Assembly (NCBI RefSeq): GCF_004337475.1
Contig: NZ_SJZJ01000005.1
Location: 1 to 64,000, forward strand
Source: Nocardioides jejuensis
GTDB taxonomy: Bacteria > Actinomycetota > Actinomycetes > Propionibacteriales > Nocardioidaceae
Direction: 5' to 3'
DNA length: 64,000 bases
The notes beneath the pieces were generated by a model, which worked only from the letters and a program-made list of their open reading frames with translations, did not search any database and was not told the origin of the DNA. This document shows, piece by piece, positions 1-64,000 of this stretch. The first letter of the stretch is position 1. The number at the start of each line of letters is the position of its first letter. The translations under genes were made by a program, and so were the position numbers.

Positions 1-123
1 TGCTGGGGTCCGGGACTCCTCCCATTTCCGGGGTCCACTCCGTGGAACCCAAACCGGGACTTTCCGTGCGACGCTGCCCGGCGTCCGGCACGATGGGTGT
101 GGAGCAACCGGAGGGAGGCGGCG

Positions 124-300
124 ATGTCCGACCAGTTCGACGTGTCACTCGAGGACCCTGACCTCCTCGGCGAGGTCGAGATGACCACCAACCTGATCAT
201 CGCTGCGAGCGAGGCGGCTGGGCCGCTCGACCAGGACGAGATCGACGCCATCCTCGGCGTCGTACCCGAGAACGGCGACCCGGCGGCGATCGGGGAATAG
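124..300 (+). CDS. Small acidic hypothetical protein (58 aa)
   Basis: An unrecognised acidic small protein. The ATG start is preceded by a strong purine-rich Shine-Dalgarno (GGAGGGAGG at 110-118), which is better than the GTG further upstream in the same frame. It is rich in Asp and Glu, has no cysteines and no membrane segment, and its middle looks helical. It ends just upstream of the csoR operator, so it is probably a separate transcription unit rather than part of the copper operon. Function unknown. The reading frame and RBS support it being real, but there is no family evidence. Confidence 0.55.
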   Translation: MSDQFDVSLEDPDLLGEVEMTTNLIIAASEAAGPLDQDEIDAILGVVPENGDPAAIGE

Positions 301-302
301 AT

Positions 303-319
303 ATACCCCCTAGGGGTAT
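303..319. promoter_or_regulatory. CsoR-type copper operator overlapping the csoR promoter
   Basis: ATACCCC, a CTA spacer and GGGGTAT form an inverted repeat around the perfect palindrome CCCCTAGGGG, the GC-rich core with A/T flanks typical of CsoR sites. A -10-like TATTGT at 317-322 overlaps the right arm and lies 7 nt before the csoR ATG at 330. Bound CsoR would therefore block RNA polymerase directly. Autoregulation and control of the downstream copZ-copA genes is inferred. Confidence 0.8.
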
Positions 320-329
320 TGTGGCCGGT

Positions 330-629
330 ATGCACGACGAGCATGCCGGCCACGGCTACATCGGAGACAAGGACGCCTACCTGAAGCGGCTGCGCCGCAT
401 CGAGGGGCAGGTGCGCGGACTGCAGCGCATGGTCGAGCAGGAGCAGTACTGCATCGACATCCTCACGCAGGTCTCCGCCGTCACGAAGGGCCTGCAGGCC
501 GTCTCGATGGGCCTGCTCGAGGACCATCTCGGTCACTGCGTCGTGGACGCCGCACGCACCGGCGACGCCGAGGCCGACGCCAAGGTGAAGGAAGCCTCCG
601 CCGCGATCGCCCGTCTCCTCCGTTCCTGA
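330..629 (+). CDS. csoR: CsoR family copper-sensing repressor
   Basis: A copper(I)-responsive repressor of the CsoR/RcnR (DUF156) family, 99 aa and all-helical. The characteristic metal ligands are visible: Cys41 in QYCIDIL, and His66 and Cys70 in DHLGHC (H-x3-C). The family's N-terminal helix reads YLKRLRRIEGQVRGL. In apo form the tetramer binds the operator just upstream; Cu(I) releases it. I chose the ATG at 330 because it follows the -10-like TATTGT by 7 nt, as in a leaderless mRNA; a GTG at 321 would add three residues. The gene is first of a csoR-copZ-unknown-copA operon with short gaps or overlaps. The identification as CsoR rather than a nickel or sulfide sensor rests on the C-H-C ligand set and the copper genes beside it. 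Confidence 0.93.
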   Translation: MHDEHAGHGYIGDKDAYLKRLRRIEGQVRGLQRMVEQEQYCIDILTQVSAVTKGLQAVSMGLLEDHLGHCVVDAARTGDAEADAKVKEASAAIARLLRS

Positions 630-648
630 CCCTCCGAAAGGATTCCCC

Positions 649-852
649 ATGAGCACCACCACCTGGACCGTCACCGGCATGACCTGCGGCCACTGCGTCG
701 CCTCGGTCACCGAGGAGCTGCAGGAGGTCGCCGGCGTCACCTCTGTTGCCGTCGAGTTGACGACTGGCGCGGTCACCGTGACCAGCGACGTTGAGCTGTC
801 CCGCGACGTCGTCGCGGCCGCCGTCGCGGAGGCGGGGTACCAGCTCGCATGA
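649..852 (+). CDS. copZ: Copper chaperone, heavy-metal-associated (HMA) domain
   Basis: A 67-aa cytosolic metallochaperone consisting of one HMA ferredoxin-like domain. The Cu(I)-binding loop MTCGHC is at residues 11-16. It should carry Cu(I) to the N-terminal HMA domain of the CopA ATPase encoded two genes downstream, and may also deliver copper to CsoR. An AAAGGA Shine-Dalgarno is centred about 9 nt before the ATG. The stop codon overlaps the next gene's start (ATGA at 849-852), which suggests translational coupling. The length is typical of CopZ. Confidence 0.9.
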   Translation: MSTTTWTVTGMTCGHCVASVTEELQEVAGVTSVAVELTTGAVTVTSDVELSRDVVAAAVAEAGYQLA

Positions 853-1697
853 CCCAGCTGATGCGCAACCGGATCGTGTTCATCCTCGTCGCCGTGGGTG
901 CCTTCGTGCTCGCCTTCGGGTTCGGGCAGGTCGCCGGTCACAAGAAGGACGCGACGCCGAAGGACAGCAGCAAGCCGGCGCCGACATACTCCGTGAAGTT
1001 GCTGGACGGCGACGTCCTCAAGGACAAGCAGCCGCTTCGTTTCGAGGTGCTGGATCCGAAGGGGAAGGTGGTCACCGAGTTCGACACGGTGCACGAGAAG
1101 AAGCTGCACCTGATAGTCGTCGAGAAGGGCGACCCGCGGGTGTACGAGCACGTCCACCCGACGATGGCGTCGGACGGAACGTGGTCAACGACGCTTGAGC
1201 TCGGCCCTGGTTTCTATCGCCTGTACGCCGACACGAAGCCGAGCGGTGCGGATGGTCAGGTCCTGACGGCGGACTTCAGTGAGCCAGGGATCAGCGCAGG
1301 CATGCCGGCCTTCAACGTCCGCGCCACCGACACCGCAACGGTCGACGGCTACGACGTGGCGCTCAAGGCCGACGGGATGGCGTACACCTTCACGGTCACG
1401 AAGGACGGCAAGCCGGTGACGCTGCAGCCGTATCTGGGCGCGGGCGGTCACCTCGTCGGCATCCGGACCGAGTCGCTCGACTACCTCCACGCCCATGCGA
1501 TGGCGGCGCAGGGCAACACGGTCGGCTTCCACGTCGCGCCGGGCAACTCCGGTCTGTGGGTCCTGCACCTCGACTTCCAGGTGGACGGCAAGGTCCACGA
1601 CGCGACGTTCGTGCGGCGGATCGAGGTCGACGGCCCCGGCTCCGGCATGGGGGAGCACATGGACATGGGAGACATGGAAGGCCATGACCACCACTGA
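849..1697 (+). CDS. Membrane-anchored protein with Met/His-rich C-terminal tail, copper operon
   Basis: A 282-aa protein with one N-terminal hydrophobic helix (about residues 9-25, IVFILVAVGAFVLAFGFGQV) that should anchor it with the bulk outside the membrane. The remainder looks beta-rich. The last 20 or so residues are loaded with Met, His and Asp (GMGEHMDMGDMEGHDHH), a plausible extracytoplasmic copper-binding tail. Two further His clusters are visible (EHVHP and YLHAHAM). It sits between copZ and copA, overlapping both, a position I have seen occupied by similar actinobacterial proteins. A role in external copper capture or buffering is inferred. I cannot assign a named family. Confidence 0.75.
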   Translation: MTQLMRNRIVFILVAVGAFVLAFGFGQVAGHKKDATPKDSSKPAPTYSVKLLDGDVLKDKQPLRFEVLDPKGKVVTEFDTVHEKKLHLIVVEKGDPRVYEHVHPTMASDGTWSTTLELGPGFYRLYADTKPSGADGQVLTADFSEPGISAGMPAFNVRATDTATVDGYDVALKADGMAYTFTVTKDGKPVTLQPYLGAGGHLVGIRTESLDYLHAHAMAAQGNTVGFHVAPGNSGLWVLHLDFQVDGKVHDATFVRRIEVDGPGSGMGEHMDMGDMEGHDHH

Positions 1698-3933
1698 TCC
1701 CACCGCTGCGCGGGTCGAGCTCCAGATCGAGGGGATGACCTGCGCCTCCTGCGCGAACCGCATCGAGCGCAAGCTCAACAAGCTCGACGGGGTCAGCGCC
1801 ACGGTCAACTACGCCACCGAGAAGGCGTCGATCGCGGTCGCCGCGGAGGTCACGCGCCAGCAGCTCGTCGACGCCGTCGAAGCAGCCGGGTACGCCGTGG
1901 CAGACGCGGCCGCCCCGGCAGCGACCGTGACCGTCTCGCCGGGCCTGCGGGTGCTCGTGTCGGCGGTGCTGACGCTGCCGGTGGTGCTGCTCGCGATGGT
2001 GCCGGCGTGGCAGTTCTCCGGCTGGCAGTGGGCGTCGTTCGCCCTGGCCACGCCGGTGGTGCTGTGGGCGGGTTGGCCGTTCCACCGGGCGGCGTTCGTC
2101 AACGCGCGCCACGCGACGTCGACGATGGACACCCTGGTCAGCCTCGGCACGCTGGTGGCGTACGGCTGGTCGGCCTACGCGCTGTTCTTCGGCACGGCCG
2201 GGCACCTGGGCATGGTCCACCACTTCGAGCTGGTGCCGCGGCGTACCGGGGGAGCGGGGGACATCTACCTCGAAGCGGCCGCCGGCGTCACGACGTTCCT
2301 GCTCGCGGGACGGTGGCTCGAGACGCGCGCCAAGCGGCACGCAGGCGATGCCCTGCGCCGGCTGCTCGAGCTGGGTGCGCGGGACGTCGCCGTCCTGCGC
2401 GATGGCGTCGAGCAGCGGGTGCCGGTCGAGGACCTCGTCGTCGGGGACCTCTTCGTGGTGCGGCCCGGTGAGCGGGTGGCCACCGACGGCATGGTCGAGG
2501 ACGGCCTCTCGGCGGTGGACGTCTCGTTGCTCACGGGCGAGCCGATGCCGGTCGAGGTCGGACCGGGCGCCGAGGTGATCGGCGCTTCCGTCAACGCGAG
2601 CGGACGCCTGGTGGTCCGGGCGACGCGGGTCGGAGCGGACACCCAGCTCGCCCGGATGGCGCAGCTCGTCGAGGAGGCGCAGGCCGGCAAGGCCGCGGTG
2701 CAGCGCCTCGCCGACCGCGTCTCGGCTGTCTTCGTGCCCGTCGTCATCATGGTCGCGCTCGGCACCCTCGGCTTCTGGCTGGGCACCGGTGCGGCTGCGG
2801 GGCTCGCCCTCAACGCCGCCGTCAGCGTCCTCGTCATCGCCTGCCCGTGCGCGCTCGGCCTGGCGACGCCGACCGCCCTCATGGTCGGCACCGGCCGCGG
2901 TGCGCAGCTCGGCATCCTGATCCGTGGTCCGGAGGTCCTCGAGTCCACGCGCCGCGTCGACACGATCGTCCTCGACAAGACCGGCACCGTCACCAAGGGC
3001 CGGATGTCACTGGTCTCGGTGGTCGTCGAGGCGGGCGAGGACCGCGCACGCGTCCTCGACCTGGCCGCTGCCGTCGAGGCGGGCTCGGAGCATCCGGTCG
3101 CCGCCGCGATCGTCGAGGGTGCCCGTCAGGGCCCGGGACTCGACACGTCAGAACCCGGGTCTCGGGGCGCCAAAACCCGGGTCTCGGCGGACTTCGTGGC
3201 GCTTCCCGGACTCGGGGCACAGGCGAACGTCGACGGCGAGCTCGTGCTCGTCGGGCGTAGCCAGCTGCTCGCTGACCGGGGAATCGAGATCCCGGCGCTG
3301 CTTGCCGAGGCGGTCGAGGCCGCCGGCGCCCGTGGCGAGACCACGGTGGTCGTCGCCTGGGGTGGCCGGGCCCGCGGCGTACTCGGGGTGGCGGACGGTG
3401 TCCGGCCTACCTCGGCCGATGCCGTACGGCGCTTCCGCTCGCTCGGGCTGGACGTCGTCCTGCTGACCGGCGACAACGCCGGCAGCGCGCGGGCGGTCGC
3501 GGACCAGGTCGGCATCACCGAGGTGATCGCCGAGGTGCTGCCCGCCGACAAGCTGGCCGAGGTACGCCGCCTCCAGGCTGCCGGCCGCGTCGTCGCGATG
3601 GTGGGCGACGGGGTCAACGATGCTGCCGCGCTTGCGCAGGCGGACCTCGGCATCGCGATGGGAAGCGGCTCCGACGTCGCCATCGAGGCCGGAGATCTGA
3701 CGCTGGTGCGGACCGATCTCGTGACCGCTGTCGACGCGATCCGGCTCTCGCGGCGGACGCTGCGCACGATCAAGGCGAACCTCTTCTGGGCCTTCGCCTA
3801 CAACGTGGCCGGCATCCCGCTCGCCGCCGCCGGCCTGCTGAGCCCGATGTTCGCCGGAGCCGCGATGGCGCTCTCCTCCGTGTTCGTGGTCACCAACAGT
3901 CTCCAGCTGCGCGGGTTCCGCCCCGCGCGGTGA
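1684..3933 (+). CDS. copA: Copper-exporting P-type ATPase (P1B-1)
   Basis: A Cu(I) efflux ATPase of 749 aa. The ATG at 1684 fits an HMA domain starting near residue 11; the frame is open further upstream but overlaps the previous gene. Visible elements in order are MTCASC (about 18-23), the TGEP actuator motif, the CPC transmembrane motif (about 387-389) followed by TPTAL, the phosphorylation site DKTGT (Asp about 431), the HP nucleotide-binding motif in SEHPVA, GDGVND (about 641-646), then the late-helix Cu signatures YN and MALSS. These last two define the P1B-1 copper class. Odd feature: the nucleotide-binding domain carries a short in-frame segment (nt 3152-3187) built from a 14-bp direct repeat. 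It overlaps the upstream gene by 14 nt, which implies coupling. The enzyme confers copper resistance. Confidence 0.95.
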   Translation: MTTTDPTAARVELQIEGMTCASCANRIERKLNKLDGVSATVNYATEKASIAVAAEVTRQQLVDAVEAAGYAVADAAAPAATVTVSPGLRVLVSAVLTLPVVLLAMVPAWQFSGWQWASFALATPVVLWAGWPFHRAAFVNARHATSTMDTLVSLGTLVAYGWSAYALFFGTAGHLGMVHHFELVPRRTGGAGDIYLEAAAGVTTFLLAGRWLETRAKRHAGDALRRLLELGARDVAVLRDGVEQRVPVEDLVVGDLFVVRPGERVATDGMVEDGLSAVDVSLLTGEPMPVEVGPGAEVIGASVNASGRLVVRATRVGADTQLARMAQLVEEAQAGKAAVQRLADRVSAVFVPVVIMVALGTLGFWLGTGAAAGLALNAAVSVLVIACPCALGLATPTALMVGTGRGAQLGILIRGPEVLESTRRVDTIVLDKTGTVTKGRMSLVSVVVEAGEDRARVLDLAAAVEAGSEHPVAAAIVEGARQGPGLDTSEPGSRGAKTRVSADFVALPGLGAQANVDGELVLVGRSQLLADRGIEIPALLAEAVEAAGARGETTVVVAWGGRARGVLGVADGVRPTSADAVRRFRSLGLDVVLLTGDNAGSARAVADQVGITEVIAEVLPADKLAEVRRLQAAGRVVAMVGDGVNDAAALAQADLGIAMGSGSDVAIEAGDLTLVRTDLVTAVDAIRLSRRTLRTIKANLFWAFAYNVAGIPLAAAGLLSPMFAGAAMALSSVFVVTNSLQLRGFRPAR
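3152..3187. repeat. Paired 14-bp direct repeat inside copA
   Basis: AACCCGGGTCTCGG occurs at 3152-3165 and again at 3174-3187, 22 bp apart, with GCGCC between them. It is translated in frame in the nucleotide-binding domain of CopA as a Ser/Gly/Arg-rich insert just after GLDTSEPG. On the minus strand each unit reads CCGAGACCCGGGTT, which resembles the GAGACGGG units of the intergenic repeat at 31257-31365. Confidence 0.7.
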
Positions 3934-4009
3934 CCGCGCGCGTTGCGCGACACGCCGCTGTTGCCCCTAGCATGTTTCGCGTTCCGCTCCTCCTCACTCG
4001 GAGTTCACT

Positions 4010-4627
4010 GTGGCCTTCCGCATCCGTCCTGTCGACACGACGTTCTACGACCTCTTCACTGCGTCCGCGCAGCACCTCGTGGTGGGCGCCGGCCTGCTTG
4101 CCGAGATGCTCGCCGACGGTGCGGACCGCGAGGCGGTGGCCCAGCGCATGCGCGAGGCCGAGCACCAGGCGGACGAGACGACCCACGAGATCGTGCGGCG
4201 CGTCAACAGCACCTTCGTGACGCCCTTCGATCGCGAGGACATCTATGCCCTCGCCTCCGGCCTCGACGACGTCATGGACTTCATGGACGAGGCCGTCGAC
4301 GAGATCCTCCTCTACGAGGTGAAGGAGATCCCCGCGGGCGTCTCCAAGCTCGTCGAGGTGCTGCAGCAGTGCGCTGAGGTGACCGCTGCGGCGATGCCGA
4401 AGCTCCAGTCCATGAAGGACCTGGCCGAGTACTGGATCGAGGTCAACCGCCTCGAGAACAGCGGCGACAAGATCTTCCGGCGCACGCTCGCCGAGCTCTT
4501 CAGTGGTGACTTCAAGGCGCTCGAGGTGCTCAAGCTGAAGGACATCATCGAGTCGCTGGAGAGCGGCATCGACGGCTTCGAGACGGTGGCCAACATCGTC
4601 GAGCAGATCGCCGTCAAGGAGTCCTGA
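4010..4627 (+). CDS. DUF47 (PhoU-like) phosphate-transport accessory protein
   Basis: A 205-aa all-helical protein of the DUF47/PhoU-related family, usually encoded directly upstream of a Pit-type phosphate permease. The sequence has the family's amphipathic pattern, with repeated acidic helices (REAEHQADETTHEIVRRV, then FDREDIYALASGLDDVMDFM and RLENSGDKIFR) that probably bind metal. It should act in the cytoplasm to modulate Pit activity. The GTG start is followed by the typical MAFRIRP-like opening. The next gene begins 4 nt after the stop. No signal peptide or membrane segment is visible. The assignment is firm; the mechanism of this family is poorly defined. Confidence 0.9.
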   Translation: MAFRIRPVDTTFYDLFTASAQHLVVGAGLLAEMLADGADREAVAQRMREAEHQADETTHEIVRRVNSTFVTPFDREDIYALASGLDDVMDFMDEAVDEILLYEVKEIPAGVSKLVEVLQQCAEVTAAAMPKLQSMKDLAEYWIEVNRLENSGDKIFRRTLAELFSGDFKALEVLKLKDIIESLESGIDGFETVANIVEQIAVKES

Positions 4628-4631
4628 CCTC

Positions 4632-5633
4632 GTGGAGCTCGCCGTCCTGATCACCCTCGTGGTGATCGCTCTCGCGTTCGACTACACGAACGGTTTCCAC
4701 GACGCAGCCAACGCCATCGCGACCTCGGTCTCGACCCGCGCGCTGACGCCGAAGGTCGCCCTCATCCTGGCGGCCGTCATGAACTTCATCGGTGCCCTCA
4801 TCGGCACAGAGGTGGCCCACACGGTCGCCGACACCATCGGGTCGATCAGCGGGACACACGGTCTGGTGATCGTGCTCGGCGCCCTCCTCGGTGCCATCAG
4901 CTGGAACCTGATCACCTGGTACTTCGGCCTGCCGTCGTCCTCGTCGCACGCGCTGATCGGAGCGCTCGTCGGCGCCGGCCTCGTCGGTGGCGCGACGGTC
5001 AACTGGGCGATCATCAAGGAGAAGGTCGTCGTCCCGATGATCGTCTCCCCGGTCGTCGGATTCACGCTCGCGTTCCTGCTGATGCTGGCGTTCACCTGGA
5101 TCCTGCGGAAGCGCAACCCGCACGTGATCAACCGTCGCTTCCGCTTCCTCCAGGTCTTCTCGGCCGCCGCGCTCGCGCTCGGCCACGGCCTCCAGGACGC
5201 GCAGAAGACGATGGGCGTCATCCTCATCGCCCTCGTCACCTACGACCACACGAGGTACGACATCGACCACCTGCCGATCTGGGTCATCGTCGGTGCCGCC
5301 GGCGCGATCAGCCTCGGCACGTACTCCGGCGGCTGGCGGATCATGCGGACCATCGGCCGCAAGATCATCAAGCTCGACCCGCCGTCGGGCTTCGCCGCGG
5401 AGTCGGTGGCCACGAGCGTCCTCTACGTGATGGCGATCCACTTCAAGGCGCCGGTCTCGACGACCCACACGATCACCTCGGCCGTCATGGGCGCGGGCGC
5501 GACCCGCGGTCGACGGGCCGTGCAGTGGAACATGGCGGGCACCATCGTCATGGCCTGGGTGCTGACGTTCCCGTGTGCCGCGCTGGCCGCCGCCGCGTCG
5601 TACGGCGTGCTGAAGCTGGTCCTGCCGGTCTGA
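4632..5633 (+). CDS. pit: Low-affinity inorganic phosphate permease (PiT family)
   Basis: A 333-aa multi-spanning membrane transporter that moves metal-phosphate driven by cation symport. Both PiT signature repeats are visible: GFHDAANAIATSVSTRAL near residues 17-34, and APVSTTHTITSAVMGAGATRG in the C-terminal half. The hydrophobic profile suggests about 9-10 helices. It is in the short bacterial Pit class. The GTG start lies 4 nt after the DUF47 gene, forming a two-gene operon, and a strong hairpin follows. It presumably handles phosphate when it is plentiful, complementing the high-affinity Pst system encoded at 12.4-16.5 kb. Confidence 0.94.
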   Translation: MELAVLITLVVIALAFDYTNGFHDAANAIATSVSTRALTPKVALILAAVMNFIGALIGTEVAHTVADTIGSISGTHGLVIVLGALLGAISWNLITWYFGLPSSSSHALIGALVGAGLVGGATVNWAIIKEKVVVPMIVSPVVGFTLAFLLMLAFTWILRKRNPHVINRRFRFLQVFSAAALALGHGLQDAQKTMGVILIALVTYDHTRYDIDHLPIWVIVGAAGAISLGTYSGGWRIMRTIGRKIIKLDPPSGFAAESVATSVLYVMAIHFKAPVSTTHTITSAVMGAGATRGRRAVQWNMAGTIVMAWVLTFPCAALAAAASYGVLKLVLPV

Positions 5634-5658
5634 CCTCCGAGGTCTGACCCCCGAACGC

Positions 5659-5696
5659 CGAACGCCCCGCTGGTCTCCGGACCGGCGGGGCGTTCG
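5659..5696. terminator. Bidirectional terminator hairpin between pit and the acyltransferase gene
   Basis: A 16-bp stem (CGAACGCCCCGCTGGT paired with the 5681-5696 arm, one G-T pair) closes a 6-nt loop. It lies between convergent genes ending at 5633 and 5706. No long T-tract is present, as is common in actinobacteria. Confidence 0.85.
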
Positions 5697-5705
5697 TGTC
5701 TGTCG

Positions 5706-6950
5706 TCAGCGCTCGAAGCGGAGCTCGGCGAGCATCCCGGAGAGCACGTCGTCGGCCGTGACCGGCAGCGCGGCCTCGTCGAGGCTCAGCGCCAGGCGCA
5801 GGCGGCCGCGATAGGTCATGGCCGCGATGAACCAGCCCTGGTTGGGCGTCGAGGTCATCATGCAGGTCACGAACTCGACCCACTCCGGATCGCCCGTGTC
5901 GTCGATCGGGCCGACGTTGCTCATCATCACCGTCTGCGGCGCGCCCAGCAGCTGCTGACGGACCCGGTCGGCGGCTCGCCCGTCGTCCGCACCGAGGCCC
6001 ATCGCCACCGAGTGCAGGAAGAGCGAGCCCTCGCCGCGCGCGATGCCGGTGCGCATGCGCTCCGCGACCGATGCGGACAGGTCCTCGAAGGCCCGGTCGC
6101 CACCGACGGTGAAGGGCGCGGACACGAGGGCGGCGTACATGCCGTCGTAGCCGTCGGTCACCGGCGGGTGCTGGCGGGCGCGCATGTCGGCGGTGGAGGT
6201 GAGCTGGTGGACGTGCTGGTCGTCCGTGGCGCAGAGGCCGTGCATGACCCGCAGGCTGGCGGCGCCGAGGGCGCCGTTCATCGTCGCGCCGTGGGCACGG
6301 ACGCCGGCGACCAGCGCAGAGGTCTCCTCGCGGCTCAGCGTCACCGTGCGGTAGTCGAGGCGCCGGGAGCCGTCGTTGCGCGCGTGCCAGGGCAGGGGAT
6401 CGAGGCCGCCGAGGTCGACCTGCTCCGCCTTGAGCGTGCGCATCAGGTCGATCATCGCCCGCCGGTCCTCCGAGAACCGGTGGCCGGGCTGGAGGCCGGG
6501 CATGACGGTGCGGTCCCCGAGGAGGGCGCTGGAGGCCGCCTCCTGGCCGTCGAGCAGGCGGCAGAGGTCGCGCACCAGTGAGGCGGAGCCGTAGCCGTCG
6601 GTGAGCACGTGGTGCGTCGTGACGACGACGGCGCTGCGGCCGTCGGGCAGCTCGACGTAGGCGCAGCGGGTCAGCGCGTCGCCGGGGGTGAACGGGCGCT
6701 GGAACTCCGCCAGCGTCACTTCGTCGACCGACCCCGTGAGCTGGACAAGGGGTCCCGGTGGGCAGGACTCGAAGCCGGGAGCGCCGTCGATCTCCGTCAG
6801 GCGTGCGCTCGCGGTCCGGCGCCAGGCGGCGTCCACCTCGTCGAGCGCGAACCGGCGGGTGAGCTCGGCCGACGCCACGATGATGGTCGACCAGCTCCTG
6901 TCGACGAGCGCGTAGTAGCGCTCGGCCGGGTCGAGGGGTCGACGGATCAC
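5706..6950 (-). CDS. Condensation-fold acyltransferase, wax ester synthase/DGAT-like
   Basis: A 414-aa protein with the HHxxxDG catalytic motif (HHVLTDG at about residues 113-119) of the CoA-dependent acyltransferase/condensation superfamily. A C-terminal half resembling the WS/DGAT partner domain includes the SNVGPI-type stretch. It is somewhat shorter than typical WS/DGAT enzymes (about 450-470 aa). The GTG start overlaps the stop of the upstream esterase gene as GTGA, so the two are translationally coupled. A role in making neutral lipid or another ester from acyl-CoA, with the partner hydrolase turning over esters, is inferred. The precise acceptor cannot be read from the sequence. Confidence 0.75.
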   Translation of the reverse strand: MIRRPLDPAERYYALVDRSWSTIIVASAELTRRFALDEVDAAWRRTASARLTEIDGAPGFESCPPGPLVQLTGSVDEVTLAEFQRPFTPGDALTRCAYVELPDGRSAVVVTTHHVLTDGYGSASLVRDLCRLLDGQEAASSALLGDRTVMPGLQPGHRFSEDRRAMIDLMRTLKAEQVDLGGLDPLPWHARNDGSRRLDYRTVTLSREETSALVAGVRAHGATMNGALGAASLRVMHGLCATDDQHVHQLTSTADMRARQHPPVTDGYDGMYAALVSAPFTVGGDRAFEDLSASVAERMRTGIARGEGSLFLHSVAMGLGADDGRAADRVRQQLLGAPQTVMMSNVGPIDDTGDPEWVEFVTCMMTSTPNQGWFIAAMTYRGRLRLALSLDEAALPVTADDVLSGMLAELRFER

Positions 6951-7978
6951 GCCGTGACCGCCAGGCCGGCCTTCAGGACCTCGGCGAGCCGGGCGACGGC
7001 GGCCGGGCCGGAGCGCCCGGCGCCGGTCCAGTTCGCGAAGCCGTGGATCTGGCCGGTGAAGCACTCGTACTCCACCTCGACGCCGGCGGCGGCCAGCTTG
7101 TCGGCGTACGCCTCGCCCTCGTCGCGGAGCGGGTCGAAGCCCGCCGTGCAGACGTACGCCGGGGCCAGGCCGGCCGGGACGGTGGCGTCGATGACCGCGT
7201 GGCGCGGGTGCGTGCGCTGCGCAGGGGTGGGCACGTAGTCGTCCGAGGCGCGGTCCATCGCCGCACGCGTCAGGAAGAACCCGGCGTCGAAGAGGCGGTG
7301 GCTTTCTGTGCCCGCCTTCGGGTCGGTGGCCGGGTAGATCAGCAGCTGGAAGGCGAGCGGGAGGCCCTCCTCGGCAGCCTGCAGCGCGACCGCGGCAGCC
7401 AGGTTGCCGCCGGCCGAGTCACCGCCGACGGCGAGGCGCGTCGGGTCGGCGCCGAGCTCCGCGGCGTTCGCCACGACCCAGCGGTACGCCGTCATGCAGT
7501 CGTCGTACGCCGCGGGGAACGGGTGCTCGGGGGCCAGGCGGTAGTCGAGCGACAGCACGCGCACGCCGGCCTTCTCGGCCAGCACGCGGCAGGTCGCGTC
7601 GTGCGAGTCGAGGTCGCCGACGATCCAGCCGCCGCCGTGGATGTAGACGAGGAGCGCGTCGGAGTCGGCGCGCGGGATGTAGAGACGGGCAGGAATCCCG
7701 CCGGCGTCGATCGGGCGCACGGAGCCGATCGGCTGGTTGCCCCCGACGGCGCGACCGCTCGCGACGGTGTGGGCACGGGCGGTCGCGATCGGGCCGTGGC
7801 CGAACTCCGGCTCGCGGGTGAGCGCCATCATGCGCAGGGCGGCCTGCACCTCGAGGTCGAGCGTGTTGCCGTCGATGACGACGGGCTTGCCGGCAAAGGC
7901 CCGCAGCGCGGGGCGCGGCAGGGCGAGGAAGCCGCGGATCGCGGCGGACTTCACGGGAAGGGGGAGGTCGAGGTGCAC
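6947..7978 (-). CDS. Alpha/beta hydrolase, hormone-sensitive-lipase (HSL) family esterase
   Basis: A 343-aa cytosolic esterase. It has the HSL oxyanion-hole motif HGGGW (114-118) and the nucleophile elbow GDSAG (Ser188). The likely catalytic Asp282 is in FDPLRDEGE and His312 in IHGF. An N-terminal cap of about 80 residues precedes the fold, as in other family IV esterases. It hydrolyses short- or medium-chain acyl esters. It is the first gene of a two-gene operon with the acyltransferase that overlaps its stop. The gene is divergent from ppk with a 62-bp shared promoter region. Confidence 0.88.
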   Translation of the reverse strand: MHLDLPLPVKSAAIRGFLALPRPALRAFAGKPVVIDGNTLDLEVQAALRMMALTREPEFGHGPIATARAHTVASGRAVGGNQPIGSVRPIDAGGIPARLYIPRADSDALLVYIHGGGWIVGDLDSHDATCRVLAEKAGVRVLSLDYRLAPEHPFPAAYDDCMTAYRWVVANAAELGADPTRLAVGGDSAGGNLAAAVALQAAEEGLPLAFQLLIYPATDPKAGTESHRLFDAGFFLTRAAMDRASDDYVPTPAQRTHPRHAVIDATVPAGLAPAYVCTAGFDPLRDEGEAYADKLAAAGVEVEYECFTGQIHGFANWTGAGRSGPAAVARLAEVLKAGLAVTA

Positions 7979-8001
7979 GCGCTGACGCTAGCGGTACGCC
8001 G

Positions 8002-8023
8002 CGTCACCTGCCGTTCACGGTGA
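8002..8023 (+). promoter_or_regulatory. Candidate PHO box upstream of ppk
   Basis: Two adjacent 11-bp units, CGTCACCTGCC and GTTCACGGTGA, resemble the direct-repeat PhoP/RegX3 sites of actinobacteria (core GTTCACC). They lie just upstream of the -10-like AACACT (8029-8034), which is 6 nt before the ppk GTG. Match by eye only. Confidence 0.4.
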
Positions 8024-8040
8024 GGTGAAACACTCGTGCC

Positions 8041-10215
<2,175 letters not shown>

Positions 10216-10221
10216 GCTGAC

Positions 10222-10282
10222 GCGATACCGATCAGTACAGCCCCTGATGGGGCACGAAAAGGACCGTACTGATCGGTATCGC
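10222..10282. terminator. Long nested hairpin between convergent ppk and a membrane protein gene
   Basis: A perfect 17-bp inverted repeat (GCGATACCGATCAGTAC at 10222-10238 against 10266-10282) encloses a second hairpin, GCCCC-TGAT-GGGGC at 10240-10253. It ends 8 nt before the stop codon of the minus-strand gene, so it can terminate transcription from both sides. The length and nested design exceed a simple terminator. Confidence 0.75.
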
Positions 10283-10290
10283 AAGGCCGA

Positions 10291-11340
10291 TCAGCAGGAG
10301 GCCAGCAGCACCGGCCCCTGCGTCACCTGCGACAGCGCGTACGCCGACGGGCGGGCGTGGCCGGTCAGGACGACCTCGCTGCCGTCGCGACGCGCGTCGT
10401 CGACGGTGAACAGGTCGGGGTAGTCGACCATCTGCCCCGGATCGTTTGCGGCGGCGAGCCGCTGTCGGGGGAGCAGGTCGTGGCGGGCGCGGTCGCCTGA
10501 CTCGAAGGCGAACGCGGCCGTCCATGCCCGATCTGCACCCAGTCCGACCGCGTAGCCCGCGAGCGGGGTGACCCCGCCGGCGTCAGTCACCAGCTGGGTG
10601 GCCTGTGCCTGCGCGTCCGTGTCGGCGGTGGCGAAGGAGAGCTCGGCGCACGCGCGGTCGCCGGCCAGCGCGACCGCAGCGAGCGGTGCGCCGAGCTGGC
10701 GGACCAGGGAGAGGTCGAGCCCGTTGCCCGCACGAGCCGTCTTCACCGCGGCCTTCAGGTACGCGGCGCTGTCGGAGGTCAGCAGCACGCCCCGGTCGGG
10801 GAGGAACGCGACCTCGCCGAAGAGCGGCTCCTGGATGTCGAGCTCGCTGAGCAGGTCGGGGCCGCCCTCCCACACGCCGCCGTCGGTGCGGTGGTCCTTC
10901 GGGGGAGTGAAGCCGGCATCCTCATAGGCCCGGGCGATCGACGTGAGCCGGTCGCGCGACAGGCCACCGATGACGAGCACCTGCCCGTCCGCTGCCTGCC
11001 CGAGGAGCTCCGTTCCGATCGTCTGCGGCCCCCAGTGGAAGTGCTGCTCCAGTGCGTCGGCGGAGGTGATCAGCACCGAGGAGGAGTCGAGGTCCTTTTC
11101 CGCGAGAGCGCCCTCGCACGCCGGCCACGCGGTGCAGTCGCCGGCAGCGCGGATCCCGGCCCAGTCCGTCCAGAGCACCCGCTGGGCCCCCTTCGGCAGC
11201 AGCTCCGCCGCGCGGGAGAACGCCGTCGACCGCGGCCATGCGGCGTACGTGAGGAGGAGGGCGAGGACCGCGAGGATGACCAGAAGGCGGAGCAGCACCC
11301 CACGACGGGTGCGTCCGACGAGAGCGTCCCGGACGGTCAC
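10291..11340 (-). CDS. Membrane-anchored hypothetical protein (349 aa)
   Basis: Unrecognised. A short basic N-terminus (RDALVGRTRRG) is followed by one hydrophobic helix (about residues 16-34, LLRLLVILAVLALLLTY), so the protein is a type II membrane protein or has an uncleaved signal. The outer domain of roughly 310 residues has four cysteines, including a pair in DCTAWPACEG, and ends in Cys. The GTG start is chosen because the basic-plus-hydrophobic pattern begins there; the frame is open much further but with implausible composition. It lies between ppk and mutT1 in the opposite orientation, divergent from mutT1 with 48 bp between starts. Function unknown. Confidence 0.75.
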   Translation of the reverse strand: MTVRDALVGRTRRGVLLRLLVILAVLALLLTYAAWPRSTAFSRAAELLPKGAQRVLWTDWAGIRAAGDCTAWPACEGALAEKDLDSSSVLITSADALEQHFHWGPQTIGTELLGQAADGQVLVIGGLSRDRLTSIARAYEDAGFTPPKDHRTDGGVWEGGPDLLSELDIQEPLFGEVAFLPDRGVLLTSDSAAYLKAAVKTARAGNGLDLSLVRQLGAPLAAVALAGDRACAELSFATADTDAQAQATQLVTDAGGVTPLAGYAVGLGADRAWTAAFAFESGDRARHDLLPRQRLAAANDPGQMVDYPDLFTVDDARRDGSEVVLTGHARPSAYALSQVTQGPVLLASC

Positions 11341-11388
11341 GGTGCGGTCTCCCTCATGCTCCGGCTGCGGTGATGTGAGACTAGCGCC

Positions 11389-12276
11389 GTGTCTGCGCGC
11401 CGTCCGATTCCCGTCGCCCCTGTCGTGGCCGCCGGTGCTGTGGTGCTGCGCCGCAAGGATGGTGTCCTCGAGGTCCTCCTCGTGCACAGGCCGAAGTACG
11501 ACGACTGGTCCTTCCCCAAGGGCAAGCTCGACCGGAGCGAGCACGCCACGGTGGCGGCGGTGCGCGAGGTCGCGGAGGAGACCGGGCTCGCGGTCCGCCT
11601 GGGACGCCCGCTCGACGACCAGCTGTACGTCGTCCAGGGCGGTCGCTCGAAGGTCGTGCACTACTGGGTGGCGCGGCCGCTCGAGGGCGACGACGTGTCG
11701 GCGTACGTGCCCAACCGCGAGATCGACCAGGTCGCCTGGGTGCCGGTCGAGGACGCCGCAGGACGGCTCAGCTACTCCCGCGACCGCGCGACCCTCAAGC
11801 AGGCGATCAAGCGGCGCAAGCGCACCGCGACCCTGATCGTGCTCCGCCACGGTCGTGCCCGCGCCCGTTCGCGCTGGCGCGCGGACGACCGGTTCCGGCC
11901 GTTGCTCAAGCTGGGCGAGCACCAGGCCGACCGGCTCGTGCCCCTTCTCGCGGCGTACGACGTGACGCGCCTGGTCAGCTCGAGCAGTACCCGCTGCGTT
12001 ACCACCCTCGTGCCGTACGCCGACGCCACCGGCCGCACCGTGAAGGCGGACGACGGGCTGTCGGAGGAGGACGCGACGACCCTCGGCGTTGCTGATCGCG
12101 TGCAGGTGCTCATCGACAGCGGCCGGCGCACGGTGGTCTGCAGCCACCGACCGGTCCTGCCGGCCATCTTCGAGGTGCTCGGGCTCGACGATCCCAAGCT
12201 CGAGCCGGGGGAGATGGTGGTGGTCCACCACCGCAACGGCCGGGTCGTTGCGACCGAGCGGCACGCGGTCCGCTGA
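11389..12276 (+). CDS. mutT1: NUDIX hydrolase fused to histidine-phosphatase domain (MutT1-like)
   Basis: A two-domain sanitation enzyme of 295 aa. The N-terminal NUDIX domain has the full box from GKLDRSEHATVAAVREVAEE, with the REVAEETG core. The C-terminal domain begins with the phosphohistidine motif LRHGRAR and has the SSSSTRCVTT and SHRPVLP elements of the phosphoglycerate-mutase-like fold. In M. tuberculosis MutT1 (Rv2985, next to ppk1) this architecture hydrolyses 8-oxo-GTP/8-oxo-dGTP and diadenosine polyphosphates, so the same reactions are inferred. The GTG start follows a -10-like GAGACT by 6 nt and has no RBS, suggesting a leaderless mRNA. Confidence 0.9.
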   Translation: MSARRPIPVAPVVAAGAVVLRRKDGVLEVLLVHRPKYDDWSFPKGKLDRSEHATVAAVREVAEETGLAVRLGRPLDDQLYVVQGGRSKVVHYWVARPLEGDDVSAYVPNREIDQVAWVPVEDAAGRLSYSRDRATLKQAIKRRKRTATLIVLRHGRARARSRWRADDRFRPLLKLGEHQADRLVPLLAAYDVTRLVSSSSTRCVTTLVPYADATGRTVKADDGLSEEDATTLGVADRVQVLIDSGRRTVVCSHRPVLPAIFEVLGLDDPKLEPGEMVVVHHRNGRVVATERHAVR

Positions 12277-12380
12277 CCCGGCCGTAAACGGCGGATCCGG
12301 TCTGCGCAAGGCCAGTTTGCGTGATGGTCGTCTCGCTGACAGCCGGATGATGCCGAAACGGCGGCGACCATTTGCCGCCC

Positions 12381-12424
12381 GTTCACCTGCGCCCACGAAT
12401 TCGGACACTTCGCGTCCCTAGCGT
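12381..12424 (+). promoter_or_regulatory. pstS promoter with PHO-box half-site
   Basis: GTTCACCTGCG at 12381-12391 matches the actinobacterial PHO-box unit, with weaker similarity on either side. A -10-like TAGCGT is at 12419-12424, 38 nt before the pstS start. PhoP/RegX3 activation under phosphate starvation is inferred. The rest of the 185-bp gap holds a 7-bp inverted repeat (ATGGTCG at 12324 and CGACCAT at 12365) of unknown role. Confidence 0.45.
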
Positions 12425-12461
12425 CCTCGCTGACAGTCCAACCAGACATCAGGAGTTCGAA

Positions 12462-13586
12462 GTGATCGCCACTTCCGCCCGCCGGGTTGCCCCGGCCATC
12501 GTCGCGCTCGCGCTCGGCGTTTCCCTCACTGCCTGTGGTGACCAGAACGGCGGCACCTCCGCCTCTGGCCTGACCGGCACCCTCAACGGTGGCGGTTCGA
12601 GCGCCCAGGCCACGGCGCAGGACGTCTGGAAGTCGGGCTTCCAGACCGACAACAGCGGCGCGACGATCAACTACAACTCCGAGCTCGGCTCGGGTGGTGG
12701 CCGCACCGGCTTCAACGACGGGTCACTCGACTTCGCCGGCTCGGACTCCTACATCAAGGACGACGCGTCGAAGGGCAAGGAAGGCCTCGAGCTGACGGCC
12801 GCCACTGCGCGCTGCGGTGGCGAGGCCCCGGTTGAGGTTCCGGCCTACGTGTCCCCGATCGCCGTCATCTACAACGTCAAGGGCGTCGACAACCTGCAGC
12901 TCACCGCGGGCACCCTGGCGAAGATCTTCAACGACAAGATCACCAAGTGGAACGACGCCGAGATCGTCGCCGAGAACCCGGGTGCCAAGCTCCCCGACGC
13001 CGCGATCTCGCCGGTGCACCGCTCGGACGAGTCGGGCACCACGGAGAACTTCACCGACTACCTCGCGCAGGCCGCCGGCAAGGCCTGGCCGCACGCCAAG
13101 GACAAGGTCTGGCCCGCCGGGCTCAAGGGTGAGTCCGCTGCGAAGACGGACGGTGTCGTCGGCGCCGTCACCTCGGGCGAGAACACCATCGGCTACGCCG
13201 ATCACTCGGCCATCGGTGACCTGACCGCCGCGTCGATCCAGGTCGGCAAGGCCTACGTCGCTCCGTCCGCCGAGGGTGCTGCCAAGACGCTCGCCGTCTC
13301 CAAGCCGGTCGCCGGCCGCTCGGACGTCGACATGGCGATGGACATCGATCGCACCACGACCGAGGCGGGCGCCTACCCGATCATTCTCGCGTCCTACCTC
13401 ATCGCGTGCCAGCACTACGACGACGCTGCGACTGCGGACCTCGTCAAGGGATACCTGAGCTACGCGATCTCCGTCGACGGCCAGAACGCTGCCGCAGACA
13501 AGGCTGCAGCTGGTTCGGCTCCGCTGAGCGCCGACCTCCAGGCCAAGGCCGCGGCGATCGTCGCTAAGATCGCGGTCAAGAAGTAA
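12462..13586 (+). CDS. pstS: Phosphate ABC transporter substrate-binding lipoprotein
   Basis: A 374-aa high-affinity phosphate-binding lipoprotein anchored to the outer face of the membrane. The signal peptide ends in the lipobox LTAC, making Cys25 the lipidated residue. Phosphate-ligand regions are visible: GGGSSAQ near the mature N-terminus, DFAGSDSY, and RSDESGTTENF. The GTG start has an AGGAG sequence 7 nt upstream and gives a standard signal peptide. It is first in pstSCAB, separated from pstC by a strong hairpin that may let pstS be made in excess over the membrane components. Confidence 0.95.
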   Translation: MIATSARRVAPAIVALALGVSLTACGDQNGGTSASGLTGTLNGGGSSAQATAQDVWKSGFQTDNSGATINYNSELGSGGGRTGFNDGSLDFAGSDSYIKDDASKGKEGLELTAATARCGGEAPVEVPAYVSPIAVIYNVKGVDNLQLTAGTLAKIFNDKITKWNDAEIVAENPGAKLPDAAISPVHRSDESGTTENFTDYLAQAAGKAWPHAKDKVWPAGLKGESAAKTDGVVGAVTSGENTIGYADHSAIGDLTAASIQVGKAYVAPSAEGAAKTLAVSKPVAGRSDVDMAMDIDRTTTEAGAYPIILASYLIACQHYDDAATADLVKGYLSYAISVDGQNAAADKAAAGSAPLSADLQAKAAAIVAKIAVKK

Positions 13587-13602
13587 GACCCCGGCACTCC
13601 AG

Positions 13603-13640
13603 CAGACGCGGCGGTCCGGCTTACCGGGCCGCCGCGTCTG
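13603..13640 (+). terminator. Intercistronic hairpin between pstS and pstC
   Basis: A 17-bp stem with one G-T pair and a CTTA loop. It follows pstS by 16 nt and precedes pstC by 23 nt. Because pstC lacks its own obvious promoter, this is probably a partial terminator or an mRNA-stabilising 3' end for pstS. Confidence 0.8.
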
Positions 13641-13663
13641 TACTGCCAGAAGGAAGTAACCCT

Positions 13664-14593
13664 GTGACGACAACGGATGCGTCTCCCCGAGTCGGCCGAC
13701 GTCTCGGCGACCTGCTCTTCGCGGGCACGGCGCGTGCTGCCGGCATCACGATCTTGATTGCTCTCGCGGGTGTGGCGACGTTTCTCATCGTTGAGGGCAT
13801 TCCCGGAATCGTCACGACTCAGAGCAGTGCCTTCGCCGGCAAGGCCTCGTTCGTGTCATACACCTGGCCCCTGGTCTTCGGCACGGTCCTCGCTGCCGTC
13901 ATCGCCCTGCTTATCGCGACGCCGCTCGCGGTCGGTGCGGCGCTTGTCATCGGCTTCTACGCCCCGCGCCGACTGGCGACGCCGCTCGGCTACATGATCG
14001 ACCTTCTTGCCGCCGTGCCGTCGGTGGTCTATGGCCTGTGGGGTGCAACCTTGCTTGCGCCGAAGATGCAGCCGACCTACGCGTGGCTGGCCGACCACCT
14101 TTCGTTCATCCCATTCTTCGCCGGCCCTGCCAGCGCGACCGGACGAACGATCCTCACGGCCGGGGTCGTCCTCGCGATCATGGTGCTCCCTATCATCACG
14201 GCCATCTGTCGCGAGATCTTCGCGCAGACGCCTGCCCTCCACCGTGAGGCGGCGCTTGCGCTCGGCGCCACGCGCTGGGAGATGATCAAGATGGCGGTCT
14301 TCCCCTATGCCCGTTCGGGATTGGTCTCCGGAGTCATGCTCGGTCTGGGCCGAGCACTCGGAGAAACCATGGCGGTCGCCATGGTGCTCTCGGCCAGCTC
14401 TGCCGTCACCTTCAACCTGATCGGATCGCAGAACCCCTCTACGATCGCCGCCAACATCGCTCTGAGCTTCGGCGAGCGCACTGGCGTGGAGCGCAACACG
14501 CTGATCGCGACCGGCTTGGTGCTGTTCGTGATCACGTTCATCGTCAACTTCCTCGCGCGCGGCATCGTCGCCCGGGGCCGGAAGGGATCCTGA
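13664..14593 (+). CDS. pstC: Phosphate ABC transporter permease PstC
   Basis: One of the two membrane subunits of the Pst phosphate importer, 309 aa with about six transmembrane helices. The cytoplasmic EAA-type coupling loop is seen as HREAALALGATRWEMIKMAVFPYA, with the conserved ALGATRWE core that contacts PstB. The GTG start is preceded by AGAAGGAAG. The stop overlaps the pstA start (ATGA). Third-position A/T is visibly more frequent here and in pstA than in neighbouring genes. Confidence 0.94.
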   Translation: MTTTDASPRVGRRLGDLLFAGTARAAGITILIALAGVATFLIVEGIPGIVTTQSSAFAGKASFVSYTWPLVFGTVLAAVIALLIATPLAVGAALVIGFYAPRRLATPLGYMIDLLAAVPSVVYGLWGATLLAPKMQPTYAWLADHLSFIPFFAGPASATGRTILTAGVVLAIMVLPIITAICREIFAQTPALHREAALALGATRWEMIKMAVFPYARSGLVSGVMLGLGRALGETMAVAMVLSASSAVTFNLIGSQNPSTIAANIALSFGERTGVERNTLIATGLVLFVITFIVNFLARGIVARGRKGS

Positions 14594-15672
14594 TGAGCAG
14601 CACCTTCCCGTCATCGACGCTGCCGCCCCGATCGCTCACCGCGAATGCACTCCCGCGCTGGGCGCCGCTGCTTGTCGCCGTGGTGTCCGCTGGGCTGGGC
14701 GTCCTAGCCTCGGTCCTCTTCTCCTGGGGTGTCGCGGGTCTGGTGCTTGTCGCCGGTAGCGCGATGCTGCTGCTCCTGCCCCTGTGGTCCGCGGTGGTCG
14801 AGAACGGACGTAAGGCAAAGGACCGGCTCATGACCGGCTTGGTGTGGTCGACGCTTGCCGTAGCGCTGCTGCCTCTGGTCTCGTTGCTGTGGAAGGTCAT
14901 CTCGAAGGGAGCCCCACAGATCAATGGGGACTTCCTGACCTACACGATGCGCAACGTGATCCTCGCCCAGCAGGGCGGCATTTACCACGCGCTAATCGGC
15001 ACCCTGCTGGTGACTGTGATGGCCGGCATCATCTCGATCCCGATCGGCATCTTCTGCGCGATCTACCTCATCGAGTACGGCGCTGGCTCGCGCCTGGCGC
15101 AGGCGATCACGTTCCTCGTAGATGTCATGACCGGCATTCCTTCGATTGTGGCGGGACTCTTCGCCTATGCGCTGCTGGTCGCGCTGCTAGGCCCGGGCAC
15201 ACAGATGGCGTTTGGTGGAGCGATTGCCCTCAGCCTCCTGATGATCCCGGTCGTGGTCCGCTCGACCGAAGAGATGCTGAAGCTCGTCCCCAACGACCTC
15301 CGAGAGGCGGCGTATGCCCTCGGCGTACCGAAGTGGCGGACGATCGCAAAGGTCGTGCTACCCACGGCTCTGTCGGGAATCATCACAGGCGTCACGCTGG
15401 CTATCGCTCGTGTCATCGGCGAAACCGCACCGCTGGTCATCATTTGTGGCATGACCGACGGTGTGAACACCAACCCGTTTTCGCAGGCGATGGCGACCCT
15501 GCCGGTGTTTATCTACAGCACCTTCCAGGAAGGCACCGGCACGAGCGTGAGCGCGATTGCGAACGCCGACCGCGCGTGGGGTGCTGCGCTGGTGCTCATT
15601 GTCATCGTGATGGCCCTGAACCTGCTGGCACGATTCATCGGAAAGATCTTTGCCCCCAAGACCGGGCGCTGA
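14593..15672 (+). CDS. pstA: Phosphate ABC transporter permease PstA
   Basis: The second membrane subunit of the Pst importer. At 359 aa it is longer than the usual 280-300, owing to an N-terminal extension with two extra hydrophobic helices (about residues 25-60). The EAA-loop signature is LREAAYALGVPKWRTIAKVVLP. It overlaps pstC by 4 nt (ATGA) and lies 17 nt before pstB, so the permeases are co-translated. It forms the heterodimeric channel with PstC and uses PstB ATP hydrolysis. Confidence 0.94.
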   Translation: MSSTFPSSTLPPRSLTANALPRWAPLLVAVVSAGLGVLASVLFSWGVAGLVLVAGSAMLLLLPLWSAVVENGRKAKDRLMTGLVWSTLAVALLPLVSLLWKVISKGAPQINGDFLTYTMRNVILAQQGGIYHALIGTLLVTVMAGIISIPIGIFCAIYLIEYGAGSRLAQAITFLVDVMTGIPSIVAGLFAYALLVALLGPGTQMAFGGAIALSLLMIPVVVRSTEEMLKLVPNDLREAAYALGVPKWRTIAKVVLPTALSGIITGVTLAIARVIGETAPLVIICGMTDGVNTNPFSQAMATLPVFIYSTFQEGTGTSVSAIANADRAWGAALVLIVIVMALNLLARFIGKIFAPKTGR

Positions 15673-15689
15673 AGGACTAGGACACACTC

Positions 15690-16469
15690 ATGGCCAAGAG
15701 CATCGATGTCTCCGGACTCAACATCTACTACGGCGACTTCCTTGCCGTGCAGGATGTGAACGTCACAATCAAGGCACGGGCAGTCACTGCCCTCATCGGT
15801 CCGTCGGGCTGCGGCAAGTCGACCTTCCTCCGCACGCTGAACCGCATGCATGAGGTGATTCCGGGTGCCCGCGTCGAGGGTGACGTGGTCCTGGGGTCGG
15901 ATGCGATTTACGGGCCCAATGTCGACCCCGTCGAGGTGCGTCGTACGGTCGGCATGGTCTTCCAGCGGCCGAACCCGTTCCCGACGATGTCGATCTACGA
16001 GAACGTGCTCGCGGGGAACCGACTCAACAACAGGAAGCTGAAGAAGGCAGACGCCGACGCGATCGTCGAGAAGGCCCTGAGCGGCGCCAACCTCTGGAGC
16101 GAGGTCAAGGACCGCCTCAACAAGCCCGGCATGGGCCTGTCCGGCGGCCAGCAGCAGCGTCTCTGCATCGCCCGCGCGATCGCGGTCGAGCCGCAGGTCC
16201 TCCTCATGGACGAGCCATGCTCCGCGCTCGACCCCATCTCGACTGCCGCGGTCGAGGACCTGATTCACGAACTGAAGACCGATTACACGATCGTGATCGT
16301 CACGCACAACATGCAGCAGGCGGCACGGGTCTCGGAGTACACCGGCTTCTTCAACCTGAAGGCCGCGGGTCAGCCGGGCCACCTGGTCGAGTTCAACAAG
16401 ACCTCGAAGATGTTCTCCACTCCCGAGCAGGAGTCGACCGAGGCCTACATCTCGGGTCGCTTCGGATGA
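15690..16469 (+). CDS. pstB: Phosphate ABC transporter ATP-binding protein PstB
   Basis: A 259-aa cytoplasmic ATPase energising PstCA. Walker A is GPSGCGKST (37-45), the signature is LSGGQQQRL, Walker B is [12 protein letters not shown], and the H-loop sits in VTHNMQQA. The length is typical. The family-typical [11 protein letters not shown]-loop region is present. It is the last gene of the pst operon. No phoU follows here, unlike in many bacteria; a PhoU-type regulator could be elsewhere, and the DUF47 gene at 4010 is the only relative in this window. Confidence 0.96.
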
Positions 16470-16523
16470 TAAGCCGTTCGGGCCGGCGATCTGTTCGCAC
16501 ACGGGCTGCCTGATTTCGCCCAG

Positions 16524-16548
16524 GGAACAGGGCTTCATCTGCTGTTCC
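16524..16548 (+). terminator. Possible pst operon terminator
   Basis: GGAACAG (16524-16530) and CTGTTCC (16542-16548) form a 7-bp stem with an 11-nt loop, 54 nt after pstB. It is modest in strength and could alternatively be an operator for the downstream secreted-protein gene. Confidence 0.4.
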
Positions 16549-16604
16549 TCGAGTCTTCATCAGGGTCGGCCGCGGGTCGTCAGAGACGGCGCTTGGATCA
16601 GGCC

Positions 16605-17402
16605 ATGCGCAAACTCCTTCTTCTTATCCTCGCGTGTATCGCGATCGTCGGCGTCACGTCGCCGGCATCTCAGGCCCAGACGGGCGATGGCGTAGTGAAC
16701 GCCTCTGACAACCACGCAACTGACCTCTACACAAACCAGTGTCGGGGCGCGAATCTCTACTCCGACGTGCAAGGTCCGGGCTCCTATGACCAACCGGGGC
16801 AGGTTGCTATCTACCTGACCAACCAATACGACCCGTGCGTGTCCAGGTCGCGGTTGAAGTACGTGCGGGACTACAACTCGGGCGCCGCGGCCTACACGGG
16901 CTGGCACACGCTTTCTGGACACAGCTCCACCGTCTACGGGGAGTTTTCCGTCATCCGTTGCTGGACCGAGGTTGGACTCCGCCGTAACGACGGCAGCTAC
17001 TACACCCGCTATCAGTACAACCCGTCTCGACCGGATCGCTGCAACCGCCACGACGTCGTCCATACCCGGGGATCGCAGAACACGGTGGCGGCGACCGACC
17101 AGTGCGATGATGCGACATTCACCACCTATGGGACCGACTCAGTGACCACGACCGACACCTTCAACATCGGTTTCCGTGGCCTCTACGACGCATGTGTCAC
17201 GCGCGCCCGCCTCGTTTACATGCGCAGTGGAAAGCGCTACACCTCCGCTTGGACGTCCCGCACCGGACAGGCCGTTCGATACACGGCCGGCATTAGCGGG
17301 GTCAAGCGTTGCCGGACCGATGTGGAGATCCGGAGGAAGAATGGAACGTGGTTCAGCGTCTCTCAGGTTCCTCAATACCTGCCCGCTGGATGCGGAGCTT
17401 GA
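16605..17402 (+). CDS. Secreted protein with two tandem four-cysteine modules
   Basis: Unrecognised family, 265 aa. A signal peptide occupies residues 1 to about 24 (MRKLLLLILACIAIVGV, then SPASQAQ). The mature protein is an internal duplication. Module 1 has Cys 46, 78, 119 and 146; module 2 has Cys 167, 197, 236 and 263, with spacings 32/41/27 and 30/39/27. Aligned signatures are NQC and DQC, CVSRSRLKYVR and CVTRARLVYMR, IRCWTEVGLRRNDGSYY and KRCRTDVEIRRKNGTWF. Two disulfides per module are expected, giving a compact extracellular domain rich in Tyr, Thr and Asn. Its base composition is visibly less GC-rich than its neighbours, suggesting transfer. The ATG was chosen over a TTG 12 nt upstream because it begins the signal peptide. 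Function unknown. Confidence 0.8.
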   Translation: MRKLLLLILACIAIVGVTSPASQAQTGDGVVNASDNHATDLYTNQCRGANLYSDVQGPGSYDQPGQVAIYLTNQYDPCVSRSRLKYVRDYNSGAAAYTGWHTLSGHSSTVYGEFSVIRCWTEVGLRRNDGSYYTRYQYNPSRPDRCNRHDVVHTRGSQNTVAATDQCDDATFTTYGTDSVTTTDTFNIGFRGLYDACVTRARLVYMRSGKRYTSAWTSRTGQAVRYTAGISGVKRCRTDVEIRRKNGTWFSVSQVPQYLPAGCGA

Positions 17403-17426
17403 TCCGAGCCGACCAACGACAAGCGA

Positions 17427-17458
17427 AACGCCCCGACCGCAGCTGCGGTCGGGGCGTT
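17427..17458. terminator. Perfect 32-bp palindrome, bidirectional terminator
   Basis: AACGCCCCGACCGCAG followed at once by its reverse complement, with no spacer. It lies between convergent genes ending at 17402 and 17480. Confidence 0.85.
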
Positions 17459-17479
17459 CTGCGTCTGTCGTGAGAGCGC

Positions 17480-18811
17480 TCAGGCGTCGGTCATCAGGCG
17501 GCGGGTCGGGGGATCCGGCTGCTCCGATGGCGTACGGCCGGTGAGGTAGCGCTGCCCGGGCAGCACCTTGTCCGTGGCCTCCTTCAGCGTCGGAAGGATC
17601 GCGAGGCTCGCGGGGACCCAGATGCTGCGGTCCCAGAGGCCGGGGAGCGCCGCAGCGATGCCGATGGCTGCCCAGGGGAGCCAGGCGAGGCGACGCTCCG
17701 GGTGGTCGCCGAACAGGCCGCGCCCGAGGGTGAAGAGCACGGCGATGTAGGCGATCAGGCCGATGATGCCGGTGGCGATCGCGACCTCGACATAGACGTT
17801 GTGGACGAGCTCGACGTCGACCAGACCGGCACCGAGGATCGGGTGCTGGAAGAAGCGGTGGATGCCGTCGCTGAGCGCGGTCTCGCGCACGCTGTCGGCG
17901 ACATCTGCCGTGCCGTCGCCCAGCAGTCGGTTGAGGGCGGATCCCTTGCCGGACGCGTGTGCGGCGAGAGGGAGTGCAGCGAGCCCCAGGCAGCCCAGTC
18001 CTGCGACCGCGAAGCCCGAGAGCGCGGAACGCTCCACGAGCGGCAGCATGATCGCCAGGACCAGCGCGACGGCGAGTGCGCTGCGGCTGCCGGAGAGCCA
18101 GATCGAGAGCGCCGAGGCGAACACGACTCCGACGATCGCCAGCCGCACTGCCTGTTCCTTGTGGTGGTGGAACAGGTAGAAGCAGATCGCGATGGTGACC
18201 AGGCCGGCCAGGCCGAAGGCGTTGGGGTGGATCGTCAGGCCGTCGTAGCGGAGCGTGACCGGAGCCGCGCCCTCCATGAGGCCGTAGGCGGTGCTGAGCA
18301 TGTGGCCGCCGACGTACGCCCAGAGCAGCGCGACGATGATCTGCCGCGACGGACGCCACCAGGCGATCACGGCGGGCAGCAGCATGAAGAACTCGATCCA
18401 CTGCACGAGGCTGAAGAGCGACATGAACGCCGTGTGGGTGATCAGGGAGCCGACCAGCGCCAGGCAGACCAGCAGGAGGACGCAACTAGTCCACAGGGCC
18501 GGCAGGCCGAGCTTGTGGTGCACGATCCCGGGCAGCAGCAGGAAGATTCCCGCGATGAGCAGCAGGTCGGTCGGCGTGCTGACGTGCCCGGACAGCGAGT
18601 CGATGCCGCGTCCCATCGGAGCCGTGGCGAACGCGCCGAGCATGCAGAGCAGGCCGGTGCGGTCCATGCCCAGAGTCACGAAGATGACGATCGCGATGGC
18701 AGCGCCGAGCGCGACGACCGGACTGATCGTGGCCGCCGCATAGACGAGGACGACGGTCAGACCGACGGCAGCGATCGTGAGCAGCCCGTCACGACGGAGC
18801 CCTTCAGTCAC
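17480..18811 (-). CDS. O-antigen ligase/polymerase-like polytopic membrane protein
   Basis: A 443-aa protein with about 11-12 hydrophobic helices and the Wzy/WaaL-type periplasmic loop, including HNVYVEVAIATGIIGLIAY, the diagnostic H-N-x-Y/F stretch of the O-antigen ligase superfamily. The WLSGSRSALA segment is also typical of this family. The GTG start has GGAGG six bases upstream (GGAGGAAAGA) and fits the first helix. It would join or polymerise lipid-linked glycans at the outer membrane face, presumably serving the surface-glycan genes of 23-44 kb. It is last in a minus-strand run behind thioredoxin, with a 127-bp gap, so it may have its own promoter. Confidence 0.82.
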   Translation of the reverse strand: MTEGLRRDGLLTIAAVGLTVVLVYAAATISPVVALGAAIAIVIFVTLGMDRTGLLCMLGAFATAPMGRGIDSLSGHVSTPTDLLLIAGIFLLLPGIVHHKLGLPALWTSCVLLLVCLALVGSLITHTAFMSLFSLVQWIEFFMLLPAVIAWWRPSRQIIVALLWAYVGGHMLSTAYGLMEGAAPVTLRYDGLTIHPNAFGLAGLVTIAICFYLFHHHKEQAVRLAIVGVVFASALSIWLSGSRSALAVALVLAIMLPLVERSALSGFAVAGLGCLGLAALPLAAHASGKGSALNRLLGDGTADVADSVRETALSDGIHRFFQHPILGAGLVDVELVHNVYVEVAIATGIIGLIAYIAVLFTLGRGLFGDHPERRLAWLPWAAIGIAAALPGLWDRSIWVPASLAILPTLKEATDKVLPGQRYLTGRTPSEQPDPPTRRLMTDA

Positions 18812-18938
18812 TCTTTCCTCCAACCCGGGACACCGAAACCACGGGAAACAGTAGCCCGCCCGTCGGCGTACGACGCGGGCGACGCGTGGAGGACGACGCT
18901 GCGTCAGATCCGGCCTTGGTCCAGATCCGGTCCCGGGT

Positions 18939-19379
18939 TCAGATCTGGCCCAGTGCGGTGAGCACCTGGTCCTTGGTGGGCGCGCCCTGGGCACGCGTCA
19001 CCTCACGCCCGTGCTCGTCGAGGACGAGGGTCGTCGGCGTCCGCATGATGCCGAGGCGCCGGACGAGCTCGAGGTGGTGCTCGGCGTCGATCTCCACGTG
19101 GGCGACGCCGTCGACGAGGCCGGCGACGTCGGCGAGGATCCGTCGCGTCGCGCGGCACGGTGCGCAGAAGGCGCTGGAGAACTGCAGCAGGGTCGCCCGC
19201 GCGCCGAGCTCGTGCTCGATCTCCTCGCCCTGCAGGACGGAGACGGGGTGCTCCTCGGAGGCCGGGCCGCCCATGACGCGGTGGGTGCCGCGGAAGCGGC
19301 CGTCGTTGACCAGCCGCAGCGTGCCGAACGCCAGCGCCAGCAGCACCGCTGCCACGAGGATCACCTGTCCCGTTGTCAT
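18939..19379 (-). CDS. Membrane-anchored thioredoxin-like protein
   Basis: A 146-aa protein with an N-terminal hydrophobic anchor (about residues 5-19, QVILVAAVLLALAFG) followed by a thioredoxin fold. The redox motif is CAPC at 72-75, in FSSAFCAPCRATRRIL, with the cis-Pro in MRTPTTLVLD. It probably acts outside or at the membrane face in thiol exchange. It is third in an apparent minus-strand operon MoaD/ThiS, SAT-like, thioredoxin. In many actinobacteria such a thioredoxin sits beside DUF4395 and the thiosulfate sulfurtransferase (cf. ThiX in M. tuberculosis, from memory); here those genes are 20 kb away, beyond the glycan locus. Confidence 0.88.
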   Translation of the reverse strand: MTTGQVILVAAVLLALAFGTLRLVNDGRFRGTHRVMGGPASEEHPVSVLQGEEIEHELGARATLLQFSSAFCAPCRATRRILADVAGLVDGVAHVEIDAEHHLELVRRLGIMRTPTTLVLDEHGREVTRAQGAPTKDQVLTALGQI

Positions 19380-19407
19380 GGCTGGGCCAACCCGGTGCGG
19401 AGGTGGA

Positions 19408-20004
19408 CTATTCCGCGACGGCGGCGCGGGTCGCCTCGCCCGGGCCGCCCAGGATCAGGTCCCAGGTCAGCTCGCGCACGGGCTTGGCCGGCGAGCCGAC
19501 GACGAGGGTGAGGGGTGCGACGTCCTTGGTGACCACGGCGTTGGCGCCGACGACGCAGCCGTCACCCAGCGTGCGCTTGCCGAGCACGATCGCGTTGGCG
19601 CCGAGCGTCACGTGGTCGCCGACGGTCGGGAAGCCCCAGGTCTCCTCCGCCGCCCCGCGTCCCGGCTCGCCGAGCGTCACGCCCTGGGCCAGTCGCAGGT
19701 CCTTGCCCGCGACGACACCTCCGCCGATGACGACGCCGTTGGAGTGGACGAGCGCGAAGCCGGGTCCGATCGTCGCGTCCGGGTGCAGCTCGGCACCCGC
19801 GATCACGAGGCCGATGCTGCGGAGGATGAACGCGAGCGGCCGCAGCGGCGTGCCGGCGAGGGCGTGGCCGATGCGGAACAGCACGACCACCTGCACCTGT
19901 GGGGTCACCAGCAGCTTGCCGAGGACCCGCGCCCAGTAGACCGGCGCCGGCTGGCGCTTGCGGTCGGCGTTGGCCATCAGGTCCGCGCGCATCTCGCTCC
20001 ACAT
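19408..20004 (-). CDS. Serine O-acetyltransferase-like hexapeptide transferase
   Basis: A 198-aa left-handed beta-helix acyltransferase resembling CysE-type serine acetyltransferases. An N-terminal helical region (MWSEMRADLMANADRKR) and a hydrophobic stretch precede hexapeptide repeats (HPDATIGPGFALVHSNGVVIGGG, then VTLGANAIVLGKRTLGDGCVVGANAVVTKDV). The usual catalytic His lies in FALVHSNG. CoA-dependent acetylation of serine, or of a sugar, is possible; the short N-terminus and nearby glycan genes leave the acceptor open. I chose the second ATG, with AGGATG upstream; an ATG three codons earlier is also possible. It lies between MoaD/ThiS and thioredoxin genes, which favours a sulfur role. 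Confidence 0.75.
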   Translation of the reverse strand: MWSEMRADLMANADRKRQPAPVYWARVLGKLLVTPQVQVVVLFRIGHALAGTPLRPLAFILRSIGLVIAGAELHPDATIGPGFALVHSNGVVIGGGVVAGKDLRLAQGVTLGEPGRGAAEETWGFPTVGDHVTLGANAIVLGKRTLGDGCVVGANAVVTKDVAPLTLVVGSPAKPVRELTWDLILGGPGEATRAAVAE

Positions 20005-20040
20005 GCGGCACATCCTGCCGCAGCAGGCCGGTCGGCGGGC

Positions 20041-20310
20041 TCAGCCCCCGGCGAACGGCGGCAGGAACTCCACGACACTCCCGGGCTGCACCGCGTCGTC
20101 CCCCGGCTGTCGGCCGTCGATGAGCACCGAGCACACCGCGAGTACGCCGGGGAGGCGGTCGCTCTCCGGATGCCTCGCGATGGCGGCCTCACGCAGGGCG
20201 GCGACGGTCAGGGGACCGTCGTACTGCTCCTCGGGGAGGCCCGCGGCAGCGCGTGCTCCGGCCCAGTAGCGGACCGTGATCGTGGTCGCGAGGGGCGGGG
20301 AGGAGGTCAT
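20041..20310 (-). CDS. MoaD/ThiS family sulfur-carrier protein
   Basis: An 89-aa ubiquitin-fold protein ending in the diagnostic Gly-Gly (FLPPFAGG), which is activated by adenylation and thiocarboxylated to donate sulfur. The usual [10 protein letters not shown] end is intact. Whether it serves molybdopterin, thiamine or cysteine biosynthesis cannot be decided from sequence; no MoaE or ThiG gene is nearby. It is first of the minus-strand group with SAT-like and thioredoxin genes, which hints at sulfur assimilation. The ATG at 20310 is favoured because a -10-like GAATAT sits just 5 nt upstream. It is divergent from glnR. Confidence 0.85.
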
Positions 20311-20375
20311 GTCCGATATTCTGCCGGGACCACGGCATGACCCCACCGTTGGCCCGCACTTGTGAGGAGGCGCCG

Positions 20376-21107
20376 ATGAGCACACTGCTTCTGCTCACGA
20401 GCGCGCTGCAGGCCTCGACGGAGGTGCTCCCGGGGCTGTCGCTGCTGAGCCACCAGGTCAAGGTGCTCCCGGCCGAGGGCAGCGCGCTTCTCGAGGCGCC
20501 CGACTCGGACCTCGTCCTCGTCGACGGTCGCCAGGACCTCGCCCACGCGCGTGACCTGTGCCGGCTGATGCTGGCCACCGGGTCCGACGTTCCGGTGATG
20601 CTGGTGCTCACCGAGGGTGGCCTCTCGGTCGTCAGCGCCGACTGGGGCATGGACGAGATCGTGCTGACCACCTGCGGGCCGGCCGAGCTCGAGGCGCGCA
20701 TCAAGCTCGCGATCGCCCGCAACATCGCGCGGCGCAATGCCGACGACCCCGATGCCCACGTGATCCGCTCTGGTGAGGTCGTCGTCGACGACGCGACGTA
20801 CACGGCGCGGCTCGGTGGCCGTCCGCTCGACCTCACGTTCAAGGAGTTCGAGCTCCTGAAGTACCTCGCGCAGCACCCGGGCCGCGTCTTCACGCGCCAG
20901 CAGCTGCTGCAGGAGGTCTGGGGTTACGACTACTTCGGTGGCACGCGCACCGTCGACGTCCACGTGCGTCGTCTGCGCGCCAAGCTCGGCCCGGAGAACG
21001 AGAACCTCATCGGCACGGTCCGCAACGTCGGCTACCGCTTCGTCGTCCCGTCACGCGGTGCAGCGGCGGAGGCCGAGGCGACCGCCGACGAGACCGCCGA
21101 CGCCTGA
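20376..21107 (+). CDS. glnR: GlnR-type nitrogen response regulator (OmpR/PhoB winged helix)
   Basis: A 243-aa orphan response regulator. The N-terminal receiver domain (about 1-115) opens [11 protein letters not shown] and keeps [11 protein letters not shown], but it lacks the canonical acidic pocket and conserved Lys, as GlnR does. The C-terminal OmpR-type winged helix includes [40 protein letters not shown] and [11 protein letters not shown]. It closely resembles M. tuberculosis GlnR (Rv0818), including the SADWGMDEI segment. In actinobacteria GlnR controls nitrogen uptake and assimilation genes. GlnR is followed by mshD in mycobacteria; here a nuclease-like gene separates them. An SD-like GAGGAGG precedes the ATG. 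The Ala/Glu-rich tail is likely disordered. Confidence 0.92.
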
Positions 21108-21133
21108 CGTCTCGGTCTGAGGCGCCGTCTGGT

Positions 21134-21174
21134 GCGCCCGTGGCGCAACCATTGCGCCGCTGACGCACCACATC
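21134..21174. repeat. 41-bp palindromic repeat, copy 1 (between glnR and nuclease gene)
   Basis: This 41-bp segment recurs at 22227-22267 with a single G-to-A mismatch (position 21159). Its core is the hairpin TGGCGCAA-CCA-TTGCGCC (21141-21158). An outer GGTGCG/CGCACC pairing (21131-21136 with 21164-21169) makes a nested structure. A shared GGCGCCGT also lies 13-16 bp upstream in both copies. Confidence 0.85.
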
Positions 21175-21236
21175 GCTTTCCACAGGGGCGCTGGGGGCCG
21201 GGTGCAGCCGGGGCGAATCGCTTGCAGGGTCGGTGC

Positions 21237-22220
21237 ATGCCCCGACCGCAGCGCCAGGCCCCGCCGTACGACCCGGACCTCGTCCGCGCCCGGCTGTCGC
21301 TCCAGGCGGGGGTGGCGTCGCGGCAGCAGTTCGCGGCAATCGGAGTCACCCGCAACGACCTCGAGCGGCTGCTCAGGCGTCGGGTGATCCACCGGCTCTC
21401 TGACGGTGTCTTCTGCGAGCAGAGCAACCGGCTGGTGTCCCCGCTGCAGCGGGCCTGGTGGGCGTGCCTGCACTACAGCCGCAGTGGACTTGCTGATCTG
21501 TCGGCGCTGGAGTTCGCGCGCGACACCTCCGGTGCCGGGCTGACGCTGCCGATCCACGTCGCGGTTCCCCGCGGGCGCGGGAGCGCGCCGCTGCCGGAGG
21601 TGGTCCTGCACCGGCTGGCACGTGCTGATCAGCTCGTCGTCCAGGCGGGGCTCGGGCGGATGCGCCCGGAGCATGCAGCGCTCCGTGTGGCGGCCGTGGC
21701 GACCAACGAGAACGGTGTCGTCGCGGCCCTGAGCGACGCGGTCAACTGGCGTGTGACGAAACCAGAACGGATGCGGGACGCACTGGCGGATCTGCCCAGG
21801 CTGCCTCGGCGCTCGTTGATCGCCGAGGTGCTCGACGACCTCGTCGCGGGAGCGTGCTCGGTGCTCGAGCGGGGCTACCTCGTGCACGTGGAGCGCGCGC
21901 ACGGGCTGCCCGAGGGAGTGCGGCAGGAGCCACGGCGTACACCTGGGGGCTGGGAGTTCCGGGACGTCGCCTACCTCGCCTACGGGCTCGTCGTCGAGCT
22001 CGACGGCCGCCTCTTCCACTCCGCCAAGTCGGCGCGGGACAAGGACATGGAGCGCGACCTCGACGACCTGCTCGGACGTCGCGATTCGGCGCGCCTTGGC
22101 TATGCACAGGTCTTCGACCACGGGTGTCGGACGGCGGGCAAGGTGGCGACCTTGCTGCAGCAGAGGGGCTGGCCGGGTCTGCCGGTCCCGTGCGGCCCCG
22201 GGTGCGGTCTGGCGCCGTGA
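21237..22220 (+). CDS. AbiEi-like winged-helix protein with DUF559/Vsr-like nuclease C-terminus
   Basis: A 327-aa protein of a type abundant in actinobacterial genomes. The N-terminal part (about 10-60, including SRQQFAAIGVTRNDLERLLRR) looks like the winged-helix domain found in AbiEi antitoxins. The C-terminal part (about 255-320) contains VVELDGRLFHSAKSARDKDMERD, fitting a PD-(D/E)xK nuclease of the DUF559/Vsr group, with LGYAQVFDHGCR beyond. No AbiEii toxin is adjacent. It is inserted between glnR and mshD and bracketed by two near-identical 41-bp palindromic repeats. The outer stem of the second repeat begins at its own stop codon. Role unknown; a nuclease acting on the flanking palindromes is an inference. 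Confidence 0.75.
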   Translation: MPRPQRQAPPYDPDLVRARLSLQAGVASRQQFAAIGVTRNDLERLLRRRVIHRLSDGVFCEQSNRLVSPLQRAWWACLHYSRSGLADLSALEFARDTSGAGLTLPIHVAVPRGRGSAPLPEVVLHRLARADQLVVQAGLGRMRPEHAALRVAAVATNENGVVAALSDAVNWRVTKPERMRDALADLPRLPRRSLIAEVLDDLVAGACSVLERGYLVHVERAHGLPEGVRQEPRRTPGGWEFRDVAYLAYGLVVELDGRLFHSAKSARDKDMERDLDDLLGRRDSARLGYAQVFDHGCRTAGKVATLLQQRGWPGLPVPCGPGCGLAP

Positions 22221-22226
22221 TGTGGC

Positions 22227-22267
22227 GCGCCCGTGGCGCAACCATTGCGCCACTGACGCACCACATC
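22227..22267. repeat. 41-bp palindromic repeat, copy 2 (between nuclease gene and mshD)
   Basis: Same 41 bp as 21134-21174 with one mismatch. Here the outer arms are perfect: TGATGTGG (22218-22225, starting at the nuclease stop codon) and CCACATCA (22261-22268). They enclose TGGCGCAA-CCA-TTGCGCCA (22234-22252). The mshD -10 box begins 10 nt beyond. Confidence 0.88.
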
Positions 22268-22289
22268 AGTGGGCGGCTAGGGTCGGCGC

Positions 22290-23141
22290 GTGGCCCAGCG
22301 CATTCCCGTGTACGACGAGGCAGCGGCTGCGGCTGTTGCCCGCATCGCGCAGGCGTGCCACGACGTCGACGGACGCGATCCGCTCGACGAGGCGGCCCGG
22401 ATGCATCTCGCCCACCACGGACTGCGCGATGCGTCGCTGTGGCTGAGTGCCGAAGGGTTCGCGCTGGCGCGACTCGTCGGTGGGCACGTGGAGCTGGACC
22501 TGGCGGTGGCACCGGCTGGCCGGCGTACGGGGGAGGGGGCGGGGCTGCTCGCCGCGGCCCTCGCCGAGATCGCCGACAAGCCCGTGAGGGCCTGGTCGCA
22601 CGGTGACCACCCGGGTGCGGCGGCGCTTGCCGCAGCCACGGGGTTCCGCCGGGAGCGCGAGCTGCTCGTCCTGGCGCGCGCACTGCCGGTTGACCCCGCA
22701 CCGGCTGACGACCCACGGATCCGCACCTGGCAGCCGGGCGACACGGAGGAGCTCCTGCGGGTCAACGCCGCGGCGTTCGCGGATCACCCGGAGCAGGGCG
22801 GCATGGATGCGGCGAACCTGGCCGAGCGGATGGCCGAGCCGTGGTTCGACCCGGCGGGCCTGCTCGTCGCGATGGACGGCGACCGCATGCTCGGCTTCCA
22901 CTGGACCAAGGTCCACGCGCACGCCGGCGAGGGCGAGGTCTACGTGATGGCCGTCGATCCGGCCGCGCACGGACAGGGCATCGGCGGCGCGCTGCTGCGC
23001 GCCGGTCTGCGCCACCTGGCCGAGGGCGGGGCGCCACGCGTCCACCTGTACGTCGACGCAGCCAACGCCCCCGCGCTCGCGCTGTATCGCGGGCTGGGGT
23101 TCAGCACCGACCACGCGCACGTGCAGTACGTGCGGCCGTAG
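22290..23141 (+). CDS. mshD: Mycothiol synthase
   Basis: A 283-aa protein with two GNAT domains that acetylates Cys-GlcN-Ins with acetyl-CoA, the last step of mycothiol synthesis. The C-terminal GNAT has the acetyl-CoA loop VYVMAVDPAAHGQGIGGALL, followed by VHLYVDAANAPALALYRGLGF, typical of MshD; the N-terminal GNAT is degenerate, as expected. Its presence supports an actinobacterial host. The GTG start follows TAGGGT (22278-22283) by 6 nt with no RBS, so the mRNA is probably leaderless. The promoter lies directly after the palindromic repeat, meaning that any insertion there replaced the native upstream sequence. Confidence 0.93.
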   Translation: MAQRIPVYDEAAAAAVARIAQACHDVDGRDPLDEAARMHLAHHGLRDASLWLSAEGFALARLVGGHVELDLAVAPAGRRTGEGAGLLAAALAEIADKPVRAWSHGDHPGAAALAAATGFRRERELLVLARALPVDPAPADDPRIRTWQPGDTEELLRVNAAAFADHPEQGGMDAANLAERMAEPWFDPAGLLVAMDGDRMLGFHWTKVHAHAGEGEVYVMAVDPAAHGQGIGGALLRAGLRHLAEGGAPRVHLYVDAANAPALALYRGLGFSTDHAHVQYVRP

Positions 23142-23177
23142 GTCTCGACACGGGCCGGCCCTACTCGACCGCCGGGG
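23141..23177. repeat. Short remnant of an intergenic GTCTCGACACG...CTACTCGACC element
   Basis: The gap between convergent mshD and the sulfotransferase gene carries GTCTCGACACGGGC and then CCCTACTCGACCGCCGG. I recall this pairing from dispersed palindromic repeats in Nocardioides-like genomes. Only one compact copy is visible here, so the call rests on memory. Confidence 0.35.
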
Positions 23178-24032
23178 TCAGAGTTGCTTCCACCAGTCGC
23201 GGTCGGTGGCGTAGCCGAAGTCGATCAGGTCCTGGCCGGCGAACTGGTCGAAGACCTGACCTGCCTCCTGGCTGAAGTGCTCGACCCAGTCGCCGGCGAT
23301 GCCCTTGCGCAGGAAGCTGTCGCGGTTCTCCTCGCCGGCCTTGCGGCCGGTCTCCGAGGCGAAGGCGTGGCGCTGCACGGCGATCTCGATCAGGCGCAGA
23401 TCGGGCGACTTGCCGGAGGCCTTCTCGATCGCCTGGGCGAGCTCGGGCACCGGGTCGGCGAGGAGGTTCTCGTACGACACGTGGCCGACCTGCGGCTTGT
23501 CCCACCAGTCACGGATGTGCTGCTGCCAGGTGACGCCGTGGGTCGTCGGGGCCACGGTCATCTGGTACTCGATGTACTTCGGCATGTTGCCGACGGCGTC
23601 CTCCGGGTCGAACTTCGGGCCGTAGAGGCTGGTGAAGATCTCCTGCAGGCGCGCGGCGTACTTCGGGTCGCGCTTCATCCGCAGGCCGCGGGTCCAGTGG
23701 AAGTACATCGACGCGGTGACGTCGCGGCCGTCGCGGCGGATGTAGACGGACGGGCCGAACTTCTCGTTGTACATCCAGTGCGAGTGGATGACCGACTGCA
23801 TCATGATCGGCATCTGGTAGTCGAGCGGGACCGGGAGGCCGAGCGAGGTGCCGAGCTGCTTGGAGAGCCAGACGGTGCCCGACTTGGGGTAGCCGACGGC
23901 GTTCCACATGCCGATGCCGGCACCCCGGTGCGTGGCGATGCGACGGGTCGCTCCGCGCGCGACCTTGCGCAGCTTCTCCTCCATGAAGAGGGTCGACTTG
24001 GGCTTGTGGTGGTCACGCTCAGGGCTCGTCAC
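23178..24032 (-). CDS. Sulfotransferase domain protein
   Basis: A 284-aa PAPS-dependent sulfotransferase. The 5'-phosphosulfate loop is GYPKSGTVWLSKQL (about residues 45-58), and the 3'-phosphate-binding region reads YIRRDGRDVTASMYFHW. Later HVSYENLLADP matches the family. It is cytosolic, with no signal peptide. The acceptor is likely a glycan or lipid intermediate of the locus. The GTG start at 24032 follows TAGGGT on the minus strand by 7 nt (leaderless); another GTG 9 nt upstream is less consistent with that promoter. It is divergent from the glycosyltransferase genes with a 150-bp gap, and opens the surface-glycan locus. Confidence 0.85.
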   Translation of the reverse strand: MTSPERDHHKPKSTLFMEEKLRKVARGATRRIATHRGAGIGMWNAVGYPKSGTVWLSKQLGTSLGLPVPLDYQMPIMMQSVIHSHWMYNEKFGPSVYIRRDGRDVTASMYFHWTRGLRMKRDPKYAARLQEIFTSLYGPKFDPEDAVGNMPKYIEYQMTVAPTTHGVTWQQHIRDWWDKPQVGHVSYENLLADPVPELAQAIEKASGKSPDLRLIEIAVQRHAFASETGRKAGEENRDSFLRKGIAGDWVEHFSQEAGQVFDQFAGQDLIDFGYATDRDWWKQL

Positions 24033-24182
24033 GGCGGTCACCCTAGACGGTCTGGTCCACTGGCGACCGGTACATCCGCATGATGTCGAACGCTTTGTCC
24101 GTGGTGGTGTCGGAGCCGCTCCGGATCTGGTGGAATGGCGCCCGTTCCGCACTGACCGCAGCGCAATTCCGGGGAGTCCCGC

Positions 24183-25202
24183 TTGCTGACCACGCCCGTC
24201 GTCATGGTCGCGTTCAACCGTCCGCACCTGACCGAGCAGACCCTCGCCGCCGTCCGGGAGGCCCGACCGCGCGAGCTCTTCCTCGTCGTCGACGGCCCCC
24301 GCGCGGGGCACCCGACCGATGCCGCGACGTGCGCCGCGACGCGCGCGGTGCTCGACGGCATCGACTGGGAGTGCACGGTCCACCGTCGGTACGCCGAGAC
24401 CAACCTCGGCCTCGAGGCGAACGTCGAGCTCGGCCTCGACTGGGCCTTCTCGCAGGTCGACCGGGCCATCGTGCTCGAGGACGACTGCGTCGCGGGTGAG
24501 TCGTTCTTCAGGTACATGGACGAGCTCCTCACGAGGTACGCCGACGACGACCGCATCTGGCAGGTCAGCGGCTCGGGGCTCGGCGTTCCGGAAGAGCTCT
24601 TCCACGGCGACTCCTACGCGTTCACCGCCTGGGCGAGCGTGTGGGGCTGGGGCACCTGGGCCGACCGCTGGCAGCGGCACCGCGCGATCCTGCCGCGCGA
24701 CCACCGTGACGGCGATGCGCCGGTGCGCACGAAGCCCTTCGCGATCCAGCCCGGACTGGTCGTCACGAAGTCCGCGGAGCGTCACTTCCGCGACGCCGCG
24801 GCCTCCGACGACACGCACACGCACGGCTGGGACAAGCACTTCTGGCTCACGATGATGACCGAGGGCGGCTACGCGATCTCGCCGTCGCGCAACCTCGTCG
24901 AGAACGTCGGCTGGGGCGAGGACGCCACGCACGCGGCCTCGGTCTCGGGCCGGACCGACCACTCGGCGATCGAGATCGCGTTCCCGCTGGTGCACCCGCA
25001 GCAGGTCGTCCTCAACGCCGAGGTCGAGCGCGAGCTGGAGCTGATCCTCAACCGGGTCGGCGGCCGCGCGGCGACGTTCGCCCGGCGGCTGGTCCGCTCG
25101 CCGCGCCTGCGTTACTACGCCCGCCTCGCCGTCAACTCGCAGCTCTCCCAGAAGGCGTCGCGCGCGGCGTCCCGCATGACCGACAGGAGCCCCCGTGGCT
25201 GA
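24183..25202 (+). CDS. Glycosyltransferase, GT-A-like (sister of the next gene)
   Basis: A 339-aa cytoplasmic glycosyltransferase. The N-terminus VVMVAFNRPHLTEQTL is the nucleotide-sugar-binding start of GT-A enzymes. The metal-binding acidic motif is IVLEDDC, and FTAWASVWGWGTWADRW is a striking Trp-rich block. It is closely related to the next gene over most of its length: NLGLEANVELGLDWAFSQV in one reads NLGLEANIELGLDWAFSQV in the other. TTG is the apparent start. It overlaps the next gene by 8 nt. The family resembles putative glycosyltransferases near sulfotransferases and methyltransferases, but donor and acceptor are unknown. Confidence 0.8.
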   Translation: MLTTPVVMVAFNRPHLTEQTLAAVREARPRELFLVVDGPRAGHPTDAATCAATRAVLDGIDWECTVHRRYAETNLGLEANVELGLDWAFSQVDRAIVLEDDCVAGESFFRYMDELLTRYADDDRIWQVSGSGLGVPEELFHGDSYAFTAWASVWGWGTWADRWQRHRAILPRDHRDGDAPVRTKPFAIQPGLVVTKSAERHFRDAAASDDTHTHGWDKHFWLTMMTEGGYAISPSRNLVENVGWGEDATHAASVSGRTDHSAIEIAFPLVHPQQVVLNAEVERELELILNRVGGRAATFARRLVRSPRLRYYARLAVNSQLSQKASRAASRMTDRSPRG

Positions 25203-26226
25203 GTCTCTGTTCGAGACGCCGATCGTCCTCTTCGTCTTCAACCGGCCGGAGGTGACGCGTCGCAACATCGAGGTGCTGCGCGCGCTGCGTCCCGCGCGCC
25301 TGCTGATCGTCGCCGACGGCCCGCGGGCGTCGCGTCCGGCCGAGGCAGCGCTCTGCGAGGAAGTCCGCGCGATGGTGCTGGCCGAGCAGTGGCCCGGCGA
25401 GGTCGCCACGAAGTTCGCCGAGCGCAACCTCGGCCTCGAGGCCAACATCGAGCTCGGCCTCGACTGGGCGTTCAGCCAGGTCGGCCGGGCGATCGTGCTC
25501 GAGGACGACTGCATCCCGCACCCGTCGTTCTTCCGCTACTGCGCGGAGCTGCTCGAGCGCTACCGCGACGAGCAGCAGGTCTGGCAGATCGGCGGCGACA
25601 CCAAGGGCGTGCCCGAGGCGATGTTCGGTGGGACCTCGTACGCGTTCTCGACGTGGTCGAGCGTGTGGGGCTGGGCGACCTGGGCCGACCGCTGGCACCG
25701 GCACCGCGCGTCGTTCCCGCGCGACCACGCCGGGGCGGAGGACCGCGAGGGCATGACGCCCCGTACAGCCGATGCCTGGCGCGTCTCCCCGGTGGTGCCC
25801 GCCGAGGGATCGCTCGTGACCGAGGCAGCGATGAAGCACTTCACGCAGGTCGCGGGGGAGCCGAACGGCGACGCGCGCGGCTGGGACCACCACTGGTGGG
25901 TGACGATCATGTCCGAGTCGGGCCTGTCCACGATGCCCGCCCGCAACCTCGTCGAGAACGACGGCTACGGCGAGGACGCCACGCACACGACTGCTGCCAA
26001 GGACCCCTACCCGGCGGAGGGGCTGACCTTCCCGCTGGTGCACCCGCCGCTCGCGCTCAACCGTGAGGTGGAGGGCGAGCTCGAGCTGGTGCTCCTGCGC
26101 ACCGACGGCCGGCTGTCGCGCTTCATGCGCAAGCTGATCCGCCCGCTCTGGATGCGCGCGATCGTGCGCCGCATCGTCACCACGCCGATCGTCTGGCGCG
26201 TCGTCCGCAAGGTGGTCGCGAAGTGA
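25195..26226 (+). CDS. Glycosyltransferase, GT-A-like (tandem paralogue)
   Basis: A 343-aa sister of the preceding enzyme, sharing FNRPEVT, NLGLEANIELGLDWAFSQV, AIVLEDDC and the Trp block SVWGWATWADRW. The C-terminal tail is basic and amphipathic (RFMRKLIRPLWMRAIVRRI), perhaps for peripheral membrane binding. The GTG start overlaps the previous gene by 8 nt, and its stop overlaps the next start (GTGA), so three glycosyltransferase genes are tightly coupled. The tandem duplication suggests two related sugar additions in one pathway. Confidence 0.82.
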   Translation: MAESLFETPIVLFVFNRPEVTRRNIEVLRALRPARLLIVADGPRASRPAEAALCEEVRAMVLAEQWPGEVATKFAERNLGLEANIELGLDWAFSQVGRAIVLEDDCIPHPSFFRYCAELLERYRDEQQVWQIGGDTKGVPEAMFGGTSYAFSTWSSVWGWATWADRWHRHRASFPRDHAGAEDREGMTPRTADAWRVSPVVPAEGSLVTEAAMKHFTQVAGEPNGDARGWDHHWWVTIMSESGLSTMPARNLVENDGYGEDATHTTAAKDPYPAEGLTFPLVHPPLALNREVEGELELVLLRTDGRLSRFMRKLIRPLWMRAIVRRIVTTPIVWRVVRKVVAK

Positions 26227-27419
26227 AGCTCCCTGCCTGGCTCCGCCCCTGGTGGCCGCTGTTCAAGCGCTTGCACCGCTTCGTGACGTTGATGCTCGGC
26301 ATCGGCTTCCGGCGTGCCTCTCCCGTCCTCAAGGGCAACGGCGTGCCGACCACCTCGTCCGACTGGTCCCGCGAGACCGCGGCCGCCGAGCCCGACAACG
26401 TCACGCTGCACCCGGGCCTTCCTGCCGTCGTGCTGGACCGCACCGCGACCGCGGGCGACCCCGCGGATCACTGGGTCTTCGCCGAGGCGAAGCAGGCGAT
26501 GATCCCGGCGACGTTCACGCTCGAGGTCCGCGGGGGCTCGCTCTCGGGTGACTACGGCGCCACGACGACGCCGGGCAAGCGCCTCGACCACGAGACCTCG
26601 ACGTACTTCGGTGTCTCCGACTGGCGCGAGCACCCCGTCTTCCTGCGCCCGACGCTCGGCGAGGTCGAGCACGTGCCCGGCACGGTGCTGTCGCTGACCA
26701 CCCGCGGCACGACGTCGAACTACTACCACTTCCTGTACGACGCGATCGCGCGCCTCGGCGTACTCGAGGACTCGCTGCCGGACGCCCGCTGGGACGCGGT
26801 CGTGGTGCCGCACCAGACGAAGTACCAGAAGGCGTTCCTGGAGCTGATCGGTCTGGAGGGGAAGCTCCTCGAGCCGCGTCGCGGACTCACCTACCGCGCC
26901 GACACGCTGCTCGTGCCGTCCAACCCGAACTGGCACCTCGAGGCGCCGCAGTCGACCGTCGACTGGCTGCGCAAGAAGCTCCCCGCCACCGGCACGATGG
27001 ACCTGCCCAAGCGGCTCTACCTGACCCGCGGCGACCTCCCCAACACCCGGCGGTACGTCGAGGAGCCGGCGCTCTGGCCGGAGCTCGAGAAGCGCGGCTT
27101 CCACCGCCTCGACGCCGGCACGCTCACCGTCCAGGAGCAGATCAACGTCTTCGCGCAGGCCGAGGCGATCGTGGCTCCTCACGGCGCTGCGCTGACCAAC
27201 ATGACGTTCAGCCAGCCGGGCGTGAAGGTGCTGGAGATGTTCCCGGCGACGTACGTGCACCTGGGGCTGTGGTCGATCGCGCAGGCGATCGGTGCGGACT
27301 ACCGCTACCTCGTCGCCGAGGGCGTCGAGCAGGCCGGACGCCGCAACCAGGGCGTCCTCGACGACGTCTCGATCCCGCCCGCGCGGGTGCTCGCCGCCGT
27401 CGACGAGATGCTGGGCTGA
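26223..27419 (+). CDS. GT61-like glycosyltransferase (DUF563)
   Basis: A 398-aa protein with the DUF563/GT61 signature. The SNYYHFLYDAIARLGVLED stretch (about 160-180) and the late APHGAALTNMTFSQPGVKVLEMFP stretch are diagnostic of capsular-polysaccharide-type GT61 enzymes. No signal peptide is evident, although the first 20 residues are hydrophobic and basic (LPAWLRPWWPLFKRLHRF). It lies third in the glycosyltransferase run, coupled by GTGA. It probably transfers a pentose or a related sugar to the surface glycan; specificity is not deducible. Confidence 0.82.
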   Translation: MKLPAWLRPWWPLFKRLHRFVTLMLGIGFRRASPVLKGNGVPTTSSDWSRETAAAEPDNVTLHPGLPAVVLDRTATAGDPADHWVFAEAKQAMIPATFTLEVRGGSLSGDYGATTTPGKRLDHETSTYFGVSDWREHPVFLRPTLGEVEHVPGTVLSLTTRGTTSNYYHFLYDAIARLGVLEDSLPDARWDAVVVPHQTKYQKAFLELIGLEGKLLEPRRGLTYRADTLLVPSNPNWHLEAPQSTVDWLRKKLPATGTMDLPKRLYLTRGDLPNTRRYVEEPALWPELEKRGFHRLDAGTLTVQEQINVFAQAEAIVAPHGAALTNMTFSQPGVKVLEMFPATYVHLGLWSIAQAIGADYRYLVAEGVEQAGRRNQGVLDDVSIPPARVLAAVDEMLG

Positions 27420-27432
27420 CTGCCCGGCTGAC

Positions 27433-28056
27433 TCAGAGCTGGGCGATCCGGTCGCGCAGTGCGGCCGGGTCGACCTCGCTGAGGTCGTTCTCGAAGAGGT
27501 CCTTGTTGGCGCGCAGCGTCGCGTCGTCCCAGGTCCACCAGTCGAGGCCGGCGAGGATCTCGCGGACCTCCTCGTCGAAGCGGTAGCGGACCACGCGTGC
27601 CGGGTTGCCGACCGCGATGGCGTACGCCGGCACGTCCTTCGTGACGACCGCGCCGGCGCCGATGACCGCACCGTCGCCGATCTGGACGTTCTTGAGGATC
27701 ACGGCGCTGTCGCCGATCCACACGCCCGCGCCGATGCGGATCCGCTGCTCCGGCAGGCGTACGACGGAGTGGCCGCCGATGATCCGGCGCTGGGCGATCT
27801 CCTGCATGTTGAGGAAGCGGATGTCGTGGTCGGCGTTCCGCACCGCGAAGGACGCGAGCATGCAGTACGGGCCGATCTCGCAGTCGTCGATGCGTGAGGG
27901 CCCGGTGATCCGCGTGCGGTGGCCGATGTCGACGGACTTCGACACGAACGAGCCGTGGGCGACGTACACCTCGCGGCGCCACCAGTCCCAGCGCTGGGTG
28001 ACCACGACGAGCGCGCGGAGCAGGTTCCTGACAACGGTCGCGAGGGCGCGGGTCAT
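27433..28056 (-). CDS. Hexapeptide-repeat O-acyltransferase (WbbJ/CatB-like)
   Basis: A 207-aa left-handed beta-helix acyltransferase. Repeats run through [21 protein letters not shown] and [19 protein letters not shown], ending in [24 protein letters not shown], the characteristic end of sugar acetyltransferases. The likely catalytic His is in [11 protein letters not shown]-terminal helical extension of about 45 residues is unusual and may mediate oligomer or partner contact. It is convergent with the GT61 gene and divergent from another hexapeptide transferase. It probably O-acetylates a sugar of the surface glycan. Confidence 0.82.
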
Positions 28057-28107
28057 GGCGCGCAGCATAGCCACGCACGCGTCCCGTGCCGGGGCGGGCG
28101 GACTGAC

Positions 28108-28129
28108 GTGTCCACGTCCGGATGGACAC
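28108..28129. promoter_or_regulatory. Inverted repeat in a divergent promoter region
   Basis: GTGTCCA (28108-28114) and TGGACAC (28123-28129) flank 8 nt. A related GTCCA/TGGAC pair lies immediately downstream (28137-28141 and near 28155). The region separates two divergent acyltransferase genes, so this could be an operator for both. No regulator gene is adjacent. Confidence 0.4.
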
Positions 28130-28176
28130 ACGGACTGTCCATACGGAGATGGTCTGGACGGGCTACCCTCTGCGGC

Positions 28177-28839
28177 GTGCGCCACATTCTGACGACGCTC
28201 GTCTTCCTGCTGCCGTTCAAGGGACTCAAGGTCCGCCTGCTGCGGCTGCTGGGTCACGACATCCACCCGACGGCGTCGATCGGCATCAACTTCGTCCAGC
28301 GGGTCGAGCACTTCTCGCTCGCGGAGGGTGCCCGGATCGGCCACTTCAACGTCTTCCGCTTCATGAAGCGCGTCGAGATGGGCCGCGGTTCGCGCATGGC
28401 GCTCTTCAACTGGGTGCTCGGCGGCGCCGGCTTCGAGGGCAACCTCGAGGAGAACCCGCACCTGCGCACGCTGCGCATGGGCGAGGGCTCTGTCGTCATC
28501 AGCTTCCACTACCTCGACTGCGGCGGCGGCGTCCTCATGGAGGACAACTCCTGGCTGACCGGCATCCGCTCCACGGTGCTCAGCCACGCCTTCGACCCGA
28601 AGGACGGCGGCGTCATCCTCGAGCCGGTCATCCTGGAGAAGCGCTCGGCCGCCGCCACCAACTGCACGCTGCTGCCCGGCGCCGTCCTCGGCGAGGGCGC
28701 GCTGCTCGCTGCCGGCTCCACGCTCTGGACCCGTCAGAAGGCCGCTGCGCAGTGCCTGCACGGCGGCGTACCGGCCCGGCGCCTGGCGCCGATCGACATG
28801 CCGGACTCGCTCTACAACCGCACCGAGCGGCTCGGCTGA
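28177..28839 (+). CDS. Hexapeptide-type acyltransferase heading the ACP module
   Basis: A 220-aa protein with beta-helix repeats ([28 protein letters not shown] and later [27 protein letters not shown]). It starts with a hydrophobic/basic segment, [20 protein letters not shown], typical of sugar acetyltransferases that act near the membrane. A His in HAFDPKDGG may be catalytic. The GTG start follows TACCCT (28164-28169) by 7 nt, so it is probably leaderless. It heads a run with ACP, a reductase and an AMP ligase; it may therefore transfer the acyl group built on the ACP to a sugar rather than acetyl from CoA. That is an inference. Confidence 0.75.
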
Positions 28840-28894
28840 GCCGGCCCGTCCGCACTGATACCTTTCCCGCCAGTTTTCCCAACGGAGGCATGCA

Positions 28895-29155
28895 ATGACC
28901 GAGAACGAAGCGTCGATCATCAAGCTCATCGAGGAGCTCCTCGAGCGCATGGACAAGGCCGAGGGCGTCACCGTCACGCTCGACGCCCGCCTGCACGGTG
29001 AGGACGGCCTCGGCCTCGACTCCCTCGACACCGCGGAGCTCTCCGCGACCCTCGAGGACGAGCTCGGCTCGGACCCGTTCGCCGAGGGCCTCATGCCCGA
29101 GACGGTCGCCGAGATCGTGGCCTTCTACGACGCCAAGGAGTCGGTCTCCGCATGA
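28895..29155 (+). CDS. Stand-alone acyl carrier protein
   Basis: An 86-aa acidic four-helix carrier protein. The phosphopantetheine site is the Ser of [12 protein letters not shown] (about residue 43), the usual DSL motif. GGAGG lies 6 nt before the ATG. It overlaps the next gene by 4 nt (ATGA). Being next to an SDR and an AMP-dependent ligase, it likely carries a dedicated 3-oxo/3-hydroxy or other modified acyl group, not the housekeeping fatty-acid pool. Only the carrier fold is certain. Confidence 0.88.
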
Positions 29156-29886
29156 GCACCGCCCCCCGGACGGTCATCATCACGGGTGGTAGCCGCGGCC
29201 TCGGTGCCGGCATCGTCCAGTCGTTCCTCGACTCCGGCGACCGCGTTGCCTCGTGCTCGCGCTCGGAGACGGACCAGACCCGCAAGTGGGCCGAGGAGTT
29301 CCCCGACCGGTTCTTCTTCATGGAGGCCGACATCGCGGACCGCCCGCAGTGCACGGCGTTCGTGAAGGAGGTGCTGGCGCGCTGGAAGTCGGTCGACATC
29401 CTGGTCAACAACGCCGGCGTCGCCCGCGACGGCATCCACGCGCTGTTCTCCGACGAGGACACCGACACGGTCATCGACCTGAACCTCAAGGCGACGTTCC
29501 ACATCTCCAAGCAGATCGTGCGCAACATGCTCGCCCACGGCGGCGGCTCGATCGTCAACATCTCCTCGATCACCGGCCTCACCGGCTACCGCGGTCTCGC
29601 CGTCTACGGCGCCTCGAAGGCTGGTCTCGACGGCTTCACGCGCGCGCTGGCCCGCGAGGTCGGCTCGCGCAAGATCACCGTCAACTCGATCGCGTCGGGC
29701 TACCTGCGCACCGAGATGAGCCACGGCCTCGACGAGGACCAGCTCAACCAGATCGTGCGTCGCACCCCGGCCGGCCGCCTCGGCGAGCCCGACGACATCG
29801 CGCGCGCCGTGCAGTTCCTGGTCGACGAGAAGAACAACTGGATCACGGGTCAGACGATCGTGATCGACGGCGGCCTGACCTGCTGA
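29152..29886 (+). CDS. SDR family oxidoreductase, FabG-like
   Basis: A 244-aa short-chain dehydrogenase/reductase. The cofactor loop TGGSRGLGAG is at residues 11-20, NNAGVARDG marks the central strand, and YGASKAGLDGF contains the catalytic Tyr and Lys, with the Ser in VNISSITG. It is closest in form to 3-oxoacyl-ACP reductases. Its start overlaps the ACP stop, which supports an acyl-ACP substrate. NADP(H) preference cannot be proven here, although Arg in the TGGSRG loop favours it. Confidence 0.88.
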   Translation: MSTAPRTVIITGGSRGLGAGIVQSFLDSGDRVASCSRSETDQTRKWAEEFPDRFFFMEADIADRPQCTAFVKEVLARWKSVDILVNNAGVARDGIHALFSDEDTDTVIDLNLKATFHISKQIVRNMLAHGGGSIVNISSITGLTGYRGLAVYGASKAGLDGFTRALAREVGSRKITVNSIASGYLRTEMSHGLDEDQLNQIVRRTPAGRLGEPDDIARAVQFLVDEKNNWITGQTIVIDGGLTC

Positions 29887-29887
29887 C

Positions 29888-31252
29888 ATGTTCGAGCTGA
29901 TCGAGCGTGCTGCGGCGCGCGATGCCGACGCGGTCGCCCTCGTCGGCTCGCGCGCATGGACGTACGGCGAGCTCGCGGCCACCGCGCAGTCGTACGCCCG
30001 GGGGCTGCGTGAGCAGGGCGTGGCGCGCTTCGCGGTCGTGACGAACGACGTCCCCGTGGCGATCGCGCTGCTTGCCGCGTCCTCGCTGGTCGGCGCCGAG
30101 GCCTGCCTGTACGCGCCCGACATCGCGGTCGAGGAGCTGCAGCGGCAGGCAGCCGCGTTCGAGCACACCGCCGTCTTCTCGGATCGCGAGGACGTGCTGG
30201 CGCTCGACGGGCCGGCGTTGTGCACGGCGGGGTTTGCCTCGCTCGACGTGGCGGGCGATGACATCACCGACGTACCGGCGAAGCGGCCGCTGCTGACCCT
30301 CACCACCGGCACCACGGGCACGCCCCGCGGCGTTCGGCACGACTGGGGGAGGCAGCTCTCCCGCGTGCTGGACACGAAGAGCGGCGCCGGTCAGGTCTGG
30401 CTGCTCGCCTACGGCCCGCAGCAGTTCGCCGGCCTGCAGATCATCCTGCACACGATGGCGGCTGGCACGACCCTCGTCACTCCGCCCGTACGCCGCCCGC
30501 AGGCGGTCGTCGACGCGCTCCACGCCGAGGGGGTCACCCACATCTCGGCCACACCGACGTTCTGGCGCTTCCTGCTCGCGGAGCTGCGTGCAGACTCGCG
30601 CCCGGCTCCCGCGATCCGGCAGATCACGCTCGGCGGCGAGGCTTCTCCCGCGGCGCTGCTGGTCGAGCTCGCGGCGACGTTCCCGGAGGCCCGTGTGTCG
30701 CACATCTACGCCGGCTCGGAGTTCGGCTCCACCGGCTCGGTGCGCGACGGCCGTGACGGACTCCCGGCGTCGCTGCTGACGCGCGACGACGGCGCTCCGG
30801 TCCGGCTGAAGGTCGAGGACGGGCAGCTCTTCGTGCGGTCCCAGGCCAGCATGGTCGGCTACTACGGCGAGCCGGACCTGGATCCCGACGCCTGGTGGCC
30901 GACGGGTGACCTGGTCGAGATCGTCGATGACCGGATCCTGTTCCGCGGGCGCGCGTCCGACGTGATCAACGTCGGTGGTGTGAAGGTGCACCCGCTGCCC
31001 GTGGAGGAGCGCGTGACGGCCGTCCCCGGCGTCCAGGCTGCGCGGGTCTACGGACGCGCCAACGCCCTCGTGGGGGCCGTCGTCGCCATCGACGTGGTGG
31101 CCGACGGCTCGGTCGACGAGGCGGAGCTCAAGAAGGCTGTCCGTGCCGCGTGCGCGGACCTGCCGCGCCCCTGGCAGCCGCGCAGCGTCCAGGTCGTCGC
31201 GGAGCTGGCGATGAAGGAGAACAAGGTCATCCGCGGCACGTCCGCCGACTGA
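29888..31252 (+). CDS. AMP-dependent acyl ligase (ANL superfamily)
   Basis: A 454-aa adenylate-forming enzyme. The P-loop motif is LTTGTTGTPRGVRHDW, the A5 region is YAGSEFGSTG, and A7-A8 is WPTGDLVEIVDDRILFRGRASDVINVGG. The catalytic Lys is likely in MKENKVIRG at the C-terminus. It is shorter than standard acyl-CoA synthetases (about 500-550 aa), owing to a compact N-terminus. It starts 1 nt after the SDR stop. It probably activates a carboxylate for loading onto the ACP encoded two genes upstream, i.e. acyl-ACP formation. It may act on the acyl substituent of the glycan. Confidence 0.85.
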   Translation: MFELIERAAARDADAVALVGSRAWTYGELAATAQSYARGLREQGVARFAVVTNDVPVAIALLAASSLVGAEACLYAPDIAVEELQRQAAAFEHTAVFSDREDVLALDGPALCTAGFASLDVAGDDITDVPAKRPLLTLTTGTTGTPRGVRHDWGRQLSRVLDTKSGAGQVWLLAYGPQQFAGLQIILHTMAAGTTLVTPPVRRPQAVVDALHAEGVTHISATPTFWRFLLAELRADSRPAPAIRQITLGGEASPAALLVELAATFPEARVSHIYAGSEFGSTGSVRDGRDGLPASLLTRDDGAPVRLKVEDGQLFVRSQASMVGYYGEPDLDPDAWWPTGDLVEIVDDRILFRGRASDVINVGGVKVHPLPVEERVTAVPGVQAARVYGRANALVGAVVAIDVVADGSVDEAELKKAVRAACADLPRPWQPRSVQVVAELAMKENKVIRGTSAD

Positions 31253-31256
31253 CCTC

Positions 31257-31365
31257 CGCCGAGACGGGGCTCGTGCAACCGCGAGACGGGACCCGTGCAA
31301 CGCTGAGACGGGGCCCGTGCGCTGCACAGCCCCCGTCTCAGCGCGGCACGAGCCCCGTCTCGGCG
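31257..31365. repeat. Nested inverted repeat built from GAGACGGG-type units
   Basis: The outer arms CGCCGAGACGGGGCTCGTGC (31257-31276) and its reverse complement (31346-31365) match perfectly over 20 bp. Inside, CGCTGAGACGGGG (31301-31313) pairs perfectly with 31331-31343. A third direct unit, GCGAGACGGGACCCGTGC, lies at 31281-31298 without an exact partner. The element occupies the gap between convergent genes and could serve as a bidirectional terminator. Confidence 0.85.
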
Positions 31366-31366
31366 A

Positions 31367-32269
31367 TCAGAGCTGCTGGGACGCGGGCGCGATGCGCTCG
31401 AGGGCCTCGAGGCCAGCCTTGTCGTCCCCGTGGACGACCGCGACGTCCCAGTACATGTGGGAGCGGGCGCCGATCTTCTCGTCGAGGTGCGCGGTCTTCG
31501 CAGCGATCTCGGTGACCGGCACACGGCCGAGCAGGATGCCGCCGTTGTCCCAGACCGCGACGTCGGTGTAGCCGAGCTCGGCGAGCGCCGTCCAGACCGC
31601 GAGCGGGTCGTTGCCGACCTCGCGGGAGAAGAAGTGGTCGTACTCGAAGAAGAGGGCCGGGTTGCCGCCCCACGACTTCGCAAGCGCGGGCACCAGGACG
31701 ACGTCGTAGCCGTCCGTGTCCGACTTGACCAGACGCAGCTTCTCGAACGCCGGGTTGCCCTCGCGCAGCGCGGTCATCGTCACCGAGCCCATGGCGTTGG
31801 CCGACTCGGCCGAGCCCTCGACGAAGTGCGTCGTGCCGCCGGAGCGGACCGCGGTCGTGGCCTTCTCCGTGCCGTCGAGGGTCAGCAGGCCCTCGACCAC
31901 GGTCACCTGCGGCAGCGCGTCGACGTTCAGGTGGAGGAACTCCAGGTAGTACGGGTCCGCCTCGACGCACAGCACCTGCGCGTCGCACGCCGCGACGATC
32001 TGCGCGGCGGAGTCGCCGACGTTCGCGCCGACATCCAGCACGGTCACGGGCTCCCCGTCGACCGCGGCCAGCGCGGCGGCGAAGTGCACGAGGTTCTGGC
32101 CGTAGGGGCCGTCGGTCTGCGCGTAGTCGGGCAGACGGTGCGACCAGGGCAGCACGAGGTCGACGCCCTGCACGTGCCGGGTGACCTTGCGGTCCGGGAA
32201 GCGGTCGCGGATCCACCAGTTGGCGTGGACCTTCACGTTGACGGCGTGGTGACGCAGCTTGGAGTACAC
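31367..32269 (-). CDS. FkbM family methyltransferase
   Basis: A 300-aa SAM-dependent O-methyltransferase. Motif I is VLDVGANVGDSAAQIV, followed by the acidic loop CVEADPYYLEFL and the FkbM-like LVKSDTDGYDV. The C-terminal EKIGARSHMYWDVAVVH region is unusual. FkbM-type enzymes commonly methylate sugars of surface glycans. The GTG start at 32269 follows TAGGTT (minus strand, 32277-32282) by 7 nt, so it is probably leaderless despite beginning just after the sulfotransferase stop at 32289. A TTG nine nt upstream is an alternative. Confidence 0.8.
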   Translation of the reverse strand: MYSKLRHHAVNVKVHANWWIRDRFPDRKVTRHVQGVDLVLPWSHRLPDYAQTDGPYGQNLVHFAAALAAVDGEPVTVLDVGANVGDSAAQIVAACDAQVLCVEADPYYLEFLHLNVDALPQVTVVEGLLTLDGTEKATTAVRSGGTTHFVEGSAESANAMGSVTMTALREGNPAFEKLRLVKSDTDGYDVVLVPALAKSWGGNPALFFEYDHFFSREVGNDPLAVWTALAELGYTDVAVWDNGGILLGRVPVTEIAAKTAHLDEKIGARSHMYWDVAVVHGDDKAGLEALERIAPASQQL

Positions 32270-32288
32270 GGGCGGCAACCTATCCAGT

Positions 32289-33362
32289 TCAGAGGGTCCA
32301 GCCGGCGAACGACTGGCCGGTGAGAGCACGCAGTTCGGACACCTCGGGAGCGAGGTGTGCCCGCAGTCGGGCGAGGGTCTCTGGGGAGGGGACCGGTCGT
32401 TCGACCGGCTTCATGACGCGGCGCGAGACGACGTTGCGGACCCGCTGGAGCCACCCCGACGGCATCTTGTGGGCGAGCCGGATCAGCCACGGCTGGCGCA
32501 GCGCCTGGTACCAGCCCGGGTGCGCGCCCTTCGAGCCGTACGCGTTCTGCGCGGCGAGATCGCCGGTCTCGAGAGCGACCGGGGGCAGACCCAGGAACGC
32601 GAAGACGCGGTCCATCGTGGCCGTCGCGTCGGCGTTCATGTCGGCGAGGTCGACCACGAGCACCTGCTCCCGGGGGAAGTGCGCAAGGAACTCCCGCAGC
32701 TGGGTGGCGTAGCGCGACGGCGCGACGAGGCGGTGGTGCTGGGCCTCGAGGTCGACCATCTCCTCCTCGAAGGTCCCGGTCACCACGCCCCAGGTGGCCT
32801 CCTCGACGTACTCCGCGACGACGCGGTCGATCGGGTCGCGGACGAGGTAGATCAGCTTCGCGTCCGGCGCCAGATCGGCCATGCGACCGGCAACGCCTGG
32901 GTAGAGCGGCCACTTCGTGTACTGCGGCGTCGACTCCCCGCGGTAGCGGGTGCCGGCCGGGAAGTACTCCTGGTAGCGGCCGACCCAGTCGCGACAGGCA
33001 GGGTCGGAGAAGAAGCGCACTTCCTTGTCGGCCGACATGACGACCTCGGGGTGCAGCTCGAGGTAGCTGTGCAGCGACGTGGAGCCGGCCTTGGCGGCGC
33101 CGATGACGACCAGGTTCGGCAGCCGCTCCGGGTCAGGGGTGACGGGGGAGGCGTCACCCCGACGACGCCGCTGCGCTGCCGGGACGCTCAGATCGCACCA
33201 CGGGCACACGTCGAGCGCGTTGCCGTGGGCCTGCAACAGCCAGCCGAGCTTGCGCATCTCGGCCTCGGTGCTCGTCGAGAGCACCGGCGGGACGCACACG
33301 TCGCACTGGACGGAGACCTGCTCGGGGCGGCCCTCGCGGGTGAACCGGGTCAGGACGGCCAC
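32289..33362 (-). CDS. Sulfotransferase with N-terminal CxxC pairs
   Basis: A 357-aa PAPS-dependent sulfotransferase. The PSB loop is VIGAAKAGSTSLHSYLELHP, and the 3'-phosphate region is YLVRDPIDRVVAEYV. Upstream of the domain are two Cys pairs (CDVC and CPWC) about 40 residues apart, which look like a metal-binding ribbon added to the enzyme. The GTG start begins VAVLTRFTREG; a longer frame is open but lacks support. It is the second sulfotransferase in the locus, suggesting sulfation at two sites or of two carriers. It is divergent from a GT4 gene. Confidence 0.83.
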   Translation of the reverse strand: MAVLTRFTREGRPEQVSVQCDVCVPPVLSTSTEAEMRKLGWLLQAHGNALDVCPWCDLSVPAAQRRRRGDASPVTPDPERLPNLVVIGAAKAGSTSLHSYLELHPEVVMSADKEVRFFSDPACRDWVGRYQEYFPAGTRYRGESTPQYTKWPLYPGVAGRMADLAPDAKLIYLVRDPIDRVVAEYVEEATWGVVTGTFEEEMVDLEAQHHRLVAPSRYATQLREFLAHFPREQVLVVDLADMNADATATMDRVFAFLGLPPVALETGDLAAQNAYGSKGAHPGWYQALRQPWLIRLAHKMPSGWLQRVRNVVSRRVMKPVERPVPSPETLARLRAHLAPEVSELRALTGQSFAGWTL

Positions 33363-33502
33363 GGGTGACTCCTTGGTAGCGAGGCAGGAAATTGCTGTTG
33401 GCAAGTGTGAAGGGGCTCCCCCGAGCCGGTGTATTGAAGCATGTCCAGACCGCTAGGGTCGGCCACTCCGACGTCCACTTCCTCCCGGAGGGTCCTCCCG
33501 GC

Positions 33503-34588
33503 ATGCATGTGCTCTTCGACGCCGTAGCCGCGCGCACCGGCAGCGCCGCGATCGTGGTGGGTCACCTGATCCGTGGGTGGCGCGAGGCCTACCCGGACGA
33601 CCGGCTCACCGTCCTCACGGGTCCCGATGGCCCCGACTTCGAGGTCGCCGAGGGTGCCCTGCTCCACCGGGTCACCCCGCCCGTTCCCGGGCCGCCCGGG
33701 CAGCTGTGGCTCCGCTCCCAGGCCGTACGCCGGACGGCGCGCGAGCTGGGCGTCGACGCGGTGGTCTCCGGCGTACCGGCGAGTGGGCTGTTCGGCAGCA
33801 AGGCGCCGCGGGGCGTGATCCTCTACGACCTGCGCCACGAGCTCCGGCCGGAGCAGTTCTCGGCGAAGACGCGGGCCGCCCGCCGCCTGAGCTGGTGGTG
33901 GAGCATCCGCCGGGCCGACGGCGTCTACACGATCTCCGAGCGGACGCTCGACGACTTCCGCGACCGGCACCCGCGCCTGGCCCACAAGGGCGTAGCAGCC
34001 CAGCTCGGCTCCGACCACGCCGAGGCGTGGCGACGATCCGGCGACGCAGCCCCGAGCCCGGACGAGCGGCCGTACGCCCTCGCGTTCGGCCACTTCGGCA
34101 ACAAGAACGCGCACGCCGTGATCCGCGCCTGGCAGCCGTTCTCGGCTGTGCACCCGGAGTGGACGCTGCGCCTGGTCGGGATGGGCTCCTCCGACCGCGC
34201 GAGCGCCACCCAGCTGGTCCACGAGCTCGACCTCGGCAACCACGTCGAGCTGGCGCCATGGCTCGACGACGACGCCTTCGCGGCGACGTTCGCGGGAGCG
34301 AGCATGGTGGTCTTCCCGAGCGACTTCGAGGGCTACGGCCTGCCGGCCGCTGAGGCGATGCGCCTCGGCATCCCGGTCGTGGTCTCGCCGGACGCGGCGC
34401 TCAAGGAAGTCACCGGCGGCCACGCCGCGGTCGCGCGGAGCGTCGGCGCCGAGGACCTGGCCGCAGCGATGCAGGAGGCGCTCACGTACGACGAGGCGCA
34501 CCTCGCGGCCGGCGTGGAGTTCGCCCGGCGCTTCACCTGGGCACGGACTGCACGGACGGTCCGGGACCATCTCCTGCCTGCAACATGA
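33503..34588 (+). CDS. GT4-type glycosyltransferase
   Basis: A 361-aa GT-B glycosyltransferase. The GT4 C-terminal signature is visible: VFPSDFEGYGLPAAEAMRLGIPVV, with the conserved E-x7-E. Residues before it include YALAFGHFGNKNAHAVI and LRLVGMGSSDR, the donor-site core. The N-terminus MHVLFDAVAAR suggests the ATG at 33503; upstream codons lack support. No membrane segment is present. It probably uses a nucleotide sugar to extend the lipid-linked glycan at the inner membrane face. Confidence 0.85.
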   Translation: MHVLFDAVAARTGSAAIVVGHLIRGWREAYPDDRLTVLTGPDGPDFEVAEGALLHRVTPPVPGPPGQLWLRSQAVRRTARELGVDAVVSGVPASGLFGSKAPRGVILYDLRHELRPEQFSAKTRAARRLSWWWSIRRADGVYTISERTLDDFRDRHPRLAHKGVAAQLGSDHAEAWRRSGDAAPSPDERPYALAFGHFGNKNAHAVIRAWQPFSAVHPEWTLRLVGMGSSDRASATQLVHELDLGNHVELAPWLDDDAFAATFAGASMVVFPSDFEGYGLPAAEAMRLGIPVVVSPDAALKEVTGGHAAVARSVGAEDLAAAMQEALTYDEAHLAAGVEFARRFTWARTARTVRDHLLPAT

Positions 34589-34637
34589 CGTGTCTACACT
34601 GACGCCCGCTCGACCCGATCCGAGGATGAGGAACCAC

Positions 34638-35519
34638 ATGAACGCCTGTCCCGCCTGCACCTCGACCGACCTGCGTCTGGGCCCGGTCTCGCACGCGACC
34701 GGCCGCGCCATCGCGCGCTGCCGCAGCTGCGGCGCGACGTTCTGGGGCAACGGCTCGGCCCGCGACGCCGAGGTGATCGAGCTCGACGAGGTCTCCCAGG
34801 ACGACTACGCCGACTGGACCGACCTCAAGCGCGGCGAGGTGGGCCCCGAGGCCTGGCGCGCCGTCACCACGAAGCTCAAGGCGCAGCTGCCGGCCGACGC
34901 GCTGGTCTACGACATCGGAGCGGGCGACGGCGGCTACCCGGCCCTGGCGCGCGACGAGTTCGGGTTCCGGGTCTCCGGCAATGACGTCGTCGAAGGCGCC
35001 GTCAAGCTGGCCAAGGACCGCCACGACGTCGACCTGGAGCTCGGTGACATCTCCGAGCACGGCCACGACGGGGACCTCGACGCGGTCACGATGTGGTGCG
35101 TCCTCGCCCACGTCCCGGACGGCGCCAAGCTGCTCGCGGACGTCAACGACGCCCTCAAGCCCGGCGGCCTGCTCTACCTCCAGACGCCGCGGTGCTCGAA
35201 GGTCGACAAGGGCGCCCAGCTGCTCCAGCGGGCGACCAAGGGCCGGGTCAACAAGCTGGCCGACCGACGGATCGCGGAGCACCACACGATCCTGCACACG
35301 GAGAAGTCGATCCGCACCGCTCTCGAGCGCGCGGGCTTCACCGACATCGTCGTCGAGGCGTCGCCGCGCTACGCGCTGACGTCGCGGGCCTACCTCGCCT
35401 CGATGAACCCGCCGAAGTGGGTCCTCGAGGCCGGTTCCCGGGCGATGGACTCCGTGATCGAGAGCCGGCTCGCGCCGCGCATCGTCCTCGACGTCTACGC
35501 GCGCAAGCCGCTCTCCTGA
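34638..35519 (+). CDS. Class I SAM methyltransferase with N-terminal zinc ribbon
   Basis: A 293-aa protein. The N-terminal ribbon has CPAC (residues 4-7) and CRSC in the first 40 residues. The Rossmann-like methyltransferase motif I is VYDIGAGDGGYPALA, and KPGGLLYLQTPRCS is the post-core strand. The ribbon-methyltransferase combination is common in sugar methyltransferases of glycan loci. GAGGATGAGG lies upstream of the ATG at 34638; another ATG 12 nt earlier is possible. The gap from the preceding gene is 49 nt, so it is likely cotranscribed. Confidence 0.82.
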   Translation: MNACPACTSTDLRLGPVSHATGRAIARCRSCGATFWGNGSARDAEVIELDEVSQDDYADWTDLKRGEVGPEAWRAVTTKLKAQLPADALVYDIGAGDGGYPALARDEFGFRVSGNDVVEGAVKLAKDRHDVDLELGDISEHGHDGDLDAVTMWCVLAHVPDGAKLLADVNDALKPGGLLYLQTPRCSKVDKGAQLLQRATKGRVNKLADRRIAEHHTILHTEKSIRTALERAGFTDIVVEASPRYALTSRAYLASMNPPKWVLEAGSRAMDSVIESRLAPRIVLDVYARKPLS

Positions 35520-35563
35520 GCTCGTGGGCGACGAGCACTCCCGAGGCGTCGGGGAACGTCGTA

Positions 35564-35640
35564 CCGCATTGCGGCCTGGATCACATCCGGTCCAGACCGT
35601 GGTTATGCTGACGCCGCAATGCGCCGGTCCTGAGGACCGG
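35564..35640 (+). promoter_or_regulatory. Inverted motif pair and leader hairpin before the epimerase gene
   Basis: CCGCATTGCGG (35564-35574) and CCGCAATGCG (35614-35623) flank a -10-like TATGCT (35604-35609). A perfect hairpin CCGGTCC-TGA-GGACCGG follows at 35624-35640. A second CCGGTCC at 35587-35593 could compete for the same arm. The layout suggests an operator pair around a promoter plus a structured leader. Confidence 0.45.
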
Positions 35641-35695
35641 AACCGGGGACGCAATTCATCTACTCGCTTCACCTATCGGGCAAGGGTTGTGCACT

Positions 35696-36679
35696 GTGAC
35701 TGCATCTGACGTTGACGTTCTGGTTGCCGGTGGTGGCGGCTTCATCGGTGGCCACCTCGTGGCCGACCTGCTGAAGCAGGGCCTCACGGTCCGCTCGGTC
35801 GACATCAAGCCGATCGACCAGTGGTACCAGGTCCACGAGGGCGTCGAGAACGTCGTCGCCGACCTCTCCCTGCGCGAGAATGCCTTCGCCCAGACCGACG
35901 GCGCGCGCGAGGTCTACATGCTCGCGGCCGACATGGGCGGCATGGGCTTCATCGAGAACAACAAGGCCCTGTGCATGCTGACGGTCAACACGTCGACGCA
36001 CATGCTGGAGGCCGCCAAGGCCGCCGAGGTCGAGCGCTACTTCTACTCGTCCTCTGCGTGCGTCTACAACGGCTCGATGCAGACCGACCCGAACGTGACC
36101 GCCCTCAAGGAGTCCGACGCCTACCCGGCAGACCCGGAGGACGGCTACGGCTGGGAGAAGCTCTTCTCCGAGCGCATGGCCCGCCACTTCCTCGAGGACT
36201 ACGGCCTGCAGACCCGCGTCGCCCGCTACCACAACGTCTACGGCCCGGAGGGCACGTGGACCGGTGGCCGCGAGAAGGCTCCGGCCGCGACCTGCCGCAA
36301 GATCGCCGAGGCGGTCATCTCCGGCAAGCACGAGATCGACATCTGGGGCGACGGCGAGCAGACCCGCTCCTTCATGTACGTCGACGACTGCGTCAAGGGC
36401 TCGCAGATGTTCCTGAAGGGCGACTCGAGCATCCCGGTCAACCTCGGCTCGTCCGAGCTGATCTCGATCAACGACCTCTACACGATGGTCGAGGGCTTCG
36501 CCGGCATCAAGTGCAAGCGCAACTACCAGCTCGACGCCCCGCAGGGCGTCCGGGGTCGCAACTCCGACAACACCCTGATCAAGGAGATCTACGGCTGGGA
36601 GCCGTCGATCACCCTCCTTGAGGGCATGGAGAAGACCTACCGCTGGGTCTACGACCAGGTGAAGGCCGCCCAGGGCTGA
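35696..36679 (+). CDS. NAD-dependent epimerase, GDP-mannose 3,5-epimerase-like
   Basis: A 327-aa extended SDR. The cofactor loop is VAGGGGFIGGHL (near residues 8-19), and the active-site YGWEK supplies Tyr and Lys. Close relatives of this family include plant-type GDP-mannose 3,5-epimerases, recognisable by the AADMGGMGFIENNKA segment and RYHNVYGPEGTWTGGREKAPAA. The product would be GDP-L-galactose or GDP-L-gulose for the surface glycan. The GTG start fits an AAGGG upstream. It overlaps the next glycosyltransferase by one base (TGATG). Substrate is inferred from the family. Confidence 0.82.
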   Translation: MTASDVDVLVAGGGGFIGGHLVADLLKQGLTVRSVDIKPIDQWYQVHEGVENVVADLSLRENAFAQTDGAREVYMLAADMGGMGFIENNKALCMLTVNTSTHMLEAAKAAEVERYFYSSSACVYNGSMQTDPNVTALKESDAYPADPEDGYGWEKLFSERMARHFLEDYGLQTRVARYHNVYGPEGTWTGGREKAPAATCRKIAEAVISGKHEIDIWGDGEQTRSFMYVDDCVKGSQMFLKGDSSIPVNLGSSELISINDLYTMVEGFAGIKCKRNYQLDAPQGVRGRNSDNTLIKEIYGWEPSITLLEGMEKTYRWVYDQVKAAQG

Positions 36680-37884
36680 TGAAGGTCCTCGTCCACGACT
36701 ACGCCGGCCACCCCTTCCAGGTCGAGCTGAGTCGTGAGCTCGCCGCGCGTGGCCATGCGGTCACGCACAGCTACTGCGCGGCGTACGCCTCCGGCAAGGG
36801 CCAGCTCCAGGCCGAGCCGGGGGAGACCATCCGCTTCGAGGCGATCGGCGAAGGCCGGTCGATCGCGAAGATGGACTTCGGTCGACGCCTGGTGCAGGAG
36901 CTCCAACTTGGCGTCGAGCTCGTCCGGCAGGTACGCCGGCTGCGGCCCGACGTCGTGATGTGCTCCAACGTGCCGATCCCGACGCTCGTCGTGCTGGCCT
37001 TCGCCCTGATGGTGCTGCGGCGTCCGTGGGTGCTCTGGCACCAGGACGTGCAGGCAGTCGCCATCCAGTCGTTCGCCGGCAAGAAGCTTGGCCGCTCGAT
37101 GGCCGTCGCCGGTCGCCTGATCGGCCTGGGGGAGAAGTGGTGCTCGCGCCGCGCTGCGGCGATCGTCGTCATCACCGACGCCTTCGTCGACGTGCACCGG
37201 GAGTGGGGCACGGCCGACAAGGTCACCGTCATCCCCAACTGGGCCCCGCTCGACGAGATCGGCCCGGTCGACCGCGACAACGCCTGGGCCCGTGAGCAGG
37301 GCGTCGACAAGGTCGCCACGCTGCTCTACTCCGGCACCCTCGGGCTCAAGCACAACCCGGAGCTCCTTCCGCGGCTCGCGAAGGCAGTCCAGGACGCCGG
37401 CACCGCGGTGCGGCTCGTGGTCGTCAACGAGGGGCCGGCGGCGTCCGTGGTCAGCGACGAGGCCGCGCGCCTCGGCGTACCGCTGACGCTGTTGCCGTTC
37501 CAGCCGTACGAGCGCCTCTCCGAGGTGCTCGGCTCGGGCGACGTCCTCGTCGTCCTCCTGGAGAAGGAGGCCGGTGCGTTCTCCGTGCCCTCCAAGACCC
37601 TCTCCTACCTCTGCGCCGGCCGGCCGATCCTGGGCCTCATGCCGGCGGAGAACCTCGCCGCTGCGCTCGTGGAGCAGACCGGCGGTCGCGTCCTCCGTCC
37701 GGAGGACGCGGCGATCCCGGCTGCGGCCGCCTGGGTGACCGAGATCCTCGGTGACCCGGACCGTGCCGCGATCATCGGCAAGGCGTCCCGTGCGCTCGCC
37801 GAGCAGGAATTCGAGCTGTCGGGCTGTGCCGACCAGTTCGAGGCGATCCTCGCCGCATCCATCACGACCAAGCACCGATCCTGA
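36679..37884 (+). CDS. GT4-type glycosyltransferase (WbuB-like)
   Basis: A 401-aa GT-B glycosyltransferase. It opens with MKVLVHDYAGHPFQVELSREL, has an internal hydrophobic patch LVVLAFALMVLRRPWVLWHQDV and donor-site features VIPNWAPLDE, LLYSGTLGLKHNPELL and VVLLEKEAGAFSVPSKTLSYL. The last corresponds to the E-rich donor site of WbuB/Pgl-type enzymes. Coupled by TGATG overlap to the epimerase, it probably uses the sugar that enzyme makes. It is likely membrane-associated. Donor and acceptor specificity is unproven. Confidence 0.85.
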   Translation: MKVLVHDYAGHPFQVELSRELAARGHAVTHSYCAAYASGKGQLQAEPGETIRFEAIGEGRSIAKMDFGRRLVQELQLGVELVRQVRRLRPDVVMCSNVPIPTLVVLAFALMVLRRPWVLWHQDVQAVAIQSFAGKKLGRSMAVAGRLIGLGEKWCSRRAAAIVVITDAFVDVHREWGTADKVTVIPNWAPLDEIGPVDRDNAWAREQGVDKVATLLYSGTLGLKHNPELLPRLAKAVQDAGTAVRLVVVNEGPAASVVSDEAARLGVPLTLLPFQPYERLSEVLGSGDVLVVLLEKEAGAFSVPSKTLSYLCAGRPILGLMPAENLAAALVEQTGGRVLRPEDAAIPAAAAWVTEILGDPDRAAIIGKASRALAEQEFELSGCADQFEAILAASITTKHRS

Positions 37885-37892
37885 GGCAGGCA

Positions 37893-38957
37893 ATGAGTTC
37901 TTCGGCCAACGAGTTCGTGGCACGCGTGAAGCGCGCCAACCCCAGCCTGGTGGCGGGCGCGGTCAAGCGTCGCGTCCAGTCGGGCCTGGCCCGCCGTGGC
38001 TATCTGGTCTCCCGCATCGACGACGAGGGCCGCAAGTACTTCGAGGTCTCCCACGAGGGCGACGTCCCGCTGCCCGCGGGTGCGGAGGAGGCGCTGCGCG
38101 CCGACAACCCGCGCCTGGCGGAGCTGGTCGAGCAGTACAACGCGCTCACCTACCCGTCGGCCGTGCCGACCCAGTGGAACGACAGCTTCCTCAAGAAGAA
38201 CCTGTCGCTGGCCTGGTTCCGCGGCGACAACGCCTACGTGTGGCAGCTGCGCCTGTTCACCGGTGGCGCCAAGACCCGCAACTACCTGGCGATGCTCGAC
38301 ATCGAGTCGCGCGACAAGCTCGGCCTCTTCAAGAAGCTGAAGGAGGACGGCCTCTTCGGCGCGTTCACCTTCACCTTCGGTGACCGGGTCGTGAGCCGCG
38401 ACCTGCTCGACTCGATCAACGAGATCAACTACCTGGACTCCCAGATCGGTCTGTCCGACATGGCTGCTCCGACGGTCCTCGACATCGGTGCCGGCTACGG
38501 CCGCCTGGCCTGGCGCATGGACGAGGCGCTGCCGAACCTCGGCGCGTACGACTGCACCGACGGCGTTCCGGTCTCGACGTTCCTCTGCGAGTACCACCTC
38601 GGCTTCCGCAAGGTCTCCGACAGCGTCCGCGTCGTCCCGCTCTCGGAGATCGACACGCTCCGTGACTCCTACACGGTCGCGGTCAACGTGCACTCCTTCT
38701 CGGAGCAGTCGCACGCCTCGATCAAGTGGTGGCTCGGCGAGATCGCCAAGCGCGACATCGGCTGGCTGCTCATCGTCCCCAACACGTACGGCGAGCTGCT
38801 GTCGACCGAGGTCGGCGGCACGCGCGAGGACTTCATGCCCTCCGTGCTGGCGGCGGGCTACGAGCTGGCCGACCACCGCACCGTCTACCAGAACGACGAC
38901 ATGCGGGAAATGATCGGCCTGCACGACGAGTTCTTCCTGTTCAAGAAGGCCGACTGA
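37893..38957 (+). CDS. Putative sugar O-methyltransferase
   Basis: A 354-aa protein with a SAM-binding motif VLDIGAGYGRLAWRM (about 190-205) preceded by a 185-residue N-terminal domain with Trp/Tyr-rich stretches (WNDSFLKKNLSLAWFRGDN). Later VNVHSFSEQSHASIKWWL and NDDMREMIGLHDEFFLF match the putative sugar O-methyltransferase family seen in glycan clusters. AGGCAATG lies at the start. It follows the GT4 gene by 8 nt, completing the epimerase-GT4-methyltransferase operon. It probably methylates the sugar after transfer or on the lipid-linked oligosaccharide. Confidence 0.8.
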   Translation: MSSSANEFVARVKRANPSLVAGAVKRRVQSGLARRGYLVSRIDDEGRKYFEVSHEGDVPLPAGAEEALRADNPRLAELVEQYNALTYPSAVPTQWNDSFLKKNLSLAWFRGDNAYVWQLRLFTGGAKTRNYLAMLDIESRDKLGLFKKLKEDGLFGAFTFTFGDRVVSRDLLDSINEINYLDSQIGLSDMAAPTVLDIGAGYGRLAWRMDEALPNLGAYDCTDGVPVSTFLCEYHLGFRKVSDSVRVVPLSEIDTLRDSYTVAVNVHSFSEQSHASIKWWLGEIAKRDIGWLLIVPNTYGELLSTEVGGTREDFMPSVLAAGYELADHRTVYQNDDMREMIGLHDEFFLFKKAD

Positions 38958-38972
38958 GCCCACAAAACGACC

Positions 38973-39013
38973 CGATCCCACTATCCGGACGCACGTCTCG
39001 GATAGTGGGATCG
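38973..39013. terminator. Perfect 15-bp stem hairpin
   Basis: CGATCCCACTATCCG (38973-38987) and its reverse complement (38999-39013) with an 11-nt loop, 15 nt after the methyltransferase stop. It separates the glycan operon from the sulfur operon promoter. Confidence 0.85.
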
Positions 39014-39041
39014 GCGTTTGGAGGGGACTTTCCGGCGCCCC

Positions 39042-39047
39042 TAGTCT
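39042..39047 (+). promoter_or_regulatory. -10 box of the leader-peptide mRNA
   Basis: TAGTCT lies 7 nt before the ATG of the leader ORF, placing the transcription start at or next to the start codon. A leaderless mRNA is inferred. No Shine-Dalgarno precedes the ORF. Confidence 0.6.
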
Positions 39048-39054
39048 CTGATCC

Positions 39055-39132
39055 ATGTTCACGACCCTGTTGACCGAGCGCCGCGCGGTGGATCTCCTGC
39101 GCGTTGCCTCGTCCCTGTGTCGAATGTCCTGA
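39055..39132 (+). CDS. Leader peptide (25 aa) of the sulfurtransferase operon
   Basis: The peptide contains TERRAVDLLRVASSLCRMS at its end. I recognise the RR-VDLLRVAS-LCR pattern from short putative leader peptides that precede actinobacterial sulfur genes. A single Cys codon (TGT, residue 22) sits near the end. In mycobacteria, leaderless short ORFs with Cys codons act as cysteine-responsive attenuators; the same is inferred here. Stalled ribosomes at the Cys codon would change folding of the 39134-39210 region. The ORF is too short for conventional gene callers. Confidence 0.78.
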   Translation: MFTTLLTERRAVDLLRVASSLCRMS

Positions 39133-39133
39133 C

Positions 39134-39249
39134 GGGACGTCCCCCTTCGGCGCGCATCTGAGCGCGCTGGCGCCCATGCGCCACAAGGACGTCCTGATCC
39201 CTCCGGGATCGCGTTCTCGTCCGTGAGTGAACCGTCGCCTCATCGAGGC
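39134..39249 (+). promoter_or_regulatory. Structured attenuator-like UTR between leader peptide and DUF4395 gene
   Basis: GGACGTCC at 39135-39142 can pair with the identical palindrome at 39187-39194. Competing hairpins are GCGCGC/GCGCGC (39150-39155 with 39162-39167), TGGCGC-CCAT-GCGCCA (39168-39183) and GATCCC-TCC-GGGATC (39196-39210). A last hairpin, GCCTC-ATC-GAGGC (39237-39249), lies just before the AGGAG ribosome site (39252-39256). The whole reads like alternative structures controlled by leader translation. Pairings were found by eye; no energies were computed. Confidence 0.6.
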
Positions 39250-39263
39250 ACAGGAGCAAGAGC

Positions 39264-39728
39264 ATGAGCACCACCACTGCCGCGCAGCGCGCGCAGGTCG
39301 ACCCGCGCGGTCCGCAGTTCGCGGCCGCGATCACGGTCGTGATCCTTGCCGGCGCGCTGCTGTTCTCCCCGTCGCTGCCGGGCTTCGTCCTGCTCGGCAT
39401 CCAGGCCGTCCTGTTCGGCATCGGCGCCTTCCTCGGCGTCGCCCGTACGCCGCACGCGTGGCTTTTCAAGCGCTTCGTGCGCCCGCGCCTCGCGCCGCCG
39501 GCCCATCTCGAGGACGCCGCGCCGCCGCGTTTCGCCCAGCAGGTCGGCCTCACCTTTGCGCTGATCGGTCTGGTCTTCTGGCCGCTCGGCTTCAATGCGG
39601 TCGGCGCGATCGCGGTCGGCTTCGCCCTCGCCGCGGCGCTGCTCAACGCGCTGTTCGGCTTCTGCCTGGGCTGCGAGGTCTACCTGCTGTTCAAGCGGCT
39701 GACGTATCGCCCGGCACCCACCACCTGA
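39264..39728 (+). CDS. DUF4395 membrane protein
   Basis: A 154-aa membrane protein with about four hydrophobic helices and the DUF4395 features PRGPQFAAAITVVILAGALL, then FGFCLGCEVYLL, where the Cys pair GFCLGC sits at the end of the last helix. AGGAG is centred 10 nt upstream. It forms an operon with the thiosulfate sulfurtransferase and DUF1416 genes. It may act with a membrane thioredoxin in extracytoplasmic sulfur or thiol chemistry; this is inferred from genomic association rather than known function. Confidence 0.85.
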   Translation: MSTTTAAQRAQVDPRGPQFAAAITVVILAGALLFSPSLPGFVLLGIQAVLFGIGAFLGVARTPHAWLFKRFVRPRLAPPAHLEDAAPPRFAQQVGLTFALIGLVFWPLGFNAVGAIAVGFALAAALLNALFGFCLGCEVYLLFKRLTYRPAPTT

Positions 39729-39770
39729 CACCCTTCACCCCAATCCCCGTAGTAGGAAAGAGAGAAACAA

Positions 39771-40618
39771 TGGCTCGCGAAGACGTGCTCGTCACCACGC
39801 AGTGGGTCGAGGAGAACCTCGACAACCCGCAGGTCGTCCTGATCGAGGTCGACGAGGACACCTCGGCGTACGACCGCTCCCACATCCGTGGCGCGATCAA
39901 GCTCGACTGGACCACGGACCTCCAGGACCAGGTCCGTCGCGACTTCGTCAACAAGGCGCAGTTCGAGGCCCTCCTGTCCGACAAGGGCGTCGCCAACGAC
40001 TCGACCGTCGTTCTCTACGGTGGCAACAACAACTGGTTCGCCGCGTACGCGTACTGGTACTTCAAGCTCTACGGCCACCAGGACGTCAAGCTCCTCGACG
40101 GCGGCCGCAAGAAGTGGGAGCTCGACGCCCGCGAGCTGACCGACGAGCCGGTCAAGCTGGAGTCGACCACCTACACCGCCTCCGAGCAGGACCTCTCGAT
40201 CCGCGCCTTCCGTGACGACGTCGTTGCCGCCATCGGCGTGCAGAACCTCGTCGACGTGCGCTCGCCCGACGAGTTCGCCGGTCGCCTGCTCGCCCCGGCC
40301 CACCTCCCGCAGGAGCAGGCCCAGCGCGCCGGTCACGTCCCGACCGCCGTCTCCGTCCCGTGGTCGAAGGCTGCCAACGACGACGGCACCTTCCGCTCCA
40401 ACGACGAGCTCAAGGCCATCTACACCGAGGCCGGCTTCGACTTCTCGAAGGACACCATCGCCTACTGCCGCATCGGTGAGCGCTCGTCGCACACCTGGTT
40501 CGCGCTGCAGGAGCTCCTCGGTGAGCCGAACGTGAAGAACTACGACGGCTCCTGGACCGAGTACGGTTCGCTCGTCGGCGTTCCGATCGCTCTCGGCGAC
40601 GAGCCGGGCGAGGCCTGA
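39771..40618 (+). CDS. sseA: Thiosulfate sulfurtransferase (rhodanese)
   Basis: A 282-aa two-domain rhodanese that moves a sulfane sulfur from thiosulfate to an acceptor such as cyanide or thioredoxin. The inactive N-terminal domain contains VLIEVDEDTSAYDRSHIRGA. The C-terminal domain has the active-site Cys in IAYCRIGERSSHTWFAL, the loop CRIGERS being the typical CxxGxR form. It is the CysA2/SseA type (M. tuberculosis Rv0815c). GGAAAGAGAG lies before the ATG. The next gene follows after 45 nt. Confidence 0.93.
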
Positions 40619-40663
40619 GCCTCACCGCTCGCGCCTTCTCGAGACTTCTAGGAGACAAGCAAC

Positions 40664-40960
40664 ATGTGTGGAGCTACTGAGGGTGGCCTGCCGCTCGACG
40701 GCATCAACACCAAGATCGAGGCCATCATCCAGGGCCAGGTGACCAAGGACGGCTCGCCCGTCGGCGTCGCCTACGTGCGCCTGCTCGACAAGTCGGGCGA
40801 GTTCACGGCCGAGGTCCCGGTCTCCGCGACCGGTCACTTCCGCTTCTTCGCCGGCGACGGCGAGTGGACCCTGCGCACGCTCGCGCCGGGTGCGGACACG
40901 GTCGACCGCAAGGTCATCGCGGCTGTCGGCTCGATCGCCGAGGTCGAGATCGCTCTCTGA
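40664..40960 (+). CDS. DUF1416 protein (SseC-like)
   Basis: A 98-aa protein beginning MCGATEGGLPLDG, the DUF1416 signature, with a beta-sandwich-like remainder (VTKDGSPVGVAYVRLLDKSGEF, then FRFFAGDGEWTLRTLAPG). It is regularly encoded directly after a thiosulfate sulfurtransferase (SseC in mycobacteria) and assigned to sulfur metabolism. The conserved Cys2 may be functional. It probably acts with the sulfurtransferase, but the mechanism is unknown. A strong terminator follows. Confidence 0.88.
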   Translation: MCGATEGGLPLDGINTKIEAIIQGQVTKDGSPVGVAYVRLLDKSGEFTAEVPVSATGHFRFFAGDGEWTLRTLAPGADTVDRKVIAAVGSIAEVEIAL

Positions 40961-40973
40961 CCTGACTGATCGC

Positions 40974-41013
40974 ACGAAGGCCCGTCACCCCCGCTGGGGT
41001 GGCGGGCCTTCGT
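40974..41013 (+). terminator. Terminator after the sulfurtransferase operon
   Basis: An 18-bp stem (one T-G pair) with a CGCT loop, 13 nt after the DUF1416 stop. Confidence 0.88.
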
Positions 41014-41065
41014 CGTACGCCGACAGGGGCAGCACCGCAGCGCCGACAGGGCGCGAAGGGGAAGC

Positions 41066-41105
41066 AGAAGGGCCCGCCACTCCCGCAGGAGTGACGGGCC
41101 CTTCT
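41066..41105 (-). terminator. Terminator of the Wzz/BY-kinase gene
   Basis: An 11-bp lower stem (AGAAGGGCCCG with its complement), then a mismatch and six more pairs. It lies just after the minus-strand stop at 41115. Confidence 0.85.
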
Positions 41106-41114
41106 CGTCGAACG

Positions 41115-42518
41115 TCAGGCCTTGCGCGAACCCGAGGAGCGCTTGCCGGAGCCGCTCTTGCCGGACGGCTCGGCCTCCTCGGCGTAGTAGTAGTAGTAAT
41201 TCATCTCGCCGAAGCGCTTCGGGGCCATGTTGAGCACGACACCGAAGGTGCGGGCGCCGACGGCGGCCAGGCGGTGCGCAGCGCCCTCGAGCTGGTCGCG
41301 CGTGGTCTTGCCGTGACGCGTGATGATGATGGCGCCGTCGGCGGCGGTCGCGAGGAGCGCGGCATCGGCGACCGGCAGCAGCGGCGGGGCGTCGATGATG
41401 ACGATGTCGTACGCGTCGCGCAGGCGGGCGAGCAGGTCGTGCGTCGCGTTGGCCTGGAGGATCTCCGACGGGTTCGGCGGGGTCGGGCCGGACGCGAGCA
41501 CGTGGACGCCGGACTCCTTGTGGCGCTGGATGCTCTCCTCGAGCTTCGTGCGGCCGACAAGAACGGTGGTGAGACCGATCGAGCCGTCCATGCCCATCAG
41601 CTGTGCCACGCGCGGACGACGGAGGTCGCCGTCGACGAGCAGGACGCGGCGACCGGCCTGGGCCAGCGCGAGCGCGAGGTTCGTCGACGCGGTCGTCTTG
41701 CCCTCGCCCGAGATGGACGAGGTGATCACGATGGCCCGCGGCGGGTGGTCCAGGTCGAGGAACTGGAGGTTCGTCCGGAGCAGGCGGAACGCCTCGGCAC
41801 GCGGCGAGAACGACGAGATGTCCAGGACCAGCGGGCTCTTCTCGACCGACGGGTCATAGCCGATCGCGGCCATCAGTGGCACGTTGGCGGCCTTCTCGAC
41901 ATCCGTCGCGGACTTCACGGTCTGGTCGAGGAGCTCCTTGGCGATCGCCAGGCCGACACCGAGGGTGAGGCCGATCAGCGTCGCGATCATCAGGTTCAGG
42001 AACGTCTCCGGGGACACGGCGTTCGGGTTGTAGGTGCCCGGGTCCGTGACCGTGAGGAGGATCGGCGAGTGCTCGGACGTCGACGGGGTCTCGAGCTGCT
42101 GCACGAACTTGACCAGCTCGGACGCCTCGACGTCGGCGATCTTCTGCGCGCGATCCGGGGCCGTGTCGGTCACCGTGATGTCGAGGATGGCCGTCTCCGG
42201 CTCGACGACGGCGCTGATCCGGCCGGCCAGGTCGGCAGCGGTCAGGTCGAGGCCCGACTCGTCAGCAACGCGCGCCAGCAGGACGCGGTGGCTGGCCAGC
42301 TGCGCGTACGACGCCACGCGCTGCTGCACGTAGACGTTCGCGGCGTACTGGTCCTGCAGCGTGCTGGTGTCGGCGCTGACGTAGACCTTCGCGACGGACT
42401 GGTAGAGGGGGTCGCTTCGCAGCGACAGGAAAAGGCTGCCGATCATCGCAATGAGCGTGATCGCCACGATGGTCTTCCAGCGTCGTCGAAGCGTCCGCAG
42501 GAGTTCCTTGAAGTCCAC
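41115..42518 (-). CDS. Wzz-type chain-length/BY-kinase fusion (polysaccharide tyrosine autokinase)
   Basis: A 467-aa protein combining a Wzz-like membrane domain and a cytoplasmic bacterial tyrosine kinase. The N-terminal helix is WKTIVAITLIAMIGSLFLSL, and a second helix sits near residues 170-190 (FLNLMIATLIGLTLGVGLAIA). The kinase has Walker A in SISGEGKTTASTNLA, Walker A' in VLLVDGDLRRP and Walker B in IVIIDAPP. A C-terminal Tyr cluster (YYYYY) is followed by a Ser/Lys-rich tail. It controls assembly and chain length of the surface polysaccharide with the initiating transferase encoded divergently. ATG start. Confident. Confidence 0.92.
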   Translation of the reverse strand: MDFKELLRTLRRRWKTIVAITLIAMIGSLFLSLRSDPLYQSVAKVYVSADTSTLQDQYAANVYVQQRVASYAQLASHRVLLARVADESGLDLTAADLAGRISAVVEPETAILDITVTDTAPDRAQKIADVEASELVKFVQQLETPSTSEHSPILLTVTDPGTYNPNAVSPETFLNLMIATLIGLTLGVGLAIAKELLDQTVKSATDVEKAANVPLMAAIGYDPSVEKSPLVLDISSFSPRAEAFRLLRTNLQFLDLDHPPRAIVITSSISGEGKTTASTNLALALAQAGRRVLLVDGDLRRPRVAQLMGMDGSIGLTTVLVGRTKLEESIQRHKESGVHVLASGPTPPNPSEILQANATHDLLARLRDAYDIVIIDAPPLLPVADAALLATAADGAIIITRHGKTTRDQLEGAAHRLAAVGARTFGVVLNMAPKRFGEMNYYYYYAEEAEPSGKSGSGKRSSGSRKA

Positions 42519-42634
42519 TCGCCATACCCTTTGTCCGAGGTACCGTCAGGTCAGTCGGCAGTGTAGACGTGACTGAGTGACGGATCGCTCGTTGACGTTG
42601 CTGACCGGGGGGTTTCTTCAGAAGGGGCTCAAGG

Positions 42635-44104
42635 GTGACGTATCTCGCGGAACGTCCTGCGACGCTGCCGACTGGCGGGGAGATCCCGCTGGCCCGCCAG
42701 CTGCGCCGGGTCGTCGTGGCTGCGTTCCTGCTCGATGTCACGGTGCTGGCGACCGCTGCGCTCTTCGCTGCGGCGTTCTCCGCCTTCGTCCGTCCCCTGC
42801 TGCCGCCGGATGTCGCGGGCGGCGTCCGCCCGCTGCTCGTCGCTCCGCTGATCGGCGTGATCTGGCTGGGTTCGCTGCTCCTGCGTGGTGCCTACCGCCG
42901 ACGGATCCTCGGAGCCGGACACGAGGAGTTCCAGCTGGTCGTCACGAGCACCTGCGTCGCTGCGGGCGCGCTCGGGATCACGGCCTTCCTCGCTGACATC
43001 CAGGTCTCGCGCGCGTTCGTCGTCATGATGTTCGTCTTCGGCCTCGCCGCCCTGCCGGTCGGCCGCTACGGGCTCCGCAAGGTGGTGCACGGCCTGCGTC
43101 GCCGCGGCGCCCTCCTGACCCGCGTCATCGCGGTCTGCGAGCCGGGTGCGCTCGACGAGCTGGTCACGACGCTCGCGCGCACGCCGCAGCTCGGCTTCCA
43201 GGTCGTCGGCACGTGTGTGCCCGGCCTGTCCCGCGAGGCCGACGTCAGCCTGCCCGTCCCGCTCTTCGGTGGCGTCGACTCGATCGTCGAGGCGTGCGAG
43301 CTGACTGACGCCCACACGGTGCTCGTCGGCGGCGGTGGCACGTCCACCTCGCGTGCCCTGCGCCAGATCGGCTGGGAGCTCGAGGGGCGCAACGTCGACC
43401 TGGTCGTCGTTCCCTCGCTCATCGACGTCGCTGGCCCGCGCGTCCACATGCGGCACCTCGCCGGCCTGCCGCTCGTGCACATCGAGGAGCCGGGCGTACG
43501 GCGCGCCGGTGGCCTCGCCAAGCGTGCGTTCGACCTGGTCGTCGCCTCGCTCATGCTGCTCCTGCTCTCGCCGCTGATGATCGCGATCGCGCTGGCGGTC
43601 AAGCTCGGTGACGGCGGGCCGGTCTTCTTCCGTCAGGAGCGCACGGGCCGTAACGGCACGACGTTCAAGATGACGAAGTTCCGCTCGATGGTGGTCAACG
43701 CCGACGAGAAGCTCGCCGAGCTCAGCGACTTCAACGACGTCGACGACGTGCTGTTCAAGATGCGCAACGACCCCCGCGTGACCCGGATCGGCCGCCCGAT
43801 CCGCAAGTGGTCCATCGACGAGCTCCCGCAGCTCTTCGACGTGCTCCGCGGTGACATGTCGCTCGTCGGCCCTCGCCCGCCGCTGCCGCGCGAGGTGGAG
43901 CTCTACCCGCCCGAGATGCACCGACGCATGCTGGTGCGCCCCGGTCTGACGGGCCTGTGGCAGATCTCCGGCCGCTCCGACCTGCCGTTCGACGAGGCGG
44001 TCCGCATGGACCTCTACTACGTCGACAACTGGTCGATCGTCAGCGACGTGATCATCATGCTCAAGACCGCTCGTGCGGTCGTGCTGAGCCGCGGCGCCTA
44101 CTGA
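42635..44104 (+). CDS. Polyprenyl glycosylphosphotransferase (initiating sugar-1-P transferase)
   Basis: A 489-aa initiating enzyme that transfers a sugar phosphate from a nucleotide sugar to undecaprenyl phosphate. The N-terminal half has about four hydrophobic helices and a CoA-binding-like domain. The C-terminal catalytic domain starts with KRAFDLVVASLMLLLLSP, then has FKMTKFRSM, DELPQLFDVLRGDMSLVGPRP and VRPGLTGLWQISGRS. The architecture is the WbaP/CpsE type. The GTG start is divergent from the BY-kinase gene across 116 bp. It begins the lipid-linked pathway used by the glycosyltransferases at 24-38 kb. Confidence 0.93.
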   Translation: MTYLAERPATLPTGGEIPLARQLRRVVVAAFLLDVTVLATAALFAAAFSAFVRPLLPPDVAGGVRPLLVAPLIGVIWLGSLLLRGAYRRRILGAGHEEFQLVVTSTCVAAGALGITAFLADIQVSRAFVVMMFVFGLAALPVGRYGLRKVVHGLRRRGALLTRVIAVCEPGALDELVTTLARTPQLGFQVVGTCVPGLSREADVSLPVPLFGGVDSIVEACELTDAHTVLVGGGGTSTSRALRQIGWELEGRNVDLVVVPSLIDVAGPRVHMRHLAGLPLVHIEEPGVRRAGGLAKRAFDLVVASLMLLLLSPLMIAIALAVKLGDGGPVFFRQERTGRNGTTFKMTKFRSMVVNADEKLAELSDFNDVDDVLFKMRNDPRVTRIGRPIRKWSIDELPQLFDVLRGDMSLVGPRPPLPREVELYPPEMHRRMLVRPGLTGLWQISGRSDLPFDEAVRMDLYYVDNWSIVSDVIIMLKTARAVVLSRGAY

Positions 44105-44169
44105 CCGCAGCAGCTGGGGCAGGGCCCGCGGCCGGTTGATCTTCGGGGTGGGGCCTGTTTACTGGAGGC

Positions 44170-44262
44170 ATGTCTCGGGCCCTCACACGACTTCGCCGCC
44201 GTCTCCGCTGCTGGTATCGCTACCGCGATGCCTGCCCCCACATCGAGGGTTATCACTCGTGA
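44170..44262 (+). CDS. Possible 30-aa basic small protein
   Basis: The reading frame starts with ATG after GGAGG (44164-44168), but the spacing is very short. A promoter-like pair, TTGATC (44136-44141) and TTTACT (44158-44163), lies upstream. The peptide is basic and aromatic: MSRALTRLRR, RLRCWYRYRD, then ACPHIEGYHS. It has two Cys and two His residues. It is followed by a hairpin at 44270. It is not recognised and could be regulatory or spurious. Confidence 0.4.
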   Translation: MSRALTRLRRRLRCWYRYRDACPHIEGYHS

Positions 44263-44269
44263 CGGGCGC

Positions 44270-44289
44270 CGCTCGTCAGTAGACGAGCG
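44270..44289. terminator. Hairpin at the end of the DsrE gene
   Basis: CGCTCGTC-AGTA-GACGAGCG, an 8-bp stem overlapping the minus-strand DsrE stop codon. It may terminate the plus-strand small ORF or the DsrE transcript. Confidence 0.6.
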
Positions 44290-44635
44290 CCTGGACGCCG
44301 TCACCGAGGATCTCCTCGGTGAACACGGCCGCGCCAGCGATGCGTACGCCGGGGAGCAGGTCGTCGGCGGTGATCGAACGCCGGTCGGCGCACTGGGTGC
44401 AGACGGTCAGCTGACCGCCGGCGAGTACCGCGTCGCGCAGGTCCGCGAGCGGCGTGGCCAGCGGGAGCTCGAACGCCTCCGCGCGCCCCGCGACGCCGAA
44501 CCAGGCGGCCTCGCCCGTGAGCCAGAGGCCGACATCGGCACCGGCGGCGACGGCCGTGGCCGCCACCGTGAACGCCTGATTGCAACGCTCGGGGTCCTCG
44601 GGGCCGCAGGTGACCTTGATCCTCAGGGCTCGCAT
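44276..44635 (-). CDS. DsrE/DsrF-like sulfur-relay family protein
   Basis: A 119-aa protein of the DsrE-like fold. It opens with a strand (MRALRIKVTCGPEDPERCNQAF) followed by a Gly-rich helix (VAAGADVGLWLTGEAAWFGV), then TVCTQCADRRS with a CxxC that might carry sulfur. The family takes part in persulfide transfer and in some tRNA modification. Here it neighbours sulfur-related genes. The start is ATG. It is divergent from the FABP gene with a 39-bp gap. The sulfur relay role is inferred. Confidence 0.82.
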   Translation of the reverse strand: MRALRIKVTCGPEDPERCNQAFTVAATAVAAGADVGLWLTGEAAWFGVAGRAEAFELPLATPLADLRDAVLAGGQLTVCTQCADRRSITADDLLPGVRIAGAAVFTEEILGDGVQALVY

Positions 44636-44674
44636 GGCCCCAGCCTAGGCATGCTCGCCCGTAGACTCCGCGTC

Positions 44675-45190
44675 ATGGCGTTCGAGCTTCCTTCCGACCT
44701 GCACCCCGACATGGGCCCCGTGGCCTGGATGCTGGGCACGTGGCGCGGCAACGGCCACGGTGACTACTCGACGATCGATGCCTTCGAGTTCGGCCAGGAG
44801 CTGATCTTCACGCACGACGGGCGCCCGTTCTTCCACTACATGGCGCGCAGCTGGATCATCGACCCGGAGACGGGCGAGGAGGTCCGCAAGGCCGCTATCG
44901 AGACCGGCTTCCTGCGCTGCAAGCAGACCGGCATGGGCGTCGGCAAGGTCGAGTTCGTCCTGACGCACAACACCGGCATCGTCGAGGTCTGGATCGGCAA
45001 CGCCGAGGGCGGCAAGCTCGAGATCGTCACGGACGCGATCGGTGTCACCGAGACCGCGAAGCCGGTGCAGGGCGGCAAGCGCCTCTACGGCAACGTCGAG
45101 GGCGACCTGCTCTACGCCTACGACATGGCCGCGATGGACCAGCCGCTGCAGCCGCACCTGTGGGCCCGCCTGCAGCGCGCGAAGGGCTGA
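44675..45190 (+). CDS. Nitrobindin/FABP-like (DUF1794) protein
   Basis: A 171-aa beta-barrel protein of the heme-binding nitrobindin family. GTWRGNGHGDYS (about residues 21-32) is the family GTWxGxGxG motif. The conserved proximal His is likely in QPHLWARLQR near the C-terminus. These proteins bind ferric heme and react with NO or peroxynitrite; M. tuberculosis Rv0813c is a relative. The ATG follows TAGACT (44662-44667) by 7 nt, indicating a leaderless mRNA. It overlaps the Fur-family gene by one base (TGATG), so the two are coupled. Confidence 0.88.
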   Translation: MAFELPSDLHPDMGPVAWMLGTWRGNGHGDYSTIDAFEFGQELIFTHDGRPFFHYMARSWIIDPETGEEVRKAAIETGFLRCKQTGMGVGKVEFVLTHNTGIVEVWIGNAEGGKLEIVTDAIGVTETAKPVQGGKRLYGNVEGDLLYAYDMAAMDQPLQPHLWARLQRAKG

Positions 45191-45594
45191 TGGACCTCGG
45201 CGACCGGCTGAAGGGTGCCGGCAAGAGGCTGACCCCGCAGCGACGCCTGGTGCTCGAGGCCGTCGAGCGGCTCGGTCACGCCACTCCGGACGAGGTGTTG
45301 GCACAGGCCCGCGCGGCACAGCCGTCGTTGAGCCTGTCGACGGTCTATCGCAACCTCGAGGTACTCGAGGAGCTCGGCCTGGTGCGCCATGCCCACCTGA
45401 GCGACCGGGCTCCGACGTACCACTCGGTGGGTGGGCACGAGCACTTCCACCTGGTCTGTCGCACGTGCGGCGCGGTCATCTCCGTGGGGCCTGACCTGCT
45501 CGCTCCGCTGCTCCAGCGGCTCGACGCCGACCACGGTTTCGTGCCAGACGTCGGGCACCTGACGGTCTTCGGCACCTGCCGCGACTGCCGCTGA
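45190..45594 (+). CDS. Fur family metalloregulator
   Basis: A 134-aa Fur-like regulator. The winged helix includes LTPQRRLVLEAVERLGHATPDEV and LSTVYRNLEVLEELGLV. The dimerisation domain has HEHFHLVCRTCG with a CxxC and a second CRDC at the C-terminus, forming a structural zinc site as in Fur, Zur and PerR. The His-rich GGHEHFHL segment is the regulatory metal site. The metal (iron, zinc or manganese) cannot be decided by eye. It overlaps the upstream FABP gene by 1 nt. Confidence 0.9.
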   Translation: MDLGDRLKGAGKRLTPQRRLVLEAVERLGHATPDEVLAQARAAQPSLSLSTVYRNLEVLEELGLVRHAHLSDRAPTYHSVGGHEHFHLVCRTCGAVISVGPDLLAPLLQRLDADHGFVPDVGHLTVFGTCRDCR

Positions 45595-45722
45595 CCTGCC
45601 GCTGACCTGGGGCTGGCGGCCGCCCGACATGTCCGATGTGTGCGGACTCACGTGCTTGGACCTTGCAAGCCACTTGTCAAGAAACGTTGGATAGCGGGTG
45701 TAGCCAAGGTGTCCATCGGGGG

Positions 45723-46382
45723 ATGCTTCCGTCCCACGTAAGTGAGTGCCTCGTGCCGTTCCCTGTCGCCCTTCGTTCCCACCGCCTGGTGGCCGACGAG
45801 CTCTACCCGGTCGTGAATCCCGCCGGCTCCGAGCTTCCGGTCGTCCTGCGTGACGAGGACGGCGCGGTGCGGGACCTGCGGGCGCGTTCGCTGGCGATCC
45901 GCACGCAGCGTGAGGGCCACGTCCGCGACGGCATCGTCGTACGCCGGGGCGGGGTCGACGTCCTCGTGACCGACGCGCGCGTGATCCTCACGGGTGCGCG
46001 CCCGACGGCCGACAGCATCCTGGCCGGCCACGTGCGCCTCGACTGGATCGTCGCCGTCGGAGCCTGCGCGGGCCGCGGGCTCCTGCGCGGCGATGCGCTG
46101 CGCCTCGTCATCCAGCTGGACAACGGCGACTACCACGTCCTGACCCTGACGTTCGAGTCCGACATCGACGTGCACGAGCTCGCACAGGACATCGCTCGCC
46201 GTACGGCGCGGCACTGGCTCGCCACCGCCGCCTCGGCCCCGATGGTGTCCCGCTGGACGTCGCTCGGTGGCGCCGCGAAGATGACCGCGGAGCCGGGGGA
46301 GTTCGCGCTCTACTGGACCCCCGAGCACGTGCAGGTGGCGGACCCGGTCAGCTCGTACGAGCGCCTCGTCGTTCCTGCCTGA
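45723..46382 (+). CDS. Hypothetical protein (219 aa)
   Basis: Unrecognised. It is soluble and appears to be mixed alpha/beta: RSLAIRTQREGHVRDGIVVRRGGVDVLVTDARVIL, then LRGDALRLVIQLDNGDYHVLTLTF suggest a beta-barrel or PH-like region near the middle. The C-terminal EFALYWTPEHVQVADPVSSYERLVVP has a WTPEHV-type stretch. The ATG at 45723 is preceded by GGGGG; a GTG at 45753 (209 aa) is a good alternative. A TTGTCA (45674-45679) may be a -35 box, with no convincing -10. It stands alone between the Fur and YgfZ genes. Confidence 0.6.
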   Translation: MLPSHVSECLVPFPVALRSHRLVADELYPVVNPAGSELPVVLRDEDGAVRDLRARSLAIRTQREGHVRDGIVVRRGGVDVLVTDARVILTGARPTADSILAGHVRLDWIVAVGACAGRGLLRGDALRLVIQLDNGDYHVLTLTFESDIDVHELAQDIARRTARHWLATAASAPMVSRWTSLGGAAKMTAEPGEFALYWTPEHVQVADPVSSYERLVVPA

Positions 46383-46404
46383 ACCCCGCCCGTAGGCTTG
46401 TCGG

Positions 46405-47391
46405 GTGAGTGACATCCCGAAGAGCCCGCTTCTCGCCCTGCCCGGCGCGGTCGCCGGCGACGGCATCGATGCGCCCGTGGCAGCGCACTACGGCTCCTTC
46501 AACGCCGAGCAGCGGCGGCTCGCGGGTGGCGACGGGTTCGTCGATCTCTCGCACCGCGACGTGGTCCGGATCTCCGGGCCCGAGCGGCTCGCGTGGCTGC
46601 ACAACCTGACGACGCAGCAGTTCACCGATCTGCCCGCAGGTCGCTGGGTGACGGCGCTGATCCTCAGCCCCCAGGGGCACGTCGAGCACGCCTTCACCGG
46701 CGTCGACGACGGCGAGGCCTTCGTCGCGCACACCGAGCCGGGCGCCGGTGAGGCGCTCCGAGCGTTCCTCGGCCGGATGATCTTCATGACCCGCGTCGAG
46801 GTCGATGACGCCACCGACGAGCTCGCCGTCGCCTGGCGGGCAACCGGCTCCGGCGAGGGCAAGTACGAGTTCGTGCCGCGCGACCGCCTGACGTCGTACG
46901 CCGAGGCGGCCGGGCCCGCTGCCGGCATGTGGGCCTTCGAGGCCCTCCGGATCGAGCGCGGTGAGCCGCGCCTGGGCCTGGACACCGATCACCGCACGAT
47001 CCCCAACGAGGTCGGCTGGGTGCCGGCCGCGTCCGTGGCGGGCGTGCTGGGAGAGGCGGCCGTCCACCTCGAGAAGGGCTGCTACCGCGGTCAGGAGACG
47101 GTCGCGCGCGTCCACACGCTGGGCCGTCCGCCGCGTCGGCTGGTCCTGCTCCACCTCGACGGATCCGAGAACCGCCTGCCCGCCGCCGGCTCGCCGCTGC
47201 TGTACGGCGACAAGGAGGTCGGTGTGGTCGGCACGTCGGCCCGTCACCACGAGCTCGGCCCGATCGCCCTGGCCCTGGTCAAGCGCAACGTGCCGGTCGA
47301 CGCCGCGCTGAGCGTCGACGGCATGCCGGCGGCCCAGGAAGTCGTCGTGGACCCGGAGATCGGGCTCCACGTCCGACCCAATCTGCGCTGA
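46405..47391 (+). CDS. ygfZ: Folate-binding YgfZ-like protein (Fe-S cluster repair)
   Basis: A 328-aa GcvT-related protein. The family signature KGCYRGQETVARVHTLGRPPRRLV contains the conserved Cys (KGCYxGQE). The N-terminal part includes ERLAWLHNLTTQQF. YgfZ-type proteins bind tetrahydrofolate and help maintain certain iron-sulfur enzymes; M. tuberculosis Rv0811c is a probable relative. The GTG start follows TAGGCT (46393-46398) by 6 nt with no RBS, so it is likely leaderless. Confidence 0.9.
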   Translation: MSDIPKSPLLALPGAVAGDGIDAPVAAHYGSFNAEQRRLAGGDGFVDLSHRDVVRISGPERLAWLHNLTTQQFTDLPAGRWVTALILSPQGHVEHAFTGVDDGEAFVAHTEPGAGEALRAFLGRMIFMTRVEVDDATDELAVAWRATGSGEGKYEFVPRDRLTSYAEAAGPAAGMWAFEALRIERGEPRLGLDTDHRTIPNEVGWVPAASVAGVLGEAAVHLEKGCYRGQETVARVHTLGRPPRRLVLLHLDGSENRLPAAGSPLLYGDKEVGVVGTSARHHELGPIALALVKRNVPVDAALSVDGMPAAQEVVVDPEIGLHVRPNLR

Positions 47392-47507
47392 CGGCCTAAC
47401 GTGACAGCCTCCTGAACGTTGTGCCACTACCCGGCCAACCCGCCCAAGTGGGCCGTAGGCTGGGTCCAGCACATGTGACGGGGAAGACAGTGAAGGAACA
47501 GGCTTCG

Positions 47508-47915
47508 ATGGTGACCGACTACGCCGAGCGCCCGTGGGGTTCGTGGCACACGATCGACGAGTCTGCGGGCTACAAGGTCAAGCGCATCCACGTGAAGCCC
47601 GGTCAGCGCCTGAGCTACCAGACGCACAAGCACCGTTCCGAGCACTGGGTCGTCATCTTCGGCATCGCGACCTGTGTGGTCGACGGCAAGGAGGTCGTCG
47701 CCGGTCCCGGTGAGTCGATCGACGTCGCCCAGGGTGCTGCGCACCGGATCACCAACCAGCACGCCGAGGAGCTCGTGATCATCGAGGTCCAGCGCGGTGC
47801 CTACACCGGTGAGGACGACATCCTGCGCCTCGAGGACGACTACGGCCGCTGCGAGTGCGACGACGACCACGGTGACGGCACCGTCGCGATCCACGCGGCG
47901 TCGGCTTCTGCCTGA
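47508..47915 (+). CDS. Mannose-6-phosphate isomerase type II C-terminal-like cupin
   Basis: A 135-aa cupin resembling the isomerase domain of bifunctional mannose-1-phosphate guanylyltransferase/mannose-6-phosphate isomerases. It has ERPWGSWHTID, the cupin metal motif HKHRSEHWVV, and GESIDVAQGAAHRITN. It could interconvert fructose-6-P and mannose-6-P for GDP-mannose, feeding the epimerase of the glycan locus. A conserved Cys-Glu-Cys lies near the end. The ATG at 47508 was chosen; a GTG at 47490 with GGGGAAG upstream is plausible and would add six residues. Confidence 0.82.
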   Translation: MVTDYAERPWGSWHTIDESAGYKVKRIHVKPGQRLSYQTHKHRSEHWVVIFGIATCVVDGKEVVAGPGESIDVAQGAAHRITNQHAEELVIIEVQRGAYTGEDDILRLEDDYGRCECDDDHGDGTVAIHAASASA

Positions 47916-47943
47916 CGTCTCGGGCCGCTCCCGGCTCGCCGGG

Positions 47944-49098
47944 ATGGACGGCCTGCGCGGGGTCGGTGCCTTCGCGATCGTCATCGCGCACGTCTGGCTC
48001 AACCTCGGCAGCGCGGCACCGCTCGGACGGCTCCCGTCACTGATCCAGCGCGCGCCGCTGTTCCTGGTGATGTTCTTCGTCCTCTCGGCCTTCCTGCTGT
48101 ACCGGCCGTTCGTGGCTGCCGGACTCACGGGGCGACCCGCACGGGTCAGGCGGTACGCCGCCAACCGGGTGCGGCGGATCGTGCCGGCGTACCTGCTGGT
48201 GCTGGGGGTGTCGGGCTTCGTGGTGGGTGCGGCGACCGTGGCGCCGTTCCGGGTCGACGCCGGCATGCCCCCGACGCTCCCCGAGACCGGCTGGCTCTGG
48301 ACCCACCCAGCGCTGACGCTGGTCAACGGTTCGCTGCTGCAGACGCTGCTGCCCGGCACGGTGATGACCGGGATCGGGCCGGCCTGGACGCTGACCGTCG
48401 AGCTCTGCTTCTACCTGCTGCTCCCGGTGCTCGCCGGGCTCGCCTTCGCGGTGGGCACGCGGCGCCTCGGCGTACCTGCGGGGGTGACGGCGTGGGCCGG
48501 ACCCGCGCTGCTCCTGGTGACCGGTCTCGTGACCAAGTGGATCCACGTGCACGTCGTGCTGGCCGGGATGACGCCCGTCGAGGCGTTCTTCGCCGACTGG
48601 GGACCGACCTGGCAGGCGGTCTTCGCGCGCTCGGTGCTGGTCAAGGCCGACCTGCTGGGCATCGGGATGGCGTGCGCCGTGCTCCTGGTGCGCTGGCGTG
48701 GCACCTCCCGTACGCCGCTCCGGCTCGCCGCGATCGCCGGGCTCGTGCTCGGTGGCCTGCTCGTCGCCGCACTGCTGCCGACCTGGTACGACACCGGCTG
48801 GGGTCTCTTCTGGGCCGGGGTGATCCTGCTGATCGCCACCCGGCCGCCGGGGCCGGGGCTGGGGCGTGTGGCGGGCTTCTTCGCCTGGCGTCCGGTGCAC
48901 TGGGCGGGCGAGGTCTCGTACAGCGTCTACCTCTGGCACCTACCGGTGATCCTCGTGCTCGCGCGCGCCGGGTGGACCGCGCCGCAGACCAGTGCCGGCT
49001 TTGCGCTCAACTGCGCCGTGGTCGTCGCAGTGACCTACGCGCTCGCCCACCTGACCTGGTGCTTCGTCGAGCGACCGGTGCTGCGCAGGGCGCGCTGA
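47944..49098 (+). CDS. Acyltransferase-3 family membrane O-acyltransferase
   Basis: A polytopic membrane protein of at least 384 aa with about 10 helices. MDGLRGVGAFAIVIAHVWLN is the family's N-terminal signature, with the catalytic-type His in AHVW. FYLLLPVLAGLAF and EVSYSVYLWHLPVILV are further acyltransferase-3 marks. It transfers acyl groups to extracytoplasmic sugars or lipids. The true start may be up to 24 codons upstream (a GTG at 47872 within the cupin gene), since relatives have residues before DGLRG; ATG 47944 is conservative. It follows the cupin gene by 28 nt. Confidence 0.85.
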   Translation: MDGLRGVGAFAIVIAHVWLNLGSAAPLGRLPSLIQRAPLFLVMFFVLSAFLLYRPFVAAGLTGRPARVRRYAANRVRRIVPAYLLVLGVSGFVVGAATVAPFRVDAGMPPTLPETGWLWTHPALTLVNGSLLQTLLPGTVMTGIGPAWTLTVELCFYLLLPVLAGLAFAVGTRRLGVPAGVTAWAGPALLLVTGLVTKWIHVHVVLAGMTPVEAFFADWGPTWQAVFARSVLVKADLLGIGMACAVLLVRWRGTSRTPLRLAAIAGLVLGGLLVAALLPTWYDTGWGLFWAGVILLIATRPPGPGLGRVAGFFAWRPVHWAGEVSYSVYLWHLPVILVLARAGWTAPQTSAGFALNCAVVVAVTYALAHLTWCFVERPVLRRAR

Positions 49099-49182
49099 CA
49101 AACCTGTGGTGGAGACGAGCAGCCCGGCGGCACCGACACGGCTGTGTTGCCATAGGCCGCTTTCTCGGTGGGCCCTCTAACG

Positions 49183-49212
49183 GTGACTGCGACACAGGTG
49201 TATCGCAGTCAC
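49183..49212. terminator. 10-bp hairpin between convergent genes
   Basis: GTGACTGCGA (49183-49192) and TCGCAGTCAC (49203-49212) with a 10-nt loop. It lies between the acyltransferase stop (49098) and the FHA-like gene stop (49265). Confidence 0.7.
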
Positions 49213-49264
49213 ACGTAGCGCCACCCCTGTGATGACGGGTGCTTGGCGGCACATGCGTGTCGCA

Positions 49265-49969
49265 TCAGACGTTGTCCGGGTTGTCGTCCAGCGAGTCGAG
49301 CCAGACCAGGTCCTCGATCGTGACCAGGCGGGCCGCGAGCGCGTACTCCACGAGCCGGACGCGGCGGTTGCTCGCGGTGCGGTCGGTGCTGCCGACGAGG
49401 CCGCGGACGCCCATCTTCGCCAGCTTCTCGCAGACGTTGTCGAGCTTGCGGTTGAACTTCGTGGTCGTCCATCCGAGCCGCTCCGCCGCAGTGCGCGAGT
49501 GCGGGATGGCGCCGGCGCCGCGGTTGCCGCGGCGCAGGATGTCCTCCGCCAGGGCGAGGATCAGCAGGCGCTGGTCGGGGGTGAAGCTCACCCGGCCCAT
49601 CGTGGTCGCGCCGTCGCCGGCCTGCTCCTCCACCGCGGTGGAGAACGGCGCAGCGTCCTGCGAGACGTCGAGCTCGTACGTCGTCGGGCCGGCCGTGAAC
49701 CAGACGACGCAGTGCGGGAAGACGAGGGGCACGCGCGCGCCGGGGGAGAGCCAGGTCTGCACGAGGCCGTGTGCGTCGGCGATCGTCGCGGTGAGCGCGT
49801 TGCCGACGTTGGCGAGCCAGAGCAGCCCGTCGACGTAGGTGAACTCGAGGAAGCGGCGGTGCAGGTAGGGGTTGTCGTCGATGACGAGATCGCCCTCGCG
49901 TCCGACGCAGACCTGGGCGTCAGCAGTGACCTCGTGGATCTCGCCGCAGTAGTCGACCGTTGCCTTCAC
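49265..49969 (-). CDS. FHA-like N-terminal / HTH C-terminal protein
   Basis: A 234-aa protein. The N-terminal 95 residues look FHA-like: CVGREGDLVIDDNPYLHRRFLEF resembles the GR-x-L-DD-xx-hR pattern of forkhead-associated domains, but the usual SRxH motif is altered to LHRR. The C-terminal half includes RLLILALAEDILRR and SRTAAERLGWTTTKFNRKLDNVCEKL, an apparent helix-turn-helix. The combination suggests a phospho-responsive transcription factor. It sits 4 nt after the Ser/Thr kinase gene, with GAGGTGAT before the GTG, so it should be the operon's output gene. FHA assignment is tentative. Confidence 0.7.
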   Translation of the reverse strand: MKATVDYCGEIHEVTADAQVCVGREGDLVIDDNPYLHRRFLEFTYVDGLLWLANVGNALTATIADAHGLVQTWLSPGARVPLVFPHCVVWFTAGPTTYELDVSQDAAPFSTAVEEQAGDGATTMGRVSFTPDQRLLILALAEDILRRGNRGAGAIPHSRTAAERLGWTTTKFNRKLDNVCEKLAKMGVRGLVGSTDRTASNRRVRLVEYALAARLVTIEDLVWLDSLDDNPDNV

Positions 49970-49973
49970 CGGA

Positions 49974-51626
49974 TCACCTCGTGCACGCCCGTCCGGCATC
50001 GGTCGAGCCGGCGGTGCCGCGGCGCGCCTGGACGGCGATGCAGGTGGCGCCGTCGGGAAGGGCGGTCACGGTGGCACTGGTCTTGTCGGTGCGCTTCCAC
50101 TGCCGGGCCACGGCGCCGTTGCGCGAGACGACCTCGTACTGGTACCAGTCGCCCTTCTGCTCCCGGTCCCACGTGAAGGTGATCCGGTCGCCCTTGACCC
50201 CGGCGACGCGCACCGTCGGGTTGGCCGGATTCAGCTCGACGTTGACGTCGGCGGGGCTGGTGGCGCCCGGACCTTCGGTCAGGTTGACGCTCTGGGGTGC
50301 CTCGGTGTCGCCGCCGCGCGACAGGAAGGCCCCGATTGCCACGGCCGTCGCCAGGAGTGCAACGGCGCCTCCGATCGCGATCCAGCGACCGCCGTTGCCC
50401 GAGGTCGCGGGCTCGTCGGCGACGGGCGCCTCCGCGCGGGCCGGCCGTGCGGTCGTGGGTGCGGCGCCCGCCGGAGGCGTGGCGCGGACGGGGCGTGCCG
50501 CAGTCGGCGCCGCGCCGGTGTCTGCCCGGGCCGGCCGGGCAGTGGTGGGGGCCGAGCCGGTGTCGGCGCGGGTGGGGCGCCGTGCGGTCGGCGCTGCGCC
50601 CGAGGCGGGCTGCGCGGGAGCAGCCTGCACCGGGCTGGACGGTGTGAGGGGGACCCGCAGCGTGGTCCGCTCGGCACCCTCCGGCGTCGTCTCGGGAAGG
50701 GTCTGGGTCGGCGTCTGCGAGAACGGCTCGGCGCCCGAGGTCCGGACCGGGTCATGGCCGTGCTCGAGCACGACGATCTCGGTGCGGGCCAGGCGCAGCT
50801 CCTGCTCGACACGCTGGAGGTGGCGGGCGAGGTCCATGGCACTGCGCGGACGGTGCTCGGGCTTCTTGGCCATTGCCTGCGCGAGCAGTCGTTCGAGGCT
50901 GCTCGGCACGTCGGCCCGGCCGGTCATCGGCGGCTTGGAGTGGACGATCCGCGTGAAGAGCGCCCGCTGCGAGTTGTCGTCTCCCGGCATGCTGAACGGC
51001 GAGCGCCCGACCAGGAGATTCCACAGGGTGGCGCCGAGGGAGTAGACGTCGGAGGCCTGCGACCCGTTGGACGCGCCGGTCAGGACCTCGGGTGGCGACC
51101 ACGGCATGGAGACGCCGACGTTCTCCTCCTCCTCGGCCTCGCCGGGACGGCCGGCGATGCCGAAGTCGGTGAGACCGGGGACGCCGTACGAGCTGATCAG
51201 GACGTTCTGCGGCTTGATGTCGCGATGGATGATCCCCGCGCGGTGGGCGGTCTCGATCGCGCTGGCCAGCTGGATGCCCATCTTGAGTGCGTCGGGCACG
51301 GACAGCGGCTGCGCCTTGACGCGTTCGGCGAGGTCCGGACCGGGGTAGTACCGCATCTCCAGGTACGGGCGGCCGTCCGGAGCCGTGCCGGCCCCGAGCA
51401 CCGGAACGATGTACGGGTGCTCGGCGAGCTCGCCCATCGTGTCGGCCTCGGCGACGAACTGGGCCTGCTGGGCCGCGTCCATGATGTCGGCCTTGAGCAC
51501 CTTGACGGCGACCTGCATGCGCGGCCGCTGGCGCTCGTACAGGTAGACGTCGGAGAAGCCGCCGGAGCCGAGCTTGTGCTGGTAGTCCAGACCGGGGAGC
51601 TCCGGGCCCTGCTCGTCGGCGCTCAC
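49974..51626 (-). CDS. Transmembrane Ser/Thr protein kinase
   Basis: A 550-aa PknB-type receptor kinase. The kinase domain covers about residues 15-275: the glycine loop is GSGGFSDVYLY, the catalytic loop HRDIKPQNV, and the Mg-binding segment TDFGIAG. A Pro/Ala/Arg/Thr-rich juxtamembrane linker with several near-repeats (TTARPARADTG and similar) follows. A single transmembrane helix, WIAIGGAVALLATAVAIGAFLS, lies near 414-435. The outer ~115-residue domain resembles a fibronectin-III-like fold. The GTG start overlaps the FHA gene's stop (GTGA). It is co-transcribed with PP2C and FHA genes, forming a complete phospho-signalling unit divergent from the Ig-like surface proteins. Confidence 0.93.
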   Translation of the reverse strand: MSADEQGPELPGLDYQHKLGSGGFSDVYLYERQRPRMQVAVKVLKADIMDAAQQAQFVAEADTMGELAEHPYIVPVLGAGTAPDGRPYLEMRYYPGPDLAERVKAQPLSVPDALKMGIQLASAIETAHRAGIIHRDIKPQNVLISSYGVPGLTDFGIAGRPGEAEEEENVGVSMPWSPPEVLTGASNGSQASDVYSLGATLWNLLVGRSPFSMPGDDNSQRALFTRIVHSKPPMTGRADVPSSLERLLAQAMAKKPEHRPRSAMDLARHLQRVEQELRLARTEIVVLEHGHDPVRTSGAEPFSQTPTQTLPETTPEGAERTTLRVPLTPSSPVQAAPAQPASGAAPTARRPTRADTGSAPTTARPARADTGAAPTAARPVRATPPAGAAPTTARPARAEAPVADEPATSGNGGRWIAIGGAVALLATAVAIGAFLSRGGDTEAPQSVNLTEGPGATSPADVNVELNPANPTVRVAGVKGDRITFTWDREQKGDWYQYEVVSRNGAVARQWKRTDKTSATVTALPDGATCIAVQARRGTAGSTDAGRACTR

Positions 51627-53257
51627 GGCGTGACCTCGTAGCGGAGCGTCACGATGTCGGCGATGCCGATCTCGGCGCCGTTCTCGAGCTGGTAGTCCTC
51701 GTTGGCTCGCAGCTGCTGCGGCGAGCCGCCCGGCAGGGTGAGCGTGGTGCCGTTGGCAGTGCCGAGGTCGCGCACGATGACGTGCCAGCCGTCGAGCGTG
51801 ATGCGGGCGTGCTGGCGGCTGATCTCGCCGGAGTCTCCGACACGCAGCAGGTGCGGCCGCTCGGTCGTCCCTTCGGGCTCGAACGGTGCGCGGCCGAGCA
51901 CCGCGTCCTTGTCGAGCACCAGTCGGTCGCCGTTGGCCAGGACGAGTGCGCCGAGCGCGGGCCGCGGAATCTGGCGCGGCTCCTGGTTGTCGGACACCGG
52001 CTTTCCGCAGAGGCGACAGGTCGGCTCATGGGCCGGCGTGGGGTGGCCCGCGGGGCAGTCGATCGCCAGCACGCTCGGGCCGACGATGCCGGCAGAACCG
52101 AGCTCCTTGAGCAGGTCGGCGCGACTGAGCGTCTGCTGCTCACGTGCCGACGGCTCGGATGGCTCGGACGCCGGCGTGGTGGCGGGTGCTGCCGCGGGAC
52201 GTGGTGCTGGGGGCGGCGTGGGTCGCTCCGGTGTCTGGTACGCCGGGGCCGGCCGCGCCTCCGCGGGCGCCGGGGTCCAGCTGCCGCTGAGCCACGGAAC
52301 GCCGTCGATGAGCCCGCTGCCCGCACCCGCCGGTGCGGCGGGTGCTGCCGGGGGCGCATCGGCGGGGTCCGCCTCCGCGTCCGGCTCTGCCGCCGGTGCG
52401 TCATCGGAGTCGGTGGTCGCGGCGTCGTCGGCCTTCCAGACGGCCGTCATCGAGGTCGCGGGCATCGGGGCAGCGGACTCCTCGACCGGCGGCTCCGCGA
52501 TCACGGGCTCCCTGGACGCGGCGTCCTCGGTCATCTGCGCGAGCAGCGCATCGCGATCGGAGGTGTCCGACGTGAGCAGCGCGTGGAACGTCTGCGCGCG
52601 AGCGGCGAGCGGATCGGCCTCCTCGACGGGCTCCTCGACTGGCTCCGCTGCCGGGACGTCGTCGGCGGGCGCTGCCTCGACGTCAGGGTGCTGAGGGGCG
52701 GCGCTGTCCGTGGCTTCAGCAGGTGCTGAGGTCGGCGCGACAGGTTGGGTGACCGCGTCCGGCGCGGGCGTCGCCGCTGTATCGGCGGGCGCGGCCGCCG
52801 GGGCTGGCGCATCGGCCGTCGCGTCGAGCGTCACCGTCACTGCGCCGGCTGCGGTGACCCCCACGTGCAGCGGCAGCTGTACGGCGGTACCGACGCCGGC
52901 GTCCGCGCGCAGGACCAGTGACGTCACTGCCTGGAGCGTCACGTCGGACCACGTGCCTCCCGGGGTGGAGCCGAGCGTGACCGGCGCGCCGTCGACGATC
53001 GCCTCGACCACCGCGGGGTGGCGGACGACGAGGCGCGTCGTCGCGCCGTCCGTCGCGGCCACCGCGAAGGCTGGCATGGCGTCGAAGCCGTCGGCCAGCA
53101 GCAGCTGGAGCACGCCGTCGATCGCTGTCGCGGAGGCCGGGCGAAGGGCCTCCCAGAGCTGGGGGAGTCGCGGGTCGTCGATCCGGATGCCGGCGAGCAT
53201 CCGGGCGTTCTCGCCGCAGATCGCCACGGCCTCGCCGGGCGTGAACGTCGTCGTCAT
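51623..53257 (-). CDS. Large FHA-domain protein with zinc-ribbon-like motif
   Basis: A 544-aa protein. The N-terminal ~150 residues form an unidentified domain (LQLLLADGFDAMPAFAVAA and so on). A long Ala/Pro/Glu/Asp-rich disordered middle spans about 150-380. Then CPAGH and CRLCG (about 395-415) look like a zinc ribbon. The C-terminal FHA domain (about 430-540) has LDKDAVLGRAPFEPEG, ISRQHARITLDGWHVIVRDLGTANGT and the conserved SRQHA and NGT motifs. FHA domains bind phosphothreonine, so it is a likely substrate/adaptor of the kinase encoded next. Its start overlaps the PP2C stop (ATGA). Confidence 0.88.
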   Translation of the reverse strand: MTTTFTPGEAVAICGENARMLAGIRIDDPRLPQLWEALRPASATAIDGVLQLLLADGFDAMPAFAVAATDGATTRLVVRHPAVVEAIVDGAPVTLGSTPGGTWSDVTLQAVTSLVLRADAGVGTAVQLPLHVGVTAAGAVTVTLDATADAPAPAAAPADTAATPAPDAVTQPVAPTSAPAEATDSAAPQHPDVEAAPADDVPAAEPVEEPVEEADPLAARAQTFHALLTSDTSDRDALLAQMTEDAASREPVIAEPPVEESAAPMPATSMTAVWKADDAATTDSDDAPAAEPDAEADPADAPPAAPAAPAGAGSGLIDGVPWLSGSWTPAPAEARPAPAYQTPERPTPPPAPRPAAAPATTPASEPSEPSAREQQTLSRADLLKELGSAGIVGPSVLAIDCPAGHPTPAHEPTCRLCGKPVSDNQEPRQIPRPALGALVLANGDRLVLDKDAVLGRAPFEPEGTTERPHLLRVGDSGEISRQHARITLDGWHVIVRDLGTANGTTLTLPGGSPQQLRANEDYQLENGAEIGIADIVTLRYEVTP

Positions 53258-54048
53258 CGCTCGTCCTCCAGGAAACGGGCACGCGGTCCGGTCGTGGCCA
53301 GCGCGGTGTCGTCTGCCAGCTCGGTGTCGGGCAGCCGCACCAGGACGGCGGTGACGTTGTCACGTCCGCCGGCCTCGACGGCAGCGGCCACCAGCCGGGC
53401 GGCGCCTGACTCGGGAGAGGCCGAGTCGCGGCCGATCTGCAGGATCGTCGCGTCGTCGAGCTCGTTGGTCAGGCCGTCGGAGCAGAGCAGGAAGGTGTCG
53501 CCCGCAGCCGGCGGGAAGATCCAGACATCGACCTCGGGAGCAGGATCCGAGCCGAGGGAGCGCGTCACGATGTTGCGGAGCGGGTGGATCCGGGCCTGCT
53601 CGTCGGTCAGGCGGCCGGCGTCGACGAGCTCCTGCACCTCGGAGTGGTCGTGCGTGAGCAGACGGATGCCGGTGTCGCTGAGGCGATAGACCCGCGAGTC
53701 GCCGACGTTGAAGACCAGCCAGTGCGGCGACCCGAAGTGGTCGATCAGCGCGATGCCGGTCAGGGTCGTGCCCATGCCGTCGTGCTCCGGGTTGGCCCGG
53801 GCGTCGGCGAGCAGGGCGGCGTTGGCCGCGACGACTGAGCGGCGCACGTCGTCGGCGGAGAGGTCGTGGCGTCCGGCGAGTGGGCGGAACGCGTCGATCG
53901 TGAGCCGGCTCGCGACGTCGCCGCGGGCGTGGCCGCCCATGCCGTCAGCCACCACGGCCAGGTGTTTCGCGGCCAGGCACGCGTCCTCGTTGAGCGCACG
54001 GACCGCACCGACGTGGGACGCCGCCCCCATCTCCAGCTGCACAGCCAC
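53254..54048 (-). CDS. PP2C-type Ser/Thr protein phosphatase
   Basis: A 264-aa metal-dependent phosphatase. Motifs visible are VADGMGGHARGDVAS, NVGDSRVYRL, CSDGLTNELDD and GGRDNVTAVLV, containing the metal-binding Asp residues. The N-terminus reads MGAASHVGAVRALNEDACLA. I chose the GTG at 54048 (with GGGAGAG upstream) because it leaves a typical PP2C domain; a longer frame is open. It is the first gene of the operon, overlapping the FHA gene. It probably reverses phosphorylation by the kinase of the operon. Confidence 0.92.
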   Translation of the reverse strand: MAVQLEMGAASHVGAVRALNEDACLAAKHLAVVADGMGGHARGDVASRLTIDAFRPLAGRHDLSADDVRRSVVAANAALLADARANPEHDGMGTTLTGIALIDHFGSPHWLVFNVGDSRVYRLSDTGIRLLTHDHSEVQELVDAGRLTDEQARIHPLRNIVTRSLGSDPAPEVDVWIFPPAAGDTFLLCSDGLTNELDDATILQIGRDSASPESGAARLVAAAVEAGGRDNVTAVLVRLPDTELADDTALATTGPRARFLEDER

Positions 54049-54135
54049 CTGCTCTCCCGTGATGCACCGCCAGTGGTGCGGATCCCCGTCATTGCATCGG
54101 GACAGACAGGCTTCCGCGATCACCCCGTCGACGTC

Positions 54136-54151
54136 TAGTCCAGTTGGACTA
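54136..54151. promoter_or_regulatory. Perfect palindrome in the promoter region of giant gene 1
   Basis: TAGTCCA-GT-TGGACTA spans the region between the divergent PP2C and Ig-like genes. It overlaps a -35-like TTGGAC (54144-54149), 17 nt before a conserved TTGCAT. In the second giant gene's upstream region the palindrome is degraded (TAGTCCG, then TTGACG), while the 17-nt spacing and the CGCACAAGGGGGA ribosome-site stretch are kept. Confidence 0.55.
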
Positions 54152-54190
54152 TATGTTGGCGCGAACTTGCATCGCACAAGGGGGACTTGG

Positions 54191-57100
54191 ATGCACTCTC
54201 GGGGTTTTCTGCGTCGTCATCGGGTGACGGTCGCGTCGTGGACGGCGCTCACCGTCGTCACTGGCGCACTGGTGGCGTACGCGGTCGCGTCCGACGGTTA
54301 CCCGGTGCACAAGGCCGAGCTCAACGACGGCGGGGTGTGGGTGACGAACCAGTCGATGGGTGCGGTCGGTCGGCAGAACGTGCCGGTCGCGCAGATCGAC
54401 GGCCGGGTCTTCGCCGGAGCTGCGTTCACCTCGAACCCGAGCCTCGACGTCCTCCAGGACGGGTCGGCCGTCATCTCGGTCAACCGCGCGACCCAGACCC
54501 TGATGCCGATCGATGCCGCGATGGCCGCCGGCCTCGACGAGGAGACCGTGTCCGCAGCAGGCGCGGCAACGCTGTTCGGTGGCGGCAGCGTCGGCAGCCT
54601 CGACCCGTCGACCGGCAAGCTGTGGGCCACGACCGTCGACCCCGACAGCGGAGCCGGCTCGCTCGCTGAGCTGGGTGCCGAGGCCGACCCCGTGGGCCGA
54701 GTGGGCGGTGGTGCGGTCGGCACGGCTGGCTCGGACGGCACGCTCTACGCGGCATCGGCGGACAGCGGAAACCTCCTGACGCTGCGTCGTACGCCGGACG
54801 GCCTGGGCTTCGAGAAGCCGACCTCCACGCGCGTCGACGCAGATCTGCCCGCCGCGCTGCACCAGATGTCGGCTGTCGGTGAGCAGCCGGTCCTGCTCGA
54901 CGACCAGGGCAACCTGGCCACGCCGGACCACGACCTGACCAACGTCGGGGACGGCGCACGACTCCAGCGGGAGGGGCGCTCGGCAGACGAAGTGGTGGTC
55001 GCGACCCCGGAGGCGCTCGTGGCCGTTGCCCTCGACGGCGCGTCCCGCCGCACGCTGGCGAAGGTAGATGCCGCGCAGTCGACGGCGGCCCCGGTCGTGA
55101 TGCCCAACGGCTGCACCTTCGGTGCCTGGGCGGCGGGCGAGGTCGGCACGCTGGCGTCTGCCTGCGGCGGCGCGAAGGCGTCGGTCAACACGTTCGACAT
55201 CAAGGACGGTGCTGAGCTGGTCTTCCGGGTCAACCGCAATCAGATCGTCCTCAACGACGAGAAGAGCGGCATGACCTGGACGGTCACCGACTCGGCGCCG
55301 CAGCTGATCTCGAACTGGGAGGCGTTCCGTCAGGAGACCTCGAAGAAGGACGACTCCAAGGCGCACAAGACCGAGGCGCAGACGACCCAGCCGCCGCAGG
55401 CGAACCCCGATGACCTGGGTGCTCGTGATGGCCGTACGACGGTGCTCAACGTCCTCGACAACGACCTGATCGCCTCCGACGGCATCCTGTCGATCGTCGA
55501 TGTCACGGGCGTGACCCGCGACGACGTCCACGTCCGGATCGCTCCTGATCGGCAGTCGCTGCTCGCGACGGTGGACCCGGGTGCGAGCGGGATCGCCAAC
55601 TTCCGCTACACGATCGACGACGGCACGGGGAAGAAGACCTCGCAGGCCGACGGAAAGGTCACCCTGCACGTCCGCACCGACGGTGGCAGCGGCAAGCCGG
55701 TCCTCCGCAAGCACGCGACGTCGCCGACGTACAGCGTGGCAGCCGGCAGCGTTGTCGAGTTCCCGGTGACGCCGGAGTGGCGCGATCCCACGTACGGCGA
55801 CCCGGTCGTCGTCCAGTCCGTTCGCAGTGCGGGGGACGTGGAAGTCAGCACGACCGCGCTCGGTCTCGTGCGGTTCGAGGCCCCGCCCGGCAGCAAGGGA
55901 GGCCTGCGCACCGTCAACTATCTGGTCAGCACGGGAGCGGAGACCGTTGCCGGCAAGGCGACGGTCGACGCCGTGCCGGCCGGGACGCGCACCGTCGCGC
56001 CGCAGGCGCAGCCGGACGTGGTCTCGGGTGAGGTGGGCGGTCCGATCACGGTGAAGCCGCTGGACAACGACATCCCGGGTGCGGATGGGTCCGATGCAGG
56101 TGCCCGCCTGACGCTCGCGGGGCGGGTTGCGCCGACGGGTGGACTCGGCGTGGACACCGACCTCGACTCGGGGCGGGTGACCGTCACGGGTGCTCGGCCC
56201 GGCACGTACTACCTCGACTATCGCGCCGGGTTCGGTGCCGCTGCGCGTGACCAGAGCAGGATCCGCGTCGACATCTCGCCGCGCACCGCAGACGGTCGGG
56301 CGCCTGTCGCATCGCCCGATGTGGCGGTGGTCCACGGGGTCTCGCCGATCACCGTCGACGTCCTCGCCAACGATGTCGATCCCCAGGGGCGGATGCTCGT
56401 GGTCCAGCACGCGGAGCCGTCGAGCCCGGACAGCCAGCTGGAGGTGGCCGTCATCGACGGTCGCTGGCTCCGGGTCAACGCGATCGATGGGGCGATGTCG
56501 CCGAAGAGCCAGTCGGTGACGTACACGATCAGCAATGGTGATGCGACGGCCGAGGGGTCGGTCAATGTGACGCAGCGCGATGCGTTGTCGGGTGCGGAGA
56601 ATGCGCCGATTGCTCAGACGGACCGGATCACGGTGCGTGCGGGCGACACGGCGGCTGCCCCGGTGCTGGACAACGACGCGACGCCGTCGGGTGATCCGGT
56701 GGGTCTGGTGCTGGATGCGTCGGTGGAGCCGATCGGCGAGCTGCGTGTCCTGCCGAAGGTCGGCGCGGCGTATGTGTCGGGTCGTCAGGTGCGGTACGTC
56801 GCTCCGGCCGACGTGAGCGGGCCGACGGATGTCGATGTGCAGTACGTCGTGGAGAACACCGGTGATCCGACGGCGGAGACGGCGATCGGGACGTTGAAGG
56901 TGCACATCACGCCGGCGCCGTCGGCGAAGAACCCGGACCTGGCCCCGACGCCGCGCGCGCTGGAGGGCCGTGTCGTGCAGGGCGACCTGGTGACGTTGAA
57001 GCTGCCGCCGACGGGGTCGGACCCGGACGGCGACTCGGTGGCGGTGACGGGTGTGGCCACGGCTCCGAAGTTCGGCCGGATCCTGGCGTTCGGTGCGAAC

Positions 57101-60100
57101 TCGTTGACCTATCAGGCCTACCCGGATGCCACCGGCACGGATGACTTCACCTACGAGGTGACCGACCCGTTCGGCGAGTCCGCCATCGGCCAGGTCCATG
57201 TCGGCGTCGTCGAGGCCGGCGCCCCGCAGGCGCCGGTGGCCGTCAACGACAGCTTCATCGCTGACCCGTCGCGCACGGTCGACGTCGACGCCCTGGCCAA
57301 CGACCTGCGTACGCCGGGGACCCGGGTGCGGATCCTTCCGCTGGAGCATGCGGGCGCCGGCGTACGACTGGGGAGCGAGGGTGGGCCGGTCAGTGTGGCT
57401 GCTCCGCCGCATGGTCAGAGCCGCAACGTCACGTACACGATCAGCAACGGCCTCGCGGAGTCCCGGGGAGTCGTGACCGTCGTCGGTCAGGATGGCTACA
57501 ACAACCCGCCGGTGACGCGCGATCTCTTCGCCAAGCCCAAGGCACACGCGGCCACCGTGACGGTCGATGTGCTCGCTGCGGTGCACGACGTCGACGGCCC
57601 CGAGGACGCGATGAAGCTGGATGCCGTGACCGGTGTCGAGTCCGCGACGGGAGAAGCCGGCCCGCGGATCCACGGCGGGTCCGTCGAGATTCCCGTCAAG
57701 GACGTCGCGCAGGTGCTGGCCTATCGGGTGCTGGATGACGAAGGTGCTGCGGCGGCGGGTGCGATCTACGTGCCGGCCAAGCCGACGGGCACGCCGTATC
57801 TGAAGCCGGGCGCGTCGATCGAGATGAAGCCGGGCTCGACGAAGGATGTCGACCTGAGCGATCTGGTCGAGGACCCCGAGGGCGACCCGGTGGTGCTGAC
57901 GACGGTCGACGGGATCGGCGCCTCGCCGGCCGAGCGGCTCACGGCCACGGGCAAGGACAAGGACACCCTGGAGCTGACCGCGACGAAGAGCGAGGGTCCC
58001 GGTTCGGTGGTCTTCGAGGTGTCCGACCGTGCCAAGCTGACCGACCCGGAGGCGCACACGGCGTTCATCTCGGTGCCGGTGCAGGTGGGCGACCTCAAGC
58101 CGGTCATCAACTGCCCCTCGATGCCCATCGACGTGCCGGAGGGTGGAGTCAGCAAGTCGATCGACATCGCCTCGGTCTGTCACGTGTGGACCAGCGACCC
58201 CCGCCAGGCCCGCGACCTGAGCTTCACGGCCGCGTGGAAGAAGCAGCCGACGGACGTCGACCTCGAAGGGTCGGGCCGGAGCGTCCAGCTCGTCGCCGGT
58301 GGGGGAGCGCGCCGTGGCGACACGGGAGTCGTGGCGCTCGCGGCCAAGGGGTATTCCGCGAGCGGAACGCTGCTGGTCCGTGTCGTCGCGCTGCCCGCTC
58401 CGAAGCTCGCGCCGATCCACCTGGACACCGAGGCCGGCAAGCCAGTCACCGTCGACGTCGACCAGTACCTGACCTCGCCACTGCCTCCGTCGTCCCGCGA
58501 CGTCAAGGTCATGAAGGTCGCGGCGCTCGCGGGCGCCTCGGCATCCAGCAGCGTCTCCGGGTCGGACCTGACGCTGTCGCCCCAGCCCGACACCGACGGC
58601 CTGATGCACTACCGGCTCGAGGTCAGCGACGTCGGCGGCAGCACCACGAGCGCTCGCCCGCGGGCAGCGGGTGACGTCACGCTGGCGGTCGTGGCGCGCC
58701 CTGATGCCCCGACCGGGCTCGTCGCGGGGCAGGAGATGCTCGCCAACACGGTCGCCCTGACCTGGCGTACGCCGGACAACAACGGCAAGCGCATCGATGG
58801 CTACGAGGTGCAGTACTCAGGCAAGACACACAACACCTTCCGCTGCTCCGGTACGCCGTGCCGGGTCACGGGCCTGAAGAACGGCGACCCGTACACGTTC
58901 AAGGTCCGCGCGCACAACGCCACCCAGCAGAACGGCGGCTGGTCGGAGTGGAGCAACACCGCGAAGGCGACCCCGGACGCGCTGACCGGTCCGCCGCTCG
59001 ACCCGACCGTCGTTCTGCAGCGGGACAACGCACTGACCGTGAAGTGGTCGCCCCCGGCCCCCTGTGACTGCTCCGACGTCCAGAAGTACCGGGTCACCTG
59101 GCCCGGCGGCGTCAGGGACCTGTCGGCTGCCACCCGCGAGACCACGGTGTCGGCTGCGAACGGCGACCCGATCACCGTGACCATCAAGGCGCTCAACAAG
59201 AAGGGCATCCAGACCAACGACGGGCCGTCCACCAGCGTCACCGGCACCGGCGCGGGCAGGCCTGCGATGCCGGCCACGCCTTCGCTCGCACCGGCCAACC
59301 GGCCCGGCAACGCGTCCAAGGCGATCAACGTGTCGTGGGCACCGGTCGGCGCCAACGGCCCGGGCCCGGCGTCGTACCAGGTCCAGCGCAGCAGCGGCGC
59401 CGGCACGACGATCGTGTGTGCCTGGACGACCGCGACGTCCTGCAACGACGAGGTGACCAACGACGGCACCGTCTACAGCTATCGGGTCCAGGCCAAGAAC
59501 GCCGAGGCTGACTCCCCGCGCGAGACGACGGCCGCCGGCAAGGCCACCCACATCTCCGACTGGAGCGGTGCCCGCTCGATCGAGGCATCCGCACCGCCCG
59601 CCGCGCCGAACCTCACGTCGGCCACGCCCACAGGGGCGAACAGGACGGTGGCGATCACCTTCGATGTCGGCGCCTCGCACGGCAAGAGCAACACCGTCAC
59701 CTGCTCGGCCAACGGTTCTTCGTGCGGCACCTGGACCTTCGCGAACGCCGGCCAGAGCGGCGTTCCGAAGACCATCACGGTGCCCTCGAACGGGTCCGCC
59801 ACCACGATCACGCTGAACGCCTGCAACGGTGGTTCGGCCAATCTCTGCGCGGGCTCCAACTCGCGTTCGGTGGTCGCCTACGGTCCGATCGGCAGCGTGT
59901 CGATCAATGCGACCCCGGACAGTCCGGCGGTCGGTGACCGGACGACCAACTGGTCGATCTCGGTCGATCCCAACGGTGCCCCCGTGCACTGGGTGGTCCG
60001 CAGCTCCGTCAACGGCGTCATCGCCCAGGGCAACTCTCAGAACGGGGCGTTCAACAAGTCCGGCGGCGAGACCCTCGGCTACTCCACCAACGTCACCTAC

Positions 60101-60496
60101 ACCCTGACCGTCACCGATGCGAGCGGCCACGGCCGCACCGGCAAGAACGACTCGAACGGCGCCCGCACCGGCTCTGCGCCGCCGCCCCCGCCGCCTCCGC
60201 CCCCGCCGGGTGGCGGCGGAGGATCGGGTGGATCGGTGACCGTGTCGAGCGTGCCGAACGGGTGCGACATCGCGGGCTGCAATCCGCGCTGCCCGAGCAT
60301 CAACGGATGCTGGAACCTCACGGCGACGGGGCACAGCTTTGCCTCGCCGTCTTCGTGCCACCTGGCCGGCAGCAGCCAGTCGGCACCGTTCACGCTGGGC
60401 AACTACTCGAAGGCTGTCCCCGGCACGTACACGGCGGGCACCTACTACGTGACCTGTGCGAACGGTGCGAGATCCAGTTCGTTCACGCTCAGGTAG
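54191..60496 (+). CDS. Giant membrane-anchored Ig-like/fibronectin-III surface protein 1
   Basis: A 2101-aa predicted surface protein. The N-terminal segment (RRHRVTVASWTALTVVTGAL, about residues 9-30) is a signal anchor. An extracytoplasmic domain of ~370 residues follows, then repeated Ig-like/cadherin-type modules. Each of these is marked by a short motif ending in a V/A-L-D/A-N-D core (VLDNDLIASDG, PLDNDIPGADG, VLANDVDPQG, VLDNDATPSGD, ALANDLRTPG). From about residue 1500 come FnIII domains (TWRTPDNNGKRIDGYEVQYSG), a poly-Pro/poly-Gly linker near 1996-2012 and a Cys-rich C-terminal domain. AAGGGGG precedes the ATG. It is divergent from the kinase operon and followed by a paralogue. Probably an adhesin or cell-envelope scaffold regulated by phosphorylation, by inference. 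No LPXTG motif is visible. Confidence 0.88.
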   Translation: MHSRGFLRRHRVTVASWTALTVVTGALVAYAVASDGYPVHKAELNDGGVWVTNQSMGAVGRQNVPVAQIDGRVFAGAAFTSNPSLDVLQDGSAVISVNRATQTLMPIDAAMAAGLDEETVSAAGAATLFGGGSVGSLDPSTGKLWATTVDPDSGAGSLAELGAEADPVGRVGGGAVGTAGSDGTLYAASADSGNLLTLRRTPDGLGFEKPTSTRVDADLPAALHQMSAVGEQPVLLDDQGNLATPDHDLTNVGDGARLQREGRSADEVVVATPEALVAVALDGASRRTLAKVDAAQSTAAPVVMPNGCTFGAWAAGEVGTLASACGGAKASVNTFDIKDGAELVFRVNRNQIVLNDEKSGMTWTVTDSAPQLISNWEAFRQETSKKDDSKAHKTEAQTTQPPQANPDDLGARDGRTTVLNVLDNDLIASDGILSIVDVTGVTRDDVHVRIAPDRQSLLATVDPGASGIANFRYTIDDGTGKKTSQADGKVTLHVRTDGGSGKPVLRKHATSPTYSVAAGSVVEFPVTPEWRDPTYGDPVVVQSVRSAGDVEVSTTALGLVRFEAPPGSKGGLRTVNYLVSTGAETVAGKATVDAVPAGTRTVAPQAQPDVVSGEVGGPITVKPLDNDIPGADGSDAGARLTLAGRVAPTGGLGVDTDLDSGRVTVTGARPGTYYLDYRAGFGAAARDQSRIRVDISPRTADGRAPVASPDVAVVHGVSPITVDVLANDVDPQGRMLVVQHAEPSSPDSQLEVAVIDGRWLRVNAIDGAMSPKSQSVTYTISNGDATAEGSVNVTQRDALSGAENAPIAQTDRITVRAGDTAAAPVLDNDATPSGDPVGLVLDASVEPIGELRVLPKVGAAYVSGRQVRYVAPADVSGPTDVDVQYVVENTGDPTAETAIGTLKVHITPAPSAKNPDLAPTPRALEGRVVQGDLVTLKLPPTGSDPDGDSVAVTGVATAPKFGRILAFGANSLTYQAYPDATGTDDFTYEVTDPFGESAIGQVHVGVVEAGAPQAPVAVNDSFIADPSRTVDVDALANDLRTPGTRVRILPLEHAGAGVRLGSEGGPVSVAAPPHGQSRNVTYTISNGLAESRGVVTVVGQDGYNNPPVTRDLFAKPKAHAATVTVDVLAAVHDVDGPEDAMKLDAVTGVESATGEAGPRIHGGSVEIPVKDVAQVLAYRVLDDEGAAAAGAIYVPAKPTGTPYLKPGASIEMKPGSTKDVDLSDLVEDPEGDPVVLTTVDGIGASPAERLTATGKDKDTLELTATKSEGPGSVVFEVSDRAKLTDPEAHTAFISVPVQVGDLKPVINCPSMPIDVPEGGVSKSIDIASVCHVWTSDPRQARDLSFTAAWKKQPTDVDLEGSGRSVQLVAGGGARRGDTGVVALAAKGYSASGTLLVRVVALPAPKLAPIHLDTEAGKPVTVDVDQYLTSPLPPSSRDVKVMKVAALAGASASSSVSGSDLTLSPQPDTDGLMHYRLEVSDVGGSTTSARPRAAGDVTLAVVARPDAPTGLVAGQEMLANTVALTWRTPDNNGKRIDGYEVQYSGKTHNTFRCSGTPCRVTGLKNGDPYTFKVRAHNATQQNGGWSEWSNTAKATPDALTGPPLDPTVVLQRDNALTVKWSPPAPCDCSDVQKYRVTWPGGVRDLSAATRETTVSAANGDPITVTIKALNKKGIQTNDGPSTSVTGTGAGRPAMPATPSLAPANRPGNASKAINVSWAPVGANGPGPASYQVQRSSGAGTTIVCAWTTATSCNDEVTNDGTVYSYRVQAKNAEADSPRETTAAGKATHISDWSGARSIEASAPPAAPNLTSATPTGANRTVAITFDVGASHGKSNTVTCSANGSSCGTWTFANAGQSGVPKTITVPSNGSATTITLNACNGGSANLCAGSNSRSVVAYGPIGSVSINATPDSPAVGDRTTNWSISVDPNGAPVHWVVRSSVNGVIAQGNSQNGAFNKSGGETLGYSTNVTYTLTVTDASGHGRTGKNDSNGARTGSAPPPPPPPPPPGGGGGSGGSVTVSSVPNGCDIAGCNPRCPSINGCWNLTATGHSFASPSSCHLAGSSQSAPFTLGNYSKAVPGTYTAGTYYVTCANGARSSSFTLR
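56504..57215. repeat. Near-identical block shared by the two giant genes (copy 1)
   Basis: Matches 62958-63669 at a fixed offset of 6454 bases. Runs of dozens of bases are identical, with mostly synonymous differences elsewhere. Codon choice inside (GAT, AAT, TTG, TAT, GCG-rich) differs from the C-ending codons that dominate the window. Confidence 0.8.
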
Positions 60497-60574
60497 CCGC
60501 GCCGGGCGGGGACGCCGGGTGGCGGCACCGGGTAGTTCTCCCCATCCGGATCGTGGTGAATTCACCGGCGACCC

Positions 60575-60632
60575 ATCGACGTCTAGTCCGCTTGACGCTA
60601 CGTTGACTCAGAACTTGCAACGCACAAGGGGG
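60575..60632 (+). promoter_or_regulatory. Duplicated promoter region of giant gene 2
   Basis: CGACGTCTAGTCCGCTTGAC followed by CTTGCAACGCACAAGGGGGA matches the sequence upstream of giant gene 1 with scattered changes. TTGACG is a -35-like element, 17 nt before TTGCAA. The region between the two giant genes (60497-60574) holds no other recognisable feature. Confidence 0.55.
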
Positions 60633-63600
60633 ATGTACGTGCGCTCTCGGGGTGGTACTCGGGCATTTCTTCGCCGCCACAAGGTGACGGTGGCGTCGTG
60701 GACGGCGCTGGCCGTGGTCTCCGGCGTGCTCGTCACGTACGCCGTGAACGCTGACGGGTATCCCGTGCACAAGGCCGAGCTCAACGACGGCGGCGTGTGG
60801 GTGACGAACCAGTCGATGGGTGCGGTCGGTCGGCAGAACGTGCCGGTCGCCCAGATCGACGGCCGGGTCTTCGACGGAGCCGACTACACCTCGAACCCGA
60901 ACCTTGATGTCCTCCAGGACGGGTCGGCGGTCATCTCCTTCAACCGCGCCTCCAACTCGTTGCTCCCGATCGACGCCGCGATGGCGACCGGACTCGACGA
61001 GCAGGCCGTCACGGCCGCGGGCTCGGCCACGCTCTTCGGTGGCGGCAGCCTCGGCGCGCTGGACCACTCGACCGGCAAGCTGTGGGCGACGACCGTCGAC
61101 CCCGACACCGGCACCGCGCAGCTCACCGGCGTCACCAAGGACGCCAAGCCTGTGGCAACCGTCGGCGGCAACGCGGTCGGCGCGGCAGGCACGGACGGCA
61201 CCCTGTACGCAGCGTCCGGCGATGACGGCAAGGTCGTCGCCCTGCGCCGGGCAGCCGACACCTTCGAGAAGCCCGAGGTCGACGACCTGTCGGCGGACCA
61301 CGAGGGCGACCTCGCGGCGATGACCGTGGTGGGTCAGACGCCGGTGATGGTCGATGACAAGGGCAATCTGCTCACCCGTTCCGACTCGCTCGGCAACGTC
61401 GGCGCGGGCGCCGAGGTCCAGCAGGCGGGCCCGGAGAGCGACGACGTCCTCGTGGCCACGCGCGACGCGCTGGTTGCTGTCGCCGTCGATGGCGGCGGCA
61501 CGCACGAGGTCGCGAAGGTCGGTGCCCAGGCCTCGGCCGCGGCGCCCGTCGAGATGGCCAACGGCTGCGCCTTCGCGGCGTGGGGGAGCGGCCAGACCGG
61601 CACGCTGGTCACCGCCTGTGGTGATGCGAAGGCGTCGGTCAACACGTTCGACATCAAGGACGGCGCAGAGCTGGTCTTCCGGGTCAACCGCAACGAGATC
61701 GTGCTCAACGACGAGAAGAGCGGCATGACCTGGACGGTCACCGACTCCGAGCCCGAGCTGATCTCTAACTGGGAGGCGTTCCGTCAGGAGACCTCGAAGA
61801 AGGACGACTCCAAGGCCCACAAGACCGAGGCCAAGACGACGCAGCCGCCGCAGGCCAAGACCGATGAGCTCGGTGCCCGTGACGGGCGTACGACGGTGCT
61901 CAACGTCCTCGACAACGACCTGATCGCCTCCGACGGCATCCTGTCGATCGTCGACGTCAAGGGCGTCACCCGCGACGACGTCCACGTCCGGATCGCTCCT
62001 GACCGGCAGTCGCTGCTCGCGACCGTGGACCCGGGTGCGAGCGGCATCGCCAACTTCCGCTACACGATCAGCGACGGCACGGGGAAGAAGACCTCGCAGG
62101 CCGACGGCGACGTCAAGCTCACGCTGCGCAGCGACAACGGCAGCGGCAAGCCGAAGCTGCGCGAGAACGCCGAGGCGCACAGCTACCCGGTCGCCGCGGG
62201 CGGCGTCGTCGAGTTCGCGGTCACGCCTGACTGGCGCGACAAGGACTATGGCGACCCGGTCATCGTGCAGTCGGTGAAGGCCAGCGGTGATCTGGACGTG
62301 AGCACGACCGCGCTCGGTCTGATCCGTGCCGAGGCCCGTCCGGGCAGCAAGGGCGGCATCCAGACGGTCAGCTACACGGTGACGACCGGGGGCACTCCGA
62401 GCTCGGGGTCGGTCAAGGTCGAGGTGGTGCCCGCGGGCACGCGCACCGAGCCCGCGAAGGCCGAACCGGACGTGGTGTCGGGTGAGGTCAACGGTCCGAT
62501 CACGGTGAAGCCGCTGGACAACGACATCCCGGGTGCCGACGGCTCGGACGCCGGCGCGAAGCTCGCCCTGGCCGGACGCGTCACCCCGACCGGCGGTCTC
62601 GACGTCGACACCGACCTCGAGTCCGGCGAGGTCACCGTCACCGGGTCGCGACCGGGCACGTACTTCCTCGACTACCGCGCGGGCTTCGGTGCCGCCGCAC
62701 GTGCGGACGGCAAGATCCGCGTCGACATCACCCCGCAGACGCCGGAGGGCAACCGGCCCGTTGCCACCCCTGACGTCTCGGCGGTCCACGGCTTGTCCCC
62801 GGTGACGATCGACGTCCTGGCCAACGACTTCGACCCGCGCGGCCGCATGCTCGTCGTCCAGAACGCCCAGCCGTCGAGCCCGGACAGCCAGCTGGAGGTG
62901 GCCGTCATCGATGGTCGCTGGCTGCGGGTCAACGCGATCGACGGCGCGATGTCGCCGAAGAGTCAGTCGGTGACGTACACGATCAGCAACGGTGATGCGA
63001 CGGCCGAGGGGTCGGTCAATGTGACCCAGCGTGACGCGTTGTCCGGTGCCGAGAATGCGCCGATTGCGCAGACGGACCGGATCACGGTGCGTGCGGGCGA
63101 CACCGCCGCCGCGCCGGTGCTCGACAACGACGCGACGCCGTCGGGTGATCCGGTGGGTCTGGTGCTGGATGCGTCGGTGGAGCCGATCGGTGAGCTGCGT
63201 GTCCTGCCGAAGGTGGGCACGGCGTACGTGTCGGGTCGTCAGGTCCGCTACGTCGCTCCGGCCGATGTCACCGGTCCGACCGATGTCGACGTGCAGTACG
63301 TCGTGGAGAACACCGGCGATCCGACGGCGGAGACGGCGATCGGGACGTTGAAGGTGCACATCACGCCGGCGCCGTCGGCGAAGAACCCGGACCTGGCCCC
63401 GACGCCGCGCGCGCTGGAGGGCCGGGTGGTGCAGGGCGACCTGGTGACGCTGAAGCTGCCGCCGACGGGGTCGGACCCGGACGGCGACTCGGTCGCGGTG
63501 ACGGGTGTGGCCACGGCTCCGAAGTTCGGCCGGATCCTGGCGTTCGGTGCCAACTCGTTGACCTATCAGGCGTATCCGGATGCGACCGGCACCGATGACT

Positions 63601-64000
63601 TCACCTACGAGGTGACCGACCCGTTCGGCGAGTCCGCCATCGGCCACGCCCGGGTCGGTGTGGTGCAGGCGGGCGAGCCCCAGGCCCCCGTCGCGGTCAA
63701 CGACTCGTGGCTGGCCGACCCCGCGCGCACCGTCGACGTCGATGCCCTCGGCAACGACCTGCGCACGCCCGGCACGCGCGTCGACATCCTCCCGCTCGAT
63801 GACACCGGCACGGACGTCAAGCTCCAGTCCGACCAGGGTCCCGTGAGCGTCCACGCTCCCGAGGACGGCAAGACCCGCAACGTCACGTACACGATCACCA
63901 ATGGCCTCGCGGAGTCCCGGGGAGTCGTCAGCATCGAGGGACGCAAGGGCTACAACAACCCGCCCATCACGCGCGACCTGTTCGCCACTCCCAAGGCAGG
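60633..64000 (+). CDS. Giant membrane-anchored Ig-like surface protein 2 (partial, runs off window)
   Basis: A tandem paralogue of the preceding gene; 1122 codons are visible without a stop. The N-terminus (MYVRSRGGTRAFLRRHKVTV, then ASWTALAVVSGVLVTYA) is a signal anchor like that of copy 1. The Ig-like modules occur in the same order with the same LDND/LAND motifs. The extracytoplasmic N-terminal domain has diverged clearly, but the Ig-like block 62958-63669 is nearly identical at the DNA level to 56504-57215 of copy 1. The ATG is preceded by AAGGGGG as in copy 1. Whether it carries the FnIII and C-terminal domains lies outside the window. Confidence 0.87.
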   Translation, partial: MYVRSRGGTRAFLRRHKVTVASWTALAVVSGVLVTYAVNADGYPVHKAELNDGGVWVTNQSMGAVGRQNVPVAQIDGRVFDGADYTSNPNLDVLQDGSAVISFNRASNSLLPIDAAMATGLDEQAVTAAGSATLFGGGSLGALDHSTGKLWATTVDPDTGTAQLTGVTKDAKPVATVGGNAVGAAGTDGTLYAASGDDGKVVALRRAADTFEKPEVDDLSADHEGDLAAMTVVGQTPVMVDDKGNLLTRSDSLGNVGAGAEVQQAGPESDDVLVATRDALVAVAVDGGGTHEVAKVGAQASAAAPVEMANGCAFAAWGSGQTGTLVTACGDAKASVNTFDIKDGAELVFRVNRNEIVLNDEKSGMTWTVTDSEPELISNWEAFRQETSKKDDSKAHKTEAKTTQPPQAKTDELGARDGRTTVLNVLDNDLIASDGILSIVDVKGVTRDDVHVRIAPDRQSLLATVDPGASGIANFRYTISDGTGKKTSQADGDVKLTLRSDNGSGKPKLRENAEAHSYPVAAGGVVEFAVTPDWRDKDYGDPVIVQSVKASGDLDVSTTALGLIRAEARPGSKGGIQTVSYTVTTGGTPSSGSVKVEVVPAGTRTEPAKAEPDVVSGEVNGPITVKPLDNDIPGADGSDAGAKLALAGRVTPTGGLDVDTDLESGEVTVTGSRPGTYFLDYRAGFGAAARADGKIRVDITPQTPEGNRPVATPDVSAVHGLSPVTIDVLANDFDPRGRMLVVQNAQPSSPDSQLEVAVIDGRWLRVNAIDGAMSPKSQSVTYTISNGDATAEGSVNVTQRDALSGAENAPIAQTDRITVRAGDTAAAPVLDNDATPSGDPVGLVLDASVEPIGELRVLPKVGTAYVSGRQVRYVAPADVTGPTDVDVQYVVENTGDPTAETAIGTLKVHITPAPSAKNPDLAPTPRALEGRVVQGDLVTLKLPPTGSDPDGDSVAVTGVATAPKFGRILAFGANSLTYQAYPDATGTDDFTYEVTDPFGESAIGHARVGVVQAGEPQAPVAVNDSWLADPARTVDVDALGNDLRTPGTRVDILPLDDTGTDVKLQSDQGPVSVHAPEDGKTRNVTYTITNGLAESRGVVSIEGRKGYNNPPITRDLFATPKA
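62958..63669. repeat. Near-identical block shared by the two giant genes (copy 2)
   Basis: Partner of 56504-57215. Flanking sequence on both sides is much less similar between the two genes. Confidence 0.8.

What the first reader, a model, noticed from the sequence alone, without database searches (positions are those of the whole stretch)
54191..64000. Tandem giant Ig-like surface proteins with a gene-converted core
Two giant anchored proteins are adjacent. Their N-terminal domains have diverged while a ~700-bp core of Ig-like modules is almost identical and uses atypical codons (GAT, AAT, TTG, TAT). This mosaic indicates recent gene conversion or acquisition of the core, and hints that the variable N-terminal domain is under different selection, as in adhesins or self-recognition proteins. 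They are divergent from a kinase operon, suggesting a regulated surface system.
Basis: partly seen in the sequence, partly recalled or inferred. Interest (0 to 1): 0.65.

Follow-up and report, generated by a model that had tools for sequence, protein, structure and literature searches.

The report
Twin giant surface proteins, patchwise homogenised
Two side-by-side genes for giant surface proteins in the actinobacterium Nocardioides have copied stretches of DNA into each other while their outermost tips stay different; they sit in a cluster resembling known signalling and protein-secretion loci, so this is an unusual variant of known parts rather than something wholly new.

Summary
The window lies in a Nocardioides genome. 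The two adjacent giant proteins (Ig1 54191-60496, 2101 aa; Ig2 60633-66929 in contig coordinates, cut by the window end) are real tandem paralogs. The 720-bp core is 94.6% identical in DNA and 99.2% in protein. It is not one core: a two-state model of silent sites finds alternating homogenised and diverged tracts along the gene. Paralog dS is 0.16-0.35 in five tracts (0.47 in a sixth) and 0.78-1.0 in the blocks between. In 12 of 35 sliding trees the paralogs are sisters to the exclusion of a related species' copy-2 orthologue; in 20 of 35 the orthologues pair. This is gene conversion after speciation on an older duplication; that relative has lost copy 1. I found no sign of positive selection or foreign acquisition. 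What stays copy-specific is mainly the C-terminal tip (33% between copies, 94% between copy-2 orthologues). The proteins have an N-terminal membrane anchor, a beta-propeller, an Ig/FN3 stalk and a tip. The locus (kinase/phosphatase/FHA, MoxR, DUF58, transglutaminase, EssC-like ATPase, WXG100 pair) resembles both the bifidobacterial PFNA cluster and T7SSd (TsdI). Function is inferred: an envelope-spanning recognition component of a type VII-like locus.

The parts
54191..60496 (+). Ig1, giant Ig/FN3 surface protein copy 1 (2101 aa): TM helix aa 6-35, beta-propeller ~42-380, Ig/FN3 stalk ~402-1990, Pro/Gly linker, C-terminal tip ~2015-2101
   Evidence: Pfam Big_9 x4, fn3; AlphaFold2; propeller, VIA Z 19.7
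60633..64000 (+). Ig2, giant Ig/FN3 surface protein copy 2 (2098 aa from ATG 60633; continues to 66929 of the contig; by eye GTG 60639 fits the ribosome-binding site better)
54302..54652 (+). homogenised tract aa 38-154 of Ig1 (HMM; trees here pair Ig2 with G084, so weakly supported)
55028..55786 (+). homogenised tract aa 280-532 of Ig1 (HMM; paralogs sister in trees over aa 235-474)
57692..58291 (+). homogenised tract aa 1168-1367 of Ig1 (paralog dS 0.16; significant silent run aa 1198-1249)
58727..59617 (+). homogenised tract aa 1513-1809 of Ig1 (HMM; paralogs sister in trees over aa 1495-1674 only)
59861..60190 (+). weaker homogenised tract aa 1891-2000 of Ig1 (dS 0.47; trees pair Ig2 with G084)
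60191..60493 (+). copy-specific end of Ig1 (aa 2001-2101: Pro/Gly linker and Cys-containing tip), not homogenised
54049..54190 (.). divergent region between PP2C (start taken at 54048 by alignment with G084) and Ig1; kept in the relative that lost copy 1
60497..60632 (+). Ig1-Ig2 intergenic leader, found in the single-copy relative directly after the copy-1 leader
53254..54177 (-). PP2C phosphatase (start probably 54048)
   Evidence: Pfam PP2C_2, PP2C
51623..53257 (-). FHA-domain protein
   Evidence: Pfam FHA
49974..51626 (-). Ser/Thr protein kinase with one strongly hydrophobic stretch (from aa 416)
   Evidence: Pfam Pkinase 143 bits; hydropathy
49265..49999 (-). 244-aa protein conserved in relatives, no family above cut-off (FHA-like N-terminus and DNA-binding-like C-terminus by eye only)

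Best explanation
Shown: Ig1 and Ig2 are an old tandem duplication of one giant envelope protein. Parts of the two genes have since been homogenised by gene conversion; other parts have not. The same has happened, in partly different tracts, in a second Nocardioides species (G050), and a third (G084) has lost copy 1. Inferred: the donor in this genome was mainly copy 2. Each protein is held in the membrane by its N-terminal helix, carries a propeller next to the membrane, and uses a long Ig/FN3 stalk to present a small C-terminal tip at or beyond the wall. Conversion keeps much of the stalks alike because they do the same structural job; the tip stays copy-specific and gives each protein its own partner. 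The pair is the envelope component of a phosphorylation-controlled locus: the kinase/phosphatase/FHA set regulates; MoxR, DUF58 and the transglutaminase-like protein assemble or mature the surface proteins; the EssC-like FHA-FtsK ATPase with two WXG100 proteins and a WXG-hydrolase fusion moves substrates, as TsdI is thought to serve T7SSd.
For: Conversion: paralog dS 0.16-0.35 in five tracts (0.47 in aa 1891-2000) against 0.78-1.0 in the blocks between, with Ig2-G084 dS 0.35-0.62 throughout (blocks drawn after seeing the profile) and dS 0.29-0.45 for five neighbouring genes. 614 informative silent sites, two-state gain 24.2 log units against a maximum of 8.3 in 60 shuffles. Longest silent run p 0.0024 in this genome and p 0.0002 in G050, p 0.44-0.89 in the 6 cross-species pairs. 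Trees: paralogs sister in 12 of 35 windows, Ig2 + G084 in 20, neither in 3; G050 copies sister in 30 of 35. Old duplication: at the C-terminus Ig1 pairs with G050 copy 1 (support 1.0 and 0.99 in the last two windows), both have a long Pro/Gly linker, and unconverted dS exceeds the G000-G050 dS of neighbours, 0.38-0.66. Loss: the G084 leader is a fusion of the two leaders. Architecture. Locus; both 90-aa proteins pass the Pfam WXG100 cut-off. By my reading an EssC-like gene lies within ~20 kb of the Ig gene in 15 of 111 Ig-bearing genomes. MoxR and DUF58 both lie 4-10.5 kb downstream on the same strand in 70 of 74 named loci with room.
Against: No functional data. In 96 of 111 Ig-bearing genomes no EssC-like gene is listed near the Ig gene (list is cut, some genomes are fragmented), so the module can do without it and the type VII link may be secondary. 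WXG100-like ORFs were found in 8 of the 15 loci with EssC, some of them parts of longer ORFs, and not in 7, with a profile of two sequences. Trees do not support two of the HMM tracts (aa 38-154, 1891-2000), and several paralog-sister branches have low or no support value (0.28, 0.62, four without). The HMM converted state still emits 27% orthologue-like sites. The tip is also the least conserved part in distant relatives (0.18-0.30), and Ig2 and G050 copy 2 tips share only 40%, so part of the tip divergence is plain fast evolution. In G081 the paralog profile shows no correlation with ours once distant conservation is allowed for (0.00). Topology differs from TsdI.
Confidence: 0.58

Rival explanations
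1. Strong purifying selection alone: the core and other blocks are functionally constrained and the rest is free to drift; no conversion.
For: Paralog identity correlates with conservation among 11 distant relatives (rho 0.47); core dN/dS is the lowest (0.06).
Against: Synonymous divergence between paralogs is about 2- to 6-fold lower in the same blocks, while between orthologues it is not; paralogs are sisters to the exclusion of the orthologue in 12 of 35 windows; silent run p 0.0024.
Confidence: 0.04
2. The diverged blocks were imported into copy 1 by recombination with other lineages, on a recent duplication, rather than being old remains of an ancient duplication.
For: The first 754 aa of copy 1 use GAT more often (13/66 against 22/266, p 0.012); in some windows (for example aa 535-654) Ig1 lies outside the four other ingroup sequences.
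Against: G050 copy 1 and Ig1 share tip type and Pro/Gly linker; the G084 leader shows that two copies existed before the G000-G084 split. Import cannot be excluded for single blocks.
Confidence: 0.15
3. The Ig proteins have nothing to do with secretion: they are adhesins or sensors of a PFNA-type envelope signalling module, and the EssC-like gene is a chance neighbour in some genomes.
For: Only 15 of 111 Ig-bearing genomes have an EssC-like gene nearby (my reading); the bifidobacterial FN3 protein is reported to bind TNF-alpha and to serve adhesion (PMC8430577, abstract passages and section 5 read).
Against: The EssC-like gene overlaps the transglutaminase gene by four bases (71521-71524); EssC-like ATPase, kinase, WXG100 and a giant Ig-like protein are the T7SSd set (PMC11217815, section 9 read).
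Confidence: 0.3
4. Assembly artefact: one gene duplicated or collapsed by the assembler.
For: The genome is in 56 contigs; N. phosphati shows broken copies on two contigs.
Against: The copies are 80% identical in DNA overall with mismatches even inside tracts; G050 and G081 have the same tandem arrangement within long contigs; G084 keeps the scar of a lost copy.
Confidence: 0.03

Closest known systems
PFNA cluster of Bifidobacterium (pkb2-fn3-aaa-atp-duf58-tgm, plus prpC and fha in some species; PMC8430577: passages and section 5 read; PMC6803598: abstract; PMC10688814: passages)
   Same: Giant FN3-domain surface protein followed in order by MoxR ATPase, DUF58 and transglutaminase-like gene; Ser/Thr kinase, PP2C phosphatase and FHA genes in the cluster.
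   Different: Here the kinase/phosphatase/FHA genes are divergent, the giant gene is duplicated, an EssC-like ATPase and WXG100 genes follow, and the host is Nocardioides. PMC8430577 calls the cluster unique to bifidobacteria, whereas giant gene, MoxR and DUF58 stand in this order in 70 of 74 named loci with room, from several actinobacterial genera (the 74 come from the best 80 of 427 matches). Direct homology to bifidobacterial FN3 was not tested.
Type VII secretion system subtype d (T7SSd: TsdA, TsdC, TsdD, TsdH, TsdI; PMC11217815: abstract, section 9 and passages read)
   Same: FHA-bearing EssC-like ATPase, WXG100 protein, Ser/Thr kinase with a membrane segment, giant Ig-like protein; in Actinomycetota.
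   Different: [quoted passage not shown] MoxR, DUF58, transglutaminase and fibronectin have 0 occurrences in that paper's main text; TsdH was not looked for; two giant proteins instead of one.
MoxR-vWA-beta-propeller ternary conflict systems (PMC7159879: passages read)
   Same: MoxR matches Pfam bpMoxR (43 bits, cut-off 27), and the giant protein carries a propeller.
   Different: No vWA protein or effector array was identified here (not specifically searched); MoxR matches the general AAA_3 family far better (210 bits).

Membership tests
PFNA cluster | Order fn3 - MoxR-type AAA ATPase - DUF58 - transglutaminase | tested here: met
   Ig2 60633-66929, MoxR 66978-67946, DUF58 67951-69267, transglutaminase 69269-71524
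PFNA cluster | Kinase gene upstream in the same direction as fn3 (one operon) | tested here: not met
   Kinase, FHA and PP2C are on the opposite strand. Among 74 named loci a kinase just upstream is on the opposite strand in 43, the same strand in 21, and not found in 10
PFNA cluster | Giant protein homologous to bifidobacterial FN3 | not tested
   No bifidobacterial sequence was fetched; only shared domain types are known
T7SSd | EssC/TsdC-type ATPase with N-terminal FHA | tested here: met
   FHA at aa 117-179, FtsK_SpoIIIE; TIGR03928 EssC 508 bits, below its equivalog cut-off of 778
T7SSd | WXG100 protein TsdA | tested here: met
   Two 90-aa proteins at contig 75968-76240 and 76302-76574: Pfam WXG100 34.9 and 28.0 bits, cut-off 27.3
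T7SSd | Ser/Thr kinase TsdD with a TM segment | tested here: met
   Kinase domain aa 16-267, hydrophobic stretch from aa 416, mean hydropathy 2.26
T7SSd | TsdI: giant Ig-like protein with signal peptide and C-terminal TM helix | tested here: not met
   Giant Ig-like protein yes; N-terminal TM helix instead, no hydrophobic window in the last 300 aa
T7SSd | TsdH single-TM protein | not tested
   Not looked for
Canonical T7SSa (ESX) | EccB, EccD and mycosin | tested here: inconclusive
   Mycosin: no match in the genome (controls matched in 5 genomes, none over cut-off). EccB: no match, but no control rang. EccD- and FtsK-like genes occur elsewhere, contig 8
Gene conversion between paralogs | Silent-site homogenisation in tracts, and tract trees that contradict the rest | tested here: met

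The most novel reading that the evidence does not exclude
The two giant proteins form a matched pair in one type VII-like apparatus: a common, conversion-maintained stalk that must stay compatible (for example by pairing side by side or docking to the same ATPase complex), with two different tips giving two target specificities. PFNA of bifidobacteria and TsdI of T7SSd would then be branches of one actinobacterial envelope module whose tip decides the target.
Probability: 0.15. Interest if true: 0.7.

Novelty: new variant of a known kind. Interest (0 to 1): 0.42.

Why it matters
It may join two literatures that do not cite each other's terms in what I saw: the PFNA cluster, studied as a bifidobacterial immune-signal module ('type VII secretion' has 0 occurrences in the four PFNA papers listed), and the T7SSd subtype with its giant Ig-like TsdI of unknown role ('pfna' and 'fn3' have 0 occurrences in PMC11217815). 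It suggests a wider actinobacterial module. Conversion in the stalk with copy-specific tips points to the tip as the part to test for ligand binding, which a tip swap could do.

Tried and rejected
Rejected: 'one converted core' (several tracts); 'N-terminal hypervariability' (dN/dS below 1); 'foreign core' (dS near species level, flat GC); conservation alone. The codon observation holds for GAT and TTG but stays unexplained; by share of A/T-ending codons the relative G084 mostly lacks it at the same place (one window of six, from aa 940, is as high).

Led nowhere: PDB sequence search with the N-terminal half found nothing at E 0.01. The first named-genome scan with the single protein found no relative. 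A search for Nocardioides + fibronectin type III + type VII secretion gave 0 papers; one on gene conversion with Ig-like surface proteins gave 4, seen in the listing only, none on point by title. Foldseek with the whole N-terminal half returned generic Ig/cadherin chains with low TM-scores, not used. The second-half fold search lists FN3/Ig chains for model residues 410-808; the tip was not tested alone. Model pTM is 0.58 and 0.34, so domain folds but not their arrangement are used.

Selection of data: full loci were fetched for 17 of the 111 Ig-bearing genomes. Trees used five ingroup sequences and two outgroups. Dropped: G081_2 from the second structure alignment (spans two fetched pieces), G007_2 from alignment A1 (anchor motif differs), G109 from trees (copies broken).
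Full report
What is there. Ig1 runs 54191-60496 and Ig2 60633-66929, read into the contig's continuation. They are 2101 and 2098 aa and 78% identical in protein. Pfam finds Big_9, cadherin-like and one fn3 domain in each. AlphaFold2 models (mean pLDDT 84.7 and 80.4, pTM 0.58 and 0.34) give a membrane helix at aa 6-35, a beta-propeller at about 42-380 (VIA Z 19.7, rmsd 3.6 over 307 residues to cytochrome cd1, with BamB and others below), a chain of Ig/FN3 domains, a low-confidence Pro/Gly linker, and a small C-terminal beta domain whose blocks have pLDDT of about 37-77. None of 8 proteins examined has LPxTG near its end or a hydrophobic window in the last 300 aa.

Mosaic. Per 40 codons, paralog identity swings between 26% and 100%, and four-fold-site divergence between 0.04 and 0.76. 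A two-state model on 614 informative silent sites (paralogs agree against G084: 245; Ig2 and G084 agree against Ig1: 237; Ig1 and G084 agree: 132) gains 24.2 log units over one state; 60 shuffles gave a mean of 1.8 and a maximum of 8.3. The larger homogenised tracts are aa 38-154, 280-532, 738-1004, 1168-1367, 1513-1809 and 1891-2000. The model also calls short segments, and its homogenised state still emits 27% orthologue-like sites, so edges are approximate.

Conversion rather than constraint. Paralog dS is 0.16-0.35 in five tracts, 0.47 in aa 1891-2000, and 0.78-1.0 in the five blocks between (tip 1.4), while Ig2 against the G084 orthologue is 0.35-0.62 in all 12 blocks. The blocks were drawn after seeing the profile; the shuffles are the control. 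Five neighbouring genes have dS 0.29-0.45 between G000 and G084. In 35 overlapping 120-codon trees the two paralogs are sisters in 12 windows (supports 0.28-0.99, four without a value because of rooting), Ig2 and G084 in 20, neither in 3. Trees back the tracts around aa 235-474, 715-1014, 1135-1374 and 1495-1674, but not 38-154 or 1891-2000. The longest exact silent run gave p 0.0024 for this genome and p 0.0002 for G050, and p 0.44-0.89 for the 6 cross-species pairs. Distant relatives tend to be more conserved where the paralogs agree (rho 0.47), so constraint contributes, but it does not lower silent divergence. In the tracts Ig1 stands 0.41-0.61 from G084 and in the five blocks between 0.70-0.88, which points to copy 2 as the donor.

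Age and loss. G050 has the same tandem pair, with its own homogenised tracts; its copies are sisters in 30 of 35 windows. At the far C-terminus Ig1 pairs with G050 copy 1 (support 1.0 and 0.99 in the last two windows) and Ig2 with G084; Ig1 and G050 copy 1 also share a long Pro/Gly linker. The duplication therefore most likely predates the split of these species. G084 has one gene; its leader aligns on the left to the PP2C-Ig1 leader and, directly after, to the Ig1-Ig2 intergenic leader, so copy 1 was deleted there. Of 111 Ig-bearing genomes among 215 searched in the genus, three have an open tandem pair (this one, G050, G081), and G109 has two broken copies on two contigs; among 80 named loci two have a second copy (N. 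insulae, which is G081, and a Propionibacteriaceae MAG).

Selection. dN/dS is below 1 in every block and pair tested: 0.06-0.60 outside the tip, 0.04-0.83 in the tip, where dS is often saturated. The variable N-terminal part (aa 121-320) is 82-88% identical between Ig2 and G084. The last ~100 aa are the real copy-specific part: 33% between Ig1 and Ig2, 94% between Ig2 and G084, 46% between Ig1 and G050 copy 1, but only 40% between Ig2 and G050 copy 2. The same part is least conserved among distant relatives. After allowing for distant conservation, paralog identity profiles in this genome and in G050 still correlate (0.45, p 6e-4), but ours and that of G081 do not (0.00).

Locus. Upstream and divergent: PP2C, FHA protein, Ser/Thr kinase and a conserved 244-aa protein. 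Downstream: MoxR, DUF58, transglutaminase-like protein, a 1451-aa EssC-like protein with FHA and FtsK domains (508 bits to TIGR03928, cut-off 778), two 90-aa WXG100 proteins (34.9 and 28.0 bits, cut-off 27.3) and a fusion of a WXG-like N-terminus (below cut-off) with an alpha/beta hydrolase. By my reading an EssC-like gene lies near the Ig gene in 15 of 111 genomes; WXG100-like ORFs were found downstream in 8 of those 15. In 74 named loci with room, MoxR and DUF58 both lie 4-10.5 kb downstream on the same strand in 70, the transglutaminase too in 68; of the four exceptions two have a second Ig gene, one is the broken N. phosphati locus and one is Sinomonas. A separate EccD- and FtsK-type gene pair exists on contig 8.

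Comparison. The order giant protein-MoxR-DUF58-transglutaminase with kinase, phosphatase and FHA genes is that of the bifidobacterial PFNA cluster (PMC8430577, section 5 read), described there as unique to bifidobacteria. The set EssC-like, WXG100, kinase and giant Ig-like protein is that of T7SSd (PMC11217815, section 9 read), whose TsdI is proposed to span the envelope as a conduit or recognition part. One defining feature of each was tested and not met (kinase direction; TsdI topology), so I file the locus under neither, but hold that it most likely works like them.

Mechanism, by status. Shown: tandem duplication, conversion tracts, loss in G084, copy-specific tip. Predicted: domain order. 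Inferred: donor copy 2, surface stalk with tip for recognition, link to WXG100 export, phosphorylation control. Unknown: ligand, and whether the two copies act together.

Noticed in passing
L005 15569-18296 (contig 75968-78695): Two 90-aa WXG100 genes and a WXG-alpha/beta-hydrolase fusion, followed by an LppA-like lipoprotein gene, after the EssC-like gene.
   Followed up: partly
L065 1-1800 and L064 about 9860-11800 (N. phosphati): Both Ig copies look broken: one N-terminal part of ~345 aa runs into a partial MoxR, in the other the similarity ends after ~560 aa. Deletion or assembly error, not resolved.
   Followed up: no
L005 11122-11361 (first ~80 aa of the EssC-like protein): The stretch before the FHA domain looks ubiquitin/YukD-like by eye; a fused TsxB-like domain would matter because T7SSd is reported to lack one. 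Only a chance-level PDB match to a redesigned ubiquitin (E 0.64).
   Followed up: partly
L145 5185-9938 (G000 contig 8): Separate EccD-like (YukD plus TM) and FtsK-type genes next to cobalamin genes: a possible second, ESX-4-like locus.
   Followed up: partly
56453-57172 and 62907-63626: Excess of GAT and TTG codons in the core of both copies, mostly absent in G084; not explained.
   Followed up: partly
L132 (Propionibacteriaceae MAG), 71-12161: Another tandem pair of the giant Ig gene; the first copy ends in a similar C-terminal tip by eye.
   Followed up: no
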